DNA of 64,000 nucleotides from Nesterenkonia sp. E16_10 (lineage in GTDB: Bacteria; Actinomycetota; Actinomycetes; Actinomycetales; Micrococcaceae), in assembly GCF_017347085.1 (NCBI RefSeq), contig NZ_JADPSA010000022.1, positions 62,001 through 126,000 of the forward strand, read 5' to 3'. The notes beneath the pieces were generated by a model. The model saw only the letters and a program-made list of their open reading frames with translations. It made no database searches and had not been told where the DNA came from. This document shows, piece after piece, positions 1 to 64,000 of this stretch. How positions within the stretch are numbered: the stretch's first letter is position 1; each line of letters starts with the position of its first letter. Both the position numbers and the translations under genes were made by a program.

Positions 1-1327
1 TGAGGAGGACCGCGGCATCGTAGGACTTGCCGCTGGCCGCCGGCGCATACAGGCCGCGGTCCCAGTTCCTGCCCTCGGTGTTCTGAGGAATCCGGAAGTT
101 CGCGACACGCTGCCACGGCCACGACCCCAGGTCCCACTGGGAGTACCAGCTGCGCACTGTATTCGCCCCGGCCCGGCTCGCGACAGACTGCTGCTGAGTG
201 CGGTTCGGCTGACCGCTCACCGAGGCGGCGGGACTCGAGGAGCCGAAGTTATAGAGGGAGACGCTGGAGGGGGTGCCTTCGAGCTCGTTGACGAGCGTCG
301 TCGTGGTCCGTGCCAACGCGTTCTCCGAGTCGCGCATCGAACTCGAGAAGTCCAGGATGACCGCGATGTCGAGACCACACTGATCCGGCAGCTCCGGGTT
401 CTCCCGAATGACCGGAAAGACCCCATCGGAGCCGCTCCCGGGGCTCGTCAACGGCGTGTAGGTCTTTCCGCCATGGACCTGCCACTGCAGACGAGAAGAG
501 AAACACCAGCTGCCCCAATGGGCGGTGCAGACCCGCACCTCCTCGCCGACGGGGAAGCCGTAGGTCGAACTGGCGACCGCACCGACGGTGCCTGTGGCCA
601 GGCTGGTCACCGAGGTGTAACCCTTGGGGGCCGAGTAGGCTCTGACAAAGAGCGGCCTGGTGCGATTCTCCTCACCACTTGCGGTTCCGGGGACATCGAA
701 CGCGCATATCCCTTCCGGCGTCGAGGTGCAGACGGCCCAGTCGAGGTTGACCGGCCGGGTGGCGGTCAACGAGCTGTACAGCCCGAGTTGGACACCAGCC
801 ACATCGTCCACGCCGGAACTGGTTCGTGAGCCGCCCACTCGCACCTGGACCGCTGCGGTGTTCGCCGCAGACGGGACGCTTCGCTGCATCTGCTGCGGAG
901 CAGAGTCGTTCCCGATGTCGTCTGCCCCGCCCTCGGCAGGGCTCTGCGATTCGGCCGACTCGGCCGACTCCGAGGCGGATTCCTCCGAAGCGGCCCCCTC
1001 GGGTTCAGAAGATGCCGTCGACTCCGGACGCTCACTGGGACCCGGTTCCGACTCCACGTGCTGCTCTGCCGCTTCACCCTCAGTCGGGGTTGGGGTCGGG
1101 GTTGAGGTCGGGGTTGGGGTCGGGGTTGAGGTCGGGTCCGGCGACGGGGACGGGGTTGCCTCAGACTGCTCCATGTCGGTCCCTGGAGCGGCAGGGGCGG
1201 TGGATTCCGTTTCCTGGGCGGCGGATGCCGCCGCAGCTGGTGTGACGGCTCCCGGGTTCACGGCCAGGACTGCAACCAACAGGAGGGTCGCCCAGGCCGC
1301 CCTCGTGGTGGAGTATCCTGCTGCCAT
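1..1327 (-). CDS. Secreted VWA-domain surface protein, C-terminus beyond window
   Basis: I translated this from the reverse strand; the frame stays open to the window edge, giving 442 residues from ATG at 1327. The N-terminus is a signal peptide (positive start, hydrophobic stretch ending AAAAS near residue 36). A low-complexity Pro/Thr/Ser/Glu region follows at about residues 40-145, including Thr-Pro repeats encoded by a 24-bp tandem repeat near 1083-1130. A von Willebrand A domain begins near residue 320, with the MIDAS motif DFSSSM at D326. Such proteins are wall-anchored adhesins or pilus-tip-like subunits in Gram-positive bacteria. An LPXTG anchor, if present, would lie outside the window. 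Function as an adhesin is inference; the signal peptide and MIDAS are seen directly. Confidence 0.85.
   Translation of the reverse strand, partial: MAAGYSTTRAAWATLLLVAVLAVNPGAVTPAAAASAAQETESTAPAAPGTDMEQSEATPSPSPDPTSTPTPTPTSTPTPTPTEGEAAEQHVESEPGPSERPESTASSEPEGAASEESASESAESAESQSPAEGGADDIGNDSAPQQMQRSVPSAANTAAVQVRVGGSRTSSGVDDVAGVQLGLYSSLTATRPVNLDWAVCTSTPEGICAFDVPGTASGEENRTRPLFVRAYSAPKGYTSVTSLATGTVGAVASSTYGFPVGEEVRVCTAHWGSWCFSSRLQWQVHGGKTYTPLTSPGSGSDGVFPVIRENPELPDQCGLDIAVILDFSSSMRDSENALARTTTTLVNELEGTPSSVSLYNFGSSSPAASVSGQPNRTQQQSVASRAGANTVRSWYSQWDLGSWPWQRVANFRIPQNTEGRNWDRGLYAPAASGKSYDAAVLL
1078..1140. repeat. 24-bp tandem repeat encoding Thr-Pro linker
   Basis: Two adjacent copies of a G/T-rich 24-mer (plus-strand unit starting GTCGGGGTTGGGG) sit inside the VWA surface protein gene. 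They encode the alternating TPTPTSTP stretch at about residues 62-83. Such stretches usually form extended stalks and can vary in length between strains by slippage. Confidence 0.8.
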
Positions 1328-1546
1328 AGCGCCTGCCCGTCTCTTCGTGCCGATCAGAAACGCACAGCCGTTTCGATTCGCAGCTTCAGACTAGGAAAAC
1401 ACCAGGGTAAATATGGACTAAAGTAGCCAAATTCGCATAAGTCCGGCAGAAATTGCCAGGTTTTGTGTTCGAACCTGGTAAAGATCACCGGGCCCACGCA
1501 GGCCCGATTGATGGATCATCGGAGCTCGTCGGGGACCAGCGGAATT

Positions 1547-4516
1547 TCAGTATCCGTAGGAGCCCTCTCGGAGCCTGTGTCGGATTTCATGCCTCGATGT
1601 GACGTCAAACTTCGTCAGCGCATTGCGCACATGGAAATCCACGGTTCGCACCGAGACCCCGAGCTCTTCGGCCATCTCGCGGTTGGTCCAGCCATCGGCG
1701 ATGAGGACCGCGACCTGGCGTTCACGCGCGGACAGGCCCTCCAGGGGCCCGGCGACTCCACCCGCGATCTCGGTGCGAACCGCAGTCGTCGAGATCGCCG
1801 ATCTGGGCGTCGTCGAGGCCTGGACCACAGCTGACTTCTGGACGCGCAGCGACCCTCTTTGGGCGGCAGGCGAGGCGAGACGCGGCCTCAGGACGGAGAG
1901 CTGCTCCACCGCAAGCTTCAACAGAGCCGGTGAACCCAGGCTGGTGAACAGGGTCGCGCTGCGCTCCAGGCCGTCGATGACCGTGGCGCGGTGGCGCTTC
2001 AGCTCGTGTGGATAGGCCGTGATCAATGCTCCCATGTCCAGGAAGTTGAAGGCCTGGAACAACTGGTGACCGCCGCATTCGGAGACCTGCTGGACGGGGT
2101 GGATCGGCGGCCGCGCATCGAGCCAGGCATAGACACGCAGGAACCGTCTCATTGCTTCTGTGGGGTCATGCGACTCCCACGCCCGGAACGCCTCCATGTA
2201 GTCGAGGACGGTGTCCTGGAACTCGCCGCTCACTGGACAGTCTCCACTCCGGATCAGGCGCTGAAGCGGGGGTATCAGTGAACCGAGACCGGCGTGGTGC
2301 GCGGCTCGAACCAGCAGCAAGATGGAGTGCGCTCCGACGTTCCACCACCCTCCGGATTCATCTCGCAGACGGAGCAGGTGTTGCACGGCCTGTTCGTGAT
2401 CGGCCTCCATCATCGCCCTCCATGCGTGGAGCCGCTCCAGGCCCGCCGCGACCAAAACCCCGGCATCCTTGCGCACGGCGGTGATCTCGGCGACCATCGG
2501 TGCGACCTCGTCGTATCGACCTCTGCTGATCGGGACCAACGCCCAGGTGAGGTAAGCCACGAGCGCCGTGGCGTCCTCCCGGCCCAAGAGCGCGCGGTCT
2601 GCGGCGGAGGCGGCGATGTCCTGGGACTCCTCCCATCGACCCGCCATGAACAGGACCTCAGCCAGCTGCGCCTTGGCGTAGGTCAGAAACGGCACATTCG
2701 GTGACACTGTCGTGACGGAGCTCAGATCCGCATAGGCACCGACAGGATCACCCAGCTGATGGAGCCGCGCCCCCCTTGCGGCCCGCAGGCCCACTTCGAA
2801 GATTCTGGAATGCGGGATGCTCTGGAGGCGCTGAATCTCGCGGGAGGCATCTTCCAACGCCTCCCGGCTTCCGCCCGGCTCTGCACCGTCGAAGTCTTGC
2901 CACACCATGATGAATGCGCGGAGCCCGGCAGCCTGCGCGCGCTCCCGTTCCAGTGTCACTCGCGGGAGATCCCCGCCGCGGTCTTCCTCGAGGAGTTGGC
3001 GGACGCGCTCTTCCTTGAGCGTGAGCAGACGCATGGTGGCCCGCTTCACCGCCGTCGCGCGCCCGGGGAGTCCGCTGATTCCCAGCTGCGCCGAGACCAG
3101 TCCCACCGCATGGGCGTAGATCAAGGCCGCCGGGTCCTCCATCGCCACCTGGGCCTGCCGCTCCAATGACGCGACGGCTTCCTGCAGATCATCGCGGTCG
3201 AGCGCAACCAGGGCCAGACCGGCCTGACGCAGCGGCCCGGGCAGGAGCCGGCGAATCGCAGGCTCGAAGGCGGTGACGCAGTCGAGGTGCCCCAGGGGCA
3301 CTCCCAGGTGGAGCAGGTCCTGGAGAGCCTCTGCGTCAGGAGACATCCTGGCCACGCTCAGAAACTGCTGGAACGCCGCCTCGAGGTCTCCGCGCAGCAG
3401 AGCCTCGGCGGCTGCCCGGCGCAGATCCAGCGCCAGCCCGCGGACCGGTTCAGCACCCGGGAGCAGTCGGGCGATCTCTACCCGGTGGTGGAGACTCTGA
3501 ACCTCGTCACCCAAGCCGGTCAGTTCACGGTGGAGTTCGACCAGCTCGTTCGGGCACATCAGCTCCAGGAGCGCCTCGCCGATGAGCTCGCTGCGAATCG
3601 TGTGACCGAAGAGACGCTCATCCCAGGCAGCAAGTCCCGACTCCAGCACGCCCGAGAGATCTGCCGGTGAATCCAACACCTGGGCGATCTGGTGCTTGCT
3701 GAGCGGCACCGGCGACACGGCGAGAATCCGCAGGACCCTGAGGGTCTCCTCGGAGAGCGGCGCGAGTGCGTCTTCGAACCCTCTGCGCATCCGCTGGGCT
3801 GCGCCTCCCGCCTTGGCCGCGGCCAGTGAGACCGCGAGTCTCCGGCTGCCGATGGGGGTGGCGGCAAGATGCTGTCCGATCTCGTGGACGAGCAGCGGGT
3901 AGCCGGAGGTCTCCTGCTGCACCGCCTCGATGGCTCCGGTGTTGAGCGGCGTGTTCAGGTACTGCTGAAGAAGCGCCCGGGTCTGCGCGGAGTTGAAAGG
4001 ATCCACCCTGATGTAGGTGCCGTTGGGCGTGTTCCGTGCGAAGGCGCTGAGTCGATTGACCTCTGGCCGAGCCGACGGTCGGCCAGACATCACCACCAGG
4101 ATCGGAGCCTCGCGCAGCAGCATGCAGATGCGCAACAGCGCTTCGGCTGACTCGGCGTCGATCCATTGCGTGTTGATCAGCGTGATCACGGTGGGCCGGC
4201 GCAGGCTCTGCGCGCGCTGCAGCCCCTCGGCGACACATTCGTCGACGCTCTGACCATCCAGAGCGGTCTCCGGAGGCAGCACCAGACGCCGCAGGAGCTC
4301 CCCGCAGACATCGCTCTGTTCCCGCTCCAGGACTATGACGACCTCTCGCCAGTCCTCATGACCTGCCAAGGCATCGCGAAGAAGAGTCCCCTTGCCCACC
4401 CCGGCGAACCCCTCGAGATAGACGACCTGGGCTCGACGTCGGGCCGCCTGACCGGCGGCCCTCCGAATCATGGCGGTCTCATCATCCCGACCAACGCGAG
4501 GACTGGATGCACTCAC
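1547..4516 (-). CDS. Large LuxR-type (LAL) ATPase transcriptional regulator
   Basis: This is a 989-aa protein with GTG start at 4516 preceded by GAGGAG. The N-terminus has a P-loop NTPase region (GFAGVGKGT, residues 36-44), the middle is a long helical TPR-like region, and the C-terminus (about 920-989) is a LuxR/GerE helix-turn-helix (LSARERQVAVLIADG, then TNREMAEELGVSVRTVDFHV). Size and order fit the LAL family of actinobacterial activators. Two oddities: the residue after the P-loop lysine is Gly rather than Ser/Thr (K42-G43), and the usual Walker B Asp-Asp is Asn115-Thr116. ATP use may therefore be altered. The next gene downstream on the same strand, 220 bp away, encodes the VWA protein, a plausible target. 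Confidence 0.9.
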   Translation of the reverse strand: MSASSPRVGRDDETAMIRRAAGQAARRRAQVVYLEGFAGVGKGTLLRDALAGHEDWREVVIVLEREQSDVCGELLRRLVLPPETALDGQSVDECVAEGLQRAQSLRRPTVITLINTQWIDAESAEALLRICMLLREAPILVVMSGRPSARPEVNRLSAFARNTPNGTYIRVDPFNSAQTRALLQQYLNTPLNTGAIEAVQQETSGYPLLVHEIGQHLAATPIGSRRLAVSLAAAKAGGAAQRMRRGFEDALAPLSEETLRVLRILAVSPVPLSKHQIAQVLDSPADLSGVLESGLAAWDERLFGHTIRSELIGEALLELMCPNELVELHRELTGLGDEVQSLHHRVEIARLLPGAEPVRGLALDLRRAAAEALLRGDLEAAFQQFLSVARMSPDAEALQDLLHLGVPLGHLDCVTAFEPAIRRLLPGPLRQAGLALVALDRDDLQEAVASLERQAQVAMEDPAALIYAHAVGLVSAQLGISGLPGRATAVKRATMRLLTLKEERVRQLLEEDRGGDLPRVTLERERAQAAGLRAFIMVWQDFDGAEPGGSREALEDASREIQRLQSIPHSRIFEVGLRAARGARLHQLGDPVGAYADLSSVTTVSPNVPFLTYAKAQLAEVLFMAGRWEESQDIAASAADRALLGREDATALVAYLTWALVPISRGRYDEVAPMVAEITAVRKDAGVLVAAGLERLHAWRAMMEADHEQAVQHLLRLRDESGGWWNVGAHSILLLVRAAHHAGLGSLIPPLQRLIRSGDCPVSGEFQDTVLDYMEAFRAWESHDPTEAMRRFLRVYAWLDARPPIHPVQQVSECGGHQLFQAFNFLDMGALITAYPHELKRHRATVIDGLERSATLFTSLGSPALLKLAVEQLSVLRPRLASPAAQRGSLRVQKSAVVQASTTPRSAISTTAVRTEIAGGVAGPLEGLSARERQVAVLIADGWTNREMAEELGVSVRTVDFHVRNALTKFDVTSRHEIRHRLREGSYGY

Positions 4517-4781
4517 AGAATCTCCTCAAGCTGTCGAAAGCAAACTTGAGTCACATTACAGGCCCCATTGTCATTTATCTACAACTTCTGACAACTTAGA
4601 CAAAATATTCAGCGCCGGAAGATTATCAGGCATTCCAGCGCGATACTGAGAATACTCGGATTCTTTTGATCGATAGATTATGTAACAGAAATCTGGGTGG
4701 AACGCGAAAGGCGCTGCCCAGATGAAAGATTCCATCCGAACAGCGCCTTCTATGACCGGCGAATCCTGGGGTTCCGGCGGA
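4517..4781. other. AT-rich intergenic region upstream of the LAL regulator
   Basis: These 265 bp hold no convincing gene. The stretch 4545-4690 is clearly more AT-rich than its surroundings and contains a direct repeat ACAACTT-N3-ACAACTT near 4580-4596. It should carry the promoter of the LAL regulator and, at its right end, the terminator of purA. Confidence 0.5.
4708..4749 (-). terminator. Hairpin after purA
   Basis: Arms AAGGCGCTG (4708-4716) and CAGCGCCTT (4741-4749) form a perfect 9-bp stem with a 24-nt loop, 33 nt beyond the purA stop codon. There is only a short T run after it on the minus strand, so it is a weak intrinsic terminator at best. Confidence 0.5.
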
Positions 4782-6071
4782 TCAGTCTTCGATCAGGTCG
4801 TGGATCGCGATCACCTGGTCGCGGCCGGGGCCGACGCCTACGCCAGAGATCCGGCAGCCGCTGAGCTTCTCCAGCGCGAGCACGTAGTTCCGTGCGTTGA
4901 CCGGCAGATCCTCGAGCGTGCGGGCACCGGAGATGTCTTCGGTCCAGCCCGGGTAGTTCTCGAAGATCGGCTTTGCGTGGTGGAACTCGGTCTGGGTCAT
5001 CGGCATCTCGTCGTGACGGACCCCGTCGATCTCATAGGCCACGCAGACCGGGATCTCTTCGATGCCGGTGAGCACGTCGAGCTTGGTCAGGAAGAAGTCG
5101 GTGAAGCCGTTGATGCGGGAGGCGTAGCGTGCCATCACGGCGTCGTACCAGCCGCAGCGCCGCGGACGTCCGGTGTTGACGCCGAACTCTCCGCCGGTCT
5201 TCTGCAGGTACTCGCCCCACTCGTCGAAGAGCTCGGTGGGGAACGGTCCTGCGCCCACCCGCGTGGTGTAGGCCTTGACGATGCCGATCGAGCGCCTGAT
5301 CCGGGTCGGACCGATGCCCGAACCCACGGAGGCGCCGCCCGCCGTCGGGTTCGACGAGGTCACGAACGGGTAGGTGCCGTGGTCGACGTCGAGATAGGTC
5401 GCCTGGCCGCCCTCCATCAGGACCACTTCGCCCCGGTCCAGCGCGTCGTTGAGCAGGATGGTGGTGTCCACGACCATGGGCCGCAGCCGCTCGGCGAAGT
5501 CCAGGAAGTACTCAGCGATCTCATCGACGGCGATGGCCCGGCGATTGTAGAGCTTGACCAGGAGCTCGTTCTTCTGTCGCAGCGCGCCTTCGATCTTCTG
5601 CCGCAGGATCGATTCATCGAAGATGTCCTGGACTCGGATGCCCAGGCGGGCCACCTTGTCCATGTAGGTGGGCCCGATGCCGCGGCCGGTGGTGCCGATG
5701 GCGCGCTTGCCCAGGAATCGCTCGGTGACCTTGTCCATGGTCTGGTGATAGGGCGCGACCAGGTGGGCGTTCGCCGAGATCTTCAGCTTGGAGGTGTCCG
5801 CGCCGCGCGCCTCGAGGCCGTCGATCTCGTGGAAGAGCGCCTCGAGGTTGACCACGACGCCGTTGCCGATCACCGGCACGGCGTTCGGGGAGAGGATCCC
5901 GGCGGGAAGGAGCTTGAGCTCGAACTTCTCGCCGCCGACGACGACGGTGTGGCCTGCGTTGTTGCCGCCATTGGGCTTCACCACGTAGTCGACTCGTGAA
6001 CCGAGCAGGTCCGTGGCTTTGCCCTTACCCTCGTCGCCCCACTGGGCTCCGACGATCACAATGGCTGGCAT
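4782..6071 (-). CDS. purA: Adenylosuccinate synthetase
   Basis: PurA joins IMP and aspartate using GTP to make adenylosuccinate, the first committed step to AMP, in the cytosol. The 429-aa length is typical. Signature motifs are present: [11 protein letters not shown] near the N-terminus (catalytic Asp and P-loop-like glycines), NGGNNAGHT, and TGRGIGP around residue 128. ATG at 6071 is preceded by AAAGGA at good spacing. The gene follows thymidine kinase on the same strand after a 119-bp gap, so they may be co-transcribed or purA may have its own promoter. Confidence 0.97.
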
Positions 6072-6190
6072 GGCAGTCCTTTCCCGAGCTGAGCTGGTCT
6101 GGGAGCACCCGCAACCGCAAAGGCGTCCCTGTAGATCCTACCAACGTCGTTCGACACCAGGTTTGGTCCTGACATCGTCAGCGGTGCCAC

Positions 6191-6841
6191 TCAGCCCAGC
6201 CGGCCGCCCGAGGCCTCCAGATAGCAGGCGGCGCAGAGCGATTCATACCAGATGTCGGTGCCGTCGATCGCGACCTGATCACCATCGAAGATGATCGCAT
6301 CCCCTGCCCGTCGCGTGTTGAACACGGCCTTGCGCCCGCAGCGACAGATGGTCTTGAGCTCCTCGAGAGCGTGGGCGAGATCCATCAGCCGGGCCGAACC
6401 GGGGAAGGTCATCGTGCGAAAGTCCGTGCGGATGCCGTAGGCGAGGACCGGGACGTCATCGAGCACGGCGATGCGCAGCAGGTCCTCCACCTGCGCCGGG
6501 GTGAGGAACTGGGCCTCATCCACCAGCAGGCAGGCCACCGGCTTGATCTGTCGGTTCAGCGCCCCGGACTCGGCTTCCATGTCATCGAGCAGCGTCCCCG
6601 GTGTGGTCCCTGCGGCGTGCTGGGCCACCAGTTCGCGCAGCGGAGCCTGCGGCGGGATCAGGAAGTCGACATTGCGGGTCACCCCGAGGCGGGAGACGAT
6701 CTCATCCTCGCCCTTGGTATCGACCTGGGGCTTTGCCAGCAGCACCCGCTGGCCGCGTTCCTCGTAGTTGAACGCGGCCTGCAGCAGCCCGGTGGACTTG
6801 CCTGAATTCATCGCGCCATAGCGGAAGTAGAGCTTCGCCAT
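6191..6841 (-). CDS. tdk: Thymidine kinase, type II
   Basis: This enzyme phosphorylates thymidine with ATP in the salvage pathway. The 216-aa protein has a P-loop GAMNSGKST near residue 9, the Walker B/lasso sequence LLVDEAQFL in the middle, and two Cys pairs (CRCG near residue 165 and CAAC near the C-terminus) that bind structural zinc in type II kinases. The start ATG at 6841 follows an AAGGG. It lies 35 bp downstream of the DUF3151 gene and very likely shares its transcript. Confidence 0.93.
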   Translation of the reverse strand: MAKLYFRYGAMNSGKSTGLLQAAFNYEERGQRVLLAKPQVDTKGEDEIVSRLGVTRNVDFLIPPQAPLRELVAQHAAGTTPGTLLDDMEAESGALNRQIKPVACLLVDEAQFLTPAQVEDLLRIAVLDDVPVLAYGIRTDFRTMTFPGSARLMDLAHALEELKTICRCGRKAVFNTRRAGDAIIFDGDQVAIDGTDIWYESLCAACYLEASGGRLG

Positions 6842-6876
6842 TCTCAGAATAACCCTTCAGCTGGGCACCGCAGGGG

Positions 6877-7299
6877 TCAGCGAAGCCGGCTGATCGCCTC
6901 GGGTGCGGAGGGGTCGCAGTCGCGCAGCAGCGTGGTGATGCGCTCCACCTCGGCGGTCTCGCCGATCGCGGCGGCTGCCTGGCCCAGGGCACCCAGGGCA
7001 CGCAGGAAACCGCGGTTGGGCTCGTGGCTCCACGGCACGGGTCCGGCGCCGCGCCAGCCGGAGCGGCGCAGAGTATCGAGGCCGCGGTGATAACCGACCC
7101 GGGCGTAGGCGTAGCCCTCCACGGTGTAGCCCTGATCCAGCGCGTCCTCTGCGAGCAGCGCCCAGACCAGAGAGGACTCCGGGTGCTTGGCCGCGAGGTC
7201 TACCGGCTCCTCGCCGGTGGCCAGGGATTCGGAGACTTCGGGCTCTGCCGGAAGCAGCGTGGGCTCCGGCTCCATCAAATTTTGACCAACGATGCTCAT
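6877..7299 (-). CDS. DUF3151 family protein
   Basis: A 140-aa soluble protein of unknown function widespread in actinobacteria. The helical C-terminal two thirds contain the family-type sequence around HPESSLVWALLAEDAL and GYHRGLDTLRRSGW, followed by GFLRALGALGQAAAAIGE. I chose the internal ATG at 7299 (MSIVGQNL); an ATG two codons earlier (7305) is also possible. It heads the short run DUF3151-tdk. Nothing in the sequence assigns a biochemical role. Confidence 0.8.
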   Translation of the reverse strand: MSIVGQNLMEPEPTLLPAEPEVSESLATGEEPVDLAAKHPESSLVWALLAEDALDQGYTVEGYAYARVGYHRGLDTLRRSGWRGAGPVPWSHEPNRGFLRALGALGQAAAAIGETAEVERITTLLRDCDPSAPEAISRLR

Positions 7300-7392
7300 G
7301 GGCACATCCTACTGCCAAGAATCCCTCGCAGAATTCGCATCCAGGACGGTTCCGGCAGGGGCCGCAGCGCCCGCTCCGAGGGAGGATCTCGG

Positions 7393-8466
7393 TCAGAGTC
7401 CGGCAGCGGCCCGGGCCGACTTCGGCGCCGGGTCCTGCTCGACCGATGTGTCCGAGTGGGAGCCGCTGACCGGGCCGGGGCTGGGGGCGCCGTCGTCGTC
7501 GTCCTCCTGGGGCTCTCCCCCACCGTTGCGGACCGTGGGGCCATGGATCACGCGGTGTCGGATGAATGCGGAGATCTGATCCACCACCATGGTGACCAAG
7601 ATGATGACGACCAGAACGATGCCGATCCGGTCCCAATCACGGGCGCCGAAGACCGTGGAGAGCAGCGAGCCGATGCCGCCGGCACCCAGCACGCCTAGGA
7701 TCGCGGAGGCGCGGATGTTGACCTCGAAGCGGTAGAGCCAGATCGCGATGACCTCCGGCATGACCTGCGGCAGCACGGCCCAGCGGATCAGCTGCAGGTG
7801 GTTGCTGCCCGAGGCCCGGGAGGACTCCAGCGGGCCGCCGTCGACCGCTTCGATGGCCTCGGAGATCAGCTTCGAGAGGGTTCCGATGGAGCTGATGCCC
7901 AGCGCCATCGCGCCGGCGAGGGCTCCGCCGCCGCCGGAGCCGAAGCCGAAGAGCGGGAGCATGATGGCGATGGCGAAGATGATCTCGGGCACCGCGCGGA
8001 TGACCGAGAGGATGAAGCGGACCATCACGTAGACCGGCAGCGGGGACATGTTCCGTGCTGCCATGAAGCCTAGCGGCAGGGAGAACAGCGCGCCGACCAT
8101 GGTGCCGACCCAGGCGATCGCCACGGACTCGAACATCGCGTCGAAGGACTGGCTCCAGTAGCCGGCCACGGTCTCCTCCGGGATCTGGAAGACGCCGGAG
8201 GCCATGAGCTGTCCGTACTGGATGATGCTCGCCGGCAGATCCAGCAGCGCGCGGACGTCCATGCCGGTCCCGTAGATCGCGGCGATGAAGAGGATGCCCA
8301 CCACGAGCATCCCGGCGTTGTATCCGAGCCTGGAGGGCCGGACGGGGCGCCGGTCCAGCGCGTCCGGGGCGAATCGGGGCTGGCCTGCTTCGGAGTTCTG
8401 GGCGGGCCGCTGATGCTCGGGGCGCGAGGTGCTTCCCGGTCCGGCGTTGATCTTTCTAGTGCTCAC
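7393..8466 (-). CDS. phnE: Phosphonate-type ABC transporter permease 2
   Basis: A 357-aa inner-membrane permease. The frame is open far upstream to 9057, but that part only shadows the previous gene. The real start is the GTG at 8466, which overlaps the TGA of the first permease (GTGA). After a polar N-terminus of about 55 residues it has roughly six membrane helices and the ATPase-contact loop near GGPLESSRASGS followed by LPQVMPEV, as in PhnE. The C-terminal tail of about 45 residues is rich in Asp/Glu/Pro/Ser. It pairs with the neighbouring PhnE, PhnC and PhnD. Confidence 0.9.
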   Translation of the reverse strand: MSTRKINAGPGSTSRPEHQRPAQNSEAGQPRFAPDALDRRPVRPSRLGYNAGMLVVGILFIAAIYGTGMDVRALLDLPASIIQYGQLMASGVFQIPEETVAGYWSQSFDAMFESVAIAWVGTMVGALFSLPLGFMAARNMSPLPVYVMVRFILSVIRAVPEIIFAIAIMLPLFGFGSGGGGALAGAMALGISSIGTLSKLISEAIEAVDGGPLESSRASGSNHLQLIRWAVLPQVMPEVIAIWLYRFEVNIRASAILGVLGAGGIGSLLSTVFGARDWDRIGIVLVVIILVTMVVDQISAFIRHRVIHGPTVRNGGGEPQEDDDDGAPSPGPVSGSHSDTSVEQDPAPKSARAAAGL

Positions 8467-9494
8467 AGCAGCTTCCTCCGGATGTACATGGAGAACATGT
8501 CGACCAGCAGCACCACGAGGATCAGTGCGATCAGGATGGCGGCGACGTTCTCGAAGGCGAAGCGGTTCAGCTGCAGCATCATGGCCGAGCCGATGCCGCC
8601 CACCCCGACGATGCCCAGAGCGGCCGAGGCACGGATGTTCAGCTCGAAGACATAGAGCCCGTAGGACACGAAGCCTGGCAGCACCTGGGGCAGGATTGCG
8701 AGCCGATTGCGTTGAGTCAGGTTGGCCCCGGCGGCGTCGGCGGCCTCCACCGGGCCCGGATTCACCGAGTCGATGGTCTCGCTGAGCAGCTTGGCCACGA
8801 TGCCGATGTTGAACATCAGCAGCGCCAGGACGCCGGCCATCGGGCCCAGCCCGTGGGCGGTGCCGCCGATGAAGGCGACGAAGAGCAGCGCCCAGCCGAC
8901 GTCCGGGATGGAGCGCACGACCGAGTTCACCGCCTTGATCGCCTGCGAGACGCCCTTGTTCGGGCTGGAGACCGGGGAGGCGAGCATGGCGAGCACCAGG
9001 CCGATGGCGCAGCCGATGAGCGTGGCCACCACGGCCATGGAGATGGTGATCAGCCACTGGTCCCGGACCGTCCAGATGTAGCTCCAGTTCGGATCCAGGA
9101 ACGCGCGGAGCCGGGGCTCCACGTTGGACCAGCGGCTGGGGATCTCCAAGAGCGTGAAGTTCACCGTGGAGCCGGCCCAGTAGCTCATCGTGATGAAGGC
9201 CAGCGCGCCGAAGCCGCCCATGGTGCCGATCCGGGCGCGGTAGCAGACCAGCAGGGTCAGCAGCATCACCGCCAGCCCGATCACCGGGTAGAGCGGAGCC
9301 CAGAGGGTCACGAAGCCCAGCGGGATCAGCAGGATGTCGCCGGAGTCCCGGGTGGCCCAGAAGAGGATGAACGCGAGGACGGCGAGCCCGGCCAGGCCGA
9401 GGTAGACCAGTCCGCTGGGCCTCGGTGCTTCGGGCCGGGGTGTCACCTCGAGCGTGGCGGAGCCACGCGTGGTGGCATCGGCGGTGGTGCTCAC
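8463..9494 (-). CDS. phnE: Phosphonate-type ABC transporter permease 1
   Basis: A 343-aa permease with an N-terminal pair of extra hydrophobic segments (about residues 28-85) before the BPD-type core. The coupling loop EAADAAGANLTQRNRLA with LPQVLPGF is typical of PhnE. It begins 3 bp after the phnC stop and overlaps the second permease by 4 bp, so translation is coupled. Transporters of this family with two permeases usually form a PhnE heterodimer. The imported compound could be a phosphonate, phosphite or hypophosphite; the sequence does not decide. Confidence 0.9.
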   Translation of the reverse strand: MSTTADATTRGSATLEVTPRPEAPRPSGLVYLGLAGLAVLAFILFWATRDSGDILLIPLGFVTLWAPLYPVIGLAVMLLTLLVCYRARIGTMGGFGALAFITMSYWAGSTVNFTLLEIPSRWSNVEPRLRAFLDPNWSYIWTVRDQWLITISMAVVATLIGCAIGLVLAMLASPVSSPNKGVSQAIKAVNSVVRSIPDVGWALLFVAFIGGTAHGLGPMAGVLALLMFNIGIVAKLLSETIDSVNPGPVEAADAAGANLTQRNRLAILPQVLPGFVSYGLYVFELNIRASAALGIVGVGGIGSAMMLQLNRFAFENVAAILIALILVVLLVDMFSMYIRRKLL

Positions 9495-9497
9495 GCG

Positions 9498-10322
<825 letters not shown>

Positions 10323-10437
10323 GATCTGGTGTCCTCGCCGGGTCCGGGTGCGCAGCTCACGCCTCAAGCGTATGAGCTGCGTACCCGGACTGCCGACGGA
10401 AGCAGGACTGTTTCCTCTCAGAAGGGGATGCTAGAGG

Positions 10438-11466
10438 TCACTCATCGCCGAAGTCGTTGTAGACCTGGCGAGCGCCGTCGAGCGCCTCTTGGTCGGCCTC
10501 GACCATGCCCTCGATCTCGTAGACCTCGTCGAGTGCCGCCAGGCCGTCCTCGTCCTCGGCGACCGCGAGCCAGGCCTCGGTCAGCGCGGCCTGCTCGTCC
10601 TCGGTGAACTCGGAGGAGACCACGATGCCGTCATTCGGGATCGGTCCGGCCCAGGCGAAGACGACGACCTCTTCACCCACATCGGGGTTCTCGGCGACGA
10701 CGTTCTCGCGAGCATCGTCGAAGGAGGTGCCGATCGTGGCGCTGTCGTTGTAGACGTTGATCACCGAGTTGTCGTGGCTGCCGGCGAACTGCTCATCAAT
10801 GTCACCCTCGCCCGGGGCGAAGCCGAGCAGGTCGTTGAGCTGGGTGGCCGGGTAGTAGTAGCCCGAGGCGGAGCCCTGGTCCACGTAGGAGACCGTGGTG
10901 CCCTCTTCGATCATCTCGAGCGCCTCTTCACCCACGGCGCCGGGTTCGGCCTCATCGGTGCCGTTGCAGAAGAGCATGGTATTGCCCTCGTCATCGGGCA
11001 CGTCCACCGGCTCGTCCATGCAGTAGGTGTCGGGGTCATTGGTGAACCACTGGGTGACGTAGACGTCGGAGCCGTAGCGGATCGACTGGGTGATCGGCAC
11101 GGCATCGGCCTGTTCCTCGGCCTGGATCATGCCCACCGGGCCCGACATGACGACCTGAGCATCACCGGTCTGCATGGCGGTGATGGCACCCAGGTAGTCC
11201 TGGGTCTCCTCGGCGCGGACCGGGAAGCCGTCGAGTGCATCACTGAGCGCATCCGCCAGCGGCTCCGCGCTCTCCACGATGTTGTCGACGTCGTTGGACG
11301 GGACGAGCGCGATGACGATCTCATCGACGCTGGTGATCGCCGCCTCGGAGTCGCCGGCCCCAGCATCCTCGTCGCCGCCGGTCTCGCCCTCATCGGCCAC
11401 ACAGCCTGCCATGGTCAGGGTCAGCACGCTCGCCAGCGCGAACGTGGACAGGGTCTTCTTACGCAT
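10438..11466 (-). CDS. phnD: Phosphonate-type ABC transporter binding lipoprotein
   Basis: The solute-binding protein of the PhnD family. I chose ATG at 11466 (MRKKTL), which has GAGGA at ideal spacing; an ATG 21 bp upstream lies before this ribosome site. The lipobox LTMAGC puts the lipidated Cys at residue 22, followed by an Asp/Glu/Gly linker. The family core includes ALVPSNDVDNIVESA, a DAQVVMSGP segment and SYVDQGSASGYYYP. The mature protein is very acidic, as expected for an exported protein in a halotolerant or alkaliphilic host. It is the first gene of phnD-C-E-E. Confidence 0.92.
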   Translation of the reverse strand: MRKKTLSTFALASVLTLTMAGCVADEGETGGDEDAGAGDSEAAITSVDEIVIALVPSNDVDNIVESAEPLADALSDALDGFPVRAEETQDYLGAITAMQTGDAQVVMSGPVGMIQAEEQADAVPITQSIRYGSDVYVTQWFTNDPDTYCMDEPVDVPDDEGNTMLFCNGTDEAEPGAVGEEALEMIEEGTTVSYVDQGSASGYYYPATQLNDLLGFAPGEGDIDEQFAGSHDNSVINVYNDSATIGTSFDDARENVVAENPDVGEEVVVFAWAGPIPNDGIVVSSEFTEDEQAALTEAWLAVAEDEDGLAALDEVYEIEGMVEADQEALDGARQVYNDFGDE

Positions 11467-11743
11467 ATGGAGTTTCCTCTTCATCAAGGTGCCAGGGCGA
11501 CCTCGGTGCTGCGCCTCACCGCACCGAGGGGTGGAGAATTCCGGAGAGTCAGCACCGGGTCAACTGAGTCACGCCGCTGACCTCGTGCGATTCCACGTTT
11601 CACTCTAGGGGGCGCATTCTGCGCCCTCCAACCTGGAACAGGCCAGTTGGTCAACCTGTCACGCACTGTTAACACAGTGGTGTTCTTCCTGTGACGCAGA
11701 TTACATGATGAAGCGGGTCTGTCGCGCTGAGCAGGACCTCTTC
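11467..11743 (-). promoter_or_regulatory. Promoter region of phn operon
   Basis: The 277 bp between the HAD gene and phnD have no gene. Two structures stand out. One is the inverted repeat CACTGT-TAAC-ACAGTG at 11664-11679, flanked by near-repeated CTGTCACGCA/CTGTGACGCA. The other is the hairpin GGGCGCA-TTC-TGCGCCC at 11610-11626. The first is a candidate operator for a transcription factor. The second could be a leader hairpin or the HAD/phn insulator. No clear PhoP direct-repeat box was recognised. Confidence 0.45.
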
Positions 11744-12565
11744 TCAGACCGTTGCGGTGCTCTCGGACCACGCATCGATGGCCTGAGCGAGGGCGTCGAA
11801 GTCCTCCACGCGATGATCGGGAGTGCCGAGGCCGGTGCCGAATCGGTCGATCAGCACGGTGGTTCCGCCCAGGGCATGCACGTGCTCGAGGTCATTGGCC
11901 CAGATGTCCCCGGCGGAGAGCACCTGGTCCGCGGGCACCTGAGCGTCAGCCTCCCCACCGGCGACCCTGGCGCGCTCGAGCGCCGCGGGCATGCCCAGGG
12001 GCTTGCGGGCATCATTGATGACCAGGTCGAAGGCGTCGGTGAGCCCCAGTGCCTGCAGCCAGGGCGCGAAGGCGTCAGCCGGCGAGTTCGTCACCAGCAC
12101 GACGACGGCGCGCCGTCGCGCCTCGGCGAGCAGCTCCGACGCCCCGGAGGGCGCGTGCACGTCGGTGTTCTCCAGCCCATGGGCCAGCAGGTCCCTCCGT
12201 GCCGCCCGGAAGGACTGCCCGGAGTCGGCGTCGGTGAGACCCGCCTGGCGTGCGAGCAGCTGGACGAGCTGATAGCCGTCCTGCAGCGGCCAGGAGACCG
12301 GATGCGCCTTGGCGTCCTCGTGGGTGGCCTCGCTGCCCACGGTGAGCGGCGTGCCGGCCTCGTCGTACTGGATCTGCGGCACCAGCAGCGAGTCCGTGGC
12401 GAACGCCCGGGTGACGATCTCGTGGACGCTGCTCCCCGCCAGGCGTCCGCTCAGGCCACGTTCGGCCAGCAGGGCATCGACGCGGTCGGCATAGAAGAGC
12501 ACCGGGGCGTCGCCCAGGCAGAGCGTGCCGTCGAAATCGAGCAGGAGCAGCTTCTGGCGGGTCAT
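11744..12565 (-). CDS. HAD-superfamily hydrolase
   Basis: A 273-aa HAD hydrolase. Motif I DFDGTL sits at residues 10-15 with the nucleophile Asp10, motif II is VLVTNSPADAF, motif III the Lys in ARKPLGM, and motif IV GDIWANDLEH. A large cap domain lies between motifs I and II. Substrate is unknown; phosphoglycolate- or phosphonatase-like activity cannot be separated from sequence alone. Its position upstream of phnD is suggestive because some HAD enzymes cleave phosphonates, but the motif II region has no phosphonoacetaldehyde-specific feature that I recognise. Confidence 0.8.
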   Translation of the reverse strand: MTRQKLLLLDFDGTLCLGDAPVLFYADRVDALLAERGLSGRLAGSSVHEIVTRAFATDSLLVPQIQYDEAGTPLTVGSEATHEDAKAHPVSWPLQDGYQLVQLLARQAGLTDADSGQSFRAARRDLLAHGLENTDVHAPSGASELLAEARRRAVVVLVTNSPADAFAPWLQALGLTDAFDLVINDARKPLGMPAALERARVAGGEADAQVPADQVLSAGDIWANDLEHVHALGGTTVLIDRFGTGLGTPDHRVEDFDALAQAIDAWSESTATV

Positions 12566-12662
12566 GCACGTCGCTTTCTGCAGGTCTCAGCGTCCCGAGC
12601 CGGTTCCACGGGAGCCGTGCCCCGCGATCGCTCATTGGTCAGCCGATTGCGGGCTGGGCGGT

Positions 12663-13082
12663 TCACTTCTTCTTGCGGTCGGCCTTCTTGCCGGAGCTGA
12701 TCAGCGAGATGGCGATGGCGGCGAGCCAGGTGTCCTTGGCCAGCGGGGTGCCGTCCTGGGTGGGGCGGACGCCGTCGGACTCCGTCATGCCGTCGTTGCG
12801 GAAGTACATGCTGAGCATGCCGGCGGTGAAGGTGCCCAGCGCGAGGCCGGCGACGCGGTTGCTCACGAAGGGTGCCAGCAGTGCGCCGCCGAGGGCGATC
12901 TCACCCCAGGCCAGGGCCTTGCCGAACTGCTCGGGAGAGAGCTGCTTGACCGCGGGCACACCGGTGGCGGCCATGCCCTGCATGCCGGCGGCGGAGTCGG
13001 CATCCAGGCCGAGCTTGCCGATTCCGGCGTTGAGGATGAAGGCTCCGGGGACGGTGCGCAGTGCGATGGTCGACATGTTCAT
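12663..13082 (-). CDS. DoxX-like membrane protein
   Basis: About 139 aa from ATG at 13082, which has GGAG six nucleotides upstream; an open extension to 13148 lacks such a site. Four hydrophobic segments, the start FILNAGIGKLG and the motif PEQFGKALAWGEIALGGALL resemble the DoxX/DoxD-like family. The C-terminus is Lys-rich (KKADRKKK). It is downstream of the TetR gene on the same strand. Physiological role is unknown. Confidence 0.75.
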   Translation of the reverse strand: MNMSTIALRTVPGAFILNAGIGKLGLDADSAAGMQGMAATGVPAVKQLSPEQFGKALAWGEIALGGALLAPFVSNRVAGLALGTFTAGMLSMYFRNDGMTESDGVRPTQDGTPLAKDTWLAAIAISLISSGKKADRKKK

Positions 13083-13107
13083 GAGGTTCTCCGACTGTTG
13101 TGGACGC

Positions 13108-13131
13108 CCGGCCGCCTGAGGCGGCGGCCGG
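13108..13131 (-). promoter_or_regulatory. GC-rich leader hairpin before DoxX-like gene
   Basis: CCGGCCGCC (13108-13116) and GGCGGCCGG (13123-13131) form a perfect 9-bp stem with a 6-nt loop, ending 26 nt before the ATG. It lacks a T run, so it may be a TetR-gene terminator, a transcript-stabilising element or a translation control hairpin. Confidence 0.45.
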
Positions 13132-13193
13132 TGAAGACGATTTCCCAAGGCTCAACCCTACCGAGGGCGCGGCCATTCCCGCGCCAGGGCCAC

Positions 13194-13793
13194 TCAACCG
13201 GCGACGGCGGCCGAGGCGCTCCAGGCATCGATGATCAGACCGGCCGTGGCGCGGCCCTGGGCCACCGGTTCCTGAGGTTCGCCGCGCAGCAGGCTGGCAA
13301 GCACCCCGTTGTAGACCAGCAGGATCGACGCGGCCCCACTGACCGGTGACGGGCAGCCCGCCTCTTCTGCGAGCAGAGTCAGCCTCTCGGTGACCATGTC
13401 GGTGTCCTGGCGGATCAGGTCGAAGACCGGGTCCTCGCTGCCCGGTGCGGGCGCCGGGCGCTCCGAGGCGGTAGCCAGGAAGCAGCACCACTGGGTCTGC
13501 CCCGCCGATGCCCGGAAGGCCTCGACCGCGTGGAAGATCGCGAGCAGGCGCTCGCGCGGCGATCCTGCCGCCGCGATCGCAGCCTCCCAGTGCGCACCCC
13601 AGTCCTGCAGCCGCCGGGCCAGGATCTCACGCAGCAGGTTGTCCTTGGAGCCGAAATGCTTATAGAGCGTGACGATCGAGACTCCGGCGGCAGCGGCGGT
13701 GCGATCAACTCCGGTGGTCGCGATGCCTTCTTGGAAGAAGAGACCCTCTGCCGCGTCGAGGATCCGCGTGCGGGTCATCTGTGGGTTGGCCAT
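13194..13793 (-). CDS. TetR-family transcriptional repressor
   Basis: A 199-aa regulator with the N-terminal TetR helix-turn-helix (RILDAAEGLFFQEG, then VSIVTLYKHFGSKDNLL) and a helical ligand-binding C-terminus containing CCFLATA. It is divergent from an MFS transporter, and the 73-bp gap holds a long palindrome. That arrangement is the classic self-regulating drug-efflux pair, so it probably represses itself and the transporter until a ligand binds. The ligand is unknown. Confidence 0.9.
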   Translation of the reverse strand: MANPQMTRTRILDAAEGLFFQEGIATTGVDRTAAAAGVSIVTLYKHFGSKDNLLREILARRLQDWGAHWEAAIAAAGSPRERLLAIFHAVEAFRASAGQTQWCCFLATASERPAPAPGSEDPVFDLIRQDTDMVTERLTLLAEEAGCPSPVSGAASILLVYNGVLASLLRGEPQEPVAQGRATAGLIIDAWSASAAVAG

Positions 13794-13800
13794 GGGAGTA

Positions 13801-13835
13801 GTATAACGTTCGCTTCAGTGAAACGTTCGTTATAC
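13801..13835. promoter_or_regulatory. Palindromic TetR operator
   Basis: A 35-bp near-perfect palindrome centred on 13818: outer arms GTATAACG (13801-13808) and CGTTATAC (13828-13835), inner TTCA-G-TGAA, with 14 of 17 positions paired by my count. It also contains two direct copies of AACGTTCG. It starts 8 bp before the TetR start codon and lies 31 bp before the MFS gene, so it overlaps both promoters. Confidence 0.8.
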
Positions 13836-13866
13836 ACCGCTCGTCTTCAGACCTCGGAGGACCATC

Positions 13867-15129
13867 ATGCTCGATACCGACCGGCCAACTGCCGCCCCTG
13901 CCGCTGGACCAGCCCGTGGGCAGGTTCCGCGACACTCCGGCCTTGGCATCGCGGTGGCGGGCATGCTGCTGATCGCCGCGACATATGGAATGGCCCGCTT
14001 CGGCGTCGGACTCTTCGCTCCGAGGTTGGCGGCCGAGCGGCCTGAACTCATCGAGGTGCTTGGCTGGGCGGCGGCGGCCCAGTTCATCGCCTATTCAGTG
14101 GCCGCGGTGATCGCCGCACGGCTGGTGGATCGCCGTCCACGTGTGGGACTTCTCCTCGCCGGAGCGACCGCAACCGTGGGATCACTCGGAGTGGCGGCAG
14201 CGAGCGAGCCCATGTTCTTCATCGCCTCGGTGGTGACCGCTGGCATGGGTGGGGGCTTTGCCTCCCCCGCGCTGGTGCCGGTGATCGACGCGGTGGTAGC
14301 CCTGCGAGCGAGGGCCACCGCGCAATCAGTGGTGAACACCGGAACCGGCGTGGGCGTGATCGGCGCCGGACTGGTGGCGTTTCTCGCACCGTCGGTGGGG
14401 TCGGCGTGGGCGGTGATGGCTGGGCTCTCCGCAACAGCGGCCGCGGCGGTGATCCTCCCGCTGCGCGGACACTCGACGCTGGACTCCGGCCGGCATCCAG
14501 ACGGCAACGCACCTCGGGACGAAAGCTCCAGTTCGAAGCCAGCCTCCTCCAGAGCGACACGGCCCGCGTGGGGGAAGCTCGTGGTGCCGGGATTCGCCGC
14601 CGTCGTTGCCGGCATCGGATCTGCGCTGATCTGGACCTTCGGTCCGCTGCTCGTCACAGATTCCGGCGTGGTGGCTGCGGATCAGGTGGGCTGGCTGTGG
14701 ATCGCACTGGGCGCGGGCGGACTGCTGGGCACCATCACCGGGGTGTTGGTGACCCGCGTGGGTGAACCCGTCGGCTTCAGCATCACGGGGGCTGTTCTCG
14801 CCGTCGCCAGCGGAGTCCTGGCTTGGGCGCTGCTGATGGGTTCCGTGTCGGGCGCCTACGCCAGCATGACGATCTTCGGAGCCGGGTATATGGCGCTGTC
14901 TGGGGTGCTGATCCTCTGGGCGCGGCGCGTCTGGCCCGATCACGCCGGGGCCGGCACCTCCATGCTGTTCATCGCGCTGGCCACCGGACAGGCGCTCGGC
15001 TCTGCAGGGTTCGGTCTGGTCCAGGGCAGCTGGGATCCGGCGGTCATGGCGACCGCAGCTGCGAGCCTCTGCCTGATCGGCGGAGGCGTGGCTACGATCG
15101 GGGCATGGAAGTCTCGCGCAGAGAAGTGA
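13867..15129 (+). CDS. MFS transporter (YbfB-like)
   Basis: A 420-aa major facilitator with about 12 membrane helices. The first helix region (LLIAATYGMARFGVGLFAPRL) and the loop LVDRRPRVG after helix 2 resemble the YbfB/YjiJ type. The start ATG has GGAGG upstream. A long hydrophilic Ser/Arg-rich loop sits mid-protein (about residues 205-235). Divergence from the TetR gene and the shared operator indicate inducible efflux. The exported compound is unknown. Confidence 0.88.
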   Translation: MLDTDRPTAAPAAGPARGQVPRHSGLGIAVAGMLLIAATYGMARFGVGLFAPRLAAERPELIEVLGWAAAAQFIAYSVAAVIAARLVDRRPRVGLLLAGATATVGSLGVAAASEPMFFIASVVTAGMGGGFASPALVPVIDAVVALRARATAQSVVNTGTGVGVIGAGLVAFLAPSVGSAWAVMAGLSATAAAAVILPLRGHSTLDSGRHPDGNAPRDESSSSKPASSRATRPAWGKLVVPGFAAVVAGIGSALIWTFGPLLVTDSGVVAADQVGWLWIALGAGGLLGTITGVLVTRVGEPVGFSITGAVLAVASGVLAWALLMGSVSGAYASMTIFGAGYMALSGVLILWARRVWPDHAGAGTSMLFIALATGQALGSAGFGLVQGSWDPAVMATAAASLCLIGGGVATIGAWKSRAEK

Positions 15130-15635
15130 TCGGGTGGGCCGCCTCGGCGGGACTCGTCATCGCCGGTGTCGTTGCGTTGCTGGTCATCAGGAGCCTCTCG
15201 ACCGACTTCGCGTATATCGCTCCGGCACCGCTTTTCGGCGGCGCATATATGCCCGGGGCCCCTGACATGACGCACAGGCTGAACCTCGGCTCGGCAGGCG
15301 TCGTGCTGTTGGGCCTGATGGCGGCCGGGGTCATGGCAGGGCTGCGCGTGAGCCGCGCGGGACGCCCCAGCACGCCCCGCAGGGAATTGCTCGGCTGGGC
15401 TGCCGCGGCAGGACTTGTGATCGCCGGCGTCATCGTCCTGAGGCACACCATGACACGTCCTGTTGCCTCCTTCGGCTGGTTCGCCTACGCGCCACTTACT
15501 GACACCACGTATTCGCCCGGCACCTCAGGGGCCACTCTGGCCATCACCGCAGGGGGAATGCTCCTGCTCATCATCGGGCTGCTGGTCACGGGCTTCCTGG
15601 CGGGTCGGCGCGTGGCCCGCAGCCCTGAGCCCTGA
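15105..15635 (+). CDS. Internally duplicated four-helix membrane protein
   Basis: A 176-aa protein of no family I recognise. ATG at 15105 lies inside the end of the MFS gene (25-bp overlap in another frame); an earlier in-frame ATG at 14823 would be a long antisense-like extension and is less likely. The sequence is a tandem duplication: SRREVIGWAASAGLVIAGV near the N-terminus recurs as PRRELLGWAAAAGLVIAGV about 85 residues later. Each half has two hydrophobic helices separated by a Pro/Tyr/Gly loop (FAYIAPAPLFGGAYMPG versus FAYAPLTDTTYSPG). It is probably co-transcribed with the MFS gene. Confidence 0.7.
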   Translation: MEVSRREVIGWAASAGLVIAGVVALLVIRSLSTDFAYIAPAPLFGGAYMPGAPDMTHRLNLGSAGVVLLGLMAAGVMAGLRVSRAGRPSTPRRELLGWAAAAGLVIAGVIVLRHTMTRPVASFGWFAYAPLTDTTYSPGTSGATLAITAGGMLLLIIGLLVTGFLAGRRVARSPEP

Positions 15636-15735
15636 GCCCTGACCGGCAGGGCCGACTCGAGAAGACCGTCAGCGTCCACGCGGAGCTCGCAGCGCTGCTC
15701 GCGCCGCGCAGCTACAGCTCCAGCTGGGAGGTCTG

Positions 15736-16590
15736 ATGTGGTGCAATGACTCCATGCGGCCCTCCCCCACCACCGACCTCTCCCGTGACCCGCTCCCCCT
15801 GCGGGGCCGGAACGTGCTGGTCACCGGGGTGAGTCGGCGGGCCGGAATCGGCTATGCCACGGCGTGCCGGATGGCCGGCTATGGGGCCAGCGTCTTCTGT
15901 CACCACTACGCACCCCATGACCGCGAGCAGTCCTGGGGTGCCGACGACATCTCGCTGGTGCTCGAAGGCGTCCACAGCCACCTGGTCGGCGATGCCCAGG
16001 TCGCCGATGTCCATGCTGATCTGGCCGATCCGACAGGTCCGGAGCAGGTGATGGGTGCGGCGGTCTCCGCGCTGGGCTCGGTCGATGCGCTGGTCTGCAA
16101 TCAGGCGCTCAGCGGCCAGGACGGGGCGCTCAGCGGCCAGGACGGGGCGCTCGGCGAGCTCACCGCGGCGCAGCTGGATCAGCACTGGGCGGTGAACGCT
16201 CGAGCCTCGATCCTGCTGGCCCAGGCCTATATGCGGCAGCACCCCGATGCAGCCGCCGGATCCATCGTCTTCCTGACCTCGGGGCAGGGGCTGGGACCCA
16301 TGCCCGGCGAGGTGGCCTACGCCGCGTCGAAGGCGGCGCTGGCCGGAATCACGGCCACGCTCTCGGAGCAGCTGATCGGCCGGGGCATCCGGGTCAACAC
16401 GGTGAACCCGGGCCCGGTGGACACCGGTTACCTGGGACCTGAACTCTGGAAGGACATCGCCCCGATGTTCCCGCTGGGCCGCTTCGGTGAGCCCGATGAC
16501 CCGGCGCGGCTGATCGCCTGGCTGAGCACCGACGAGGCCTGCTGGATCACGGGTCAGACCATCAACACCGAGGGTGGATTCCGCCGATGA
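15736..16590 (+). CDS. Short-chain dehydrogenase/reductase (SDR)
   Basis: A 284-aa Rossmann enzyme with the cofactor motif TGVSRRAGIG near residue 30, a catalytic YAASK near residue 200, the C-terminal NTVNPGPVDTGY and the family ending ITGQTINTEGGF. ATG at 15736 has GGGAGG upstream. Residues ALSGQDG occur twice in tandem because of a 21-bp duplication where the family normally has the short NNAG-type loop; here this is NQALSGQDG. The substrate is unknown. The lipoprotein gene starts within its stop codon. Confidence 0.88.
   Translation: MWCNDSMRPSPTTDLSRDPLPLRGRNVLVTGVSRRAGIGYATACRMAGYGASVFCHHYAPHDREQSWGADDISLVLEGVHSHLVGDAQVADVHADLADPTGPEQVMGAAVSALGSVDALVCNQALSGQDGALSGQDGALGELTAAQLDQHWAVNARASILLAQAYMRQHPDAAAGSIVFLTSGQGLGPMPGEVAYAASKAALAGITATLSEQLIGRGIRVNTVNPGPVDTGYLGPELWKDIAPMFPLGRFGEPDDPARLIAWLSTDEACWITGQTINTEGGFRR
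16105..16146. repeat. Perfect 21-bp tandem duplication inside SDR gene
   Basis: The unit GCGCTCAGCGGCCAGGACGGG at 16105-16125 is repeated exactly at 16126-16146, and a decayed third start follows. It adds seven residues in frame at the active-site loop after beta-strand 4. Confidence 0.9.
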
Positions 16591-17078
16591 GGGGCTTCCG
16601 CCGTGCGGCAATCGGGGTCTTCGCCGCCGTTCTTCTGACCGGACTCACCGCGTGTTCTGAGGAGCCGAGTGATCCCCAGGCCATCAGTCAGTGGCAGGAC
16701 GAGCATCAGCCCAGCGCAGATGACCATGAATACGAGCTGGTGATGTCGAGCCAGGTCTCGGCGGACACCACGCGGGAGGACTCCGGGCATGTGGGGATCG
16801 ACTTCGAGGACCCGATGACGATCTCAGGTGTCGAGTTCTCCTGCTACGGCGAGGGCTCCATGACCCTGGGACTGGAAGCCTCCGTGGAGGGAAATCGAGA
16901 GACCACAGGAATCACCACGGAGATGGGACCGCTGGACTGCGCCGCAAGCCCCCATGTTCTCGAGGCCGGACTCTTCGACGGCCAGCCGCTCGGTGACCTC
17001 ATGGTCCGCGGCTATGGCAGCGACGCCGACAGTGCCTGGATCTTCACCGTGCCCGCGGAGAAGGTCACCTCGAACTGA
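16587..17078 (+). CDS. Small lipoprotein
   Basis: A 163-aa secreted protein with ATG overlapping the SDR stop (ATGA). The signal peptide ends at lipobox LTAC with Cys23, followed by an acidic linker and a compact domain with two Cys (near residues 88 and 112) that could form a disulfide. No family is recognised. It is translationally coupled to the SDR gene and followed by a strong hairpin, so it ends this transcript. Confidence 0.75.
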   Translation: MRGFRRAAIGVFAAVLLTGLTACSEEPSDPQAISQWQDEHQPSADDHEYELVMSSQVSADTTREDSGHVGIDFEDPMTISGVEFSCYGEGSMTLGLEASVEGNRETTGITTEMGPLDCAASPHVLEAGLFDGQPLGDLMVRGYGSDADSAWIFTVPAEKVTSN

Positions 17079-17091
17079 GCCGAGGGCAGAC

Positions 17092-17142
17092 ACGACGACG
17101 GCGACCGCCCTCCACGCAAGAGGGGCCGGCCGCCGTCGTCGT
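17092..17142. terminator. Bidirectional terminator hairpin between lipoprotein and fba
   Basis: Arms ACGACGACGGCG (17092-17103) and CGCCGTCGTCGT (17131-17142) form a perfect 12-bp stem, with a second inner pairing GCCCTC/GAGGGGC. It lies between convergent genes. The same arms recur in the terminator at 62803-62854. Confidence 0.75.
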
Positions 17143-17172
17143 TGCTCGGCGCGGGACGCCAGGCGTTGAGGG

Positions 17173-18195
<1,023 letters not shown>

Positions 18196-18256
18196 GTGTG
18201 AGCTCCTTATTGCGATAAGTCAGAGACGGCAACATCATTGGTGCGCTGCCGTCATC

Positions 18257-20539
18257 CTATCGGGGTTGAGCGGCCGGAACCGAGGAATCTTCCGAGAGAT
18301 CTGCGGATTGATCAGGATCGGAATCCTCCGGGCCGGGCGTGGTCGCATCCTGCTTGGCCCAGTGGTCACCCCTGCCGATCTTCGAGGGCCACCAGAAACG
18401 GTGGCCGAGATCGACGCCGATTGCGGGGACCTGCAGGGTGCGCACGATGAAGGTGTCGATCAGCACGCCCAGAGCCACCAGGAACGCCAGCTGGACCATG
18501 AACATCAGCGGCAGCACGCCCAGGGCGGCGAAGGTCGCGGCCAGCACGATCCCGGCGCTGGTGATGACGCCGCCGGTGATCACCAGCGAGTACAGCAGCC
18601 CCTCCTTCGGTCCGCGCCGGACGGTCTCCTCCCGGGCGCGGGTGGCCAGGAAGATGTTGTAGTCCACGCCCAGGGCGGTGAGGAAGACGAAGCCGAACAG
18701 CGGCACCGTCGGGTCGGCGCCGGGGAATCCGAGGATGTAGTTGAACACCAGCGCAGAGATGCCCAGTGCCGCGGTGTAGGAGAGCACCGTGGTGAGCAGC
18801 AGGATCACCGGGGCGGTGACCGAGCGCAGCAGCACGATCAAGAACGCCAGGATGACCAGCAGCACGATCGGGATGATCGTGATCAGGTCCCGCTGCGCGG
18901 TCTCATTGGTGTCCAGCTGGGTGGCGGTGGTGCCGCCGACCAGCGCGTCCCCTTCAAGCGCACCGAGCTCCCCGCGCAGCTCGCTGATGGTGCGTTCGGC
19001 CTCGAGGGAGTCTCCGGAGTCGGTCAGCGTGACCGAGAGCTGGTTGTAGCCGTCCACCTCGTTGGCGTCCTGCGGACCCTGGGCCGGCGCCCCGGTCTCG
19101 GCCACGGCGTAGACCTCGCCGACGCCGTCGCTGGCCTCGACGATCTCGAGCGACTCGGCAAGCTCCTCGGCAGGGACGAAGACGTTGGCGGGGGCCCCGG
19201 TGCCGGCGTCGAAATGCTCCTGGAGCATCGCCTGGCCGTCCTTGGCGTCGGTCTGGCCCAGCACCTGTTCGGACTGCGGGACGCCTTCGGCCTTCAGGTC
19301 GAGCACGCCGACCGAGGCGACCAGCAGCAGGCCGGTGACCACCAGCCAGATGACTCGGGGGCGGGCGCGGACCTTCTCGGCGACCACGGCCCACAGGGTC
19401 CGGCGCCGTGAGGTGTGCTTGGTGCGACGCGTCTGAAGGTCCGGGTTCGCCGCCTGAGCCTGTTCCACCGCGGGCCGGGGCGCGTGCGGGACCTTGGGCC
19501 AGAAGACCGGGCGGCCGAAGAGCGCGAGCATCGCGGGCAGGAAGGTCAGCGTGGCGAGCATCGCGAAGACGATGCCGGTGCTGGCCACCGGGCCCAGCGC
19601 CCGGTTGGAGTTCAGGTCGGAGAAGAGCAGGCAGAGCAGCGCGGCGGCCACGGTGCCGCCGGAGGCCAGGATCGCCGGGGTGGAGCGGCGCCAGGCGATC
19701 CAGAGCGCGTCGAAGCGGTTCTCCCGTGCGAGCAGCTCTTCGCGGTAGCGGGCCACCAAGAGCAGCGAGTAGTCGGTGGCGGCGCCGATGACCAGGATCG
19801 AGAGGATGCCCTGAGCCTGGCCGTTGAGCGTGATCCATTCCATCTTGGCCAGCTGGAAGATCACGGTGATGGCGCTGGAGAGGGCAGCGATGGAGGAGAG
19901 CAGCACCAGGAAGGGCAGCAGCACCGAGCGGTAGACCACCACGAGGATGACGAAGACGGTGATCACCGCGACCAGCAGCAGCAGCCCGTCGATGCCGGCG
20001 AAGGCGTTGGCGAAGTCATCGGAGAGCGCCGCCGGACCGGTGACGTGGGTGGTCCACTCCTGGGCAGAGAGCTCGGCGTCCACCAGGTCACGCAGCTCTG
20101 CGACCGCGCCATCCTCCACGGCGGCCTCCTCCATCAGCACCAGCACCTGGAAGGCCTCGCCGTCTTCGGAGATCTGCGGCGGCAGCGAGCGGTCGACGCC
20201 GTCGAGCTCGTTGATCTGCCCCACGAGGGTCTCCAGCTCACCGAGCGCCTGGTCATCGACCTCGCCGCTGGCGGGTTCTCCGATCAGGGTGGCGGGGATG
20301 GAGTCGTCGTCGGAGAAGCCCTCGCCGACCTCCAGCGCCCGTGTGGACTCCGCGTCGGCGGGCAGGAAGGTGGTCTGGTCGTTCGTGGTGACCTCGGCGA
20401 CCTTGCCGAAGGTCTGACCGCCCACGGCGGTCACGCCGAGCCAGACCAGCACCAGAATGGCGGGTATCAGGATCCTGATCCAACCGGGTTGGGGACGGCT
20501 GCGCCCGGGGCTCTTCGTCGTCGCGGTCTTCGTCGTCAC
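18257..20539 (-). CDS. MMPL/RND-family transporter
   Basis: A membrane protein of about 760 aa with the MMPL layout: one N-terminal helix, an extracellular domain, a bundle of five to six helices, a cytosolic linker, then the same order repeated. The duplicated helix motifs ATDYSLLLVARYREEL and GVDYNIFLATRAREE are typical. I chose GTG at 20539 (VTTKTATTKS). The frame remains open to 20701, but that part overlaps a terminator-like hairpin and reads as low-complexity. Such transporters export lipids, antibiotics or pigments; the substrate here is unknown. Confidence 0.85.
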   Translation of the reverse strand: MTTKTATTKSPGRSRPQPGWIRILIPAILVLVWLGVTAVGGQTFGKVAEVTTNDQTTFLPADAESTRALEVGEGFSDDDSIPATLIGEPASGEVDDQALGELETLVGQINELDGVDRSLPPQISEDGEAFQVLVLMEEAAVEDGAVAELRDLVDAELSAQEWTTHVTGPAALSDDFANAFAGIDGLLLLVAVITVFVILVVVYRSVLLPFLVLLSSIAALSSAITVIFQLAKMEWITLNGQAQGILSILVIGAATDYSLLLVARYREELLARENRFDALWIAWRRSTPAILASGGTVAAALLCLLFSDLNSNRALGPVASTGIVFAMLATLTFLPAMLALFGRPVFWPKVPHAPRPAVEQAQAANPDLQTRRTKHTSRRRTLWAVVAEKVRARPRVIWLVVTGLLLVASVGVLDLKAEGVPQSEQVLGQTDAKDGQAMLQEHFDAGTGAPANVFVPAEELAESLEIVEASDGVGEVYAVAETGAPAQGPQDANEVDGYNQLSVTLTDSGDSLEAERTISELRGELGALEGDALVGGTTATQLDTNETAQRDLITIIPIVLLVILAFLIVLLRSVTAPVILLLTTVLSYTAALGISALVFNYILGFPGADPTVPLFGFVFLTALGVDYNIFLATRAREETVRRGPKEGLLYSLVITGGVITSAGIVLAATFAALGVLPLMFMVQLAFLVALGVLIDTFIVRTLQVPAIGVDLGHRFWWPSKIGRGDHWAKQDATTPGPEDSDPDQSADLSEDSSVPAAQPR

Positions 20540-20622
20540 GTCATTCTCGCTATCGCTACCGCCGGACCGCGTGATCCGCCGCGCGTCATTGCGCGAGCAT
20601 CCTGGGTCAGGTCCTGAATCAG

Positions 20623-20666
20623 AGCCGCCGCTTCCTCTGGTGCAAGGTGCTGAGGGAGCGGCGGCT
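20623..20666. terminator. Hairpin between AraC-type gene and MMPL gene
   Basis: AGCCGCCGCT (20623-20632) and AGCGGCGGCT (20657-20666) form a perfect 10-bp stem, extended by TCCTC/GAGGG pairing. TTTCTT follows on the plus strand. It lies 76 bp after the PAS-AraC gene stop and supports the shorter MMPL start. Confidence 0.6.
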
Positions 20667-20741
20667 TTCTTACCGGACAACTCTACTGCCCGGGTCGACA
20701 CGGAACACGTCGTCTCACCCCGGTCACGTGAGGGCGCGGCC

Positions 20742-21488
20742 TCAGTGGGTGCTCAGGCTCCCAAGCATGGCCTTGGTCTGGGCGGGCGCCCTGCCGAAGG
20801 TGCGCCGGTACGCGCGGCTGAAGGTCCCGACATCGTTGAACCCGCTGGAGAAGGCCGACTCGGCCACGCCGGCCCCCTGGGTCAGAAGCAGGTGACCCCG
20901 CTCGAGCCGGGCCCGGCGGATCTCCTGAGCCGGTGAGGTGTTCGCCTGCGCGAACAGGGTCTGCAGAGTTCGCAGCGAGACACCGGCCCGCACGGCCACG
21001 CGGTCGGGGGTCAGCGTCGGATCCTGGCAGTGAGACTCGATGTAGCTCCTGATCTCGGCGAAGCTGCGGCTGGACTCGGCGTCCAGCCGGGCCCCCGTCG
21101 AGACCGGCGACCCGGCGGAACCCCGGGACTGGCGCGGGGTGAAGGTGAGCAGCCTGTGGTCGGAGTCCTCGAGCGCCCGGAGCCTCCAGCGCACCCGCAG
21201 CGGGCGGCCGCGACGGTCGATGAACTCCTCCGCGTGGCTGTGGCTCACCGTTCCGGGAGCGGTCACGATCGGGCAGGCCTCCCGCGGGTAGGGCGACCCG
21301 TCGGCGTGGCGCGGGTGCAGCGCCTCGTGGCTGCAGCGGCCCACCAGCGTGCTGCCCTGGCTATAGCCGAGCACGGTGGCCGCGGCCTCGTTGACCAGTG
21401 CGACCGACCCGTCGGGCTCGATGAGCCAGAGCGGAGTGGGGGCTGCGTCAATGAGGGAGCGCAGGACTCCCTCGCCGTCGAAGGTCAT
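20742..21488 (-). CDS. PAS domain AraC-type regulator, divergent from cyanate operon
   Basis: About 248 aa from ATG at 21488; GGAAGGAG lies 12 nt upstream and abuts the alternative ATG at 21500, which makes that one unlikely. An N-terminal PAS-like sensor (LIDAAPTPLWLIEPDGS, VNEAAATVLGYS) is followed by an AraC/XylS DNA-binding domain (VAVRAGVSLRTLQTLFAQ, then FSSGFNDVGTFSRAYRRTFG). PAS-AraC fusions of this sort are uncommon. It is divergent from cynS with a gap of about 230 bp, so I infer it controls cyanate use, sensing cyanate, a related small molecule or redox state. Confidence 0.85.
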   Translation of the reverse strand: MTFDGEGVLRSLIDAAPTPLWLIEPDGSVALVNEAAATVLGYSQGSTLVGRCSHEALHPRHADGSPYPREACPIVTAPGTVSHSHAEEFIDRRGRPLRVRWRLRALEDSDHRLLTFTPRQSRGSAGSPVSTGARLDAESSRSFAEIRSYIESHCQDPTLTPDRVAVRAGVSLRTLQTLFAQANTSPAQEIRRARLERGHLLLTQGAGVAESAFSSGFNDVGTFSRAYRRTFGRAPAQTKAMLGSLSTH

Positions 21489-21719
21489 CGTGAAGAGCAT
21501 CTCCTTCCGGCGCCGGGACCGTTGTTCCACAATTTTAGGACCACGCTGTTTCCCTCAAGAGGCCCGAATATTTCAGCCGGGTTAAACCATTGCCGTTTGC
21601 GCGAATCGTCGGATGATCCGCGCAGATCGCCTTGTTGGCCGGTTCCGCACCGACCTAGGTTCGGAATCGCGCCGGGACCATTCCGGGCTGGCGCCGTCGA
21701 AACGAGGAGGACCAGACAC

Positions 21720-22172
21720 GTGGAGCCGTTCATCAGCAAGAGAGAAGCCGCCGAGCACATTCGGGTGGCCCGCCACCGGGCAGGAATCACCTGGGCGCAG
21801 ATTGCCGAACAGCTGGGGGTGGCCAAGGAATGGAGCACCGCCGCCCTGCTCGGCAGCCACCCCATGACCGCCGCCCAGGCCAGGTTGGTGCAGGAGCTGC
21901 TGAGCCTGGACGACACCGTCGCAGAGGCCCTGCAGATGCAGCCCTACCGGGGACCTCTGAGTGAGGACGTGCTGGCGGATCCGACCATCTATCGCTTTCA
22001 GGAGGCCGTCATGGTCTACGGCCCCACGATCAAGGAACTGATCCATGAGGAGTTCGGCGACGGGATCATGAGCGCCATCAACTTCCAGCTCGACGTCGCA
22101 CGCCGCACCGACCCCGAGGGAGACCGCGTCGTCGTGACCTTGGACGGCAAGTTCCTCGACTACAAGTGGTGA
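21720..22172 (+). CDS. cynS: Cyanate hydratase (cyanase)
   Basis: Cyanase converts cyanate and bicarbonate to ammonia and carbon dioxide. The 150-aa protein starts at GTG 21720 with GAGGAGG upstream; the frame upstream of that is non-coding. The catalytic triad of E. coli CynS (Arg96, Glu99, Ser122) corresponds to Arg92 in IYRFQE, Glu95 and Ser118 in FGDGIMSAI. The C-terminus GKFLDYKW is characteristic. It is the first gene of a four-gene operon with an ABC importer, giving cytosolic ammonia from external cyanate. No carbonic anhydrase gene is adjacent. Confidence 0.95.
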   Translation: MEPFISKREAAEHIRVARHRAGITWAQIAEQLGVAKEWSTAALLGSHPMTAAQARLVQELLSLDDTVAEALQMQPYRGPLSEDVLADPTIYRFQEAVMVYGPTIKELIHEEFGDGIMSAINFQLDVARRTDPEGDRVVVTLDGKFLDYKW

Positions 22173-23413
22173 CCGTGGGACACCGCCACCTCTCCCGGCG
22201 CAACCTGCTCGGCCTCGGCGGCGGGGCCCTCGGAGCGAGCCTGCTCGCCGGCTGCACCCCCACCGGGGGCGCCCCGAACACCAACCCGCTGGGAATCGAT
22301 TTCAGCGCGGCACTGGAGCCCGCCGGGGACCTTGAGGTCCGCGACGTCACGCTGGGCTTCGTGCCGATCACGTGTTCCTCCCCGATCATCAACGCCGCCG
22401 CGATGGGGATCTTCGAGCAGTATGGGCTCAATGTGACGCTGCAGCGCTACACCGGGTGGGGTGAGCTGTGGATCGCTTATGTCGCCGGAGAGCTCGACGC
22501 CACTCAGATGCTCAGCCCGATGCCGCTGGGCATCCATCACAACTTCGCCGCCGGTCAGCGGGATTCTCGGATGCCCTACATCACCAATATCAACGGGCAG
22601 GCGATCACGCTGGGCACCGCGCACATGGATCGGGTGCGCGGCGCGGAGGACTTCCGCGGCCTGACCATTGCGGTGCCCTTCGACTACTCCGGGCATAACC
22701 TGCTGCTGCGGGACTACCTCGCCCTGGGCGGTCTGGACCCGGACTACGACGTCGGCATCCAGGTGATGCGCCCCTCGGACATGGTCGCCTCGCTCAACGT
22801 CGGCGACATCGATGGCTTCCTCGCCCCGGATCCGTTCAACCAGCGCGCCGTCGCCCTCGGAGCCGGCTACCTGCACATGCTCTCCAAGGACCTCTGGGAC
22901 GGGCACCCCTGCTGCAGCTTCACCGTGGCCGATGAATTCGCCTCCGCGTATCCGAACACCTACACCACGCTGCTGCGAGCCATCGGAGACTCCGCCATGT
23001 GGACCGACAGGAAGGAGAATCGCGCCACCGCGGCAGAGACCATGGCGGGGCGGGCATTCCTCAGCCAGGACCCGGCGGTCATCGCTGCGGTGCTCACCGG
23101 CGAGTTCGAGGACGGCACAGGCGCCACCCAGTCCGTGGAAGACCGCATCGGCTTCCGCCCCTACCCCCACGAGTCCTACGCGATCTGGGCGCTGACCCAG
23201 CTCCAGCGCTGGGACCTCGCCCCCAGGGCCGGCTATGACTCCGCGGCGGACTACCAGTCTGCGGTGCGCCAGGTCCTGGACCCCGACGTCGCGACCCCGA
23301 TCCTGGAGGCGCTCGGCGCCGACACCACCCCACGGGAGACCGAGACCATCATCGGGCGCAGATTCGACCCGGCGGACCCATTGCCCTGGACCGAGAAACA
23401 GGTGAACCTATGA
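22166..23413 (+). CDS. Cyanate/nitrate-type ABC transporter binding lipoprotein
   Basis: A 415-aa solute-binding protein of the NrtA/CmpA/SsuA class. A Tat motif (SRRNLLG, residues 10-16) precedes a lipobox LLAGC with Cys30. The body has the typical PITCSSPIINAAAMGIFEQYGL and VAELDATQ-like segments. The start is one of GTG 22166 or 22169, overlapping the cynS stop, so the genes are translationally coupled. Linkage to cyanase makes cyanate the likely ligand, but nitrate, bicarbonate or sulfonate binders have the same fold. Confidence 0.88.
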   Translation: MVTVGHRHLSRRNLLGLGGGALGASLLAGCTPTGGAPNTNPLGIDFSAALEPAGDLEVRDVTLGFVPITCSSPIINAAAMGIFEQYGLNVTLQRYTGWGELWIAYVAGELDATQMLSPMPLGIHHNFAAGQRDSRMPYITNINGQAITLGTAHMDRVRGAEDFRGLTIAVPFDYSGHNLLLRDYLALGGLDPDYDVGIQVMRPSDMVASLNVGDIDGFLAPDPFNQRAVALGAGYLHMLSKDLWDGHPCCSFTVADEFASAYPNTYTTLLRAIGDSAMWTDRKENRATAAETMAGRAFLSQDPAVIAAVLTGEFEDGTGATQSVEDRIGFRPYPHESYAIWALTQLQRWDLAPRAGYDSAADYQSAVRQVLDPDVATPILEALGADTTPRETETIIGRRFDPADPLPWTEKQVNL

Positions 23414-24297
23414 GCACCCAGACCACTCAGCCCGCTGAGACCACCGACGCCACCGGTGCGGCGCAGCATCCGCACACCAACACCGCCCCGGAGGCGCTGC
23501 AGCGGCGGGCGAAGGCCCAGCGCACCCGGGACCGGATCCAGACCACCGGACTCTTCGTGATCTTCTTCCTCGGGTTCATCGGCATCTGGCACCTGGCCAC
23601 CGTGGGTCTCGACGACGGCGGCCTGGCCCCCACTCCCGGGGCCACCTGGGACCGACTGCTGGAGATGCTCGGCACGGCCTTCCTGCTGGATGGGCCCAAC
23701 AATGTGGGCATCTTCTACCACCTGCTCGCCTCCATCCAGCGGGTGCTCCTGGGCTTCGGCCTGGCCGCGCTCATCGCCGTCCCGCTGGGGCTGCTGCTGG
23801 GAACCTCGCGGGTGATCCACGATGGCATGGACCCGTTCATCCAGATCCTGCGCCCGGTCTCACCCCTGGCCTGGCTACCGCTGGGCCTGGCGCTGCTGCG
23901 GGATTCGCAGATGACCGCGATCTTCGTGATCTTCATGGCCGCGCTCTGGCCGATCCTGGTCTCGACCATCGACGGGGTGCGCCGGGTCAACCCGCTGTTC
24001 CTGGATCTGGCGAAATCCCTGGAGACCGACACCAGGACCCGGGTGTTCAAGGTGTTGCTCCCGGCCACGCTGCCCGCCATCGTGACGGGTCTGCGCACCG
24101 CGCTCTCCACGGCCTGGCTGGTGATCGTGGCGGCCGAGATGATCGTCGGCGGCCGCGGGATGGGGCACTTCGTCTGGAACGAATGGAACGCGCTGAACAC
24201 CCCCAGCATCGTGGTGGCGATCGTGATCATCGGCGGCGTCGGCTTCCTGCTGGACCGTTCGATCGCCCAGCTGCAGCGCCTGGTCCCGAAATCCTGA
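23410..24297 (+). CDS. Cyanate/nitrate-type ABC transporter permease
   Basis: A 295-aa permease of the NrtB/SsuC family with an N-terminal cytosolic tail of about 45 residues, roughly six helices and the ATPase-contact sequence AKSLETDTRTRVFKVLLPATLP. ATG overlaps the previous stop (ATGA), so it is coupled to the binding-protein gene. It forms the channel of the presumed cyanate importer. Confidence 0.9.
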   Translation: MSTQTTQPAETTDATGAAQHPHTNTAPEALQRRAKAQRTRDRIQTTGLFVIFFLGFIGIWHLATVGLDDGGLAPTPGATWDRLLEMLGTAFLLDGPNNVGIFYHLLASIQRVLLGFGLAALIAVPLGLLLGTSRVIHDGMDPFIQILRPVSPLAWLPLGLALLRDSQMTAIFVIFMAALWPILVSTIDGVRRVNPLFLDLAKSLETDTRTRVFKVLLPATLPAIVTGLRTALSTAWLVIVAAEMIVGGRGMGHFVWNEWNALNTPSIVVAIVIIGGVGFLLDRSIAQLQRLVPKS

Positions 24298-24372
24298 GCG
24301 TCCCTCCCGGGGCACCTGAGCCTGCGCCACCCACCCCTGAGACCCAAGCCTGAGAAACCAGGAGACACAGAC

Positions 24373-25185
24373 ATGACCGCCGAAACTCTGACCGCAGCGC
24401 ACACCAGCTCCGAACCGGTGGTGAAGCTCGAGGGCATCACCAAGGGGTTCCCCGATCGAAAGAAGGGCTTCCAGCGGATCGTCGGCACCACCGACGTCGA
24501 TATCGACGAAGGCGAGTTCATCACCATCATCGGCCCCTCGGGCTGTGGGAAGTCCACCATCCTGAAGATGATCGCCGGCCTGGAATCCGTCGATGAGGGC
24601 AGCATCTCACTGGCCGGGAGGCCGATCACCGCACCGAGCCGGGAACTGGGCATCGTGTTCCAGCAGCACGTGCTGCTGCCTTGGATGTCCGCCCGACAGA
24701 ACGTGATCTTCGCGCTGGAGACCGATCCGCACCAGAAGCGCAGCAAGCAGGAACTCGAGTCGCTGGCCGATGAATACCTGGAGCTGGTGAACCTCTCCCA
24801 CGCCGCAGACCGGCGGCCCACCCAGCTCTCCGGCGGCATGCAGCAACGCGTGGGAATCGCCCGGGCCTTCGCACTGGAGCCCAAGGTGATGCTGCTCGAC
24901 GAGCCTCTCGGCGCGCTGGATGCGCTCACCCGGCACGAGCTGCAGCTTCAGCTGCTGCAGCTGTGTGAACAGCAGAAGCGCACCTTCATCATGGTCACCC
25001 ACGACGTGGACGAGGCGCTGCTGCTCTCCGACCGGATTCTGGTGATGGGGGCCGGGCCGAATGCGCAGATCGTCCACGACATGAAGGTCCCGTTCCCCCG
25101 GCCGCGTGATGTGGAGAACCTGGAGCAGGACCCGAAGTATCACGAGCTGCGCAGCTTCCTGCTGAACTCGCTCACCGGGCACTGA
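24373..25185 (+). CDS. Cyanate/nitrate-type ABC transporter ATPase
   Basis: A 270-aa ATPase with Walker A GPSGCGKST (near residue 57), Q-loop FQQHVLLPW, signature LSGGMQQR, Walker B VMLLDEPLGALD and switch VTHDVDEAL. It is the NrtD/SsuB type without the extra binding domain of NrtC. A GGAGACAC ribosome site precedes the ATG. It lies 75 bp after the permease gene and closes the cyn operon. Confidence 0.93.
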   Translation: MTAETLTAAHTSSEPVVKLEGITKGFPDRKKGFQRIVGTTDVDIDEGEFITIIGPSGCGKSTILKMIAGLESVDEGSISLAGRPITAPSRELGIVFQQHVLLPWMSARQNVIFALETDPHQKRSKQELESLADEYLELVNLSHAADRRPTQLSGGMQQRVGIARAFALEPKVMLLDEPLGALDALTRHELQLQLLQLCEQQKRTFIMVTHDVDEALLLSDRILVMGAGPNAQIVHDMKVPFPRPRDVENLEQDPKYHELRSFLLNSLTGH

Positions 25186-25248
25186 GCCGGACCCTTGGCG
25201 CGAGGGCAGCGCCGGCTGAGCTTCACGGCAGATGGCCTGATCCTCGAT

Positions 25249-25270
25249 CTCTGGAGAATCCCATCCAGAG
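25249..25270 (+). terminator. Inverted repeat after the cyanate operon
   Basis: CTCTGGA (25249-25255) and TCCAGAG (25264-25270) form a 7-bp stem with an 8-nt loop, 64 nt after the ATPase stop. No T run follows, so termination is uncertain. A second repeat, GAGCCC (25296-25301) with GGGCTC (25317-25322), lies in the leader of the next gene. Confidence 0.4.
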
Positions 25271-25355
25271 TGCGAGTCGCTCCGAACATGGACCGGAGCC
25301 CCTCCCCCAGTGAAGCGGGCTCACCGTTCGAGTCCGCAACTCAGAGGAGCCCGTC

Positions 25356-25601
25356 ATGACCACCATCGCCGCCCACGCTGCCGCCGCTGAAGCCCCGACC
25401 CACCAGCGCACCTCGTTCCAGGCCCTCGCAGCCGCAGGTCTGCTGGCGCTCGCCGCCCTGGTCGTGATGGCCGGCAACGGCGCCCTGCTGGACTACGCCA
25501 CGGCTGGACTCACCTTGATCAACGGCCCGCTGATCGAGGGCCCGCTGCTGAACCTGGGCGACACGCTCACCGATCTGCAGATCGGCCAGTTCCAGCAGTA
25601 A
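25356..25601 (+). CDS. 81-aa membrane peptide at head of NRPS locus
   Basis: A small protein of no recognised family. ATG at 25356 has a strong AGAGGAG site. Residues 1-23 are Ala-rich and polar. Residues 24-45 form one hydrophobic helix (LAAAGLLALAALVVMAGNGALL). The rest is an Asn/Leu/Gly-rich tail with two similar halves (LTLINGPLIEG, LLNLGDTLTD) ending in QFQQ. Its stop codon is followed within 4 nt by a perfect hairpin and then, 69 bp on, by the NRPS. It could be a membrane partner, a resistance peptide or a separate transcript; I cannot assign a function. Confidence 0.65.
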   Translation: MTTIAAHAAAAEAPTHQRTSFQALAAAGLLALAALVVMAGNGALLDYATAGLTLINGPLIEGPLLNLGDTLTDLQIGQFQQ

Positions 25602-25605
25602 GCGG

Positions 25606-25631
25606 TCTGCGCGCCCCTGCGGGCGCGCAGA
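25606..25631 (+). terminator. Perfect 11-bp hairpin between the small ORF and the NRPS
   Basis: TCTGCGCGCCC (25606-25616) and GGGCGCGCAGA (25621-25631) pair perfectly around a 4-nt CTGC loop, four nucleotides after the small ORF's stop. There is no T run, so it could be a partial terminator, an attenuator or an RNA stabiliser that makes the small peptide more abundant than the NRPS. Confidence 0.6.
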
Positions 25632-25670
25632 GCCAGACCTCTATCACCCAGTCTTCAAGGAGCATCACCC

Positions 25671-28600
25671 ATGGTCGACCCCGCGCTGCCCACATCTGAT
25701 TCCTCGTCTGGCTCACCTCTCGAGCTGACGCCGGCGCAGCGCGGCATCTGGTACGCCCAGCAGCTCGACCCGGAGAACGCGACCTATCAGATCGGCCAGT
25801 ACCTCGAACTGGACGGGGCTGTGGACACCAAGGTCATGAGCCTGGCCTGGACGAAGGTGATTCGGGACATCGATTCACTCTCCATGCGCTTCTCCGAGGA
25901 CGCCAAGGGCCCCCACGCCACGCTCCAGAGGCCCGCCCCTGAGGCGGATCTGCTCACGATCGTGGACCTCTCCGGAATCTCGGACTCCGAACAGGCCCGG
26001 GCGGAGGCACGTCGACGCATCGATCAGGAGATGGAGACGGCACGGGCGCTCGACTCCGCCGATCTCTGCGCCGCGGTGCTCTTCCGGCTACCCGAGGGCC
26101 GAAGCTGGCTGTTCCAGCGCGTCCACCACATCATGCTGGACGGCTACTCCGCGGTGATCGCGCTGCACTACCTCGCGCGCGTCTACTCCGCGCTCACTGC
26201 CCGCATCCCGAACGGCCTGGTCCGCGGCCCCGTGGCGAAGGTGCTCGCGAAGGTCGCCGCCCGGAAGGACTCCCCCTTCCCCAGTCATCAGGACCTGCTG
26301 ACCGATCTGCACGACTACACCACCTCCGATCAGCACACCGAGGACCAGGCGTTCTGGCAGACCCAGGTGCAGCGCGAGTCCTCGGTCGAGGGCCTGGAAG
26401 GCACGCCCAGCGGTCCGGCCCACCGGGTGGTCCGCGTGACCCTTCCGCTGGATCCGGCGCAGACGGATCTGCTCCGCGGACTCGGCCGGGATGTGCCGAA
26501 GACCCTTGTGGGCATCATCAGCATCTACCTCGCCCGAGTCACCGGCCAGGACCAGGTCTCGGTGGGACTGCCCGTGACCGCTCGCCGCGGACGGGTGGCG
26601 AAGTCGACGCCGTCGATGCTCTCCAACATCCTCCCGCTGCAGATGGACATCACCCCGAACGCCGAGATCACCGGGATCATCGGATCCGCCGGTGACACGG
26701 TCCGCGCCGCGGTGCGACACCAGCGCTTCCGGGTCGAGACCCTTCCCGGCGCCTCGGGCATGGCGGGACCCTCGGTGAACCTGCTGCCCGTGGTCGCGGA
26801 CCTGAAGTTCGGCAGCACCACGGGCAAGGTGCATATCCTCTCCACCGGCCCGGTGCACGATCTCTCCTTCGTGATCTCCGGGATCGACAGCCAGGCCGCC
26901 ACTCCGACCCTCCAGCTGGAGGGTGACGCGGAGCTGCACACCGTGGAGACGTTGCAGGAGCACGGTGAGCGCCTGCGTTCACTGATCACCACGGGGCTGA
27001 CCGCGGAGCCCGGCACCACGGTGGGGCAGCTCCCGCTCACCGCAGGTCCGGAGACCGCCGACCTGCTGAACCACGGCCAGGGTCCGGACCGCTCGATCAC
27101 CGCGGAGACCGCGCTGCAGGCCTTCGCCGCCGCGGCCGCTGCGCATCCCGAGGCGCTCGCCGTCGTGGCCGACGACGGATCCCTGGACTTCCGAACGCTC
27201 CATGCGGACTCCACACGTCTGGCCCACCACCTGCGTCACCGGGGAGTCGGACCGGGGCAGCTGGTGGCCGTGCGGATCGAGCGCAGCGTGAACCTGCCGC
27301 TGCTGGTGCTGGCCGTGCTCAAGTCGGGGGCCGCCTACGTGCCGCTGGACCCGGAGTACCCGATCGACCGGGTCAAGGGGATGATCGTCGATTCTGCCCC
27401 GGCGATGCTGCTCACCAGCCGGGCTCAGGCGGAGTCCGATCGAGCCGCCGGTGCCGACTGGGATCTGCCGACCATGGCGGTCGACGCCGATACCGAACAG
27501 TCCTGGCGCCGGGCGACCGAGGACCCCAGCACGCTTCCGCTGGTGTCCCAGCATGATCTCGCCTACGTGGTGTTCACCTCGGGCAGCACCGGGCGCCCCA
27601 AGGGAGTGGGTGTGGAGCGGCTCGCGCTGCGCAACCTGTTCCAGGAGCACCGGGATGAGCTCTTCGACCCCACCCAGGAGCGGCTCGGTCGGCGCGCCCG
27701 GGTCGCCCACACTGCCGGCCTGTCCTTCGACGCGGCCTGGGATCCGTTGCTGTGGCTCTTCGCCGGCCACGAGCTGCACATGGTCGGCGACGAGGACCGC
27801 CGTGACCCGCAGCGCCTGGCGCAGCTGCTCAGCGAGCGCGAGATCGACTCCATCGAGACCACTCCCTCCTTCGCGGAGGCGCTGCTGGGCACCGGACTCT
27901 TTGATGGCAGCGGCAGCTTCGCCGCAGGGAGCCACCCGAGTGTGATCGCCGTCGGCGGCGAGGAGGTGGGCCCCGACCTGTGGGACCGTCTGGCCGCGCT
28001 GGACGGAGTCCTCGCCGTGAACCTCTACGGACCCACCGAGACCACGGTGGACAGCCTGGTGGCGCCGATCACCGCAGACACCCAGCCGCACATCGGCGGA
28101 TCCGTGCGCAACAGTCGCCACTACATCCTGGACGGCGCGCTCCAGCCCGTCCCGCACCGCGCCGTGGGAGAGCTCTACCTCGCGGGCACCAACGTGGCCC
28201 GGGGCTATGTGGGGCAGCCGGGGATGAGCTCCGCCCGCTTCGTGGCGGATCCCTTCGCCGCCGATGGATCCCGGATGTACCGCACCGGAGATGTGGTCCG
28301 GCGTCGCAGCGATGGTTCGCTGCGCTTCCTGGGCCGGATGGACGATCAGGTGAAGATCCGCGGCTACCGGGTCGAGCTCAGCGAGATCGAAGCCGCCCTG
28401 CGGAGCCAGCCAGGGATCGCCCAGGCGGCGGCACTGATCCACGGGGAGGGACCCGCCGCCCGACTCACCGGATACGTCGCCGGCGCAGGAGCCGCGGGAG
28501 GCGACGCCGCCCCGGACGGCCACGCCATGCGGGATCAGCTTCGCGCGACGCTGCCGGACTATATGGTGCCCAGCGTCATCATGGTCTTAGACGGCTTCCC

Positions 28601-31600
28601 GCTGACCCCGAACGGCAAGCTCGATCGCAAGGCGCTGCCCAGCCCGCAGGCCACGGCCGCGGCAAGTTCACAGCGTCCCCGCACCGCCATGCAGCGGCGC
28701 GTGGCCGAGGCGTTCGCCGAGGTGCTGCACCTCGAGGTCGCAGGCATCGGAATGGACGAGGACTTCTTCGCCGCCGGGGGCCACTCTCTGCTGGCCACCG
28801 CGCTGGCCTCGGTGCTCTCCACCCCGGCCGAGTCTCACATCACGGTCAGGGACGTGTTCGAGCGTCCCACCGTGGCCGGCCTCGCGGAACGGCTCCAGCA
28901 GGGCGAATCGGCGGGCGGACCCGCCCCGCTGCACCGCATGGCGCACCCCGAGACGCTGCCGGTCTCACTGACCCAGCGCCGGCTCTGGTTCCTCAACCAG
29001 CTGGAACCGGCCTCCGCGGCCTACAACATCCCGGTGGTGCTGCGACTGAAGGGCCAGGTCGAGACCCAAGCCCTGCGTGACGCGTTCTCCGACGTCGCGG
29101 CCAAGCATGAGCCGCTGCGCACGGTGTTTCCGCTGCGCGAGGGGGAACCGGTGCAGGAGGTGCTCGACGGTGAGGCGGCACGACCCAGCTTCTTGGCGGT
29201 CTCTGTTCCGGCGGAGCGCGTCGATCACGTGGTGGCCCAGGAAGCCCGGCGCCCGTTCGACATCACGCGAGAGACCCCGCTGCGCGGGCTGCTGCTGAGC
29301 ACCTCCGCCACGGACCACACCCTGGTGGCCGTGATGCATCACATCGCCTCCGACGGCTGGTCGCTGCGGCCCTTCGCCCAGGACCTCTCTCGCGCCTACG
29401 CCGCCCGGGCCAGAGGCGAGCACCCCGACCTGGGTGAGCTCGCCATCGAATACAGCGACTTCAGCCTGTGGCAGCGCGAACACCTCGGCGATCCCGCCGA
29501 CGCCGGCAGTGAGGCACACCGCCAGGCGGAGTTCTGGCGGCGCGAACTCGAGGGCGCCCCCTCCGAGATCGCCCTGCCCCGAGACCGGGCACGAGGCGTC
29601 GCGTCGGAGGCGAACCTCGCCGCCGGTGTCCGGCAGCTCGACGCAGTGATCGATCCGGCCCAGCATGCTCGGCTGCGGCAGCTTGCCGCGGGCCACAGCG
29701 CCAGCCTGTTCATGGTGCTGCAGTCGGCTCTCGCCGTGACGCTGAAGCAGCACGGCGCCGGAGAGGACATCGTGGTGGGCACTCCGGTGGCCGGCCGCAG
29801 CGACCCAGCACTCGATGAACTGGTCGGGTTCTTCGTCAACACGCTCGTGCTGCGCACGCAGCTGCAGCAGGACCCGGAGCTGGGCGAGGTGCTGGACCGG
29901 GTGCGAGAGTCGAACACCCGGGCCTACGCCCATCAGGAACTGCCCTTCGATGCGGTGGTCGATGCGGTGAACCCTCCCCGCACCGCCGCGATGCACCCGA
30001 TCTTCCAGGTGATGCTCACCCTGCAGAACACCGAGCCCGCGAAGGTGGAGCTCGACGGCGTGGAGATCACGGTGCCCGCCCAGATGACCAGCGCCGGGGT
30101 CAAGACGGACCTGATGCTCGATGTCAGCGCACCTGCGGGCGATGCTGGACCGCTGCACCTCGCCCTGGCCTACGACGCGGCGCTGTTCTCTGCCGCGAGC
30201 GCCCAGCGCGTCCTGGACACGATGCTCCGCGGACTGCACACCATGGTCGAGGCCCCTCAGACGCGTCTCTCGGGTCTCACCGCTGTGGACGAGGACACCC
30301 GTGACTGGCTCGAACGGCACAGCATCGCGCCGACGCTTCCGAGCACCGGCACGATCCTGGACGCGCTCGAGCAGACCTCCCGGCACCACCCCGGCTCGGC
30401 TGCCCTGCAGGACTCCACCCGGTCCATGACCTTCGCGGAGCTGCTCGAGGGCGTGGAGACCATCGCTGCGAACCTGCACCATGCGGGGGTTCGCCCCGGT
30501 GACCCGGTGCTGCTAGCCCTGCCGCGCAGCGTCGAGGCGCTCAGCGCCCTGCTGGGCGTCATCCGCGCCGGGGCCATCGCGGTTCCCGTGGACGTGAGCT
30601 ACCCGGTCGGCAGGATCGCACAGATCGCTGCCAGCGCCGCACCCCGCGCCGCGATCCTGCTCGAGAGCCCAGATTTCGCCGAGCTGGACCAGACGCTGCT
30701 GGAGCACAATCCGGAGATCCTGCGTCTGCGGCCTGCGGAGCTCTCCCGTGCCTCCGGGGCCGAGGTGCCATCGGCGCCCGGACCTGAGGCTGCGGCGTAC
30801 CTGGTGCACACCTCCGGGACCACGGGCACCCCGAAGGGCGTGCAGGTGCCACATTCGGCATTGCGCAACGTCCTGGACCACCATCAGGACCGACTGATCG
30901 GCCCATGCCAGCAGAGGTGTGCGCCGGCGCTGCCGAAGATGCTGCACCTGAGCGGGCTGGGCTTCGACGCGGCCTGGGACCCGATCCTCTGGCTCGTCTC
31001 GGGAACCACCCTGCTGATCCCGGATGAGCAGCAGCGAGTGGACGCGGAGATCGTCGTCGGGCTGCTCGCCGGAACAGAGGCGCCCACCGCCTCCGAGGAT
31101 CAGGCGCCGAGCGGCTTGAGCTCGGAAGGGGTCGACGTGGTCGAGACCACGCCGTCCTACGCCCAGCAGCTTCTCGCGCTGGGGCTTCTGGAGGCTCTCG
31201 AGGCGCAGGATCAGACGCTGACCCTGGCGCTCGGCGGCGAGGCCGTCTCCGCGTCGCTCTGGCGAGCCGTGGCCGAGTCGCCCCGGCTCGAGGGCTGGAA
31301 CCTCTACGGTCCCAGCGAGTTCACCGTGGACTCGGTGCTGACCCCCATCACGGGGCTGGAACCCCATATCGGGCGGCCGATCCCCAACCTCACCGCCCGG
31401 GTGCTGGACGCCTCGCTGGCCCTGGTCCCGCCTGGGGTAGAAGGCGACCTGTACCTCTCCGGCATCTCGGAGGCACACGGCTATCGAGGACGCCCGGCGG
31501 AGACCGCCTCGGCGTTCGTCGCCGACCCCTGGACCGCCGGCGGACGGATGTACCGCACCGGAGACGTGGTGCGCCGCAGGCCGGACGGCACCCTGCAGTT

Positions 31601-34600
31601 CCTGCGCCGGGACGATGACCAGGTGAAGATCCGGGGGCACCGGATCGAGGTGGCCGAGGTGGAATCGGTCCTCGGAGCGCTGGAGGGCGTCGGGTCCGCC
31701 GTCGTGCGGGTCGTGACCCCCGGCGCCGCCGATACCGCGCAGCTCGCGGCCTGGCTGGTCACCTCGCGGGATGCCGAGGACATCCGGTCCGCCGCCTCCC
31801 GGCTGCTGCCGGAGTACATGGTCCCCACCCGGATCATCGGGGTCAGCGAGATCCCACTGACCTCCCACGGCAAGGTCGACGTCGCGGCGCTCCCGGAGCC
31901 CCAGGTCACCGGCGGTGCCAGGCAGCCCAAGACGGAACAGGAGCAGGCGGTCTGCGAGGTCATGGGCGAGGTGCTCGGAGCCTCGAACGTCGGGCTCGAC
32001 GACGACTTCTTCGCGCTCGGCGGGCACTCGCTGCTGGCGGTCTCGCTGGTCGGAAGGCTCGAACAGCAGCTCGGCATGTCGATTCCGCTGCGGACGGTCT
32101 TCGAGGCCGGGACTCCCGCCGAACTGCTGCGCGCCGCGGCACGCTCGGTGGAGCCTGCCCTCGAGGCGCCCTTGGAAGGCACGACCAGCTCCACCTCGAC
32201 GACACCGCTGAACGCGCCGGTGAGCACCCCGTTGAACACCCCACTGAAGACCTGGGTGAAGGAGCATCCCCGGGTCGACGATGCCGAACTGCCGCTGACC
32301 GCTGGTCAGTCCCGGCTGTGGTTCCTCAATCAGCTGGATCCCTCCTCCGCCGAGTACAACGTCGTGCTTCACGTCGAGCTGCGCGGAGACCTGGACGCCA
32401 CGGCGATGAGCGGGGCCATCGACGATCTGGTCGCCCGGCATGAGGTGCTGCGCACCCGCTTCCCGGCACAGGGCGCGGCACCAGAGTCCGCGCCGGGCAC
32501 ACCGGGCGCCGACGCCGAGTCACGACCGGTGCAGCTGGTGCATGAACCGAGGCCGGGGGTGCTCGGCAGCCAGCCGCTGGACATCTCCGCCGGGTTCGAC
32601 CTGAGCAAGGAACAGCCGCTGCGCGCTGCCCTGGTGCCGATCGATGATCACGAGACGGGTGAGGACTCCCGGGCCTGGCGCCTGGAACTGGTCCTGCACC
32701 ACATCGCCACCGACGGCGCCTCACTGGCACCTCTGGTGCGCGATCTCGCCGCCTCCTACACCGCACGGGCCTGCGGAGGCACTGCCCTGCGCCGCCCGCT
32801 TGCGGTGCAGTTCGGTGATGTCGCCCGCCGTGAAGCACACCTGCAGGAGCAGATCCGGCGTCGCGGCGAAGAGGACCCCGCGCTGCGGCGCTGGGTCCAG
32901 CGCCTGGACTCGGCACCCACCGAACTGGCGCTGCCCACGGATGGCGAACGTGCCCCGAGCGCCAGCCAGCCGGCCGGCATGCTCAGCTTCACCATTCCGG
33001 CGGAACTCGCCGCGAAGCTCAACACCCTCTCCGCCGCCCAGTCCGCCAGCAGCTTCCACGGCTGGCTCGCCGGGCTCGGCGGCTACCTGCGCCGGATCGG
33101 CGCCGGTGAGGACGTGGTCATCGGGTCCCCCTCGGCGGGTCGCACAGACCCGGATGTCGAGGACCTGATCGGCTTCTTCGTGAACACCCTGCCGCTGCGC
33201 CTGGACCTCTCCGATGAGTCGCTGAGCTTCGCCGGCGCGGTGCGGATGGCACGGCAGCAGACGCTGACCGCGCTCGAGGACGAACACGTGCCCTTCGAGC
33301 AGATCGTGGAACAGGTGCGACCGCAGCGCCAGCTCGGACGCCACCCGCTGTTCCAGACCATGCTCTCGGTGGAGCAGCCCACGGACCTCAGCCTGGAGCT
33401 GCCGAATGTGACGGCGACCCCGCTGGACCCCGGTACCACGGGCAGCGCCAAGGTGGACCTCTCGTTCACACTGCGCCCACGGCCCGGACAGGACGCGGCG
33501 GTGGATGCGGTGCTGGAGTTCAACGCCTCGCTGTTCTCCCAGCGCGCCGCCGACGCCCTGGTCCAGGGATGGATGCAGTTCCTCCACGAGGCCGGACAGG
33601 CCCCGGAGCGGCCGCTCATGGACGCTGAGCTCGCGGGGACCGCCACTGCGCTGAGCCCCTGGCCGGTCGACGCCGGTGCGACAGGGGCAGAACCGGTCAC
33701 CGTGCTCGAGGCCTTCGCCGAGGCCGTGCGCCGCCAGCCGGCCCAGCCGGCCCTGGTTGCGGCCGGGGCAAGCCTGAGCTTCAGCGAGCTCGACGAACGG
33801 GCCCGGGCCATCGCGGCGGGCCTCACCGCCCAGGGGATCGGACCGGGAGACGTGGTCGCGCTCTGCCTGCCGCGTTCGGTGGACACCGTGGCCGGGCTGC
33901 TCGGCAGCTGGCGGGCCGGCGCCGTCGCAATGCCGATCGACACCACGCTGCCGGAGGCGCGGGTGGCCGCAATGCTCACCGCGGCGACACCCGCTGTGGT
34001 GCTGCACGCAGACGAGGCGGACACCGGGGACTCCACGCGAACCTCGGCGCAGCTGGCTCGGGCTGCGGCCGAGCAGGCCGAGCTGGGCCCGCAGCGGCTG
34101 CATGGAATGGGCTCGCTGCTGGCGGCCTCCTCCGCGCTCGGAGGCCCCGCCTCTGAGCAGGACTCCCTCCCGGCCCCGGCGAGGCTCCGGGACCCGGCGT
34201 ATCTCATCTTCACCTCAGGGACCACGGGTGTGCCCAAGGGCGTGCAGGTGCCGCACCGCGCGCTGGGCCACCTGCTGATGTCCCACCGCGCCACGCTGAT
34301 GCCACAGGCTCAGCTGCAGCCGAAGCGGCTGGCACACACCACCGGGGTCGGCTTCGACGCCGCTATGGATCCGATCCTCTGGCTCGCCGACGGCCACGAG
34401 GTCCACCTGGTCGATGACACGACCCGGCGTGACCCGCAGGCCCTGGTGGGATATTTCCAGAAGCACCGGATCACCGCCTGGGAGACCACGCCGAGCTACG
34501 TCACGGCACTCACGGCCCACGCTGACCTGGGAGAACACCTCGACGCGAGCGGACCCGAGGATCCCTTCGTGCTGCTGCTCGGCGGGGAACCGGTGGACCC

Positions 34601-36377
34601 GGATCTGTGGGACTGGCTGCGTGAGCGCAGCGCCACCACCACCTCCTGGAACCTCTACGGACCCACCGAGGTGGGAGTGGATTCTCTGATCGCCGACCTC
34701 GCGGGTGACCCGCTCCCTGAACTGGGCGCTCCGACCTGCGGCTCGATCGCCTACGTGCTCGATGACCGGCTTCGCCCGGTCCCCGACGGTTCGGTGGGCG
34801 AGCTCTGGCTGGCCGGCGCGCAGCTGGCCGACGGCTACCGCGGCAGGTCCGCAGAGACCTCCAGCCGCTTCGTCGCTGATCCGTTCTCCACCACGGGGGC
34901 TCGGATGTACCGCACCGGCGACCTCGTCGTCGTCGAAGCCGGCCAGGACCGGACGCGTCCGCGCATCCGGTCCCTGGGACGGGCGGACAGCCAGGTGAAG
35001 ATCCGCGGCTACCGCGTGGAACCCGCCGAGGTGGAGTCGCTGCTGCGCGGGATGCCCGAGGTCTCCCAGGCCGTGGTGCGCCCACGCGCCCTGGAGCGCG
35101 GGACCGAGCTGATGGCCTGGGTGACCCTTGACTCCGCTCCGGAGTCCGAGGCAGCTCCGACGGCGGAGCTGCAGGCCGAGCTGATGCGTCGGCTCCGGGC
35201 CGCGCTGCCGGGCTATATGGTCCCGGCGGCGATCAGCGGTCTCGACGCGATCCCGCTGACCCCCAACGGCAAGGTCGATGATCGTGCGCTGCCGATGCCA
35301 GAGGCGTCCGGGGCAGATCGCACCGGCCGAGCACCGCAGAACCCTGCGGAGCAGGCCGTGGCCGCCGCCTTCTCGGATGTCCTGGGCGCCGCGGAGGTGA
35401 CGGCCGAGGACTCGTTCTTCGATCTGGGCGGTCACTCGTTCCTCGCCCAACCCGTGATCTCGGCGATCAACGCCGCGCTGGGCGCGGACCTGCCGGTCCA
35501 AGTGATTTTCCAGGCTCCGACCGTGGAAGGTCTGGCCGCCCTGGTGCAGTCCGGCGAGGCCGACGTGGCGCAGAGCCTGCGCGCGGTGCTTCCGCTGCGC
35601 CGCAACGGCACAGGCAGCCCGCTCTTCGCCGTACACCCGGGCAGCGGTCTGAGCTGGTCGTTCTCCTCACTGGTGACGCACCTGGACACCCGGCGGCCCA
35701 TCCTGGGCCTGCAGATGCCAGGCATCGCCGCGGATGAGCCCACGCCCGACGAGCCGGCCACGATGCACGAGCTGATCAGCCAGTACGTGGAGGTGATCCT
35801 CAGCGAACAGCCCGAGGGCCCGTTCCATCTGGTGGGCTGGTCCTTCGGCGGTCGGCTGGCCCATGCCATCGCGGCGGCGCTGCAGGAGCGCGGACACGAG
35901 GTGGGCACGCTCGCGGTGCTCGATGCCTACCCCGCTGAGGAATCCACGGCCGGGATCACCGATGACCAGAGCCTCTGGCGCGCGTTCCTCGGCGCCCAGG
36001 GTGTGCAGGCCCCGGCCGATGAGCGGCTCTCCGCGGGTCGTGCCCGGGCCCTGCTGGGTGAGGCCGGGAGTCCGCTGGCCTCGGTGCCGGAGGAGACGAT
36101 GCGGCGCAGCGCCACACGCTTCCGCACCATCGGGGGTCTCTTCGATCGCAGCCCGGTGCCGGTGTACCGCGGCGACCTGCACCTGGTGGAGGCCACGGTG
36201 GACGTCCCGGCGGACCGTCCTGCGCCCAGCGCCTGGGCGCCGCATGTCTCCGGAGAGGTCATCGTCGAACGTGCGGAGCTTCCGCACGAGCGGATGCTGG
36301 AGCCCGCCGGAGTCCGCGCGCTTGCCGCGGTGCTGCCTGCGCAGCTCACCGGGAGCGATGTCCCCGGCGGGTTGTAA
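25671..36377 (+). CDS. Trimodular non-ribosomal peptide synthetase, (C-A-T)x3-TE
   Basis: A 3568-aa assembly line. Condensation domains have intact HHxxxDG motifs near residues 151 (HHIMLDG), 1223 (HHIASDG) and 2343 (HHIATDG). Adenylation domains have the P-loop-like TSGSTG/TSGTTG at about 635, 1712 and 2847, and carrier-protein serines in GGHS lie at about 1039, 2120 and 3255. A C-terminal thioesterase has GWSFGG (Ser near 3391), LDAYP and ELPHE. No epimerase or methyltransferase domain is present. By manual alignment to GrsA the specificity codes are DADEAGLVDK, DADEAGLVDK and DADELGLVDK, so all modules should load the same residue; acidic positions 239, 278 and 331 hint at a basic side chain. 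The first C domain and the TE resemble EntF. It lies upstream of the MbtH gene. Confidence 0.95.
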
Positions 36378-36483
36378 AAAATTGCAGAAGACGACCATCT
36401 GATCACGGGCCGGTTACGAACTCCTCATGATGCCGCAAGAACCACTGCGGCGAGCGATGAGAAACCGACCCAGGAGTGCAGCG

Positions 36484-36693
36484 ATGACCAACCCCTTTGA
36501 CCGAGATGATGTGCAGTTCCGGGTAGTCATCAACGAGCTCGGCCAGCATTCGCTCTGGCCCGAGTTCGCCGATGTCCCCAGCGGCTGGGTGGCGGTCTTC
36601 GGGTCCGCCGCCCGCCAGGACTGCCTCGACTACGTCGAAGAGCACTGGGCGGACATCACCCCGGTGTTCGAGCGCGACCTGGCCGTGTCTTGA
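36484..36693 (+). CDS. mbtH: MbtH-family NRPS chaperone
   Basis: A 69-aa protein, the usual family length, starting at ATG 36484 with AGGAG upstream. The conserved pattern is complete: NPFDRDD, then INELGQHSLWPEFADVPSGW and CLDYVEEHWADITP. MbtH proteins bind adenylation domains and are needed for solubility or activity of many actinobacterial NRPSs. It follows the NRPS by 106 bp and overlaps the exporter ATPase by 4 bp. Confidence 0.96.
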   Translation: MTNPFDRDDVQFRVVINELGQHSLWPEFADVPSGWVAVFGSAARQDCLDYVEEHWADITPVFERDLAVS

Positions 36694-37730
36694 TCTCGCT
36701 GCAGTCGATCACCAAGAGCTTCGGCAAGTTCCAGGCCCTGGCCGGCGTGGACCTGGAGGTCCCGGCGGGCACCGTCCAAGGACTGCTCGGACCCAACGGC
36801 GCGGGCAAGACGACGACGGTGCGCGTGCTGACCACGCTGCTGGAGCCCGACGGCGGTGACGCGTTCATCGCCGGGCACAGCGTGCGCACCGAGGGTGACG
36901 CCGCGCGCAGGAGCCTCGGGGTCTCCGGACAGTACGCCGCAGTGGACGATAAGCTCACCGGGCTCGAGAACCTCACCCTGGTCGGTCAGCTCTACGGCAT
37001 GCGCCGCAAGGCCGCGAAGGCACGGGCGCATGAGCTGCTGGAGCATTTTCGGCTCGACGGCGTGCCCAAGGGTCAGCGTGCTGGTTCGTACTCCGGAGGG
37101 ATGCGGCGTCGACTCGATCTCGCCGGCGCGCTGGTGGCACGGCCTCCTGTGGTGATCCTCGACGAGCCCACCACAGGGCTCGATCCCCGCGGCCGCCGCG
37201 ACACCTGGGACGCCATCTCGGCACTCGCCGATGACGGCACCGCCGTGCTGCTGACCACCCAGTACCTCGAGGAGGCCGACGAGCTTGCGGACTCCATCGC
37301 GGTGATCGACGGCGGTCGCATCGTGGCCGAAGGCACCCCCGCGACGCTGAAGGCCCAGGCCGGCGGCGCTCGACTCGACATGAGCTTCGAACGCCCCGGC
37401 ACGGTTCCGGCGGCTCGCGCCGCACTGAGCTCGATCGGCCTGGAGGTCAGCGCCGATGACTCCGCCCTGCGGCTCAGCGCGACCGCGCCCGGGCGGCAGG
37501 AGAGCCTGCGCGCGGCACTGGCCGCGCTGCGCGAGGCCGAGATCGAGGTCATCGAGGCCTCGCTGCGGCAGCCCACGCTGGACGACGTCTTCCTGCAGAT
37601 CACCCAGAAGCCCGCGGGAGTCCGCTCGGGTCAGGACTCTGCTGAGGACCCGGCTGTGTCACCGACCGAGGCGCCTGCCGAGGACCCGGTCCCCGACAAC
37701 GCCGCCGCCCGAGAGGAGGTCCGCTCATGA
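36690..37730 (+). CDS. DrrA-like ABC exporter ATPase
   Basis: A 346-aa ATPase of the daunorubicin-resistance (DrrA) type. Walker A GPNGAGKTT (near residue 33), signature YSGGMRRRL, Walker B VVILDEPTTGLD and switch LLTTQYLEEADEL are intact, and the family C-terminal domain is followed by an acidic Pro/Glu-rich tail. It begins with TTG inside the mbtH stop (TTGA), a start that limits translation. With the next gene it should export the NRPS product and give self-protection. Confidence 0.92.
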   Translation: MISLQSITKSFGKFQALAGVDLEVPAGTVQGLLGPNGAGKTTTVRVLTTLLEPDGGDAFIAGHSVRTEGDAARRSLGVSGQYAAVDDKLTGLENLTLVGQLYGMRRKAAKARAHELLEHFRLDGVPKGQRAGSYSGGMRRRLDLAGALVARPPVVILDEPTTGLDPRGRRDTWDAISALADDGTAVLLTTQYLEEADELADSIAVIDGGRIVAEGTPATLKAQAGGARLDMSFERPGTVPAARAALSSIGLEVSADDSALRLSATAPGRQESLRAALAALREAEIEVIEASLRQPTLDDVFLQITQKPAGVRSGQDSAEDPAVSPTEAPAEDPVPDNAAAREEVRS

Positions 37731-38524
37731 GTGTGATCACCGCAGTGCGCGATGGCGGAATCATCGCGCGCAGGAACTTCACCAATGTTCGACGGACCCC
37801 GGGAGCCCTGGTCACCGGTGTGGCGCAGCCGATCATCTTCGTGCTGATCATGGCCTTCGTCTTCGGCGGGGCTCTGGGCGGAGCTGACTACCGGGAGTTC
37901 CTGATCGGCGGGCTGCTCGCGCAGACGCTGACGTTCAACTCCTCCTTCACCGCGGTCTACCTGGCCAAGGATCTGCACCAGGGGATCGTGGACCGATTCC
38001 GGGTGCTGCCGATGTCGCGGGTCGGTGTCGTGCTGGGACGCACCTGGTCCGACCTGATCACCAGCGTGATCTCCACGGTGGTGCTGGTGCTCTGCGGACT
38101 GGCGATCGGCTGGCGGGCCACCACCGATCCGCTCACGATCACCCTGACCTTCCTGCTGCTGCTGCTCTACGCCTTCGCCATCGCCTGGGTGGGGGCCGTC
38201 GTCGCACTGACCGCGCGCAGCGTGGAGGTGGCGCAGAGCCTCGGGCTGCTCTGGCTGTTCCCGGTCTGCTTCATCTCCGGCGCCTTCGTCTCAGCGGACA
38301 CGCTGCCGGGTCCGCTGCGTGGGATCGCGGAGTGGAATCCGGTCACCGCGATCGCCACCGCGGCCCGACAAGGCTTCGGCAACACCGCCCCGGCGCAGTT
38401 CGAGGTGGCCGGAGGCTGGCCGGCGGAGAACGCCGCGCTCTACGCCACGCTGTGCTGCCTGAGCATCATCGCCATCTTCGCCCCGATCGCGGTGACCCAG
38501 TACCGGCGCATCAGCCGGCGATGA
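37727..38524 (+). CDS. DrrB-like ABC exporter permease
   Basis: A 265-aa ABC-2 type permease with six hydrophobic segments and the family sequences RRTPGALVTGVAQPIIFVLI near the start and LGLLWLFPVCFISGAFVS in the C-terminal half. ATG overlaps the stop of the ATPase gene by 4 bp. It forms the membrane half of the exporter for the peptide product. Confidence 0.92.
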   Translation: MSVITAVRDGGIIARRNFTNVRRTPGALVTGVAQPIIFVLIMAFVFGGALGGADYREFLIGGLLAQTLTFNSSFTAVYLAKDLHQGIVDRFRVLPMSRVGVVLGRTWSDLITSVISTVVLVLCGLAIGWRATTDPLTITLTFLLLLLYAFAIAWVGAVVALTARSVEVAQSLGLLWLFPVCFISGAFVSADTLPGPLRGIAEWNPVTAIATAARQGFGNTAPAQFEVAGGWPAENAALYATLCCLSIIAIFAPIAVTQYRRISRR

Positions 38525-39294
38525 TCTCGGTCCTGCTGACCTCCAGCGCCGAGCTCGAGGCGCAGCTCCCCCGTCTGACGTCGGGGGCGCTCGGTGAGCT
38601 GGGTGAGGCCGCGGCCCCGGAGGATCATGCCGCCGCCTCGGCCAAGCGTGATCCCTTAGATCAGCGGCGAACGCTGACCGCGCGGGCGGCGCTGCGGCTG
38701 CTCGCCGCCGCTCACCGCGGGGACCGGCTGCAGGACGCGGCGCGGCTGGGAATCCGGCGCTCATGCCAGCAGTGCGGTGGACCGCATGGGCGCCCGGAGC
38801 TTCACGGGGTGAGTCTGAGCAGCTCGAGTTCGGCTCGGCATGTGCTCGCTGGAGCCGCAGCCCCGGGCCAGCAGGTCGGCGTGGACCTGGAAGCGATACC
38901 CGAGCGGCTCGCCCCCGGGTTCGCGGAGTACGCGTTGCACCGCGCGGAGCGCGCAGCCCTGCGCCGGCTCTCCCCCGATTCAAGAACCCGGTCCTTGATA
39001 GAGAGCTGGGTGCTGAAGGAAGCCGTGCTCAAGGCCGCCGGGGTGGGGCTGAATCATCCCCCGGCGGAGCTGCTGCTCGGCGACCAGAATCTCGGGTCCC
39101 GGGATCCCGGGACGCGTTGGCACGGCCACGCCGGCCCGGAGCGGCTGCGCTGGGCGCCCGTCGCCGAGACCCCGGACGCTCGGGTCCAGGGTCTCTGGGG
39201 GTGCCTGATTCCCGCGCCGCCGGGCTACGCCGCGGCAGTCGCCGCGCGCACCCCCGAGGAGATCACCGACATCACGACCTCCTGGGGCGCGTGA
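38521..39294 (+). CDS. Sfp-type 4'-phosphopantetheinyl transferase
   Basis: This enzyme attaches the phosphopantetheine arm of CoA to the NRPS carrier proteins. The 257-aa protein starts at ATG 38521, which overlaps the permease stop (ATGA); the longer frame to 38332 is the permease shadow. Diagnostic motifs are GVDLE (Asp122, Glu124) and ESWVLKEAVLKAAG (Trp163, Lys166, Glu167). A 4-Cys-like segment CQQCGG lies near residue 82. Its place as the last gene of the cluster means the locus can activate its own synthetase. Confidence 0.92.
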   Translation: MISVLLTSSAELEAQLPRLTSGALGELGEAAAPEDHAAASAKRDPLDQRRTLTARAALRLLAAAHRGDRLQDAARLGIRRSCQQCGGPHGRPELHGVSLSSSSSARHVLAGAAAPGQQVGVDLEAIPERLAPGFAEYALHRAERAALRRLSPDSRTRSLIESWVLKEAVLKAAGVGLNHPPAELLLGDQNLGSRDPGTRWHGHAGPERLRWAPVAETPDARVQGLWGCLIPAPPGYAAAVAARTPEEITDITTSWGA

Positions 39295-39336
39295 GGTCGG
39301 AGACCCCTCCGGTGCGGCGGGTATTCTACGACCCGG

Positions 39337-42300
39337 CTACTCGACGACGACGAGCAGATCCCCGCCGTCGACCTGCCGCACGCCGCTGATCACGGCCCGG
39401 GTCACGGTGCCCGCGACGTGGGTGGTGATCCCGGCCTCCATCTTCATCGCCTCGATGGTGGCCACGTTCTGACCGGCCTCCACGGTGTCACCCTCCTGAA
39501 CCGTGAGCGAGACCGCTCCGGCGAAGGGCGCGGCCACGTGACCGGCCTTGGAGGTGTCGGCCTTCTCCGCGATGGCCACGGAGGCCTCCACCGAGTCATC
39601 CCGGGCGCCCACCTGGCGGGCCTGACCGTTGAGCGTGCACATCACGGTCCGCATCCCCTTGGGGTCAGGGTCTGAGACGGTCTGCAGCGTGACCAACAGG
39701 CGCACACCCTTGCCGAGGGAGATGACGTGCTCGTACCCGGTGCGCATCCCGTAGAGGAAGTCCCGGGTATGGAGCACCTGGACGTCGCCGTACTTCTCCC
39801 GAGCCGCCTCGAAGTCCTTGGTCGGTCCCGGGAATAGCAGCCGGTTCAGCGTGCGACGCCGCTCGGCGGCGTCGGCGGAGCGCAGGGCTGCGGAGTCTTC
39901 TTCGCTGAGCTCCTGGTCCAGGGGCTTGACCGTGCGGCCCTGAAGCGCCTTGGAGCGGAACGGCTCGGGCCAGCCGCCTGGCGGGTCCCCGAGCTGACCG
40001 GCGAGGAACTGGATCACCGAATCGGGCAGGTCGAAGCTCTGCGGATTCGCCTCGAACTCCTGCGGGTCCACGTCCATCCCGACCAGCTGCAGCGCCAGGT
40101 CCCCGACCACCTTCGAGGACGGGGTGACCTTCACCAGCCGACCCAGCATGGTGTCGGCCGCGTGGTACATGTCCTCGATTGATTCGAACCGCTCCCCCAG
40201 GCCCAGTGCGATGGCCTGCTGGCGCAGGTTCGAGAGCTGCCCTCCTGGGATCTCGTGCCGGTAGACCCGGCCGGTGGGGCTGGTCAGCCCGGACTCGAAG
40301 GGCCGGTAGATCGAGCGCACGGCCTCCCAGTAGGGCTCCATGGACGCCACTGCTTCCAGGCCCAGACCGGTGTCGCGTTCGGTGTGCTCCAGTGCCGCGA
40401 CCAGCGCGGAGGCCGGCGGCTGGGAGGTGGTCGCCGCCATCGAGGCCACGGCGACGTCGACGGCGTCGACTCCGGCTTCGGCGGCGGCCAGCAGGGTCCC
40501 CAGCTGGCCCCCGGCGGTGTCGTGGGTGTGCAGGTGCATCGGCACCTCGAAGCGTTCTCGCAGAGCGGTGACCAGGGTCTTTGCGGCCGAGGGGCGCAGG
40601 AGTCCGGCCATGTCCTTGATCGCGAGGATATGGGCCCCGGCGTCGACCATCTGCTGGGCCAGGTCGAGGTAGTAGTCCAGCGTGTAGAGGTCCTCGGCCG
40701 GGTCGGAGAGGTTGCCGGTGTAGCAGATGGCGGCCTCGGCCACGGCGGTGCCGGTCTTGCGGACCGCCTCGATGGCCGGCACGATCTGGTTCACGTCGTT
40801 CAGCGCGTCGAAGATCCGGAAGATGTCCACCCCGGTGGCGGCGGCCTCGGCCACGAAGGCGTCGGTGACCTCCAGCGGGTAGGGGGTGTAGCCCACGGTG
40901 TTGCGGCCACGCAGCAGCATCTGGATCGGGATGTTCGGCAGCTCCGCGCGCAGCAGGCGCAGCCGGTCCCAAGGGTCCTCGGTGAGGAAGCGCAGCGCGA
41001 CGTCGTAGGTGGCGCCGCCCCAGGCCTCCACCGAGAACAGCCCGGGAGTCACGTGGGCGACGGCGGGCGCGGCGGCCAGCAGGTCACGGGTGCGCACCCG
41101 GGTGGCCAGCAGGGACTGGTGGGCGTCGCGGAAGGTGGTGTCGGTGACGGCCAGCGCAGTCTGCTCGCGAAGCTTCTTGGCGAAACCCTCGGGGCCCTCG
41201 GTGAGCAGCACCTGGCGCCAGCCCTCGGGCTTGGGGTGATCCGAGGGCCCGTCGAAGGGGCTGCGGTCGGGTTCGTCGTGCTTGTCTCCGGGGAAGTGCG
41301 GGAGCTTGTCCCGCGGGTCGATGCCCTCCACGCGGGGCCCGTGCGGCTGGTTCACGGTGATGTCTGCCAGATACTGCAGCGCCTTGGAGCCGCGATCCTG
41401 GGACCGGTTGATCTTGGCCAGCTCGGGGTGGGCGTCGATGAAGTCGGTGGCCACGTCTCCGGCGAGGAACTCTTTGGAGTCCAGCACGTTGAGCAGGAAC
41501 GGGATGTTGGTGGCCACTCCGCGGATCCGGAACTCGGAGAGCGCGCGGCGGGCCCGGGCGATGGCGGTCTGATGGTTGCGACCGCGGGCGGTGAGCTTGA
41601 CCAGCATCGAGTCGAAGTGCGGGCTGATCTCAGCCCCGGCGTAGACGGTGCCGCCGTCGAGCCGGATGCCGGAGCCGCCGGCGGAGCGGTAGACGGTGAC
41701 GGTGCCGATGTCGGGGCGGAACTCGTTGGCCGGGTCCTCGGTGGTGATCCGGCACTGCATCGCGGAGCCGCGCACGCGCAGGTCCTCCTGGCGGATGTCG
41801 AGGTCCTCGAGGGTCTCACCTGCGGAGATGCGCATCTGTGCGGAGACCAGGTCGATGTCGGTGATCTCTTCGGTGACCGTGTGCTCGACCTGGATGCGCG
41901 GGTTCATCTCGATGAACACGTGCTCGCCCGCGCGCTCCCCGACGGTGTCGACCAGGAACTCCACGGTGCCGGCGTTGCGGTAGTTCATGGCCTTGGCGAA
42001 GGCCACGGCGTCGCGGTGCAGCGCCTGGCGGATCTCCTCGTCCAGGTGCGGGGCCGGGGCGATCTCCACGACCTTCTGGTAGCGGCGCTGCAGCGAGCAG
42101 TCGCGCTCGAAGAGGTGGACCACATTGCCCTCGCCGTCGGCGAGGATCTGGACCTCGATGTGCCGGGGGCGCAGCACGGCCTGTTCCAGGAAGACCGTGG
42201 GGTTCCCGAACGCGGTCTCGGCCTCATGCATGGCCGAGCGCAGGGATTCGGCGAGGTCTTCACGCTTGTCCACCCGGCGCATGCCGCGACCGCCGCCGCC

Positions 42301-42783
42301 GGCGACGGCCTTGACGAAGATCGGGAAGCCGATCTCCTCGGCGGCCCGGGTGAGCTCCTCGGTGTCCTTGGAGGGCTCGGAGCTCTGCAGCACCGGCACG
42401 CCCGCCTTCTTCGCGGCGCGCAGGGCCTTGACCTTGTCGCCGGTGGACTCCAGGACGTCGGCGGGCGGGCCGATGAAGGTGATCCCGGCGGCCTCGGCGG
42501 CGCGGGCCAGGTCGGGGTTCTCCGAGAGGAAGCCGTAGCCGGGGTAGATGGCGTCGGCGCCGGCGTCCTTGGCGACGCGGATGATCTCCTCGATGTTCAG
42601 GTAGGCGCGGACCGCGTGGCCCTCTTCGCCGATCCGGTAGGCCTCATCGGCCTTCTGGCGGTGAAAGGAGTTGCGGTCCTCATGGGGGTACACGGCGACG
42701 GTGCGCGCCCCAAGTTCGACGCCGGCACGGAACGCCCGAATGGCGATCTCCCCGCGGTTGGCGACCAGGATCTTCGAGAACAT
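39337..42783 (-). CDS. pyc: Pyruvate carboxylase
   Basis: This biotin enzyme makes oxaloacetate from pyruvate, bicarbonate and ATP to refill the TCA cycle. From ATG 42783 (MFSKILVANRGEIAIR), preceded by GGGAG, it has 1148 aa, the usual length. Order: biotin carboxylase (about 1-460, with AVAGGGGRGMR and EMNPRIQVEHTVTEE), carboxyltransferase (about 550-830, DTTFRDAHQSLLATR, then MHLHTHDTAGG), allosteric linker and a C-terminal biotin domain with EAMKMEAG, biotinyl Lys near 1114. An open extension to 42822 has no ribosome site. Confidence 0.97.
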   Translation of the reverse strand: MFSKILVANRGEIAIRAFRAGVELGARTVAVYPHEDRNSFHRQKADEAYRIGEEGHAVRAYLNIEEIIRVAKDAGADAIYPGYGFLSENPDLARAAEAAGITFIGPPADVLESTGDKVKALRAAKKAGVPVLQSSEPSKDTEELTRAAEEIGFPIFVKAVAGGGGRGMRRVDKREDLAESLRSAMHEAETAFGNPTVFLEQAVLRPRHIEVQILADGEGNVVHLFERDCSLQRRYQKVVEIAPAPHLDEEIRQALHRDAVAFAKAMNYRNAGTVEFLVDTVGERAGEHVFIEMNPRIQVEHTVTEEITDIDLVSAQMRISAGETLEDLDIRQEDLRVRGSAMQCRITTEDPANEFRPDIGTVTVYRSAGGSGIRLDGGTVYAGAEISPHFDSMLVKLTARGRNHQTAIARARRALSEFRIRGVATNIPFLLNVLDSKEFLAGDVATDFIDAHPELAKINRSQDRGSKALQYLADITVNQPHGPRVEGIDPRDKLPHFPGDKHDEPDRSPFDGPSDHPKPEGWRQVLLTEGPEGFAKKLREQTALAVTDTTFRDAHQSLLATRVRTRDLLAAAPAVAHVTPGLFSVEAWGGATYDVALRFLTEDPWDRLRLLRAELPNIPIQMLLRGRNTVGYTPYPLEVTDAFVAEAAATGVDIFRIFDALNDVNQIVPAIEAVRKTGTAVAEAAICYTGNLSDPAEDLYTLDYYLDLAQQMVDAGAHILAIKDMAGLLRPSAAKTLVTALRERFEVPMHLHTHDTAGGQLGTLLAAAEAGVDAVDVAVASMAATTSQPPASALVAALEHTERDTGLGLEAVASMEPYWEAVRSIYRPFESGLTSPTGRVYRHEIPGGQLSNLRQQAIALGLGERFESIEDMYHAADTMLGRLVKVTPSSKVVGDLALQLVGMDVDPQEFEANPQSFDLPDSVIQFLAGQLGDPPGGWPEPFRSKALQGRTVKPLDQELSEEDSAALRSADAAERRRTLNRLLFPGPTKDFEAAREKYGDVQVLHTRDFLYGMRTGYEHVISLGKGVRLLVTLQTVSDPDPKGMRTVMCTLNGQARQVGARDDSVEASVAIAEKADTSKAGHVAAPFAGAVSLTVQEGDTVEAGQNVATIEAMKMEAGITTHVAGTVTRAVISGVRQVDGGDLLVVVE

Positions 42784-43084
42784 AGGTGCAATCTCCCTCA
42801 ACTCATGGCGCCGCCACCTCATTGTGGCGGCGTTGGGGCGATCCTACCGGGTGGTGGGATTGGGGGACCCGGTCCGCCGTCTGGTGCGGTGAGTCCGGTG
42901 CGCGACGCATGGCCGCCTGGGTGAGCGTGAGCGTGAAGCCCAGCCGCTCCTGGGGCCGGGTGGCGCCGGTCAGCGGAACCCGTACCGTGCCGAAGGCGAG
43001 CATCGACTCGTCGTCCCACACCGCGCAGGTGTCCTCGCCGGATCCATTCCGTCGAGACGGTGCTTCAGCAGCGCAGTGGCGAGC
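42784..43084. other. Gene-free stretch upstream of pyc with ORF remnant
   Basis: 301 bp without a convincing gene. On the minus strand one frame is open from just inside position 43090 to 42803 and reads NGSGEDTCAVWDDESM, then LAFGTVRVPLTG and RPQERLGFTLTLTQ, which looks like real protein sequence but has no proper start and runs into the pyc leader. It may be a decayed gene end or a small ORF starting at an internal GTG. I do not recognise the family. Confidence 0.35.
42809..42832 (-). promoter_or_regulatory. Leader hairpin of pyc
   Basis: CGCCGCCAC (42809-42817) and GTGGCGGCG (42824-42832) form a perfect 9-bp stem with a 6-nt loop, ending 26 nt before the pyc ATG and just ahead of its ribosome site. 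It may be an attenuator or mRNA-stability element. Confidence 0.5.
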
Positions 43085-43405
43085 TCAGGACCCCTCGGAG
43101 TGTCCGGGCATCGAGACCTGGTCCACCGGCACAGAGAAGCAGATCCCGTGGGACTCTCCGCGCTTGAACAGGACCTCATGCAGGGAGTCGGTGATGGGCT
43201 GGACCTTCTCCTCGGGCACGACCATCATGAGCACCGACTGCGCGCCCGTGAAGCGGACCCCGAAGAACGTCTTGTGTGGATGAGCCCCCACGCCGCGCGC
43301 CGAGAGCGCCGTGACTCCGGTGGCCCCAGCGTCCTCGACCAGCGAGATCGCTCTCTCCTCCTGATCGTCGGGGATCACGACAAAGACCACTCTGTGCGAC
43401 ATCAT
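43085..43405 (-). CDS. PII-like regulatory protein paired with DUF1538 transporter
   Basis: About 106 aa with a PII/GlnK-like ferredoxin fold pattern (HRVVFVVIPDDQEERAISLVEDAG, then QSVLMMVVPEEKV). The start is ATG 43405 or 43402; ATG 43405 overlaps the DUF1538 stop codon (ATGA), and GAGGAG precedes both. It lacks the T-loop tyrosine motif of classical GlnB. PII-like proteins encoded beside DUF1538 membrane proteins are a known pairing, so I infer it gates or senses for that protein. Confidence 0.8.
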   Translation of the reverse strand: MMSHRVVFVVIPDDQEERAISLVEDAGATGVTALSARGVGAHPHKTFFGVRFTGAQSVLMMVVPEEKVQPITDSLHEVLFKRGESHGICFSVPVDQVSMPGHSEGS

Positions 43406-44904
43406 GTCTCCTCGGGGAACGTCGATGAGGAATCTCGAGTTCGCGCCATGGCGGCGAATCTCACGACGCAAGCATAGGCGAGGACCGCGATGACCGGGCC
43501 GACCGAGGCGAACGCGATGAGCCCGAAACCATCCATGAGCATGTCCCTTCCCGGAGTGGCGGTGGCCAGGCCGATTCCCAGGGCCGTGATCAGCGGGACG
43601 GTGATCTCACTGGTGGTGACTCCACCAAGGTCGAAGGAGATGGGCACGAGGTCCTTCGGCGCCAGCAGCAGCAGGAACAGCGCGAGCAGGTAGAGCCCGA
43701 TGATGATCGCGACGAAGGAACCCCCGGCAAGGATCCGCAGCACGCCGACTCCGATCCCCGCCGCTACACCGCAGGCCACCAGGACTCTGAGCGTGTTCGC
43801 GTTCAGCCGCTTCTCGGAGATCTCCTGCGCCTCCTCGCTGATGGCCATCAAGGCAGGCTCGGCCATGGTGGTGGCGAATCCGATCAGGACACCGAAGGCG
43901 ATGATGAGCAGGGTCTGATCCGTCTCGATGAGCTGCGCCGCCATCTGGCTGCCCATCGGTAGGAGTCCGATCTCCAGCCCTACGATGAACCCATAGAGCC
44001 CGAGGATGACCATCCCGAAACCGACCGTGACCCCGATGGGATTGCCCAGGCGCCTGCGCAGCACCACGAACTGGAAGAACAGCACCACGGCGATCACCGG
44101 AAGCACGTCACGGACCACGGTCATAAGTCCCACAAACAGCTCCAGCCACCAGGGCGCTTCATCTGTTGAACCGGTGGGAGCCACTGACCCGGCATCGCTG
44201 AACCGGTACACCACGATTCCGTAGAGCTGGACACTGATCATGGGGACCATGACGCACAGCGCCACCAGACCGAAGCCGTCTCCCAGACGGCTCCGACCAC
44301 GGATCGAGGCGGCCATGCCGATCCCGATGGCAGCGATGAGCGGCACCGTCACGATGTTTGTGGTGACCCCGCCCGAGTCATAGGCCAGACTGGCGACCTC
44401 CTCCGGTGAGATCAGCGTGAGCCCGATGACCACGGAATAGCCGATGAGCAGGACCCGGTGCAGGGCCCAGCCCAGGAACACCCGCAGCGCACCGAGCACC
44501 ATCACCATGCCCACGCTCAGCGCGATCACGAATCGGAGGGTCATGCTGTTGATCCGACCCTCGCTGACCAGCTCCGCCTGGTCCACGACCGAGATCAGGG
44601 CGGGCTCAGCAATGACCGCCGCGAACCCGATGAAGAAGCAGAAGGGAAGAAGCTTCCATAGCGACGCCGTCTTCACCAGCTTGTTGGTGATCGACTTCCC
44701 GACCGGGAAGACGCTGCGCTCCAGGCCCTCGAGGAAGAGCGCGATCCCCGCCGCGACGATCACCAGGCCAAGGAGTATGGAGCCCGCTCCTTCGGGGATC
44801 TGGCGAAAGACCGCCGCCTGGAACAGCACGACGACGAGCAGGATCGGCAGAAGCGCCCTGAGCGCGTGGATGAAGCGTCGTCGCAGCGAACCCAGCAGCT
44901 TCAC
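43402..44904 (-). CDS. DUF1538 membrane protein, two tandem domains
   Basis: A 500-aa integral membrane protein. GTG 44904 (VKLLGSLRRRF) has GAGGGA seven nucleotides upstream; the open frame to 45033 crosses a tRNA scar and is not coding. The two DUF1538 copies are clear: each has a glycine-flanked helix, an AEPAL signature (IAEPALISVVDQAE and MAEPALMAISEEAQ), then GGVTTNIVTVPLIAAIGIG or GGVTTSEITVPLITALGIG. Around 14 hydrophobic segments are visible. It is thought to be a transporter, substrate unknown. Confidence 0.85.
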   Translation of the reverse strand: MKLLGSLRRRFIHALRALLPILLVVVLFQAAVFRQIPEGAGSILLGLVIVAAGIALFLEGLERSVFPVGKSITNKLVKTASLWKLLPFCFFIGFAAVIAEPALISVVDQAELVSEGRINSMTLRFVIALSVGMVMVLGALRVFLGWALHRVLLIGYSVVIGLTLISPEEVASLAYDSGGVTTNIVTVPLIAAIGIGMAASIRGRSRLGDGFGLVALCVMVPMISVQLYGIVVYRFSDAGSVAPTGSTDEAPWWLELFVGLMTVVRDVLPVIAVVLFFQFVVLRRRLGNPIGVTVGFGMVILGLYGFIVGLEIGLLPMGSQMAAQLIETDQTLLIIAFGVLIGFATTMAEPALMAISEEAQEISEKRLNANTLRVLVACGVAAGIGVGVLRILAGGSFVAIIIGLYLLALFLLLLAPKDLVPISFDLGGVTTSEITVPLITALGIGLATATPGRDMLMDGFGLIAFASVGPVIAVLAYACVVRFAAMARTRDSSSTFPEET

Positions 44905-44948
44905 GTCGGGTCCCTCCTGCGCAGCCGCTGCACCTCGACGTCGAAGAG

Positions 44949-44999
44949 TGGAGCTCAGGGAGTCGAACCCCTGCGGCCAGGTGGACCCGCGGCGTCGGC
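44949..44999 (-). repeat. tRNA-Ala scar (imperfect copy of tRNA-Ala 3' end and 5' flank)
   Basis: 44949-44973 matches the 3' end of the tRNA-Ala at 53334-53359 (16 identical contiguous bases GGGAGTCGAACCCCTG, one substitution and one deletion outside). Nine bases later, 44983-44999 repeats the 17-base GGACCCGCGGCGTCGGC found at 53451-53467, just upstream of that tRNA's 5' end. The tRNA body between the two parts is missing here. The scar and the intact tRNA bracket an 8.4-kb sugar/polyol cassette. Confidence 0.8.
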
Positions 45000-45076
45000 C
45001 ATTTATAGAATATGGGCATGTGACCTTCACCACCGAGGATACGGCCCACGATCAGATCTGAGCAGAACGGATCACC

Positions 45077-45865
45077 ATGACCTCATCCCTCCCTGAACTC
45101 ATCCACCAGGACTCGATCGCACTGGATGCCGAGGCGTCCGACTGGCGGTCCGCGATCCGTCTCGCCGGTGGCCTCTTGGAACAGGCAGGCATCGCCTCTG
45201 CCCGGTACACCCAGGCCATGATCGACAGTGTCGTCGAGAACGGCCCCTATATCGTGATCGCCCCTGGCTTCGCGTTCGCGCATGCCCGCCCCTCTGAGGC
45301 CGTCCACCACACCGGCATGTCCTGGGTGCGACTGAAGGAACCGGTGGATTTCGGAAGCGGCGAGAACGATCCGGTCTCTCTGATCGTGGCTCTTGCCGCC
45401 GTAGATTCCAAGGACCATACACATGCCCTGGCCGAGCTCAGCGGCGTTCTGGGTGATGAAGACACCCGTGCCGCTCTGGACGCCGCCCCCTCCCCCGCCG
45501 CCATCTCCGCCATCCTCAGAGGAGAAGACGAACCCACTCCCGCTGCAGACACCAAGAGCCGGTCCTCGGGCGGCGACGAACAGCACCTGATCCTCACGGT
45601 CTGCGGCAACGGCCTCGGGACCTCCCTGTTCCTGAAGAACACCCTTGAGGGCGTTCTAGACACCTGGGGGTGGGGTCGACACCTGAACGTAGAAGCCACC
45701 GACACCATCTCCGCTCGCGGGCGGGCCTCGGAGGCGAAGGCCATTCTCACCTCCGGCGAGATCGCCAAGTCCCTGGGCGACGTCGGCGTCCCGGTCAAGG
45801 TGATCGAAAACTTCACCAGCAAGGACGAGCTCGACAACGCACTGCGCGAGCTCTACAACGTCTAA
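45077..45865 (+). CDS. Fused PTS EIIA-EIIB, ascorbate (Ula) type
   Basis: A 262-aa cytosolic phosphotransferase component. Residues about 1-150 are an EIIA of the mannitol/Ula class with phosphoryl His69 in PGFAFAHARP. A Ser/Asp/Pro-rich linker leads to an EIIB (about 168-262) with phosphoryl Cys176 in LTVCGNGLGTS. In E. coli the corresponding UlaC and UlaB are separate. EIIC follows after 9 bp. The pair moves phosphate from HPr to a sugar or sugar acid during import; L-ascorbate is the known Ula substrate but the polyol context makes others possible. Confidence 0.9.
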   Translation: MTSSLPELIHQDSIALDAEASDWRSAIRLAGGLLEQAGIASARYTQAMIDSVVENGPYIVIAPGFAFAHARPSEAVHHTGMSWVRLKEPVDFGSGENDPVSLIVALAAVDSKDHTHALAELSGVLGDEDTRAALDAAPSPAAISAILRGEDEPTPAADTKSRSSGGDEQHLILTVCGNGLGTSLFLKNTLEGVLDTWGWGRHLNVEATDTISARGRASEAKAILTSGEIAKSLGDVGVPVKVIENFTSKDELDNALRELYNV

Positions 45866-45874
45866 GGAACAGAT

Positions 45875-47410
45875 ATGGACTGGCTCGTCGCAATCCCAGA
45901 GTTCCTCGTCAACGAGATTCTCTCCGTTCCAGCGTTCCTGATCGGCATCATCGTCGCCGTCGGACTGATCGCGCTCAAGAAATCCACCGGACAGATCATC
46001 GGTGGTGCCATGAAGGCGATACTCGGCTTCCTGCTGATCGGCGCAGGGGCCGGGCTTGTCGTGGCGTCCCTGGACCCGCTGGGGGTCATGATCCAGGGGG
46101 CAACCGGCGCCCAGGGCGTCATACCCACCAATGAAGCCATCGTCGGCATCGCCCAAGAGACCTACGGCGCGCAGGTGGCATGGCTGATGATCCTCGGATT
46201 CGCCATCAGCCTGGTCTTGGCGCGGTTCACGCCGCTGAGCTACGTCTTCCTCACCGGCCACCACATCCTCTTCATGGCGACGCTGCTGACCATCGTGCTG
46301 GCCACCGCCGGGTACTCAGGGCCACTCACCGTAGGACTTGGCGGCGTTCTGCTGGGCATTCTGATGGTCTCCCTCCCGGCCTTCTCTCAGCCCTTCACCC
46401 GGAAGATCACCGGTGATGACAGCATTGCCATGGGGCACTTCGGCACTGCTGGCTACGTCGCGGCAGGAACTGTGGGACGCCTGGTCGGTGGCAGGTCGAG
46501 CCGATCCACCGAAGACCTGAAGCTGCCCGAAGGCCTGCGGTTCCTGCGAGACTCCATGGTCGCGACCGCGCTGTCCATGGTGATCATGTACGTCGTGGTC
46601 GCCATGATCTACTTCGCCCGCGAAGGTGAGGCGGCGTACGAGGCGTTCGACGGTGGGGCCGAGAACTTCGGCAACTTCATCATGCTCTCGGTGACCCAGG
46701 GACTGCAGTTCGGCATTGCCGTAGCAGTCATACTCTTCGGTGTGCGCACCATCCTGGGCGAGATCGTCCCTGCGTTCCAGGGCATCGCCGCCAAGATCGT
46801 CCCCGGCGCCATCCCCGCCCTGGATGCACCGATCGTCTTCCCCTACGCGCAGAACGCCGTGCTGATCGGGTTCCTCTCCAGCTTCACCGGAGGACTGGTG
46901 GGGCTCGCAGCGCTGACCCTCTGGCTCAACCCGGCGCTCGGGCTGGCGCTGATCCTGCCGGGTCTGGTGCCGCACTTCTTCACCGGCGGCGCAGCGGGTG
47001 TCTACGGCAACGCCACCGGTGGTCGGCGCGGCGCAGTGGCAGGCGGTTTCGTCAACGGGCTCCTCATCACGTTCCTGCCGGCACTTCTGCTCCTGGTCCT
47101 CGGCGATTTCGGAAGCGCCAACACGACGTTCGGAGACACCGACTTCGGCTGGTTCGGCATCCTCGTCGGCTATGGAGCAGGCATCGGCTCGATCGGGGGC
47201 ATCGTGGTCGTCGCCGCCCTGGGACTGCTGATCCTCGGTGCAGCGATCCTGGTCCAGCGTCGCGTCGTCGACCGGAACTGGGATGCCTCGCCGCATCGAC
47301 CCGAGCAGGCCGAAGGGTCCTCGACCGAGGCCCCCGTGGCCGGCACCCATGGTCAGTATCCGAAGATCGAACCGCCCCGGGGAGCCCCAGCCCCACCTGC
47401 GCGGAGCTGA
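45875..47410 (+). CDS. ulaA: PTS EIIC, ascorbate (Ula/SgaT) type
   Basis: A 511-aa permease with about 11 hydrophobic segments. Family features include the opening FLVNEILSVPAFLIGIIVA, the TGHHILFMATLL region and VFPYAQNAVLIGFLSSF near the centre. The C-terminus is a Pro/Glu-rich tail. It is co-transcribed with the EIIA-EIIB gene. Substrate assignment to ascorbate is by family only. Confidence 0.88.
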   Translation: MDWLVAIPEFLVNEILSVPAFLIGIIVAVGLIALKKSTGQIIGGAMKAILGFLLIGAGAGLVVASLDPLGVMIQGATGAQGVIPTNEAIVGIAQETYGAQVAWLMILGFAISLVLARFTPLSYVFLTGHHILFMATLLTIVLATAGYSGPLTVGLGGVLLGILMVSLPAFSQPFTRKITGDDSIAMGHFGTAGYVAAGTVGRLVGGRSSRSTEDLKLPEGLRFLRDSMVATALSMVIMYVVVAMIYFAREGEAAYEAFDGGAENFGNFIMLSVTQGLQFGIAVAVILFGVRTILGEIVPAFQGIAAKIVPGAIPALDAPIVFPYAQNAVLIGFLSSFTGGLVGLAALTLWLNPALGLALILPGLVPHFFTGGAAGVYGNATGGRRGAVAGGFVNGLLITFLPALLLLVLGDFGSANTTFGDTDFGWFGILVGYGAGIGSIGGIVVVAALGLLILGAAILVQRRVVDRNWDASPHRPEQAEGSSTEAPVAGTHGQYPKIEPPRGAPAPPARS

Positions 47411-47460
47411 GTCGACGCTCAGCTTCTACGGCACCGTCTAGATCCGCTGGACCCGCGGGC

Positions 47461-48957
47461 CTAGGCCAGGATCCGTTGCAAGAGCACCCGTGCGCCCTCT
47501 GCCCGCAGGGTCTGCAGGGCATCGGCGTAGGGCCCGGTGAAGGCTGGCTGGTCCACCAGGTCACCGAAGAGCTCCTCGTCGCGCAGGAATGCCAAGATGT
47601 CCTCATCGTGGGACGCAGCACGATCCATCACGCGCTCACGATGCCGGTCCACGACCTCCCACTTCTCCCCGTTCTCGCCGACGCCCTCGGCATAGCGCGC
47701 CCAGGAGGCCACTATCGCCGCCGAGGCCGTGACATCACGTCCGGCGGCGAGGTTCTCCCGAATGACCGGCACCAGCCAGGTGGGGATTCGGTCGCTGGAC
47801 TCCGCCGCCAGGCGCGCCAAAGCGTCGGCCACGTACTCATTGCCGAAACGCTGCATGAGCTGGTCCTTGTACTGCTCCAGATCGGTTCCGGGGACCTCAC
47901 CCACGGCGGGGGTGCCCTCGTCATCCATGTAGCTCTTCCGGGTGAACCTGGCCAGGTCCTCGTCGTTGACTGCCTCGTGGGCGTAGGTGTGCCCCAGCAG
48001 CAGGCCGAAGTAGGCGATGGCCTGGTGACTGCAGTTCAGCAGCCGAAGTTTCATCAGCTCGTAGGGCTCGACGTCGTCGACCATCTGGACTCCGACCCGC
48101 TCGAACGCCGGCCGGCCCGCCGGGAAGCGGTCTTCCAGGACCCACTGGATGAAGTCCTCGCTGACCACCGGCCAGGCGTCCTGCACCCCGAAGCTCTCGG
48201 CCACCATGGCACGGTCAGCGTCGGCGGTGACCGGGGTGATCCGATCCACCATGCAGTTGGGGAAGGCGACGTGCTCGGCGATCCACTCCGCCAGCTGCGG
48301 GTCCTTGTGCTGGGCGTAGGCGAGCAGCATCCGCCGAGCCAGGTCGCCGTTGCCGCGCACGTTGTCGCAGGAGAGCACGGTGAATGCCTGCTCCCCCGCG
48401 TCACGACGACGGCGCAGCGCCTCGATCACATAGCCGAACATGGTCTTCGGAGTCGCACCGGAGGCGAAGTCCGCCGCCAGGTCCTCCGCGACCGCAGGAG
48501 TCTCGAACTGGAACTCCCCGGTGGAGGCGTTGTAGTTATATCCGCCCTCGGTCACGGTCAGGGAGACGATCCGCACTGCCGGATCCGTCATCCGAGCCAG
48601 AACCGCCTCGGGGTCATCGGGAGCGAAGAGATACTCCGCCAGCGTGCCGATCACCCGGGCATCACGAGTTCCGTCGGGCGCTTTGGTCACCAAGGTGTAG
48701 AGCCCGCCCTGCGGGACCAGGGCGTCACGCATCCGCACATCTCCGGGAAGCAGCCCGACGCCACAGATGGCCCAGTCCATGGCATCACCAGCGCTCATCA
48801 ACCGGTCGAGATACAGCGCCTGGTGCGCTCGGTGGAAGCCTCCCACCCCAAAATGCACGATCCCTACGCGCCGTTCGGCGAGGTCGTAACCAGGCGCCGC
48901 CGGGGCGCCTGGAGCAGCGGAAATCTGATTCAGGGCGGAGGTGCTGAGCGTGATCAT
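47461..48957 (-). CDS. Mannitol-type polyol 2-dehydrogenase
   Basis: A long-chain mannitol dehydrogenase-family enzyme of 498 aa that oxidises a sugar alcohol with NAD, for example D-mannitol to D-fructose or D-arabitol to D-xylulose. The N-terminal nucleotide-binding part has GIVHFGVGGFHRAHQ. The catalytic Lys-Asn-His signature KLRLLNCSHQ lies near residue 320. I chose ATG 48957; GTG 48963 two codons earlier is also possible and neither has a good ribosome site. The stop is 50 bp from EIIC (convergent). The SorC-type gene lies upstream on the same strand. Confidence 0.9.
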   Translation of the reverse strand: MITLSTSALNQISAAPGAPAAPGYDLAERRVGIVHFGVGGFHRAHQALYLDRLMSAGDAMDWAICGVGLLPGDVRMRDALVPQGGLYTLVTKAPDGTRDARVIGTLAEYLFAPDDPEAVLARMTDPAVRIVSLTVTEGGYNYNASTGEFQFETPAVAEDLAADFASGATPKTMFGYVIEALRRRRDAGEQAFTVLSCDNVRGNGDLARRMLLAYAQHKDPQLAEWIAEHVAFPNCMVDRITPVTADADRAMVAESFGVQDAWPVVSEDFIQWVLEDRFPAGRPAFERVGVQMVDDVEPYELMKLRLLNCSHQAIAYFGLLLGHTYAHEAVNDEDLARFTRKSYMDDEGTPAVGEVPGTDLEQYKDQLMQRFGNEYVADALARLAAESSDRIPTWLVPVIRENLAAGRDVTASAAIVASWARYAEGVGENGEKWEVVDRHRERVMDRAASHDEDILAFLRDEELFGDLVDQPAFTGPYADALQTLRAEGARVLLQRILA

Positions 48958-48976
48958 GGCCACACTGTATCAATCA

Positions 48977-48994
48977 TGCACTCATTTGAGCACT
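48977..48994. promoter_or_regulatory. Candidate SorC operator before polyol dehydrogenase
   Basis: On the minus strand this reads GTGCTCA-AA-TGAGTGCA, an inverted repeat of the TGAGCA-like half-site also found before the regulator gene and the ABC operon. It lies about 20 bp upstream of the dehydrogenase start. A second small repeat TCTCA-TC-TGAGA is at 49002-49013. Confidence 0.5.
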
Positions 48995-49013
48995 ACAAGT
49001 TTCTCATCTGAGA

Positions 49014-49943
49014 TCAGTTGAGCGACTCGCTGATCCGCGCGGCAAGCTCAGCCGGAATCACCAGATCGTCGACAAAACCTGCTCGGGCCGCGGCGATCAC
49101 GGCCTCCGGGTGCTCCACCGCCGCAGCAACGGCCACCACATGAGCCCTGCGCAGCTGCTCCGGACTCACGCCGATCACTCGATCCTCCATCCCCGAGAGT
49201 GCGATCTCACCGTTGAGGTCCATCAGAATCCCGGAACACTCGGCAACCACGCCGCCCTTCTGCGCCTGCGCCTGCTCCTCGGCATTCAGTCGCCCCCAGA
49301 ACGTGGAGGTGCCAGGACCCCAGGCGCCGATGGCGACCACCGCGACGTCGAGCTCATCTGCCGCACTCAGGGCCGCGCTCACCTCATCCACCCCGCGCAG
49401 CGCCGCCGCAAGCTCCGCCGTATCCATGATCAAGGGAGTGGGGAGCGGCCAGACTTCCCCGCCTGCCGCAGCACCGAGCGAATGGATCAGCGCTGAGGCC
49501 GCCGCTGTCGAGGTGCCCGGGGCGCTGAGCGCCCCCACCAGCTGCACGACGTCCACCCGGGGCAGATCGGTCAGGAACTCCGGCAGGTGCATCAGCGTCC
49601 GGGACCAGGCAACACCCAGCCGACCACCCTCATGCAGCCGGTGTGGCAGGAGACCTGCGGCGTGCCGCGCCAGAGCCGGGCGCATCGATTCGCCGGGGCG
49701 CGGGGGCACCACGGTCACCGAGTTGATCCCGAGCGACTCATGAAGACCGGCGAACTGGGGGTTGGGGTCTGTGGGGTCCTCGATGGTGATGCGCACTATG
49801 CCCTTGGCGAGCGCCTCGTCCAGAAGACGCGCCACCTGGAAGCGGGAGACGTCATGTCGACGGGCAATCTCGACCTTGGAGAGCCCCTCCCGGTAGTGCT
49901 CGGTGGCGATCGTCGCCAGCAGCACCAGATGATCCGCAGCCAT
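49014..49943 (-). CDS. SorC-family transcriptional regulator
   Basis: A 309-aa sugar-responsive regulator. ATG 49943 has a perfect GGAGGA site; the frame is open to 49982 but that part overlaps an operator-like repeat. An N-terminal HTH (LSKVEIARRHDVSRFQVARLL, two short segments) is followed by the SorC sugar-binding domain, with GGRLGVAWSRTL and VDVVQLVGALSAPG as in the family. It sits between the dehydrogenase and the ABC importer and is the obvious regulator of both, probably binding a phosphorylated sugar. Confidence 0.9.
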   Translation of the reverse strand: MAADHLVLLATIATEHYREGLSKVEIARRHDVSRFQVARLLDEALAKGIVRITIEDPTDPNPQFAGLHESLGINSVTVVPPRPGESMRPALARHAAGLLPHRLHEGGRLGVAWSRTLMHLPEFLTDLPRVDVVQLVGALSAPGTSTAAASALIHSLGAAAGGEVWPLPTPLIMDTAELAAALRGVDEVSAALSAADELDVAVVAIGAWGPGTSTFWGRLNAEEQAQAQKGGVVAECSGILMDLNGEIALSGMEDRVIGVSPEQLRRAHVVAVAAAVEHPEAVIAAARAGFVDDLVIPAELAARISESLN

Positions 49944-49952
49944 TGTTCCTCC

Positions 49953-49973
49953 ATGCTCAATTCCTGTGAGCAT
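49953..49973. promoter_or_regulatory. Candidate SorC auto-operator
   Basis: Perfect inverted repeat ATGCTCA (49953-49959), 7-nt spacer, TGAGCAT (49967-49973), ending one base before the ribosome site of the SorC-type gene. Binding here would block its own expression. Confidence 0.65.
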
Positions 49974-50076
49974 AACGGCCACTCACGCCGCCGCTGAACT
50001 CCGCGGCTGCCACCCGTCTCATCCAGGCCCCGAGCCGCCTAGAGATCACCCATCCGCATTGCCCCGGTTACATATT

Positions 50077-50126
50077 GTGACTACAGTCACCTAACAAGTG
50101 AGCAAACTACTTCGATCAAATGAGCG
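50077..50126 (+). promoter_or_regulatory. Operator cluster before sugar ABC operon
   Basis: The 160-bp-scale promoter region of the ABC operon holds a perfect inverted repeat GTGACT-AC-AGTCAC (50077-50090) and two direct half-sites TGAGCA (50099-50104) and TGAGCG (50121-50126), 22 bp apart. The half-sites match those at the SorC and dehydrogenase promoters; the other palindrome is of a different type and may bind a second regulator. Confidence 0.5.
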
Positions 50127-50162
50127 CACTCTTTTGCTGGACCTCGCAGAACGGATGACATT

Positions 50163-51530
50163 ATGGGAAGCAACGGACCACGGCTGACAAGGCGGACGCT
50201 GCTCGGCGCCGGCCTCGGCGGTGCGGCGCTGACGCTGAGCGGCTGCGGCGGAGGGACAACCGGCGCCGGGGGACGCGAGTCGATCGTCGTCGCCATCGTC
50301 TCGAACCCGCAGATGCAGGATGCCATCGGGCTGATCGAGAACTTCAGGAGCACCCACCCGGGCATCGATGTCCGCTTCGTCTCGCTGCCGGAGAACGAAG
50401 CCCGGGCGAAGATCACCGCCTCGGTCGCCTCCGGTGGTGGCGAGTTCGACGTCGTGATGATCTCCAATTATGAGACCCCCATCTGGGCGGCCAACGGCTG
50501 GCTCACGAACCTCGATCCCTATATGTCAGAGACTCAGGGGTATGACCCCGATGACTTCATCAGCACCATCAGCGATGCCCTCTCCTACGAGAACAAGCAG
50601 TACGCCGTTCCCTTCTACGGGGAGTCCAGCTTCATGGTCTACCGCGAGGACCTCTTCGAAGAGGCCGGGCTCAGCATGCCGGAACGGCCCACCTGGGATC
50701 AGGTCCGCGAGTTCGCCGAAGTCCTCCACGCGCCCGATCAGGGACGTGCGGGCATCGCCCTACGTGGTCTGGCCGGCTGGGGCGAGAACCTCGCGCCGCT
50801 GAACACGGTGATCAACACCTACGGTGGCCGCTGGTTCGATATGGACTGGCGCCCCATGCTGGACTCCCCCGAGGTCGAAGCGGCCGTGAACACCTATGTG
50901 GACACGGTGCGGACCTGGGGCCAGCCCGGCGCCGCCACCGCCGGGTTCGGCGACTGCCTCACCCAGGTTGCCCAGGGCAACGCGGCCATGTGGTACGACG
51001 CCTCCTCCATGGTCAACGGCATCCAGGACCCCGGATCCTCGCTGGTCGCGGATAAGGTCAACTACGCCCTGGCCCCCACCATGGAGACCGACTACGCCGG
51101 CTGGCTCTACGCCTGGAGCCTCGCCGTCCCGGCGACCAGCCCACGCAAACAGGCCGCCTGGGACTTCATCGCCTGGATGACCCACCCCGAATACTTCCAG
51201 CTGGTCGGCAATGAGCTCGGCTGGGAGGGGCTGCCTCCGGGCTCTCGCGACTCCACCTACGAAATCCCGGAGTACGCCGAGATCGCCAGCAACTACGCCG
51301 AGCCGACGCTGAATGCCATGGGCAACGCGAACCAGGAGAACTGCATGGTCCACGAGGTGCCCTACGACGGGCTGCAGTTCGTGGCGATACCGGAGTTCCA
51401 GGACCTCGGCACCCGCGTCGGGCAGCAGATCTCAGCCGCGATCGCCGGTCAGCAGACCGTGACGGAAGCGTTGGACCAATCGCAACGCTTCGCGGAAGCC
51501 GTTGCCCAGACCTACGGATGGGAGGCTTGA
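50163..51530 (+). CDS. Sugar/polyol ABC transporter binding lipoprotein (SmoE-like)
   Basis: A 455-aa extracellular binding protein. Tat motif TRRTLLG (residues 9-15) leads to lipobox LSGC with Cys28. The mature protein has the family-1 solute-binding pattern (RSTHPGIDVRFV, FDVVMISNYETPIWA, and KQYAVPFYGESSF). It resembles the sorbitol/mannitol binders by context. It heads a three-gene operon with two permeases. No ATPase is present, so a shared MsiK/UgpC-type ATPase from elsewhere must energise it. Confidence 0.88.
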   Translation: MGSNGPRLTRRTLLGAGLGGAALTLSGCGGGTTGAGGRESIVVAIVSNPQMQDAIGLIENFRSTHPGIDVRFVSLPENEARAKITASVASGGGEFDVVMISNYETPIWAANGWLTNLDPYMSETQGYDPDDFISTISDALSYENKQYAVPFYGESSFMVYREDLFEEAGLSMPERPTWDQVREFAEVLHAPDQGRAGIALRGLAGWGENLAPLNTVINTYGGRWFDMDWRPMLDSPEVEAAVNTYVDTVRTWGQPGAATAGFGDCLTQVAQGNAAMWYDASSMVNGIQDPGSSLVADKVNYALAPTMETDYAGWLYAWSLAVPATSPRKQAAWDFIAWMTHPEYFQLVGNELGWEGLPPGSRDSTYEIPEYAEIASNYAEPTLNAMGNANQENCMVHEVPYDGLQFVAIPEFQDLGTRVGQQISAAIAGQQTVTEALDQSQRFAEAVAQTYGWEA

Positions 51531-51531
51531 G

Positions 51532-52503
51532 ATGACGACGACGAAGAACCCGCCTCCCGCCGTCGCGGCTGACACTCACGCCGCGACGAAACCGGCACCG
51601 CAGCAGAGTTCACGGACAAAGGCTGACCGCGCAGAAGCCTGGCGTCGGCGCGCTCCACTGATGCCGGCGCTGATCTTCCTGATCATCGTCACCCAGGTCC
51701 CGTTCCTGCTGACCATCTGGTACTCGTTGCGCTCGCGCAACCTGTTGCGCCCCGAGGGTGAACAGTTCGTCGGCCTGAGCAACTACGGCGACATCTTCCT
51801 CGACTCCACCTTCAGGCAGGCGGCGCTGAACTCGGTGCTGATCACCCTTGGCTGCGTGTTCCTCGCGATGCTCCTGGGACTCGGACTTGCGCTGCTGCTG
51901 GACCGGAAGTTCTTCGGTCGCGGGATCGTGCGCACCCTGCTGATCACGCCGTTCCTGATCATGCCGGTGGCCGGAGCACTGCTCTGGAGCATCTCCATGT
52001 TCAACCCGACCTACGGGCTGGTGAACTGGCTGATCGGACTGGTGGGGATCTCACCGGTGGACTGGACCAGCGAGTATCCGATGTTCTCCGTGATCGTCGC
52101 CCTGGTGTGGCAGTGGACGCCCTTCATGATGCTGCTGCTTCTGGCAGGACTGCAGTCCCAGGCCCGCGATGCCCTGGAGGCAGCCTCCGTGGACGGCGCA
52201 TCGGCCTGGCAGACCTTCCGCTACATCACCCTGCCGCACCTGCGCTTCTACCTGGAGCTCTCCGTGCTCCTGGGCGCGATCTACGTGGTCAACACCTTTG
52301 ATCACATCTACCTGATGACCGCCGGAGGCCCCGGCACGGCCAGCGCCAACCTGCCGTTCTACATCTACCAGCGCGCGTTCCTCGGCTTCGACATCGGTCA
52401 GTCTGCGGCCATGGGCGTGGTCACCGTGATCGCCACCATCGCGCTGGCGCTGCTGGCGCTGCGGCTCATCTTCACAAGCATCAACGCGAAGGAGCAGTCA
52501 TGA
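51532..52503 (+). CDS. Sugar/polyol ABC transporter permease (SmoF-like)
   Basis: A 323-aa MalF-type permease with six helices and the ATPase-contact sequence EAASVDGASAWQTFRYITLP. ATG 51532 follows the binding-protein stop by 1 bp and uses GGGAGG inside the previous gene; the frame upstream of that is a shadow. It forms a heterodimer with the next permease. Confidence 0.9.
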   Translation: MTTTKNPPPAVAADTHAATKPAPQQSSRTKADRAEAWRRRAPLMPALIFLIIVTQVPFLLTIWYSLRSRNLLRPEGEQFVGLSNYGDIFLDSTFRQAALNSVLITLGCVFLAMLLGLGLALLLDRKFFGRGIVRTLLITPFLIMPVAGALLWSISMFNPTYGLVNWLIGLVGISPVDWTSEYPMFSVIVALVWQWTPFMMLLLLAGLQSQARDALEAASVDGASAWQTFRYITLPHLRFYLELSVLLGAIYVVNTFDHIYLMTAGGPGTASANLPFYIYQRAFLGFDIGQSAAMGVVTVIATIALALLALRLIFTSINAKEQS

Positions 52504-53315
52504 AGAATCCGGTATGGGGCCGCTTCCTATCCGTGGCCACCTGGATCATCGCGCTGATCTTCTTCGCCCCGGTGGCGTGGATGGTGCTGACCAGCTTCAA
52601 ACAGGAGACCGACGCCGCGAGCTCGCCTCCCAGCTTCTTCTTCGAACCCACTCTGGACCAGTACCGGGCCATCTTCACCTCGGATGCCGGTCCGTACTTC
52701 ATGAACTCGGTGATCGCCACGGTCACCTCCACCATCCTGGTGCTGCTGCTCGCGATCCCGGCCGCGTACGCCTTGAGCATCCGACCGGTGGAGCGGACGC
52801 AGGATGCGCTGTTCTTCTTCATCTCCACCAAGATGCTTCCGGTGGTGGCGGTGATCATGCCGATCTATGTGATCGCAGGCCAGATCAAGATGCTGGACAA
52901 CATCGCGACGCTGATCATCCTCTACACCGCGATGAACCTGCCGATCGCCGTCTGGATGATGCGTTCCTTCTTCCTGGAGGTCCCGGGCGAGGTCCTGGAG
53001 GCCGCCTCACTGGATGGAGCTTCGCTGCTGGGCACGATGCGCAGGGTCTTGATTCCTATGGTGGCCCCGGGCATTGCCGCAACCTCGCTGATCTGTGTCA
53101 TCTTCGCTTGGAACGAGTTCTTCTTCGCACTGAACCTCACCGCGGCGAATGCGGCCACGGCCCCGATCTACCTGATGAGCACGATGACCTCCGAAGGCCT
53201 GTTCCTCGCCCGGCTTTCGGCCGCCTCGGTCCTGGCTTCACTGCCGGTGGTCCTGGCCGGTTGGCTCGCGCAGAAGCAGCTGGTGCGCGGACTCTCCATG
53301 GGTGCGGTCAAGTAG
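52500..53315 (+). CDS. Sugar/polyol ABC transporter permease (SmoG-like)
   Basis: A 271-aa MalG-type permease with six helices and the contact loop EAASLDGASLLGTMRRVLIP. ATG overlaps the stop of the first permease by 4 bp. It ends the operon 18 bp before the tRNA-Ala 3' end, which is on the opposite strand. Confidence 0.9.
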   Translation: MKNPVWGRFLSVATWIIALIFFAPVAWMVLTSFKQETDAASSPPSFFFEPTLDQYRAIFTSDAGPYFMNSVIATVTSTILVLLLAIPAAYALSIRPVERTQDALFFFISTKMLPVVAVIMPIYVIAGQIKMLDNIATLIILYTAMNLPIAVWMMRSFFLEVPGEVLEAASLDGASLLGTMRRVLIPMVAPGIAATSLICVIFAWNEFFFALNLTAANAATAPIYLMSTMTSEGLFLARLSAASVLASLPVVLAGWLAQKQLVRGLSMGAVK

Positions 53316-53333
53316 AGGGGGAATCCGCAGCGG

Positions 53334-53406
53334 TGGAGCTAAGGGGAGTCGAACCCCTGACCTCGTCGATGCGAACGACGCGCTCTACCAGCTGAGCTAT
53401 AGCCCC
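53334..53406 (-). tRNA. tRNA-Ala (anticodon CGC)
   Basis: 73 nt folding as a full cloverleaf. The acceptor GGGGCTA pairs with TAGCTCC and discriminator A, the D arm is GCTC...GAGC, and the anticodon stem CGTCG/CGACG holds loop TTCGCAT (anticodon CGC, reads GCG). The T arm AGGGG-TTCGACT-CCCCT is perfect. The 3' CCA is not encoded (CCG follows). Its 3' end faces the polyol cassette and has a scar copy at 44949. Confidence 0.96.
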
Positions 53407-53487
53407 GTGACCTGCCGCTCGCCCTGAAGACCGGACTTCTCCAGCCAGCCGGACCCGCGGCGTCGGCGCTTCCAGGATAATGGATGT

Positions 53488-54363
53488 GTGACTTCTTCTG
53501 CTGAGACTGCCTCTTTCAATCCCACCCCGCCCTTCGGACTGCTGCTGGATGTCGACGGGCCCATCGCCTCTCCGGTCAGCCGCTCCGTCGCCATCGAGTC
53601 CATCGCCCGCGACCTCGCCGGCATGGCCAATCAGGGCATCCCGGTCATCTTCAACACCGGACGCTCCGACGATTTCATCGCCCAGCAGGTGATCCCGCCG
53701 ATGCGCGCCGCCGGACTGCTGCCTGACGCGCCGGTCTTCACGATCAGCGAGAAGGGCGCGGTCTGGGCCGAGATCACCCCCGAGGGCCTCGGAGAGATCC
53801 ACATCGACGAGGAGCTCACACTGCCCACCGCTCTCTTCGATGACGTCCGGGACCTGGTGGCCGAGCGGTTCAGCGGGCACATGTTCTTCGATGAGACCAA
53901 GCGCTCCATGGTCTCCGTGGAGCAGTCCACCGAGGTGGAGAACAAGGACTACCTGGAGGCGCAGAAGGAGTTCGACGCCGCCATCCCGGCCCTGTTGAGC
54001 AAGCACCAGCTGGAGCATGTCCGGATCGACCCGACCATCATCTCCACGGACGTGGAGCACAAGGGCGTGGGCAAGGACGTCGGTGCGCAGCGCTCGCTGA
54101 GGCTGCTCGAGGCGCGTGGGATCACCGCCCAGACCTGGTTCACCATGGGGGATTCCCGGACCGACTACGCCATGGCCACCTGGCTGCATGAGCGCGGACT
54201 GCCGGTCAGCCACGTGGACGTGCGCCCCGAGGACGGCGTCCCGGAGACCGAGTACGAGGTGCTCACCTCCTCCACCGGTGCGATCCATGACGAGGCCGGG
54301 GCCGAGTTCCTCAGCCGCTGGGCTGCCGATCCGGAGAACACCAGGGCCGGCCGCGGTGACTGA
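53488..54363 (+). CDS. HAD-type sugar phosphatase-like hydrolase
   Basis: A 291-aa HAD (type IIB-like) protein starting at GTG 53488. Motif I is LLLDVDGPIAS near residue 20, a small-motif Thr/Ser region is IFNTGRSDD, a Lys lies in the EHKGVGKDVG segment near residue 190, and motif IV is MGDSRTDYAMA. The order resembles sucrose-phosphate or mannosyl-3-phosphoglycerate phosphatases. Substrate is unknown. It overlaps the next gene by 8 bp. Confidence 0.75.
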   Translation: MTSSAETASFNPTPPFGLLLDVDGPIASPVSRSVAIESIARDLAGMANQGIPVIFNTGRSDDFIAQQVIPPMRAAGLLPDAPVFTISEKGAVWAEITPEGLGEIHIDEELTLPTALFDDVRDLVAERFSGHMFFDETKRSMVSVEQSTEVENKDYLEAQKEFDAAIPALLSKHQLEHVRIDPTIISTDVEHKGVGKDVGAQRSLRLLEARGITAQTWFTMGDSRTDYAMATWLHERGLPVSHVDVRPEDGVPETEYEVLTSSTGAIHDEAGAEFLSRWAADPENTRAGRGD

Positions 54364-54925
54364 GCCGCCTGAGCTGACTCTGCCCGACGTCGCCGCCTGG
54401 CGCGCCTGGCTGGATCAGCACGAGGACGATTCCGACGGCGTCTGGCTGGTGATGGCCAAGAAGGGCGTCACCTCACCGACCTCGTTGGGCTACGGCGAGG
54501 CGCTGCAGGAGGCGCTGTGCAGTGGGTGGATTGACGGGCAGCGCAGGGCCCGGGATGAGACCACGTTCCTGCAGCGGTTCACCCCGCGCCGGAAGGCCTC
54601 GATCTGGTCGCAGCGCAACGTCGGATACGTTCAGGCGCTGATCGCTGAAGGCCGGATGCGAGCACGCGGCTTCGCGGAGATCGAGCGGGCCCAGGCGGAT
54701 GGCCGCTGGGATCGGGCCTACGCGGGCCAGGCCGGCGCCGAGGTGCCGGCCGATCTCGCGGCAGCCCTGGAGGTCTCCCCCGCGGCGCAGGCGACCTTCG
54801 AGGCGCTGAGCAGTCAGGGCAGGTATCACGTGCTGCATCAGCTGATGATCGCGGGGAATCCGGCGACGCGGACCCGGCGGATCGAGAGGTTCACGGAGCA
54901 GCTGAGCCGCGGGGAGACGCCGTAG
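54356..54925 (+). CDS. YdeI/OmpD-associated family protein
   Basis: A 189-aa soluble protein starting at GTG 54356, which overlaps the preceding gene by 8 bp; the longer open frame from 54116 is a shadow. Family sequences include WLVMAKKG, SLGYGEALQEALCSGWIDGQ, FTPRRKASIWSQRNV and ARTRRIERF-like C-terminus (TRTRRIERF). Members are of unclear biochemical function. Confidence 0.85.
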   Translation: MTEPPELTLPDVAAWRAWLDQHEDDSDGVWLVMAKKGVTSPTSLGYGEALQEALCSGWIDGQRRARDETTFLQRFTPRRKASIWSQRNVGYVQALIAEGRMRARGFAEIERAQADGRWDRAYAGQAGAEVPADLAAALEVSPAAQATFEALSSQGRYHVLHQLMIAGNPATRTRRIERFTEQLSRGETP

Positions 54926-54987
54926 GTCTGCGACTCTGCGCCGACTCAGCGGCCTGGGTGGACCAGCCGCAGGTGCCGCTCAGCTGC

Positions 54988-55638
54988 TCAGCCGCTGAAC
55001 CGGTGCTGCCGGATCCAGGCATGCATCGCGATCCCGGCCGCGGTGCCGGCGTTGATGGACCGGGTAGAGCCGAACTGCGCGATGGAGAGCGTGTCCGTGG
55101 CGGCTTCCCGCACCTCCTCGCTGAGCCCGGGCCCCTCCTGACCGAAGACCAGCACGCAGCGCTGGGGCAGCGCATAGGTCTCGATCGGCCTGGAGTCCGG
55201 GAACAGGTCGACGCCGAGCACCGGCAGCCGCTCGGACTCGGCCCAGGCCACGAAGTCCTCTACAGAGGGGTGGTGGCGGACATGCTGATAGCGATCGGTG
55301 ACCATGGCGCCGCGGCGGTTCCAGCGGCGGCGACCGATGATGTGGACCTCTTTGGCCAAGAACGCGTTGGCGGTGCGCACCACGGTGCCGATGTTGAAGT
55401 CGTGCTGCCAGTTCTCGATGGCCACGTGGAAGTCATGCCGGCGCACATCGAGGTCCGCGACGATCGCCTCGTGAGACCAGTAGCGGTACTCATCGGTGAC
55501 GTTGCGGCGATCGCCCTCACGCAGCAGCTCCGGGTCGTAGTGCTCACCCGCTGGCCAGGGTCCGTCCCACGGGCCCACGCCGATCTCGCGTTCGGTGGGC
55601 GTCTGTCCCGCGCCCCCGGCATGCCCCTGTTCATCCAT
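54988..55638 (-). CDS. SpoU-family (TrmH-like) RNA 2'-O-methyltransferase
   Basis: A 216-aa SPOUT-class methyltransferase. Motif 1 is ENWQHDFNIGTVVRTANAF near residue 80, motif 2 VFGQEGPGLSEE near residue 165, and motif 3 FGSTRSINAGTAAGIAMH at the C-terminus, the knotted SAM-binding region. The first 45 residues are a variable polar extension. The target is a ribose in tRNA or rRNA and cannot be set from sequence. Confidence 0.92.
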   Translation of the reverse strand: MDEQGHAGGAGQTPTEREIGVGPWDGPWPAGEHYDPELLREGDRRNVTDEYRYWSHEAIVADLDVRRHDFHVAIENWQHDFNIGTVVRTANAFLAKEVHIIGRRRWNRRGAMVTDRYQHVRHHPSVEDFVAWAESERLPVLGVDLFPDSRPIETYALPQRCVLVFGQEGPGLSEEVREAATDTLSIAQFGSTRSINAGTAAGIAMHAWIRQHRFSG

Positions 55639-55702
55639 GGATTCGAGGCTATCCCACCGGTGAGACCCCGCAATGCGGTGATCCGTGGCCAGAACCTCGG
55701 AG

Positions 55703-56374
55703 TCAGTTCACCCGCGCCAGCAGGAATCCGTCCCACCCCTTGAGCCCCACGGTCTGCAGCGCGGTCGCGCTGAGTCGCTCATCGGCCTCGATCATTGTCA
55801 TCAGAGTGCGGATCCCTTGAATATCCGGGTCGGTGCTGTCCTGCTCGAGCACCGCGCCGGAACGCACCACGTTGTCGATGACGATCACCGTCCCCGGGTG
55901 TGACAGGGCCAGGGAGGCTTCCAGATAATGCGGATTATTGGCCTTGTCCGCGTCGATGAACACCAGGTCGAAGGGTTCCGCCTGCTCCTGGATCAGCGCC
56001 TCCGCCGATTCAAGCGCCGGGCCGACCCGGACCTGGACCCGTTCGGCCACCCCGGCGGCGTGGAAGTTCCGCCGGGCCACCTGAGCGGCCGCAGGGTCGA
56101 TGTCCAGGGTGACCACGGCGCCGTCGTCGTCCATGGCTCGGGCCATCCAGATGCTTGAGTACCCGGCAAGGGTGCCGAACTCCAGGATCCGGGAGGCGCC
56201 GGTGATCTGCACCAGCAGACCGAGGAAGGCGCCCATGCTCTGGGTGACATCGATCCCCGGGGTCACGGTCTCCGCGGAGCTGCGCCGGGTGTCCGCGAGC
56301 GCCTGGTCCTCTCGCACCAGGTGGTCGATCAGGTAGGTGTCGACGGCGGCGAAGTCATCCTGTGCTGTGCCCAT
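55703..56374 (-). CDS. SAM-dependent O-methyltransferase
   Basis: A 223-aa class I enzyme of the catechol/caffeoyl-CoA type (AdoMet-MTase family 24). The SAM motif ILEFGTLAGYSSIWMA lies near residue 65, the acidic VVTLDID follows, and the metal-binding DADKANNPHY is near residue 140. Members methylate catechols or similar hydroxyls using Mg. No neighbouring pathway suggests the substrate. Confidence 0.88.
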   Translation of the reverse strand: MGTAQDDFAAVDTYLIDHLVREDQALADTRRSSAETVTPGIDVTQSMGAFLGLLVQITGASRILEFGTLAGYSSIWMARAMDDDGAVVTLDIDPAAAQVARRNFHAAGVAERVQVRVGPALESAEALIQEQAEPFDLVFIDADKANNPHYLEASLALSHPGTVIVIDNVVRSGAVLEQDSTDPDIQGIRTLMTMIEADERLSATALQTVGLKGWDGFLLARVN

Positions 56375-56426
56375 GAAAGCACCCTAGGTCCTCGAAGCCG
56401 GCGCGGACCAGGGCGGGGTGTCTGCG

Positions 56427-56474
56427 GGAGGGCGGATGCGGTTGGGGCGGATGCGGTTGGGGCGGATGCGGGGA
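56427..56474. repeat. 16-bp tandem repeat upstream of GNAT gene
   Basis: GGGCGGATGCGGTTGG occurs twice exactly and a third time partly, directly before the start region of the acetyltransferase gene (ATG 56488). It could alter promoter or spacer length between strains. Confidence 0.75.
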
Positions 56475-56487
56475 TTAGGCTCCTGCT

Positions 56488-57027
56488 ATGCCTGACGCTG
56501 CCGTGCCCGCTTCCCCCGCCCCCTCCGTGCGCATCCGGGAGGCCGAGCTGCCCGATCTTGACGCGGTGGTCGAGATCCAGGCGCACTATGCGCATCACAC
56601 GGTGACCACGTTCAGCGAGGAGCCGATGAGCGTGGCGGAGTGGGCGCAGAGTCTGCAGGAGAAGCGAGCGGCGGCGCATCCGTTCCTGATCGCGGAACAG
56701 GATGGGATCATTCTGGGCTTCGCCTATGCCGGGCACTGGCGACGGAAATCCGCCTACCGGCACACCGTGGAGGACACGATCTACCTGCGTCCCGGCGCAG
56801 AGGGACGCGGCGTCGGGCGTGCGCTGTTGACCGAGCTGCTCGCCCGGTGCGAGGCCGCCGGGCACCGCCAGGTGATCGCGGTGCTCACCGACGACGCCTC
56901 CACCGCCGCCTCCTATGCGCTGCACGTGAAGCTCGGGTTCACCGAGGTGGGACGGCTGGGCGATGTGGGGATCAAACGCGGGCAGACGCTGAGCACGGTG
57001 CTGATGCAGCGCTCACTGGGGAGCTGA
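56488..57027 (+). CDS. GNAT N-acetyltransferase (phosphinothricin acetyltransferase-like)
   Basis: A 179-aa acetyl-CoA-dependent transferase. The start segment IREAELPDLDAVVEIQAHY, the central RHTVEDTIYL and the acetyl-CoA loop RPGAEGRGVGRALL (near residue 108) match the PAT/Bar-like branch. Physiological substrates of chromosomal members include methionine sulfone-type amino acids; resistance to phosphinothricin is only a possibility. It is convergent with, and overlaps by 15 bp, the DUF559 gene. Confidence 0.85.
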   Translation: MPDAAVPASPAPSVRIREAELPDLDAVVEIQAHYAHHTVTTFSEEPMSVAEWAQSLQEKRAAAHPFLIAEQDGIILGFAYAGHWRRKSAYRHTVEDTIYLRPGAEGRGVGRALLTELLARCEAAGHRQVIAVLTDDASTAASYALHVKLGFTEVGRLGDVGIKRGQTLSTVLMQRSLGS

Positions 57028-58011
57028 GTTCCGGCCGAGGCCGCCGAGAGCCGCGCGAACCTGGGCCGCGGCACGCTGAAACCCCTCCCGAGAGTCCTCC
57101 GAGTTGAAGCGCAGCACCTTCCACCCTTCCGCGAGGAAGATGTTGTCGCGTCGCTGGTCGGCGCGCTGCTGCTGCGGGGTGAAGTGGGTGTCGCCCTCGT
57201 ACTGGATCGCGATCTTCCGCACCGGGTAGCCCAGATCCGCCCGCGGGGACCAGCGGTGTCCGGGCTGGGCGGGGACCTGGAGCTCTGGTTCCGGCAGCCC
57301 CGCCCGGATCAGCGCGAGCCGGAGCAGCGTCTCCTGGATGGAATCCGCGCCCACCCGCACCCAGGTCAGGGCGGCGAGGCAACGTCGTCGTCCCGGGACT
57401 CCGCGGGAGCGATCTACGAGGGCCGCGAGCTCCTCGGGGGTCGTGTGCGGTTCCCTCCGGCTCTCGAAGCGTTGATAGGGAAGGCGCACCAGCTGGTCCC
57501 CCAGGATGATCAGCTCGCGCACGCTGCAGAGGCTGGCGAGATCGAGCCACGTTCTCCCGGGTGAGCTCACTCGGACGCCCCCGCGCGTGGTCACGTTCTG
57601 CGCCCCGGCCGAGACACGATGCCCACAGACCCCTTGCCGGCGGGTCCACAGGCCGGGCTCCGGCGCATGGGACAGGTGCAGTCGGTGATCCGTCAGGAGG
57701 CGGTTGGGGAGCCATAGGCCGTGGATCTGGGCCGCACTCGAGTGGGAGAGCCATGCGTCTGGACGCTCCCGTAGGAGTGCGGCAGCTTTGAGCTGAAGCG
57801 TCTCCCGTGGGGTGCGTCGAGCTACGAACACCCGGACCGCGTAGACACCAGCCCCCAGTGCGACGATGTCTTTGCGTCGGAGGCGTTCCCGGGGCACTCC
57901 CCCGCGAAGCGCCTCGGCAGCAGTGAAGGCACGTCCGGTGAGCTCCTTCGGCAGTGGGTGCACAGGGCCAGTGTGCCCAAGGACCCCGGATGAACCTCTG
58001 GTTATCCACAC
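57013..58011 (-). CDS. DUF559 protein (predicted nuclease-fold)
   Basis: A 332-aa protein common in actinobacteria. The N-terminal half looks like a transcriptional regulator or AbiEi-type antitoxin winged helix (FTAAEALRGGVPRERLRR, LSHSSAAQIHGLW). The C-terminal half has a DUF559/Vsr-like restriction-endonuclease fold with ADLGYPVRKIAIQYEGDTHF and QQRADQRRDNIFLAEGWKVLR. Catalytic-type Asp, Glu and Lys residues are visible. The role is unknown; defence has been suggested for the family by fold. The start could be internal. Confidence 0.75.
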   Translation of the reverse strand: MWITRGSSGVLGHTGPVHPLPKELTGRAFTAAEALRGGVPRERLRRKDIVALGAGVYAVRVFVARRTPRETLQLKAAALLRERPDAWLSHSSAAQIHGLWLPNRLLTDHRLHLSHAPEPGLWTRRQGVCGHRVSAGAQNVTTRGGVRVSSPGRTWLDLASLCSVRELIILGDQLVRLPYQRFESRREPHTTPEELAALVDRSRGVPGRRRCLAALTWVRVGADSIQETLLRLALIRAGLPEPELQVPAQPGHRWSPRADLGYPVRKIAIQYEGDTHFTPQQQRADQRRDNIFLAEGWKVLRFNSEDSREGFQRAAAQVRAALGGLGRNSAPQ

Positions 58012-58059
58012 AGCATCATCTAGTGGACGATTTGAGGGACTTCTTCCGTAAATTCGGCC

Positions 58060-59373
58060 CTATTTTTCCCTCATATCGACCACTGGATGGCGCGCAGGGA
58101 TGCTGACCACGATCGACCCCAGTCCAAGCGCTGCCAGTCCCGCCAGGACGCCGAACATCGCTTCGTAGCTGCCCAGCCATTCGGCCAGGATGGCACCCAA
58201 GAACGGAGCGACCGCCACGGCGAGCATCATGGGACCGTTGAGCACCCCCGAGAGCCGGCCGTACTCACGGGTCCCCCACCGGTCGGTGACCGCGGTGGCC
58301 TGCAGCAGCGTCACGATCCCTCGGGCGACGCCGGCCGCCATGGAGATCACGACCAGCAGCACCGCCGCAGTGATGTTCCAGGCCAGCGCCGCTGTGGTCA
58401 GGGCCAGCAGCGCGTAGATCAACGCGCTGCGCTGCCGCAGGGTGGTGCCGCGATCCAGCCGCGCGTAGAAGACGCGGCCGATGACCTGGCCAAGCCCGCC
58501 CAGACCGAGCACCCAGGCCGCCACCATCGGGGACACCCCGCGCTCAACGAGCATCGGCACCAGGTTGATCAACCCGGCGTACATCGCCACCGCGCCCAGA
58601 GACATCCCGACCACCAGCAGGATGTAGGCGCGACTGCGCATGATCGTGGCGGCGTAGTCCCGCCTGGGTGGCTGGACCGGAGGCTCCAGGGAGGTCGGGT
58701 CGACGACGCCCCCGGCGACCTCGGTGGTCTCGGCGGCGGTGGTCTCGGCGGCGGAGACGAGGTCGGCCGACTCGTCCACGTGCTGCGCAGGCCAGGGCCT
58801 GCGCAGCACCCGTGCGTGGACCGGGACCACCAGCACACCGAGCACCAGCGCCAACACCAGATAGGTCTCGCGCCAGTCCAGCTGCGTGGCCAGCGCCTCG
58901 GTGACCGGTGCGAAGACCGTGCTCGCCAGGCCCCCGGCCAAGGTCACCATGGTCAGAGCGAAGATTCGCCGAGACCCGTACCACCGGGTCAGCGCCGCGA
59001 AGGCCGGCGGATACAGCGTCCCTGACATCGCCACACCGATGACCAGCCAGCCCATCAGGAACACCCAGTACGACGGTGCGACGGAAACGCCCAGCAGCCC
59101 CAGGACTGCGAGCGCCGCCCCGAGGGTCATGATGTGCCGGGGTCCGCGGCGGTCCAACACCCGTCCCAGCGGCACCCCGAGCAGTCCGGAGACCACCAGT
59201 GCCGCAGAGAACGCAGCCGTCAACGCGGTGGCGGACCAACCGGTGTCCGCGGCGATGCGCGGCAGCAACACCGGGAACGCATAGAAGAGCACACCCCAGG
59301 AGGTGATCTGGGTGAGGCAGAGACCGATCAGGACTGCCCGCTTGGAGGGGTGAGTCTGCTCGGTCTCGCGCAC
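58060..59373 (-). CDS. MFS transporter
   Basis: A 437-aa 12-helix transporter starting at GTG 59373. The loop GRVLDRRGPRH after helix 2 is the MFS signature, and a long acidic cytosolic loop (about 200-225, many Thr/Glu) separates the two halves. The type resembles the OFA/monocarboxylate group (FYAFPVLLPRIAADTGWS). Substrate unknown. It lies 36 bp upstream of no other gene and is followed on the same strand by the DUF559 gene. Confidence 0.85.
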   Translation of the reverse strand: MRETEQTHPSKRAVLIGLCLTQITSWGVLFYAFPVLLPRIAADTGWSATALTAAFSAALVVSGLLGVPLGRVLDRRGPRHIMTLGAALAVLGLLGVSVAPSYWVFLMGWLVIGVAMSGTLYPPAFAALTRWYGSRRIFALTMVTLAGGLASTVFAPVTEALATQLDWRETYLVLALVLGVLVVPVHARVLRRPWPAQHVDESADLVSAAETTAAETTEVAGGVVDPTSLEPPVQPPRRDYAATIMRSRAYILLVVGMSLGAVAMYAGLINLVPMLVERGVSPMVAAWVLGLGGLGQVIGRVFYARLDRGTTLRQRSALIYALLALTTAALAWNITAAVLLVVISMAAGVARGIVTLLQATAVTDRWGTREYGRLSGVLNGPMMLAVAVAPFLGAILAEWLGSYEAMFGVLAGLAALGLGSIVVSIPARHPVVDMREK

Positions 59374-59409
59374 CGCGGATCAGCCTGGTTCAGCCGGGCT
59401 CAGCCCGCC

Positions 59410-60012
59410 TCAGTCCAGCCCGAGGTCGTTCTTGGAGTACGCGAAGAGATACGGCACCCCGGCCGTGGCCTCGATGTGCTCCTTGGCACCGGTGTCGCGG
59501 TCCACGATCACGGCCACCGCCTGCACGATCCCGCCGGCAGCCCGCACGGCCTCGACGGCGGTCAGCGCGGAGCCGCCGGTGGTCGAGGTGTCCTCCAGGA
59601 CGACCACCTTCTTGCCCTCCACGCTGGGGCCTTCGACCTGACGGTTCATGCCATGGGACTTCTGCGCCTTGCGCACCACGAAGGAATCCGTGGCGGCGCC
59701 GTCCCGCGCCGCAGCATGCATCACGGCGGTCCCCACGGGGTCGGCCCCCATGGTCAGCCCGCCGGCGGCGACGTAGTCGATGCCGGCCTCCGCCAGGAGC
59801 TGCCGGATGACCCTGCCGACGAGCGGGGCGGCCTCGTGCTGCAGGGTGATCCGGCGCAGGTCGATGTAGTAGTCGGCCTCCTTGCCCGAGGAGAGCGTGA
59901 CCTTCCCGCGCACCACGGCGAGCTCACTGATCAGCTCTTGCAGCCGCTGACGATCAGCGGCATGCTCAGCGGAGGTGGCGGAGGGCTGGGGGGTTCCGGC
60001 GGTCTCAGTCAT
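59410..60012 (-). CDS. pyrE: Orotate phosphoribosyltransferase
   Basis: PyrE attaches orotate to PRPP to form OMP in pyrimidine synthesis. ATG 60012 (MTETAG) preceded by GGATGGGGG gives 200 aa; the extension to 60075 is non-conserved. The PRPP-binding motif VVVLEDTSTTGGSALTAV is near residue 120, and KVTLSSGKEADYYIDLRR is the conserved orotate region. The potassium-channel gene ends 10 bp upstream on the same strand, so the two may share a transcript. Confidence 0.93.
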   Translation of the reverse strand: MTETAGTPQPSATSAEHAADRQRLQELISELAVVRGKVTLSSGKEADYYIDLRRITLQHEAAPLVGRVIRQLLAEAGIDYVAAGGLTMGADPVGTAVMHAAARDGAATDSFVVRKAQKSHGMNRQVEGPSVEGKKVVVLEDTSTTGGSALTAVEAVRAAGGIVQAVAVIVDRDTGAKEHIEATAGVPYLFAYSKNDLGLD

Positions 60013-60022
60013 GACCCCCATC

Positions 60023-60871
60023 CTAGCTATCGGCCCGGCCCCGGCCTGGCCCGGAATCCGGGTCAGTCCCCACACCTGGCCCTGCCGCCGAATCCGACCC
60101 GGTCCCCGGATCCGGGTCGACGTCCTCGTGACGCGGTCCTGCCCCGCCGTCTCGTCCAGTGGCTGGGGGTTCCGAGACCTCGTGCTGCGCCTGAACGATC
60201 CGCTCCACGAACCACGAGGCGATCGTCGCGGTGACGGAACCGAGCAGTGCGATGCCGGCGATCATCAGCCCGATCGCGATCAGACGACCAAGCCCGGTGA
60301 CTGGATAGTAGTCGCCGTAGCCCACCGAGCTCATCGTGACGCAGGTCCACCAGATCGCGTCCCCGAAGCTGGTGATGTTCGCCCCCTCGGCATTCTGCTC
60401 CGCGTCCAGGACCGCCAAGGAGGCCACCAGCACCAGCATCATCGAGACGCCAGCCAGGTAGATCGACACCTTCTCGCGCAGCGCAGAGCCCACCGTGCGG
60501 TGCAGCACCGCGACCACCTTGACCAGACGCAGCAGCAGGAGCGGCCGCAGGAACGGCAGCACCGCCATCGCGAGTTCGTGCAGGTGGGTCAGGAACCAGC
60601 GTCCTCGGTTCCGCGCCAGCATCAGACTGATCAGGTAGTGCAGAGCGAAGATCGCCCAGACCCCGAACATAAGCGTCCGCGGCCAGGAGACCTCGGCGGC
60701 CCGGGTGTTCGCCAGCACGAGATACGCGTACACCGCCAGGAAGACCAGCGCCACGATCGTCAGCGGAAGCTCTGAGGCCTTCTCCCACCGGCGATACCGA
60801 TCCCCGAAGTCGACCTCGGAACGGGTCCGGGTTCCGCGGGACCCCGGTGCGGATGCCTCGTCTGGTGCCAT
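60023..60871 (-). CDS. Two-helix-pore potassium channel protein
   Basis: A 282-aa ion channel. ATG 60871 (MAPDEASAPG) has GAGGGGG upstream; the open frame to 61021 is probably non-coding. Four N-terminal hydrophobic segments with an Arg-rich fourth (FLRPLLLLRLVKVVAVLHR) resemble a voltage-sensor-like bundle. The pore with selectivity filter TMSSVGYGDYYP follows near residue 190, then the inner helix. The cytosolic tail is Asp/Pro/Gly low-complexity. It should pass K+. Confidence 0.88.
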   Translation of the reverse strand: MAPDEASAPGSRGTRTRSEVDFGDRYRRWEKASELPLTIVALVFLAVYAYLVLANTRAAEVSWPRTLMFGVWAIFALHYLISLMLARNRGRWFLTHLHELAMAVLPFLRPLLLLRLVKVVAVLHRTVGSALREKVSIYLAGVSMMLVLVASLAVLDAEQNAEGANITSFGDAIWWTCVTMSSVGYGDYYPVTGLGRLIAIGLMIAGIALLGSVTATIASWFVERIVQAQHEVSEPPATGRDGGAGPRHEDVDPDPGTGSDSAAGPGVGTDPDSGPGRGRADS

Positions 60872-61068
60872 CAGAGCGTCCCCCTCGGTCCCGCGGGGTG
60901 GTGTCGATCCAGCGTACCCAGCGGCTCGTTCCGACGGCCATGCCTGGCACACCGGAAGGTGCAGCTCCAGGGTCACGGTCAGCCTATCCGCGGGCTCCGC
61001 AGTCGGATCCGTGGGACACATAGCCGTCAGTCATCTGAGCGAAACCTGCCCCTGAGTAGAATCAGGGC

Positions 61069-61896
61069 ATGCGTGATCTACAGACAGACATCGTGGAAGA
61101 GATGGGCGTCAAGCCCGAGATCGATCCTGCGGCGGAGGTCAGTCGGCGGGTCGAGTTCCTGGTGGAATACGCCAAGACCGCTCGGGCCAAAGGCTTCGTG
61201 CTGGGCATCTCCGGGGGCGTGGACTCCTCGCTGGCGGGCAGGCTCTGCCAGCTCGCGGTGGAGAGGCTGCGCGAGCAGGGCCACGAAGCCCAGTTCCACG
61301 CCGTGCGCCTGCCCCACGGGGTCCAGCATGACGCCGACGACGCCGACGCCGCGCTGGAGTTCATCGCACCCGATCAGACACATACCTTCAATATCGAGAA
61401 GGCCGTGAACGGGGTCAACGCCGCTTTCGACGAGGCTCTGGGCCGGCCGATGCGCGATTACCACCGCGGCAACGTCAAGGCCCGGCTGCGGATGACCGTG
61501 CAGTACGCCATCGGCGGGGAGAACGACGCGCTGGTGATCGGGACCGATCACGGGTCCGAATCCATCACCGGGTTCTTCACCAAGTACGGCGACGGCGGCG
61601 CCGATGTGCTGCCGCTGTTCACGTTGAACAAGCGCCAGGTCCGCCAGCTGCTGCGCCACCTCGGCGCCTCCGAGACGCTCTGGTCCAAGGCCCCCACCGC
61701 GGACCTCCTCGATGACAAGCCCGGCCAGCTCGATGAGACCGAGCTCGGGATCAGCTACGACCACATCGATGACTACCTCGAGGGCCGCGAGATCCCGGAC
61801 AGCGAGGCGGCTGTCCTTGAAGAGCACTACCTGCGCACCCGACACAAGCGCACCGTCCCGGTGACCATCCAGGACGACTGGTGGCGCCACGGCTGA
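61069..61896 (+). CDS. nadE: Ammonia-dependent NAD synthetase
   Basis: This enzyme converts deamido-NAD to NAD with ATP and ammonia. The 275-aa single-domain protein lacks a glutaminase part, so it uses free ammonia. The PP-loop motif LGISGGVDSSLAGRL is near residue 45 and the deamido-NAD region GTDHGSESITGFFTKYGDG near residue 165. ATG 61069 is preceded by an AATCAGGGC-type weak site. It is a standalone gene before xth. Confidence 0.95.
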   Translation: MRDLQTDIVEEMGVKPEIDPAAEVSRRVEFLVEYAKTARAKGFVLGISGGVDSSLAGRLCQLAVERLREQGHEAQFHAVRLPHGVQHDADDADAALEFIAPDQTHTFNIEKAVNGVNAAFDEALGRPMRDYHRGNVKARLRMTVQYAIGGENDALVIGTDHGSESITGFFTKYGDGGADVLPLFTLNKRQVRQLLRHLGASETLWSKAPTADLLDDKPGQLDETELGISYDHIDDYLEGREIPDSEAAVLEEHYLRTRHKRTVPVTIQDDWWRHG

Positions 61897-61973
61897 GCAT
61901 CAGCCTCTGCGGTGACCGCCGCCGGTGACGCCGAGCGGCGTCGTCGTCGGGGGCCGCTGGTAGTTTTGGACCC

Positions 61974-62777
61974 ATGCGGATTGCGACATGGAATGTGAAC
62001 TCGATGCGGGCCCGGGCCGACCGGGTCGAGGCCTGGTTGGATCGATCGGACGTGGACGTCCTGGCGATCCAGGAGACCAAGTGCAAGGACGAGAACTTCC
62101 CCTGGGAGCTCTTCGAGGCCAACGGCTACGACGTCGCGCACTTCGGGCTGAGCCAGTGGAACGGGGTGGCCATCGCCTCCCGAGTCGGCATGAAGGACGT
62201 GGAACGGACCTTCCAGGACCAGCCGGTGTTCGGCAAGGGCGGCAAGGACCCCATCCAGGAGGCCCGCGCCATCGCCGCGACCTGCGGCGGAGTGCGCATC
62301 TGGAGCCTCTACGTCCCCAACGGGCGCTCCCTCGAGGACGAGCACATGAGCTATAAGCTCGCCTGGCTGCGGCAGCTCAACGAGCACGCGCAGTCCTGGC
62401 TGAACGAGGAGCCCAAGGCCCAGATCGCGCTGATGGGCGACTTCAACATCGCCCCGCAGGACGAGGACGTCTGGGACATCGACTTCTTCCGCGAGCAGGG
62501 CCTGACCCACGTCTCAGCACCCGAGCGCGAGGCGTTTCAGGGCTTCCTGGACAGCGGCTACACCGAGGTCGTCCGGCCCCACACCCCCGGCCCCGGGGTC
62601 TACACCTACTGGGACTACACCAAGCTGCGCTTCCCCAAGAAGGAAGGCATGCGGATCGACTTCGTGCTGGGCTCGCCCGCGCTGACCGAACGCGTCACCT
62701 CCGCCTCGATCGACCGTGAGGAGCGCAAGGGCAAGGGCGCCTCCGACCACGCTCCCGTGCTGGTGGAGCTGGGCTGA
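61974..62777 (+). CDS. xth: Exodeoxyribonuclease III (AP endonuclease)
   Basis: A 267-aa Mg-dependent nuclease for abasic sites. Conserved blocks are TWNVNSMRAR, AIQETKCKDENFP with catalytic Glu, WSLYVPNGR, GDFNIAPQDEDVWD and GASDHAPV with the catalytic Asp-His pair. Length and order are typical. It ends 26 bp before a long bidirectional terminator. Confidence 0.96.
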   Translation: MRIATWNVNSMRARADRVEAWLDRSDVDVLAIQETKCKDENFPWELFEANGYDVAHFGLSQWNGVAIASRVGMKDVERTFQDQPVFGKGGKDPIQEARAIAATCGGVRIWSLYVPNGRSLEDEHMSYKLAWLRQLNEHAQSWLNEEPKAQIALMGDFNIAPQDEDVWDIDFFREQGLTHVSAPEREAFQGFLDSGYTEVVRPHTPGPGVYTYWDYTKLRFPKKEGMRIDFVLGSPALTERVTSASIDREERKGKGASDHAPVLVELG

Positions 62778-62802
62778 TCCAGCAGAGCCGGAACAGCGAC
62801 TG

Positions 62803-62854
62803 AACGACGACGGCGCCTGGTCCTCCACGTGGAGGATCAGGCGCCGTCGTCGTT
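62803..62854. terminator. Long bidirectional terminator between xth and DUF4282 gene
   Basis: A 52-nt near-perfect palindrome: arms of 17 bases (beginning AACGACGACGGC and ending CGTCGTCGTT) pair exactly, followed by one G-T wobble and an inner TCCTCC/GGAGGA stem. It lies between convergent genes. The outer arms share 12 bases with the terminator at 17092-17142. Confidence 0.9.
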
Positions 62855-62875
62855 GTGCCAGGAGGAGGCGGAGGC

Positions 62876-63691
62876 TCAGCGGCTGTTCTTCAGCTCAGAT
62901 CGCAGCGCTTCGATCTCGCTCCGGGTCCCGGCGGTGTTCTGCGAGGTGCGGACCAGCGCGATCATGAACTCCAGCGAGATCCGGATCAGGATCAGGTAGA
63001 TCGCCGCGGGAATCCAGCCCAGCAGCAGAACGATCATGCCTTCCGCAGCGCCGTCGCTGAACGCCGCAATGACCACGACCAGGTAGCCCAATGCGATGAA
63101 CGCGATCAGGATCGCGTAGATGAACTTGGCGAACTTCACGGCCACGAAGCTCTGGAACGAGAAGTCGAAGAGCGCCGCAAAGAAGTTCTTGCCCTCTGGC
63201 GACCTGTGCTTCGTCGGGGCTCCCTGAGACTGCGGGTACGGCTGCTGGTACGGCTGACCGGGGTACTGGCCGGGGTACTGCTGACCGGCCGGACCGGGCT
63301 GACCCTGGCCGGGGCCCTGGCCGGGCTGACCAGGCTGGTTGGGCTGGTTGGGCTGGTTGGGCTGGTTGGGACCGGGGTAGCCGCTCTGCTGCTGTCCATA
63401 CCCATAGCCCGAAGGGCCGTAGCCGGAGGGACCGGCACCTGGCGCCTGCTGGTGCGGCGGCGCTGGCTGGCCGTAACGACCCGCCTCGGGCTGACCTGGG
63501 ACCGTTCCGGGCGGGTTCGGCGACTGGCCAGGGGGACGCCCGGGGACGCCGGGCTCGTTCGGAGCAGCGCCCAATGGTCTGGTGGGCTGGTGACCCGGTG
63601 AGTCGGCGTCTTCAGGGGTCTGTTCCCGGCGCTGGCCCGGATTCTGGTCCTTGCCCTCGGAAGGTTCGTCCTGGCCTGGGTGCTGAGTCAT
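62876..63691 (-). CDS. DUF4282 membrane protein with Pro/Gln/Gly-rich N-terminus
   Basis: A 271-aa protein. The first 160 residues are disordered, rich in Pro, Gln, Gly and Asn, including NQPNQPNQP repeats. Residues about 170-271 are the DUF4282 domain with two hydrophobic helices (FVAVKFAKFIYAILIAFIAL and the segment around VLLLGWIPAAIYLILI) and a polar C-terminal helix. Function is unknown. The repeat tract, in-frame at 63331-63375, is prone to length change. Confidence 0.8.
   Translation of the reverse strand: MTQHPGQDEPSEGKDQNPGQRREQTPEDADSPGHQPTRPLGAAPNEPGVPGRPPGQSPNPPGTVPGQPEAGRYGQPAPPHQQAPGAGPSGYGPSGYGYGQQQSGYPGPNQPNQPNQPNQPGQPGQGPGQGQPGPAGQQYPGQYPGQPYQQPYPQSQGAPTKHRSPEGKNFFAALFDFSFQSFVAVKFAKFIYAILIAFIALGYLVVVIAAFSDGAAEGMIVLLLGWIPAAIYLILIRISLEFMIALVRTSQNTAGTRSEIEALRSELKNSR
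63331..63375. repeat. 9-bp tandem repeat encoding NQP units
   Basis: Four to five copies of GGCTGGTTG in the DUF4282 gene encode Asn-Gln-Pro repeats in the disordered N-terminal region. Confidence 0.85.
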
Positions 63692-63776
63692 GGCGCCTCC
63701 TATGATGTGCGGTCGCTCCGCGTCGTTCTCAACCTATACGAGGCGATCTTGAACAGTCGAGCATTCCACCCGCAGG

Positions 63777-64000
63777 TCAGGACGAGCGCCTATCCCCATC
63801 CTCGGAGTCAGGGGAAGCCTCAGAGGTTGCGGCCCGGATGCGCTCGGCGAGCGATGCAGGCGGCTCCTCCTCGTCCCAGGTCATCTCCGCAGCGTCCAGG
63901 CGGGCCGCAGTCGAGCCAAGCTCTGCGAGCTCCACGTCGATCGAGGGGTCTGCGGCTCGGGCCTGGTCAAGCTCAAGCCACTCCTGGTCACTGAGACCGC
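63777..64000 (-). CDS. Partial CDS, C-terminal end of an unknown protein
   Basis: The minus-strand frame enters from the right edge and stops at 63777, giving 73 residues starting GLSDQEWLELDQARAADPS. It is acidic and helical (VELAELGSTAARLDAAEM, then SLAERIRAATSE). It lies upstream of the DUF4282 gene on the same strand. Too little is present to name a family; the composition is compatible with a cytosolic regulator or anti-sigma-like tail. Confidence 0.6.
   Translation of the reverse strand, partial: GLSDQEWLELDQARAADPSIDVELAELGSTAARLDAAEMTWDEEEPPASLAERIRAATSEASPDSEDGDRRSS

Follow-up and report, generated by a model that had tools for sequence, protein, structure and literature searches.

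What does a nonribosomal peptide synthetase (NRPS) of Nesterenkonia sp. E16_10 make with three almost identical adenylation pockets, and which of its neighbouring genes belong with it? We looked at this locus in a stretch of 64,000 nucleotides, called the window below, in which the NRPS and its domains are laid out as follows.

25671..36377, + strand: NRPS, 3568 aa, C-A-T-C-A-T-C-A-T-TE (ORF translation and Pfam)
25698..27065, + strand: C1, predicted starter-type condensation domain, HHIMLDG (matches to solved structures; active-site motif)
27081..28703, + strand: A1, DADEAGLVDK by plain mapping, DAWEAGLVDK if gap-corrected (code alignments)
start 28776, + strand: T1 GGHS motif (motif and Pfam)
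28953..30302, + strand: C2, HHIASDG (Pfam stretch aa 1095-1544; nearest solved chains 5u89 and PCP-C didomains)
30348..31952, + strand: A2, code identical to that of A1 (code alignments)
31944..32132, + strand: T2 carrier domain (Pfam and motif)
32286..33638, + strand: C3, HHIATDG (active-site motif)
33666..35360, + strand: A3, DADELGLVDK by plain mapping, DAMELGLVDK if aligned as A1 and A2 (code alignments)
start 35427, + strand: T3 GGHS motif (motif and Pfam)
35619..36323, + strand: thioesterase, GWSFGG (PF00975, 2.3e-25; nearest solved chain 7crn, 6.1e-37, then the EntF TE)

In the protein, Pfam found Condensation, AMP-binding, AMP-binding_C and PP-binding stretches three times each and a single Thioesterase; it thus has the C-A-T modules, HHxxxDG motifs, A core motifs, GGHS carriers and TE of a type I linear NRPS. 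No fourth Condensation-type stretch was detected by Pfam, in agreement with a preliminary description of this DNA that had denied the presence of an E domain. The three near-identical pockets that it had pointed out were also found, with the motifs FDAAWDP in A1 and A2 and FDAAMDP in A3, and ETTPS and LYGP...VDS in all three. When the columns were mapped plainly, the codes proposed there were reproduced (DADEAGLVDK for A1 and A2, DADELGLVDK for A3), and the same alignment read E. coli EntF as DVWHFSLVDK, its established code. Position 239 of the proposed codes is probably wrong, however, since most profile alignments place W, W and M there and not Asp. In these domains, the segment running from FD up to the following Gly lacks one residue relative to typical A domains. 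For A1, four HMMER alignments spanned this short segment, three of which (with GrsA 1AMU, 5u89 and 6ea3) gave W239 and D240 while the fourth, with EntF, retained D at 239, as did a MAFFT alignment including EntF. A profile HMM made from 19 further A domains gave W at 239 for A1 and A2 and placed a different gap in A3. Position 239 is therefore likely W in A1 and A2 and, by homology, M in A3, which makes DAWEAGLVDK, DAWEAGLVDK and DAMELGLVDK the likely codes, the alignments disagreeing on 239. As the Asp is probably an alignment artefact, the earlier suggestion of a possibly basic substrate is weakened. Even without the correction, the pocket has slightly more positions in common with Gln/Glu codes (6-7 of 10 identical) than with those of Orn or Lys (5 of 10), Leu giving 5-6; the margin is small. 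No published match to the adenylation codes was found in the literature searched.

The pocket likeness was then followed across homologues, in a set of 37 complete proteins that includes the window's own (each exceeds 3200 aa and has all three codes in full; the split NRPS frames of G217, G056, G304, G280 and G326 were left out, as was G131, whose A3 match is in two pieces). D235, A236, E278, G301 and K517 are invariant in every A domain of the set, position 331 is D everywhere except for one A1 with N, and one pocket type is kept in all modules of all 37 proteins. Within the window protein, A1, A2 and A3 share 40-43% identity, and in a tree of the 37 proteins each forms one clade (support 1.0, 0.99 and 1.0, respectively). 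Since three separate, old clades all retain one pocket type, the likeness exceeds chance, and by tree and pocket A1, A2 and A3 are old, diverged paralogues. These comparisons give good support to a single substrate for all three modules, so that the NRPS probably joins three copies of one amino acid; it is this part of the earlier homo-oligopeptide proposal that stands, its "basic" identity being the weak one. It is unlikely that the modules take different amino acids despite their similar pockets. Such a reading could call on A3, which in the window differs from A1 and A2 at position 299 (also at 239, should the gap correction be right) and which varies between W, M and L at 239 across homologues. 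Yet this difference is not retained, since A3 has the code DADEAGLVDK in 19 of the 37 proteins and W at 239 in 20 of 36 (the survey of 239 covered the 36 of 38 proteins longer than 3200 aa that fitted a regular expression, G131 included; G295 and G142 failed in A2).

Concerning the start of the product, the solved chains nearest to C1 were the C domain of CDA peptide synthetase I (2.5e-47) and the 7c1k group, with EntF far lower (1.6e-25). The CDA domain and the 7c1k group (rhizomide RzmA) are starter C domains. Judged by its nearest solved chains, C1 thus most resembles starter (acylating) condensation domains, and this resemblance makes an N-acylated tripeptide likelier than an uncapped one. 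Neither this resemblance nor the conserved peptide gene upstream had been picked up in the preliminary description. Lipopeptide NRPSs with starter condensation domains (CDA, 7c1k group) have the same starter-type domain before A-T and the same terminal TE; unlike them, the window's NRPS has three modules with one pocket and a conserved micropeptide upstream, and no acyl-activating gene was seen among its scanned neighbours.

EntF is found among the matches of C1, of the A domains and of the TE, as would be expected from a catecholate siderophore synthetase of the EntF/DhbF type. We consider this very unlikely. The TE is similar to those of EntF/DhbF, but the likeness of C1 and the A domains is distant and the pocket is not a Ser code. 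The best match to a DHB-AMP ligase in the genome scored 187.8 bits against a cut-off of 723.55, in a protein that fits acyl-CoA ligases, and the best isochorismate synthase, possibly a menaquinone enzyme, was borderline at 220.5-221 bits against 224.75. With both below cut-off genome-wide, the siderophore reading was set aside on score, and neither a siderophore uptake gene nor a DHB gene was present among the scanned neighbours. A comparison is offered by Rothia mucilaginosa, a relative of the host's family. Its enterobactin cluster is reported to have DHB and Ser as its predicted substrates, together with EntE/EntB fusion homology (Uranga 2020, PMC7190385); the window cassette differs, as neither a DHB/Ser prediction nor EntE/EntB fusion homology was seen in it.

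The NRPS is flanked by the following features.

25356..25601, + strand: micropeptide ORF, 81 aa, with a hydrophobic N-terminal segment and the core LINGPLIEGPLLNLGDTLTDLQIGQFQQ, which ends at the stop codon
25604..25634, + strand: strong hairpin, rich in GC, lying after the peptide stop and before the NRPS start (folding z against shuffles)
36427..36693, + strand: MbtH-like protein, 88 aa (PF03621, 1.8e-26)
36690..37730, + strand: ABC exporter ATPase, DrrA-type (TIGR01188, 315.5 bits, cut-off 312.45)
37727..38524, + strand: ABC-2 exporter permease, DrrB-like (PF01061, 2.5e-29)

Compared with DrrA/DrrB exporters, the ATPase lies just over its cut-off and the permease under that of TIGR01247 (77.2 against 223.05); the permease is 72-78% identical in 11 loci from other families (best of three queries). 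The common gene order is peptide, NRPS, MbtH, ABC ATPase and ABC permease, and this cassette was found in five families of one order. Of the 31 family stretches, 30 have MbtH, 27 the ATPase and 15 the permease; among the 12 order-level stretches, MbtH and the ATPase are in all and the permease is in 11. The missing cases fall in stretches or contigs that end early. In the order-level loci, neighbours were checked for these three genes and an upstream trio only. The trio (class-III aminotransferase, aldehyde dehydrogenase and PucR-type regulator) was excluded from the cassette, since it is upstream in 10 of the 31 family stretches only and was found in neither the window's nor the order-level stretches.

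The micropeptide gene lies directly upstream of the NRPS in all 30 loci that were found through C1 or the NRPS and include upstream DNA, and in all 42 loci with a peptide the two are adjacent on the same strand. Of 395 family genomes, 31 bear the NRPS, and an HMM of the peptide matched 30 of these and no others, with no copy apart from the NRPS; in the remaining one (G045), the locus begins at a contig end. The model was built from 28 rows whose genomes are among the 395, and the lack of a match in the other 365 does not follow from how it was built (N. cremea L017 stands in for G005, the two being apparently one assembly). Among 396 genomes of the order, it gave 16 new matches, 12 of which end in GQFQ with the NRPS adjoining in every case; as these 12 loci were found through the peptide, only their NRPS counts as independent evidence. 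Two of the four weak matches were examined, G414 and G514 (the others being G626 and G447), and had no cassette. The observations thus cover the order of genes and of domains, the conserved pockets, and a peptide that is conserved and co-occurs with the NRPS.

In the window, the micropeptide ends in GQFQQ, and an AGAGGAG Shine-Dalgarno sequence precedes its ORF. Neither Pfam nor NCBIfam gave a family at a useful E, no confident fold was obtained with AlphaFold2, and the only literature match to the motif was a cone-snail study, by its subject unrelated. The gene is apparently undescribed and strongly conserved. In a six-frame reading of 1.08 Mb, GQFQ(Q) followed by a stop occurred 42 times, once per locus and nowhere else, although the 42 peptides were chosen by the GQFQ pattern, so that their common ending is in part a product of the selection. 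Most of the conservation lies in roughly the last 30 residues, up to the stop codon. Pooled pN/pS was 0.20 for the last 30 codons against 0.51 for the remainder (21 pairs with shared members, order-level loci contributing their last 33-36 codons only; G531/G640 stood out at 0.83 and G738/G620 had no synonymous change), indicating that the core is under purifying selection. A hydrophobic N-terminal segment is present in 36 of the 42 peptides and absent in six. By a rough rule, 31 have a signal-peptide-like N-terminus, G009 and G028 among these resembling membrane segments.

More distant homologues were looked for with C1 at class level, where 379 genomes were searched and E 1e-45 was passed by 20, one of them the window's own. 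Six of the other 19 were examined; four, picked because they had a frame of about 3500 aa, bear the cassette and the remaining two are different NRPSs. These four, and a plasmid of Streptomyces anulatus NBC 01759 (NZ_CP109126.1, 93401-105966), retain NRPS, MbtH and exporter, and the GQFQ peptide is in none of the five, a possible diverged small ORF being seen in two. This argues that the peptide is not required for the chemistry everywhere. On the plasmid, the NRPS (3487 aa, 38% identical to the window's) is followed by MbtH, ATPase and permease and has pockets of the same type; it differs from the window in the N at 331 of A1 and in the absence of a GQFQ peptide within the 30 kb examined. In 394 class genomes, an HMM of the peptide core matched the window's genome alone, apart from four matches at E 0.003-0.009 to the repeat part only. 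Saprospiraceae L018 and proteobacterial L019 gave weak matches (25-27% identity).

How the micropeptide acts can be read in several ways. It is possible, though we think it doubtful, that the small ORF is a cis-acting leader whose nascent chain senses substrate, product or secretion state in the ribosome tunnel and so controls read-through into the NRPS, the released peptide itself having no function. Its fixed place upstream on the same strand, the lack of copies apart from the NRPS among the 395 family genomes, a conserved part that ends at the stop codon and an N-terminus ranging from none to a signal peptide would all suit a leader, although a signal-peptide-like N-terminus in as many as 31 peptides speaks against it. 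The hairpin is ambiguous: the 75 nt after the window's peptide stop gave z = -3.24 (60 shuffles), and across the 42 loci z was below -2 in 18 but -1 or higher in 15. From the last GPL-type motif to the peptide end there are 19 residues in 21 of the 42 peptides, a spacing that suits a leader and counts against a dedicated partner. In the others, the distance is 18 (12 peptides), 17 (five), 16 (one), 22 (one) or 26 (two), and 11 of the 42 have an extra final Gln, so that the register is not fixed over the whole set; the distances were scripted, and eight of those other than 19 were recounted by eye, a nearer motif having been caught.

Peptide-first operon order and a hairpin also recall lantibiotic operons, and with the strict co-occurrence in the family and the invariant C-terminus they would fit a conjugate, in which the micropeptide would be a precursor peptide to which the product of the NRPS becomes attached. 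A precursor-like peptide is indeed linked to the NRPS in 30 of the 30 NRPS-found loci, which alone is no proof of a RiPP. We hold this conjugate to be distinctly unlikely: only Gly, Gln and Phe are invariant in the 36 aligned cores, with no invariant Ser, Thr, Lys or Cys, neither a ligase gene nor a known RiPP enzyme is found among the genes common to the loci, and the five distant homologues do without the GQFQ peptide.

We favour, with a probability of roughly 0.52, a five-gene cassette for the synthesis and export of an N-acylated tripeptide built from a single amino acid, with the upstream peptide as its dedicated partner. The first residue would be capped by C1 with an acyl group taken from primary metabolism, and modules 1-3, assisted by MbtH, would put in the same L-amino acid once each; the TE would release the product and the DrrA/DrrB-type exporter would pump it out. 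The micropeptide would be directed to the membrane or secreted in most lineages, possibly made in excess of the NRPS, and it and the NRPS product may be physical partners. About as tentatively as the leader, a two-part system may be imagined, in which a mostly membrane-directed micropeptide with an invariant GQFQ end acts together with an acyl homotripeptide, be it as a carrier, a co-product, a signal or a conjugate. To our knowledge, and within a limited literature search, no pairing of a micropeptide with an NRPS-made acyl homotripeptide has been described.

This analysis brings to light a micropeptide family for which Pfam and NCBIfam have no model. The three adenylation domains, far diverged yet keeping a single pocket, provide a natural case on which substrate-code rules can be tested, among them how a code should be read when an A domain lacks one residue ahead of position 239. 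A functional pairing would tie ribosomal to non-ribosomal peptide synthesis within one small cassette.

The genome containing the window is 3.3 Mb in size, and in one named-genome scan Nesterenkonia cremea gave the only close match, with the best segment of the NRPS being 80% identical. The window contains the following features:

8463-11487, minus strand: phosphonate-type ABC importer genes (PhnE, PhnC and phosphonate-binding protein)
18257-21530, minus strand: MMPL-family transporter adjoining a PAS-domain regulator of the AraC type
22166-25185, plus strand: nitrate/sulfonate-type ABC importer, immediately 5' of the companion peptide gene
25356-25601, plus strand: companion peptide ORF of 81 aa with a clear Shine-Dalgarno, between importer and NRPS
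25671-36377, plus strand: NRPS of 3568 aa, C-A-T-C-A-T-C-A-T-TE
53332-53406, minus strand: tRNA-Ala, anticodon CGC

Downstream of the NRPS lie MbtH, a DrrA-type ATPase and an ABC-2 permease, in this order. The pocket motifs quoted in the preliminary description for the three A domains (A1 to A3) were all found in the NRPS. Codes were then taken from homologues in Micrococcaceae genomes, the family being that of the host's named relative, and in other families of the same order. Each of the 37 complete proteins with three A domains, including the one from the window, had one pocket type in all three modules, and by plain mapping the code varied at positions 299, 322 and 330 only, plus 331 once. 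A1, A2 and A3 formed three separate clades of 37 each (support 1.0, 0.99 and 1.0) and were 40-43% identical to one another inside the window protein, so they are not recent copies of each other. That three diverged A domains retain a single pocket strongly supports the proposal of one substrate for all modules.

Plain mapping reproduced the codes first reported, DADEAGLVDK (A1), DADEAGLVDK (A2) and DADELGLVDK (A3); EntF mapped in the same way gives DVWHFSLVDK. In these A domains, one residue is missing from the stretch that follows FD. Four HMMER alignments of A1 span it: those to GrsA, 5u89 and 6ea3 give W239 and D240, whereas the one to EntF leaves D at 239. An HMM from 19 other A domains gave W239 in A1 and A2 and put the gap elsewhere in A3, and a MAFFT alignment retained D at 239. 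Residue 239 is likely W, W and M in A1, A2 and A3, and the reported codes probably err there. Among the proteins longer than 3200 aa, 36 of 38 matched the pattern and were tallied: this position was always W in A1 and A2, and W (20), M (9) or L (7) in A3.

With W at 239, the pocket loses one of the acidic residues behind the earlier suggestion of a possibly basic substrate. Uncorrected, it is closest to Gln/Glu: against reference codes, Gln/Glu types share 6-7 of 10 positions, Leu 5-6, and Orn, Lys and Ser 5, a small margin. No amino-acid-modifying gene common to the loci was found among the neighbours compared, so the substrate is likely an amino acid from primary metabolism. Just upstream of the peptide, 10 of the 31 family stretches carry a class III aminotransferase, an aldehyde dehydrogenase and a PucR-type regulator (e.g. 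4049-8473 of stretch L064), perhaps for GABA catabolism; class III aminotransferases of this kind also include diaminobutyrate enzymes. This trio was not found in the window or in the order-level stretches.

The best matches of C1 were starter-type C domains (CDA C domain, 2.5e-47; the 7c1k group second), with EntF much lower at 1.6e-25, and those of C2 were internal C domains. The domain order bears out the reported lack of an E domain. The starter-like C1 and the missing E domain therefore lead us to predict N-acyl-L-X-L-X-L-X, with release by the TE. The cap is unlikely to be a catechol, since the genome's top DHB-AMP ligase match scored 187.8 bits (cut-off 723.55) and the top match for isochorismate synthase fell slightly under the cut-off for that enzyme. 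In genome G640 (locus L113) the NRPS frame is just 3311 aa, with about 100 aa remaining C-terminal to A3, and its TE may be absent or out of frame. The NRPS frame is split in five homologues (loci L085, L086, L087, L088 and L059 of genomes G217, G056, G304, G280 and G326), by either assembly error or decay; all five retain an intact peptide ORF.

The peptide had no Pfam or NCBIfam family at a useful E-value. Its ORF lies immediately 5' of the NRPS in all 30 NRPS-found loci with upstream DNA. Against 395 family genomes, the peptide HMM matched 30, the same 30 as carry the NRPS; a 31st NRPS genome, which starts at a contig end, was not among them. Against 396 order genomes it gave 21 matches, namely 5 already known, 12 new, all with a GQFQ end and an adjoining NRPS, and 4 weak, two of which were examined and lacked the cassette (peptide, NRPS, mbtH, ABC ATPase and permease). 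The 42 peptides end in GQFQ (31) or GQFQQ (11), and in a six-frame reading of 1.08 Mb this pattern before a stop turned up a single time in each locus and at no other place. The importer at 22166-25185 falls outside the cassette, as only one other locus (genome G019) shares its substrate-binding and permease genes.

Further afield, a Streptomyces anulatus plasmid and four class-level genomes also combine an NRPS of this pocket type with MbtH, ATPase and permease, but none of these five loci has the GQFQ end. In L153 (about 3422-3622 on the NRPS strand, ...IFIGNYQINH) and L152 (about 3290-3352, ...LTIGDINIF), a small ORF whose end is faintly similar occupies the corresponding place, and these two ORFs are possible diverged relatives; in the other three no peptide-like ORF was seen upstream of the NRPS. 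As defined here, the peptide is known from one order only, perhaps with diverged relatives outside. Among the matches listed in open-licence literature (titles and abstract starts on Nesterenkonia siderophores or nonribosomal peptides, the codes, the peptide motif and related themes), none described the cassette, nor did the parts seen of PMC13347742, PMC11078813 and PMC7190385; a term search of PMC10668837 gave no match.

The peptide core runs from GPL-type repeats through a linker to the GQFQ end. Pooled pN/pS was 0.20 in the last 30 codons versus 0.51 elsewhere (21 overlapping pairs). The ORF might instead be a cis-acting leader, which we regard as a serious alternative, since it is always in cis, its N-terminus varies freely, hairpins often follow its stop (strong, z < -2, in 18 of 42 loci, hence not universal) and one register is common to half of the loci. 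The distance from last repeat to peptide end, scripted and recounted by eye in eight cases, is 19 residues in 21 peptides, 18 in 12, 17 in 5, 16 in 1, 22 in 1 and 26 in 2. However, this register to the stop codon differs between lineages, and most copies have targeting segments: the N-terminus is hydrophobic in 36 of 42 peptides, 31 of them flagged signal-peptide-like, and 6 lack it. Families f8 and f13 of the order, with four loci between them, encode only a 33-mer. Because of the targeting segments and the shifting register, we favour a dedicated partner that would work at or outside the membrane. The NRPS side would most likely be conventional, a homotripeptide with an acyl cap being made and then exported.
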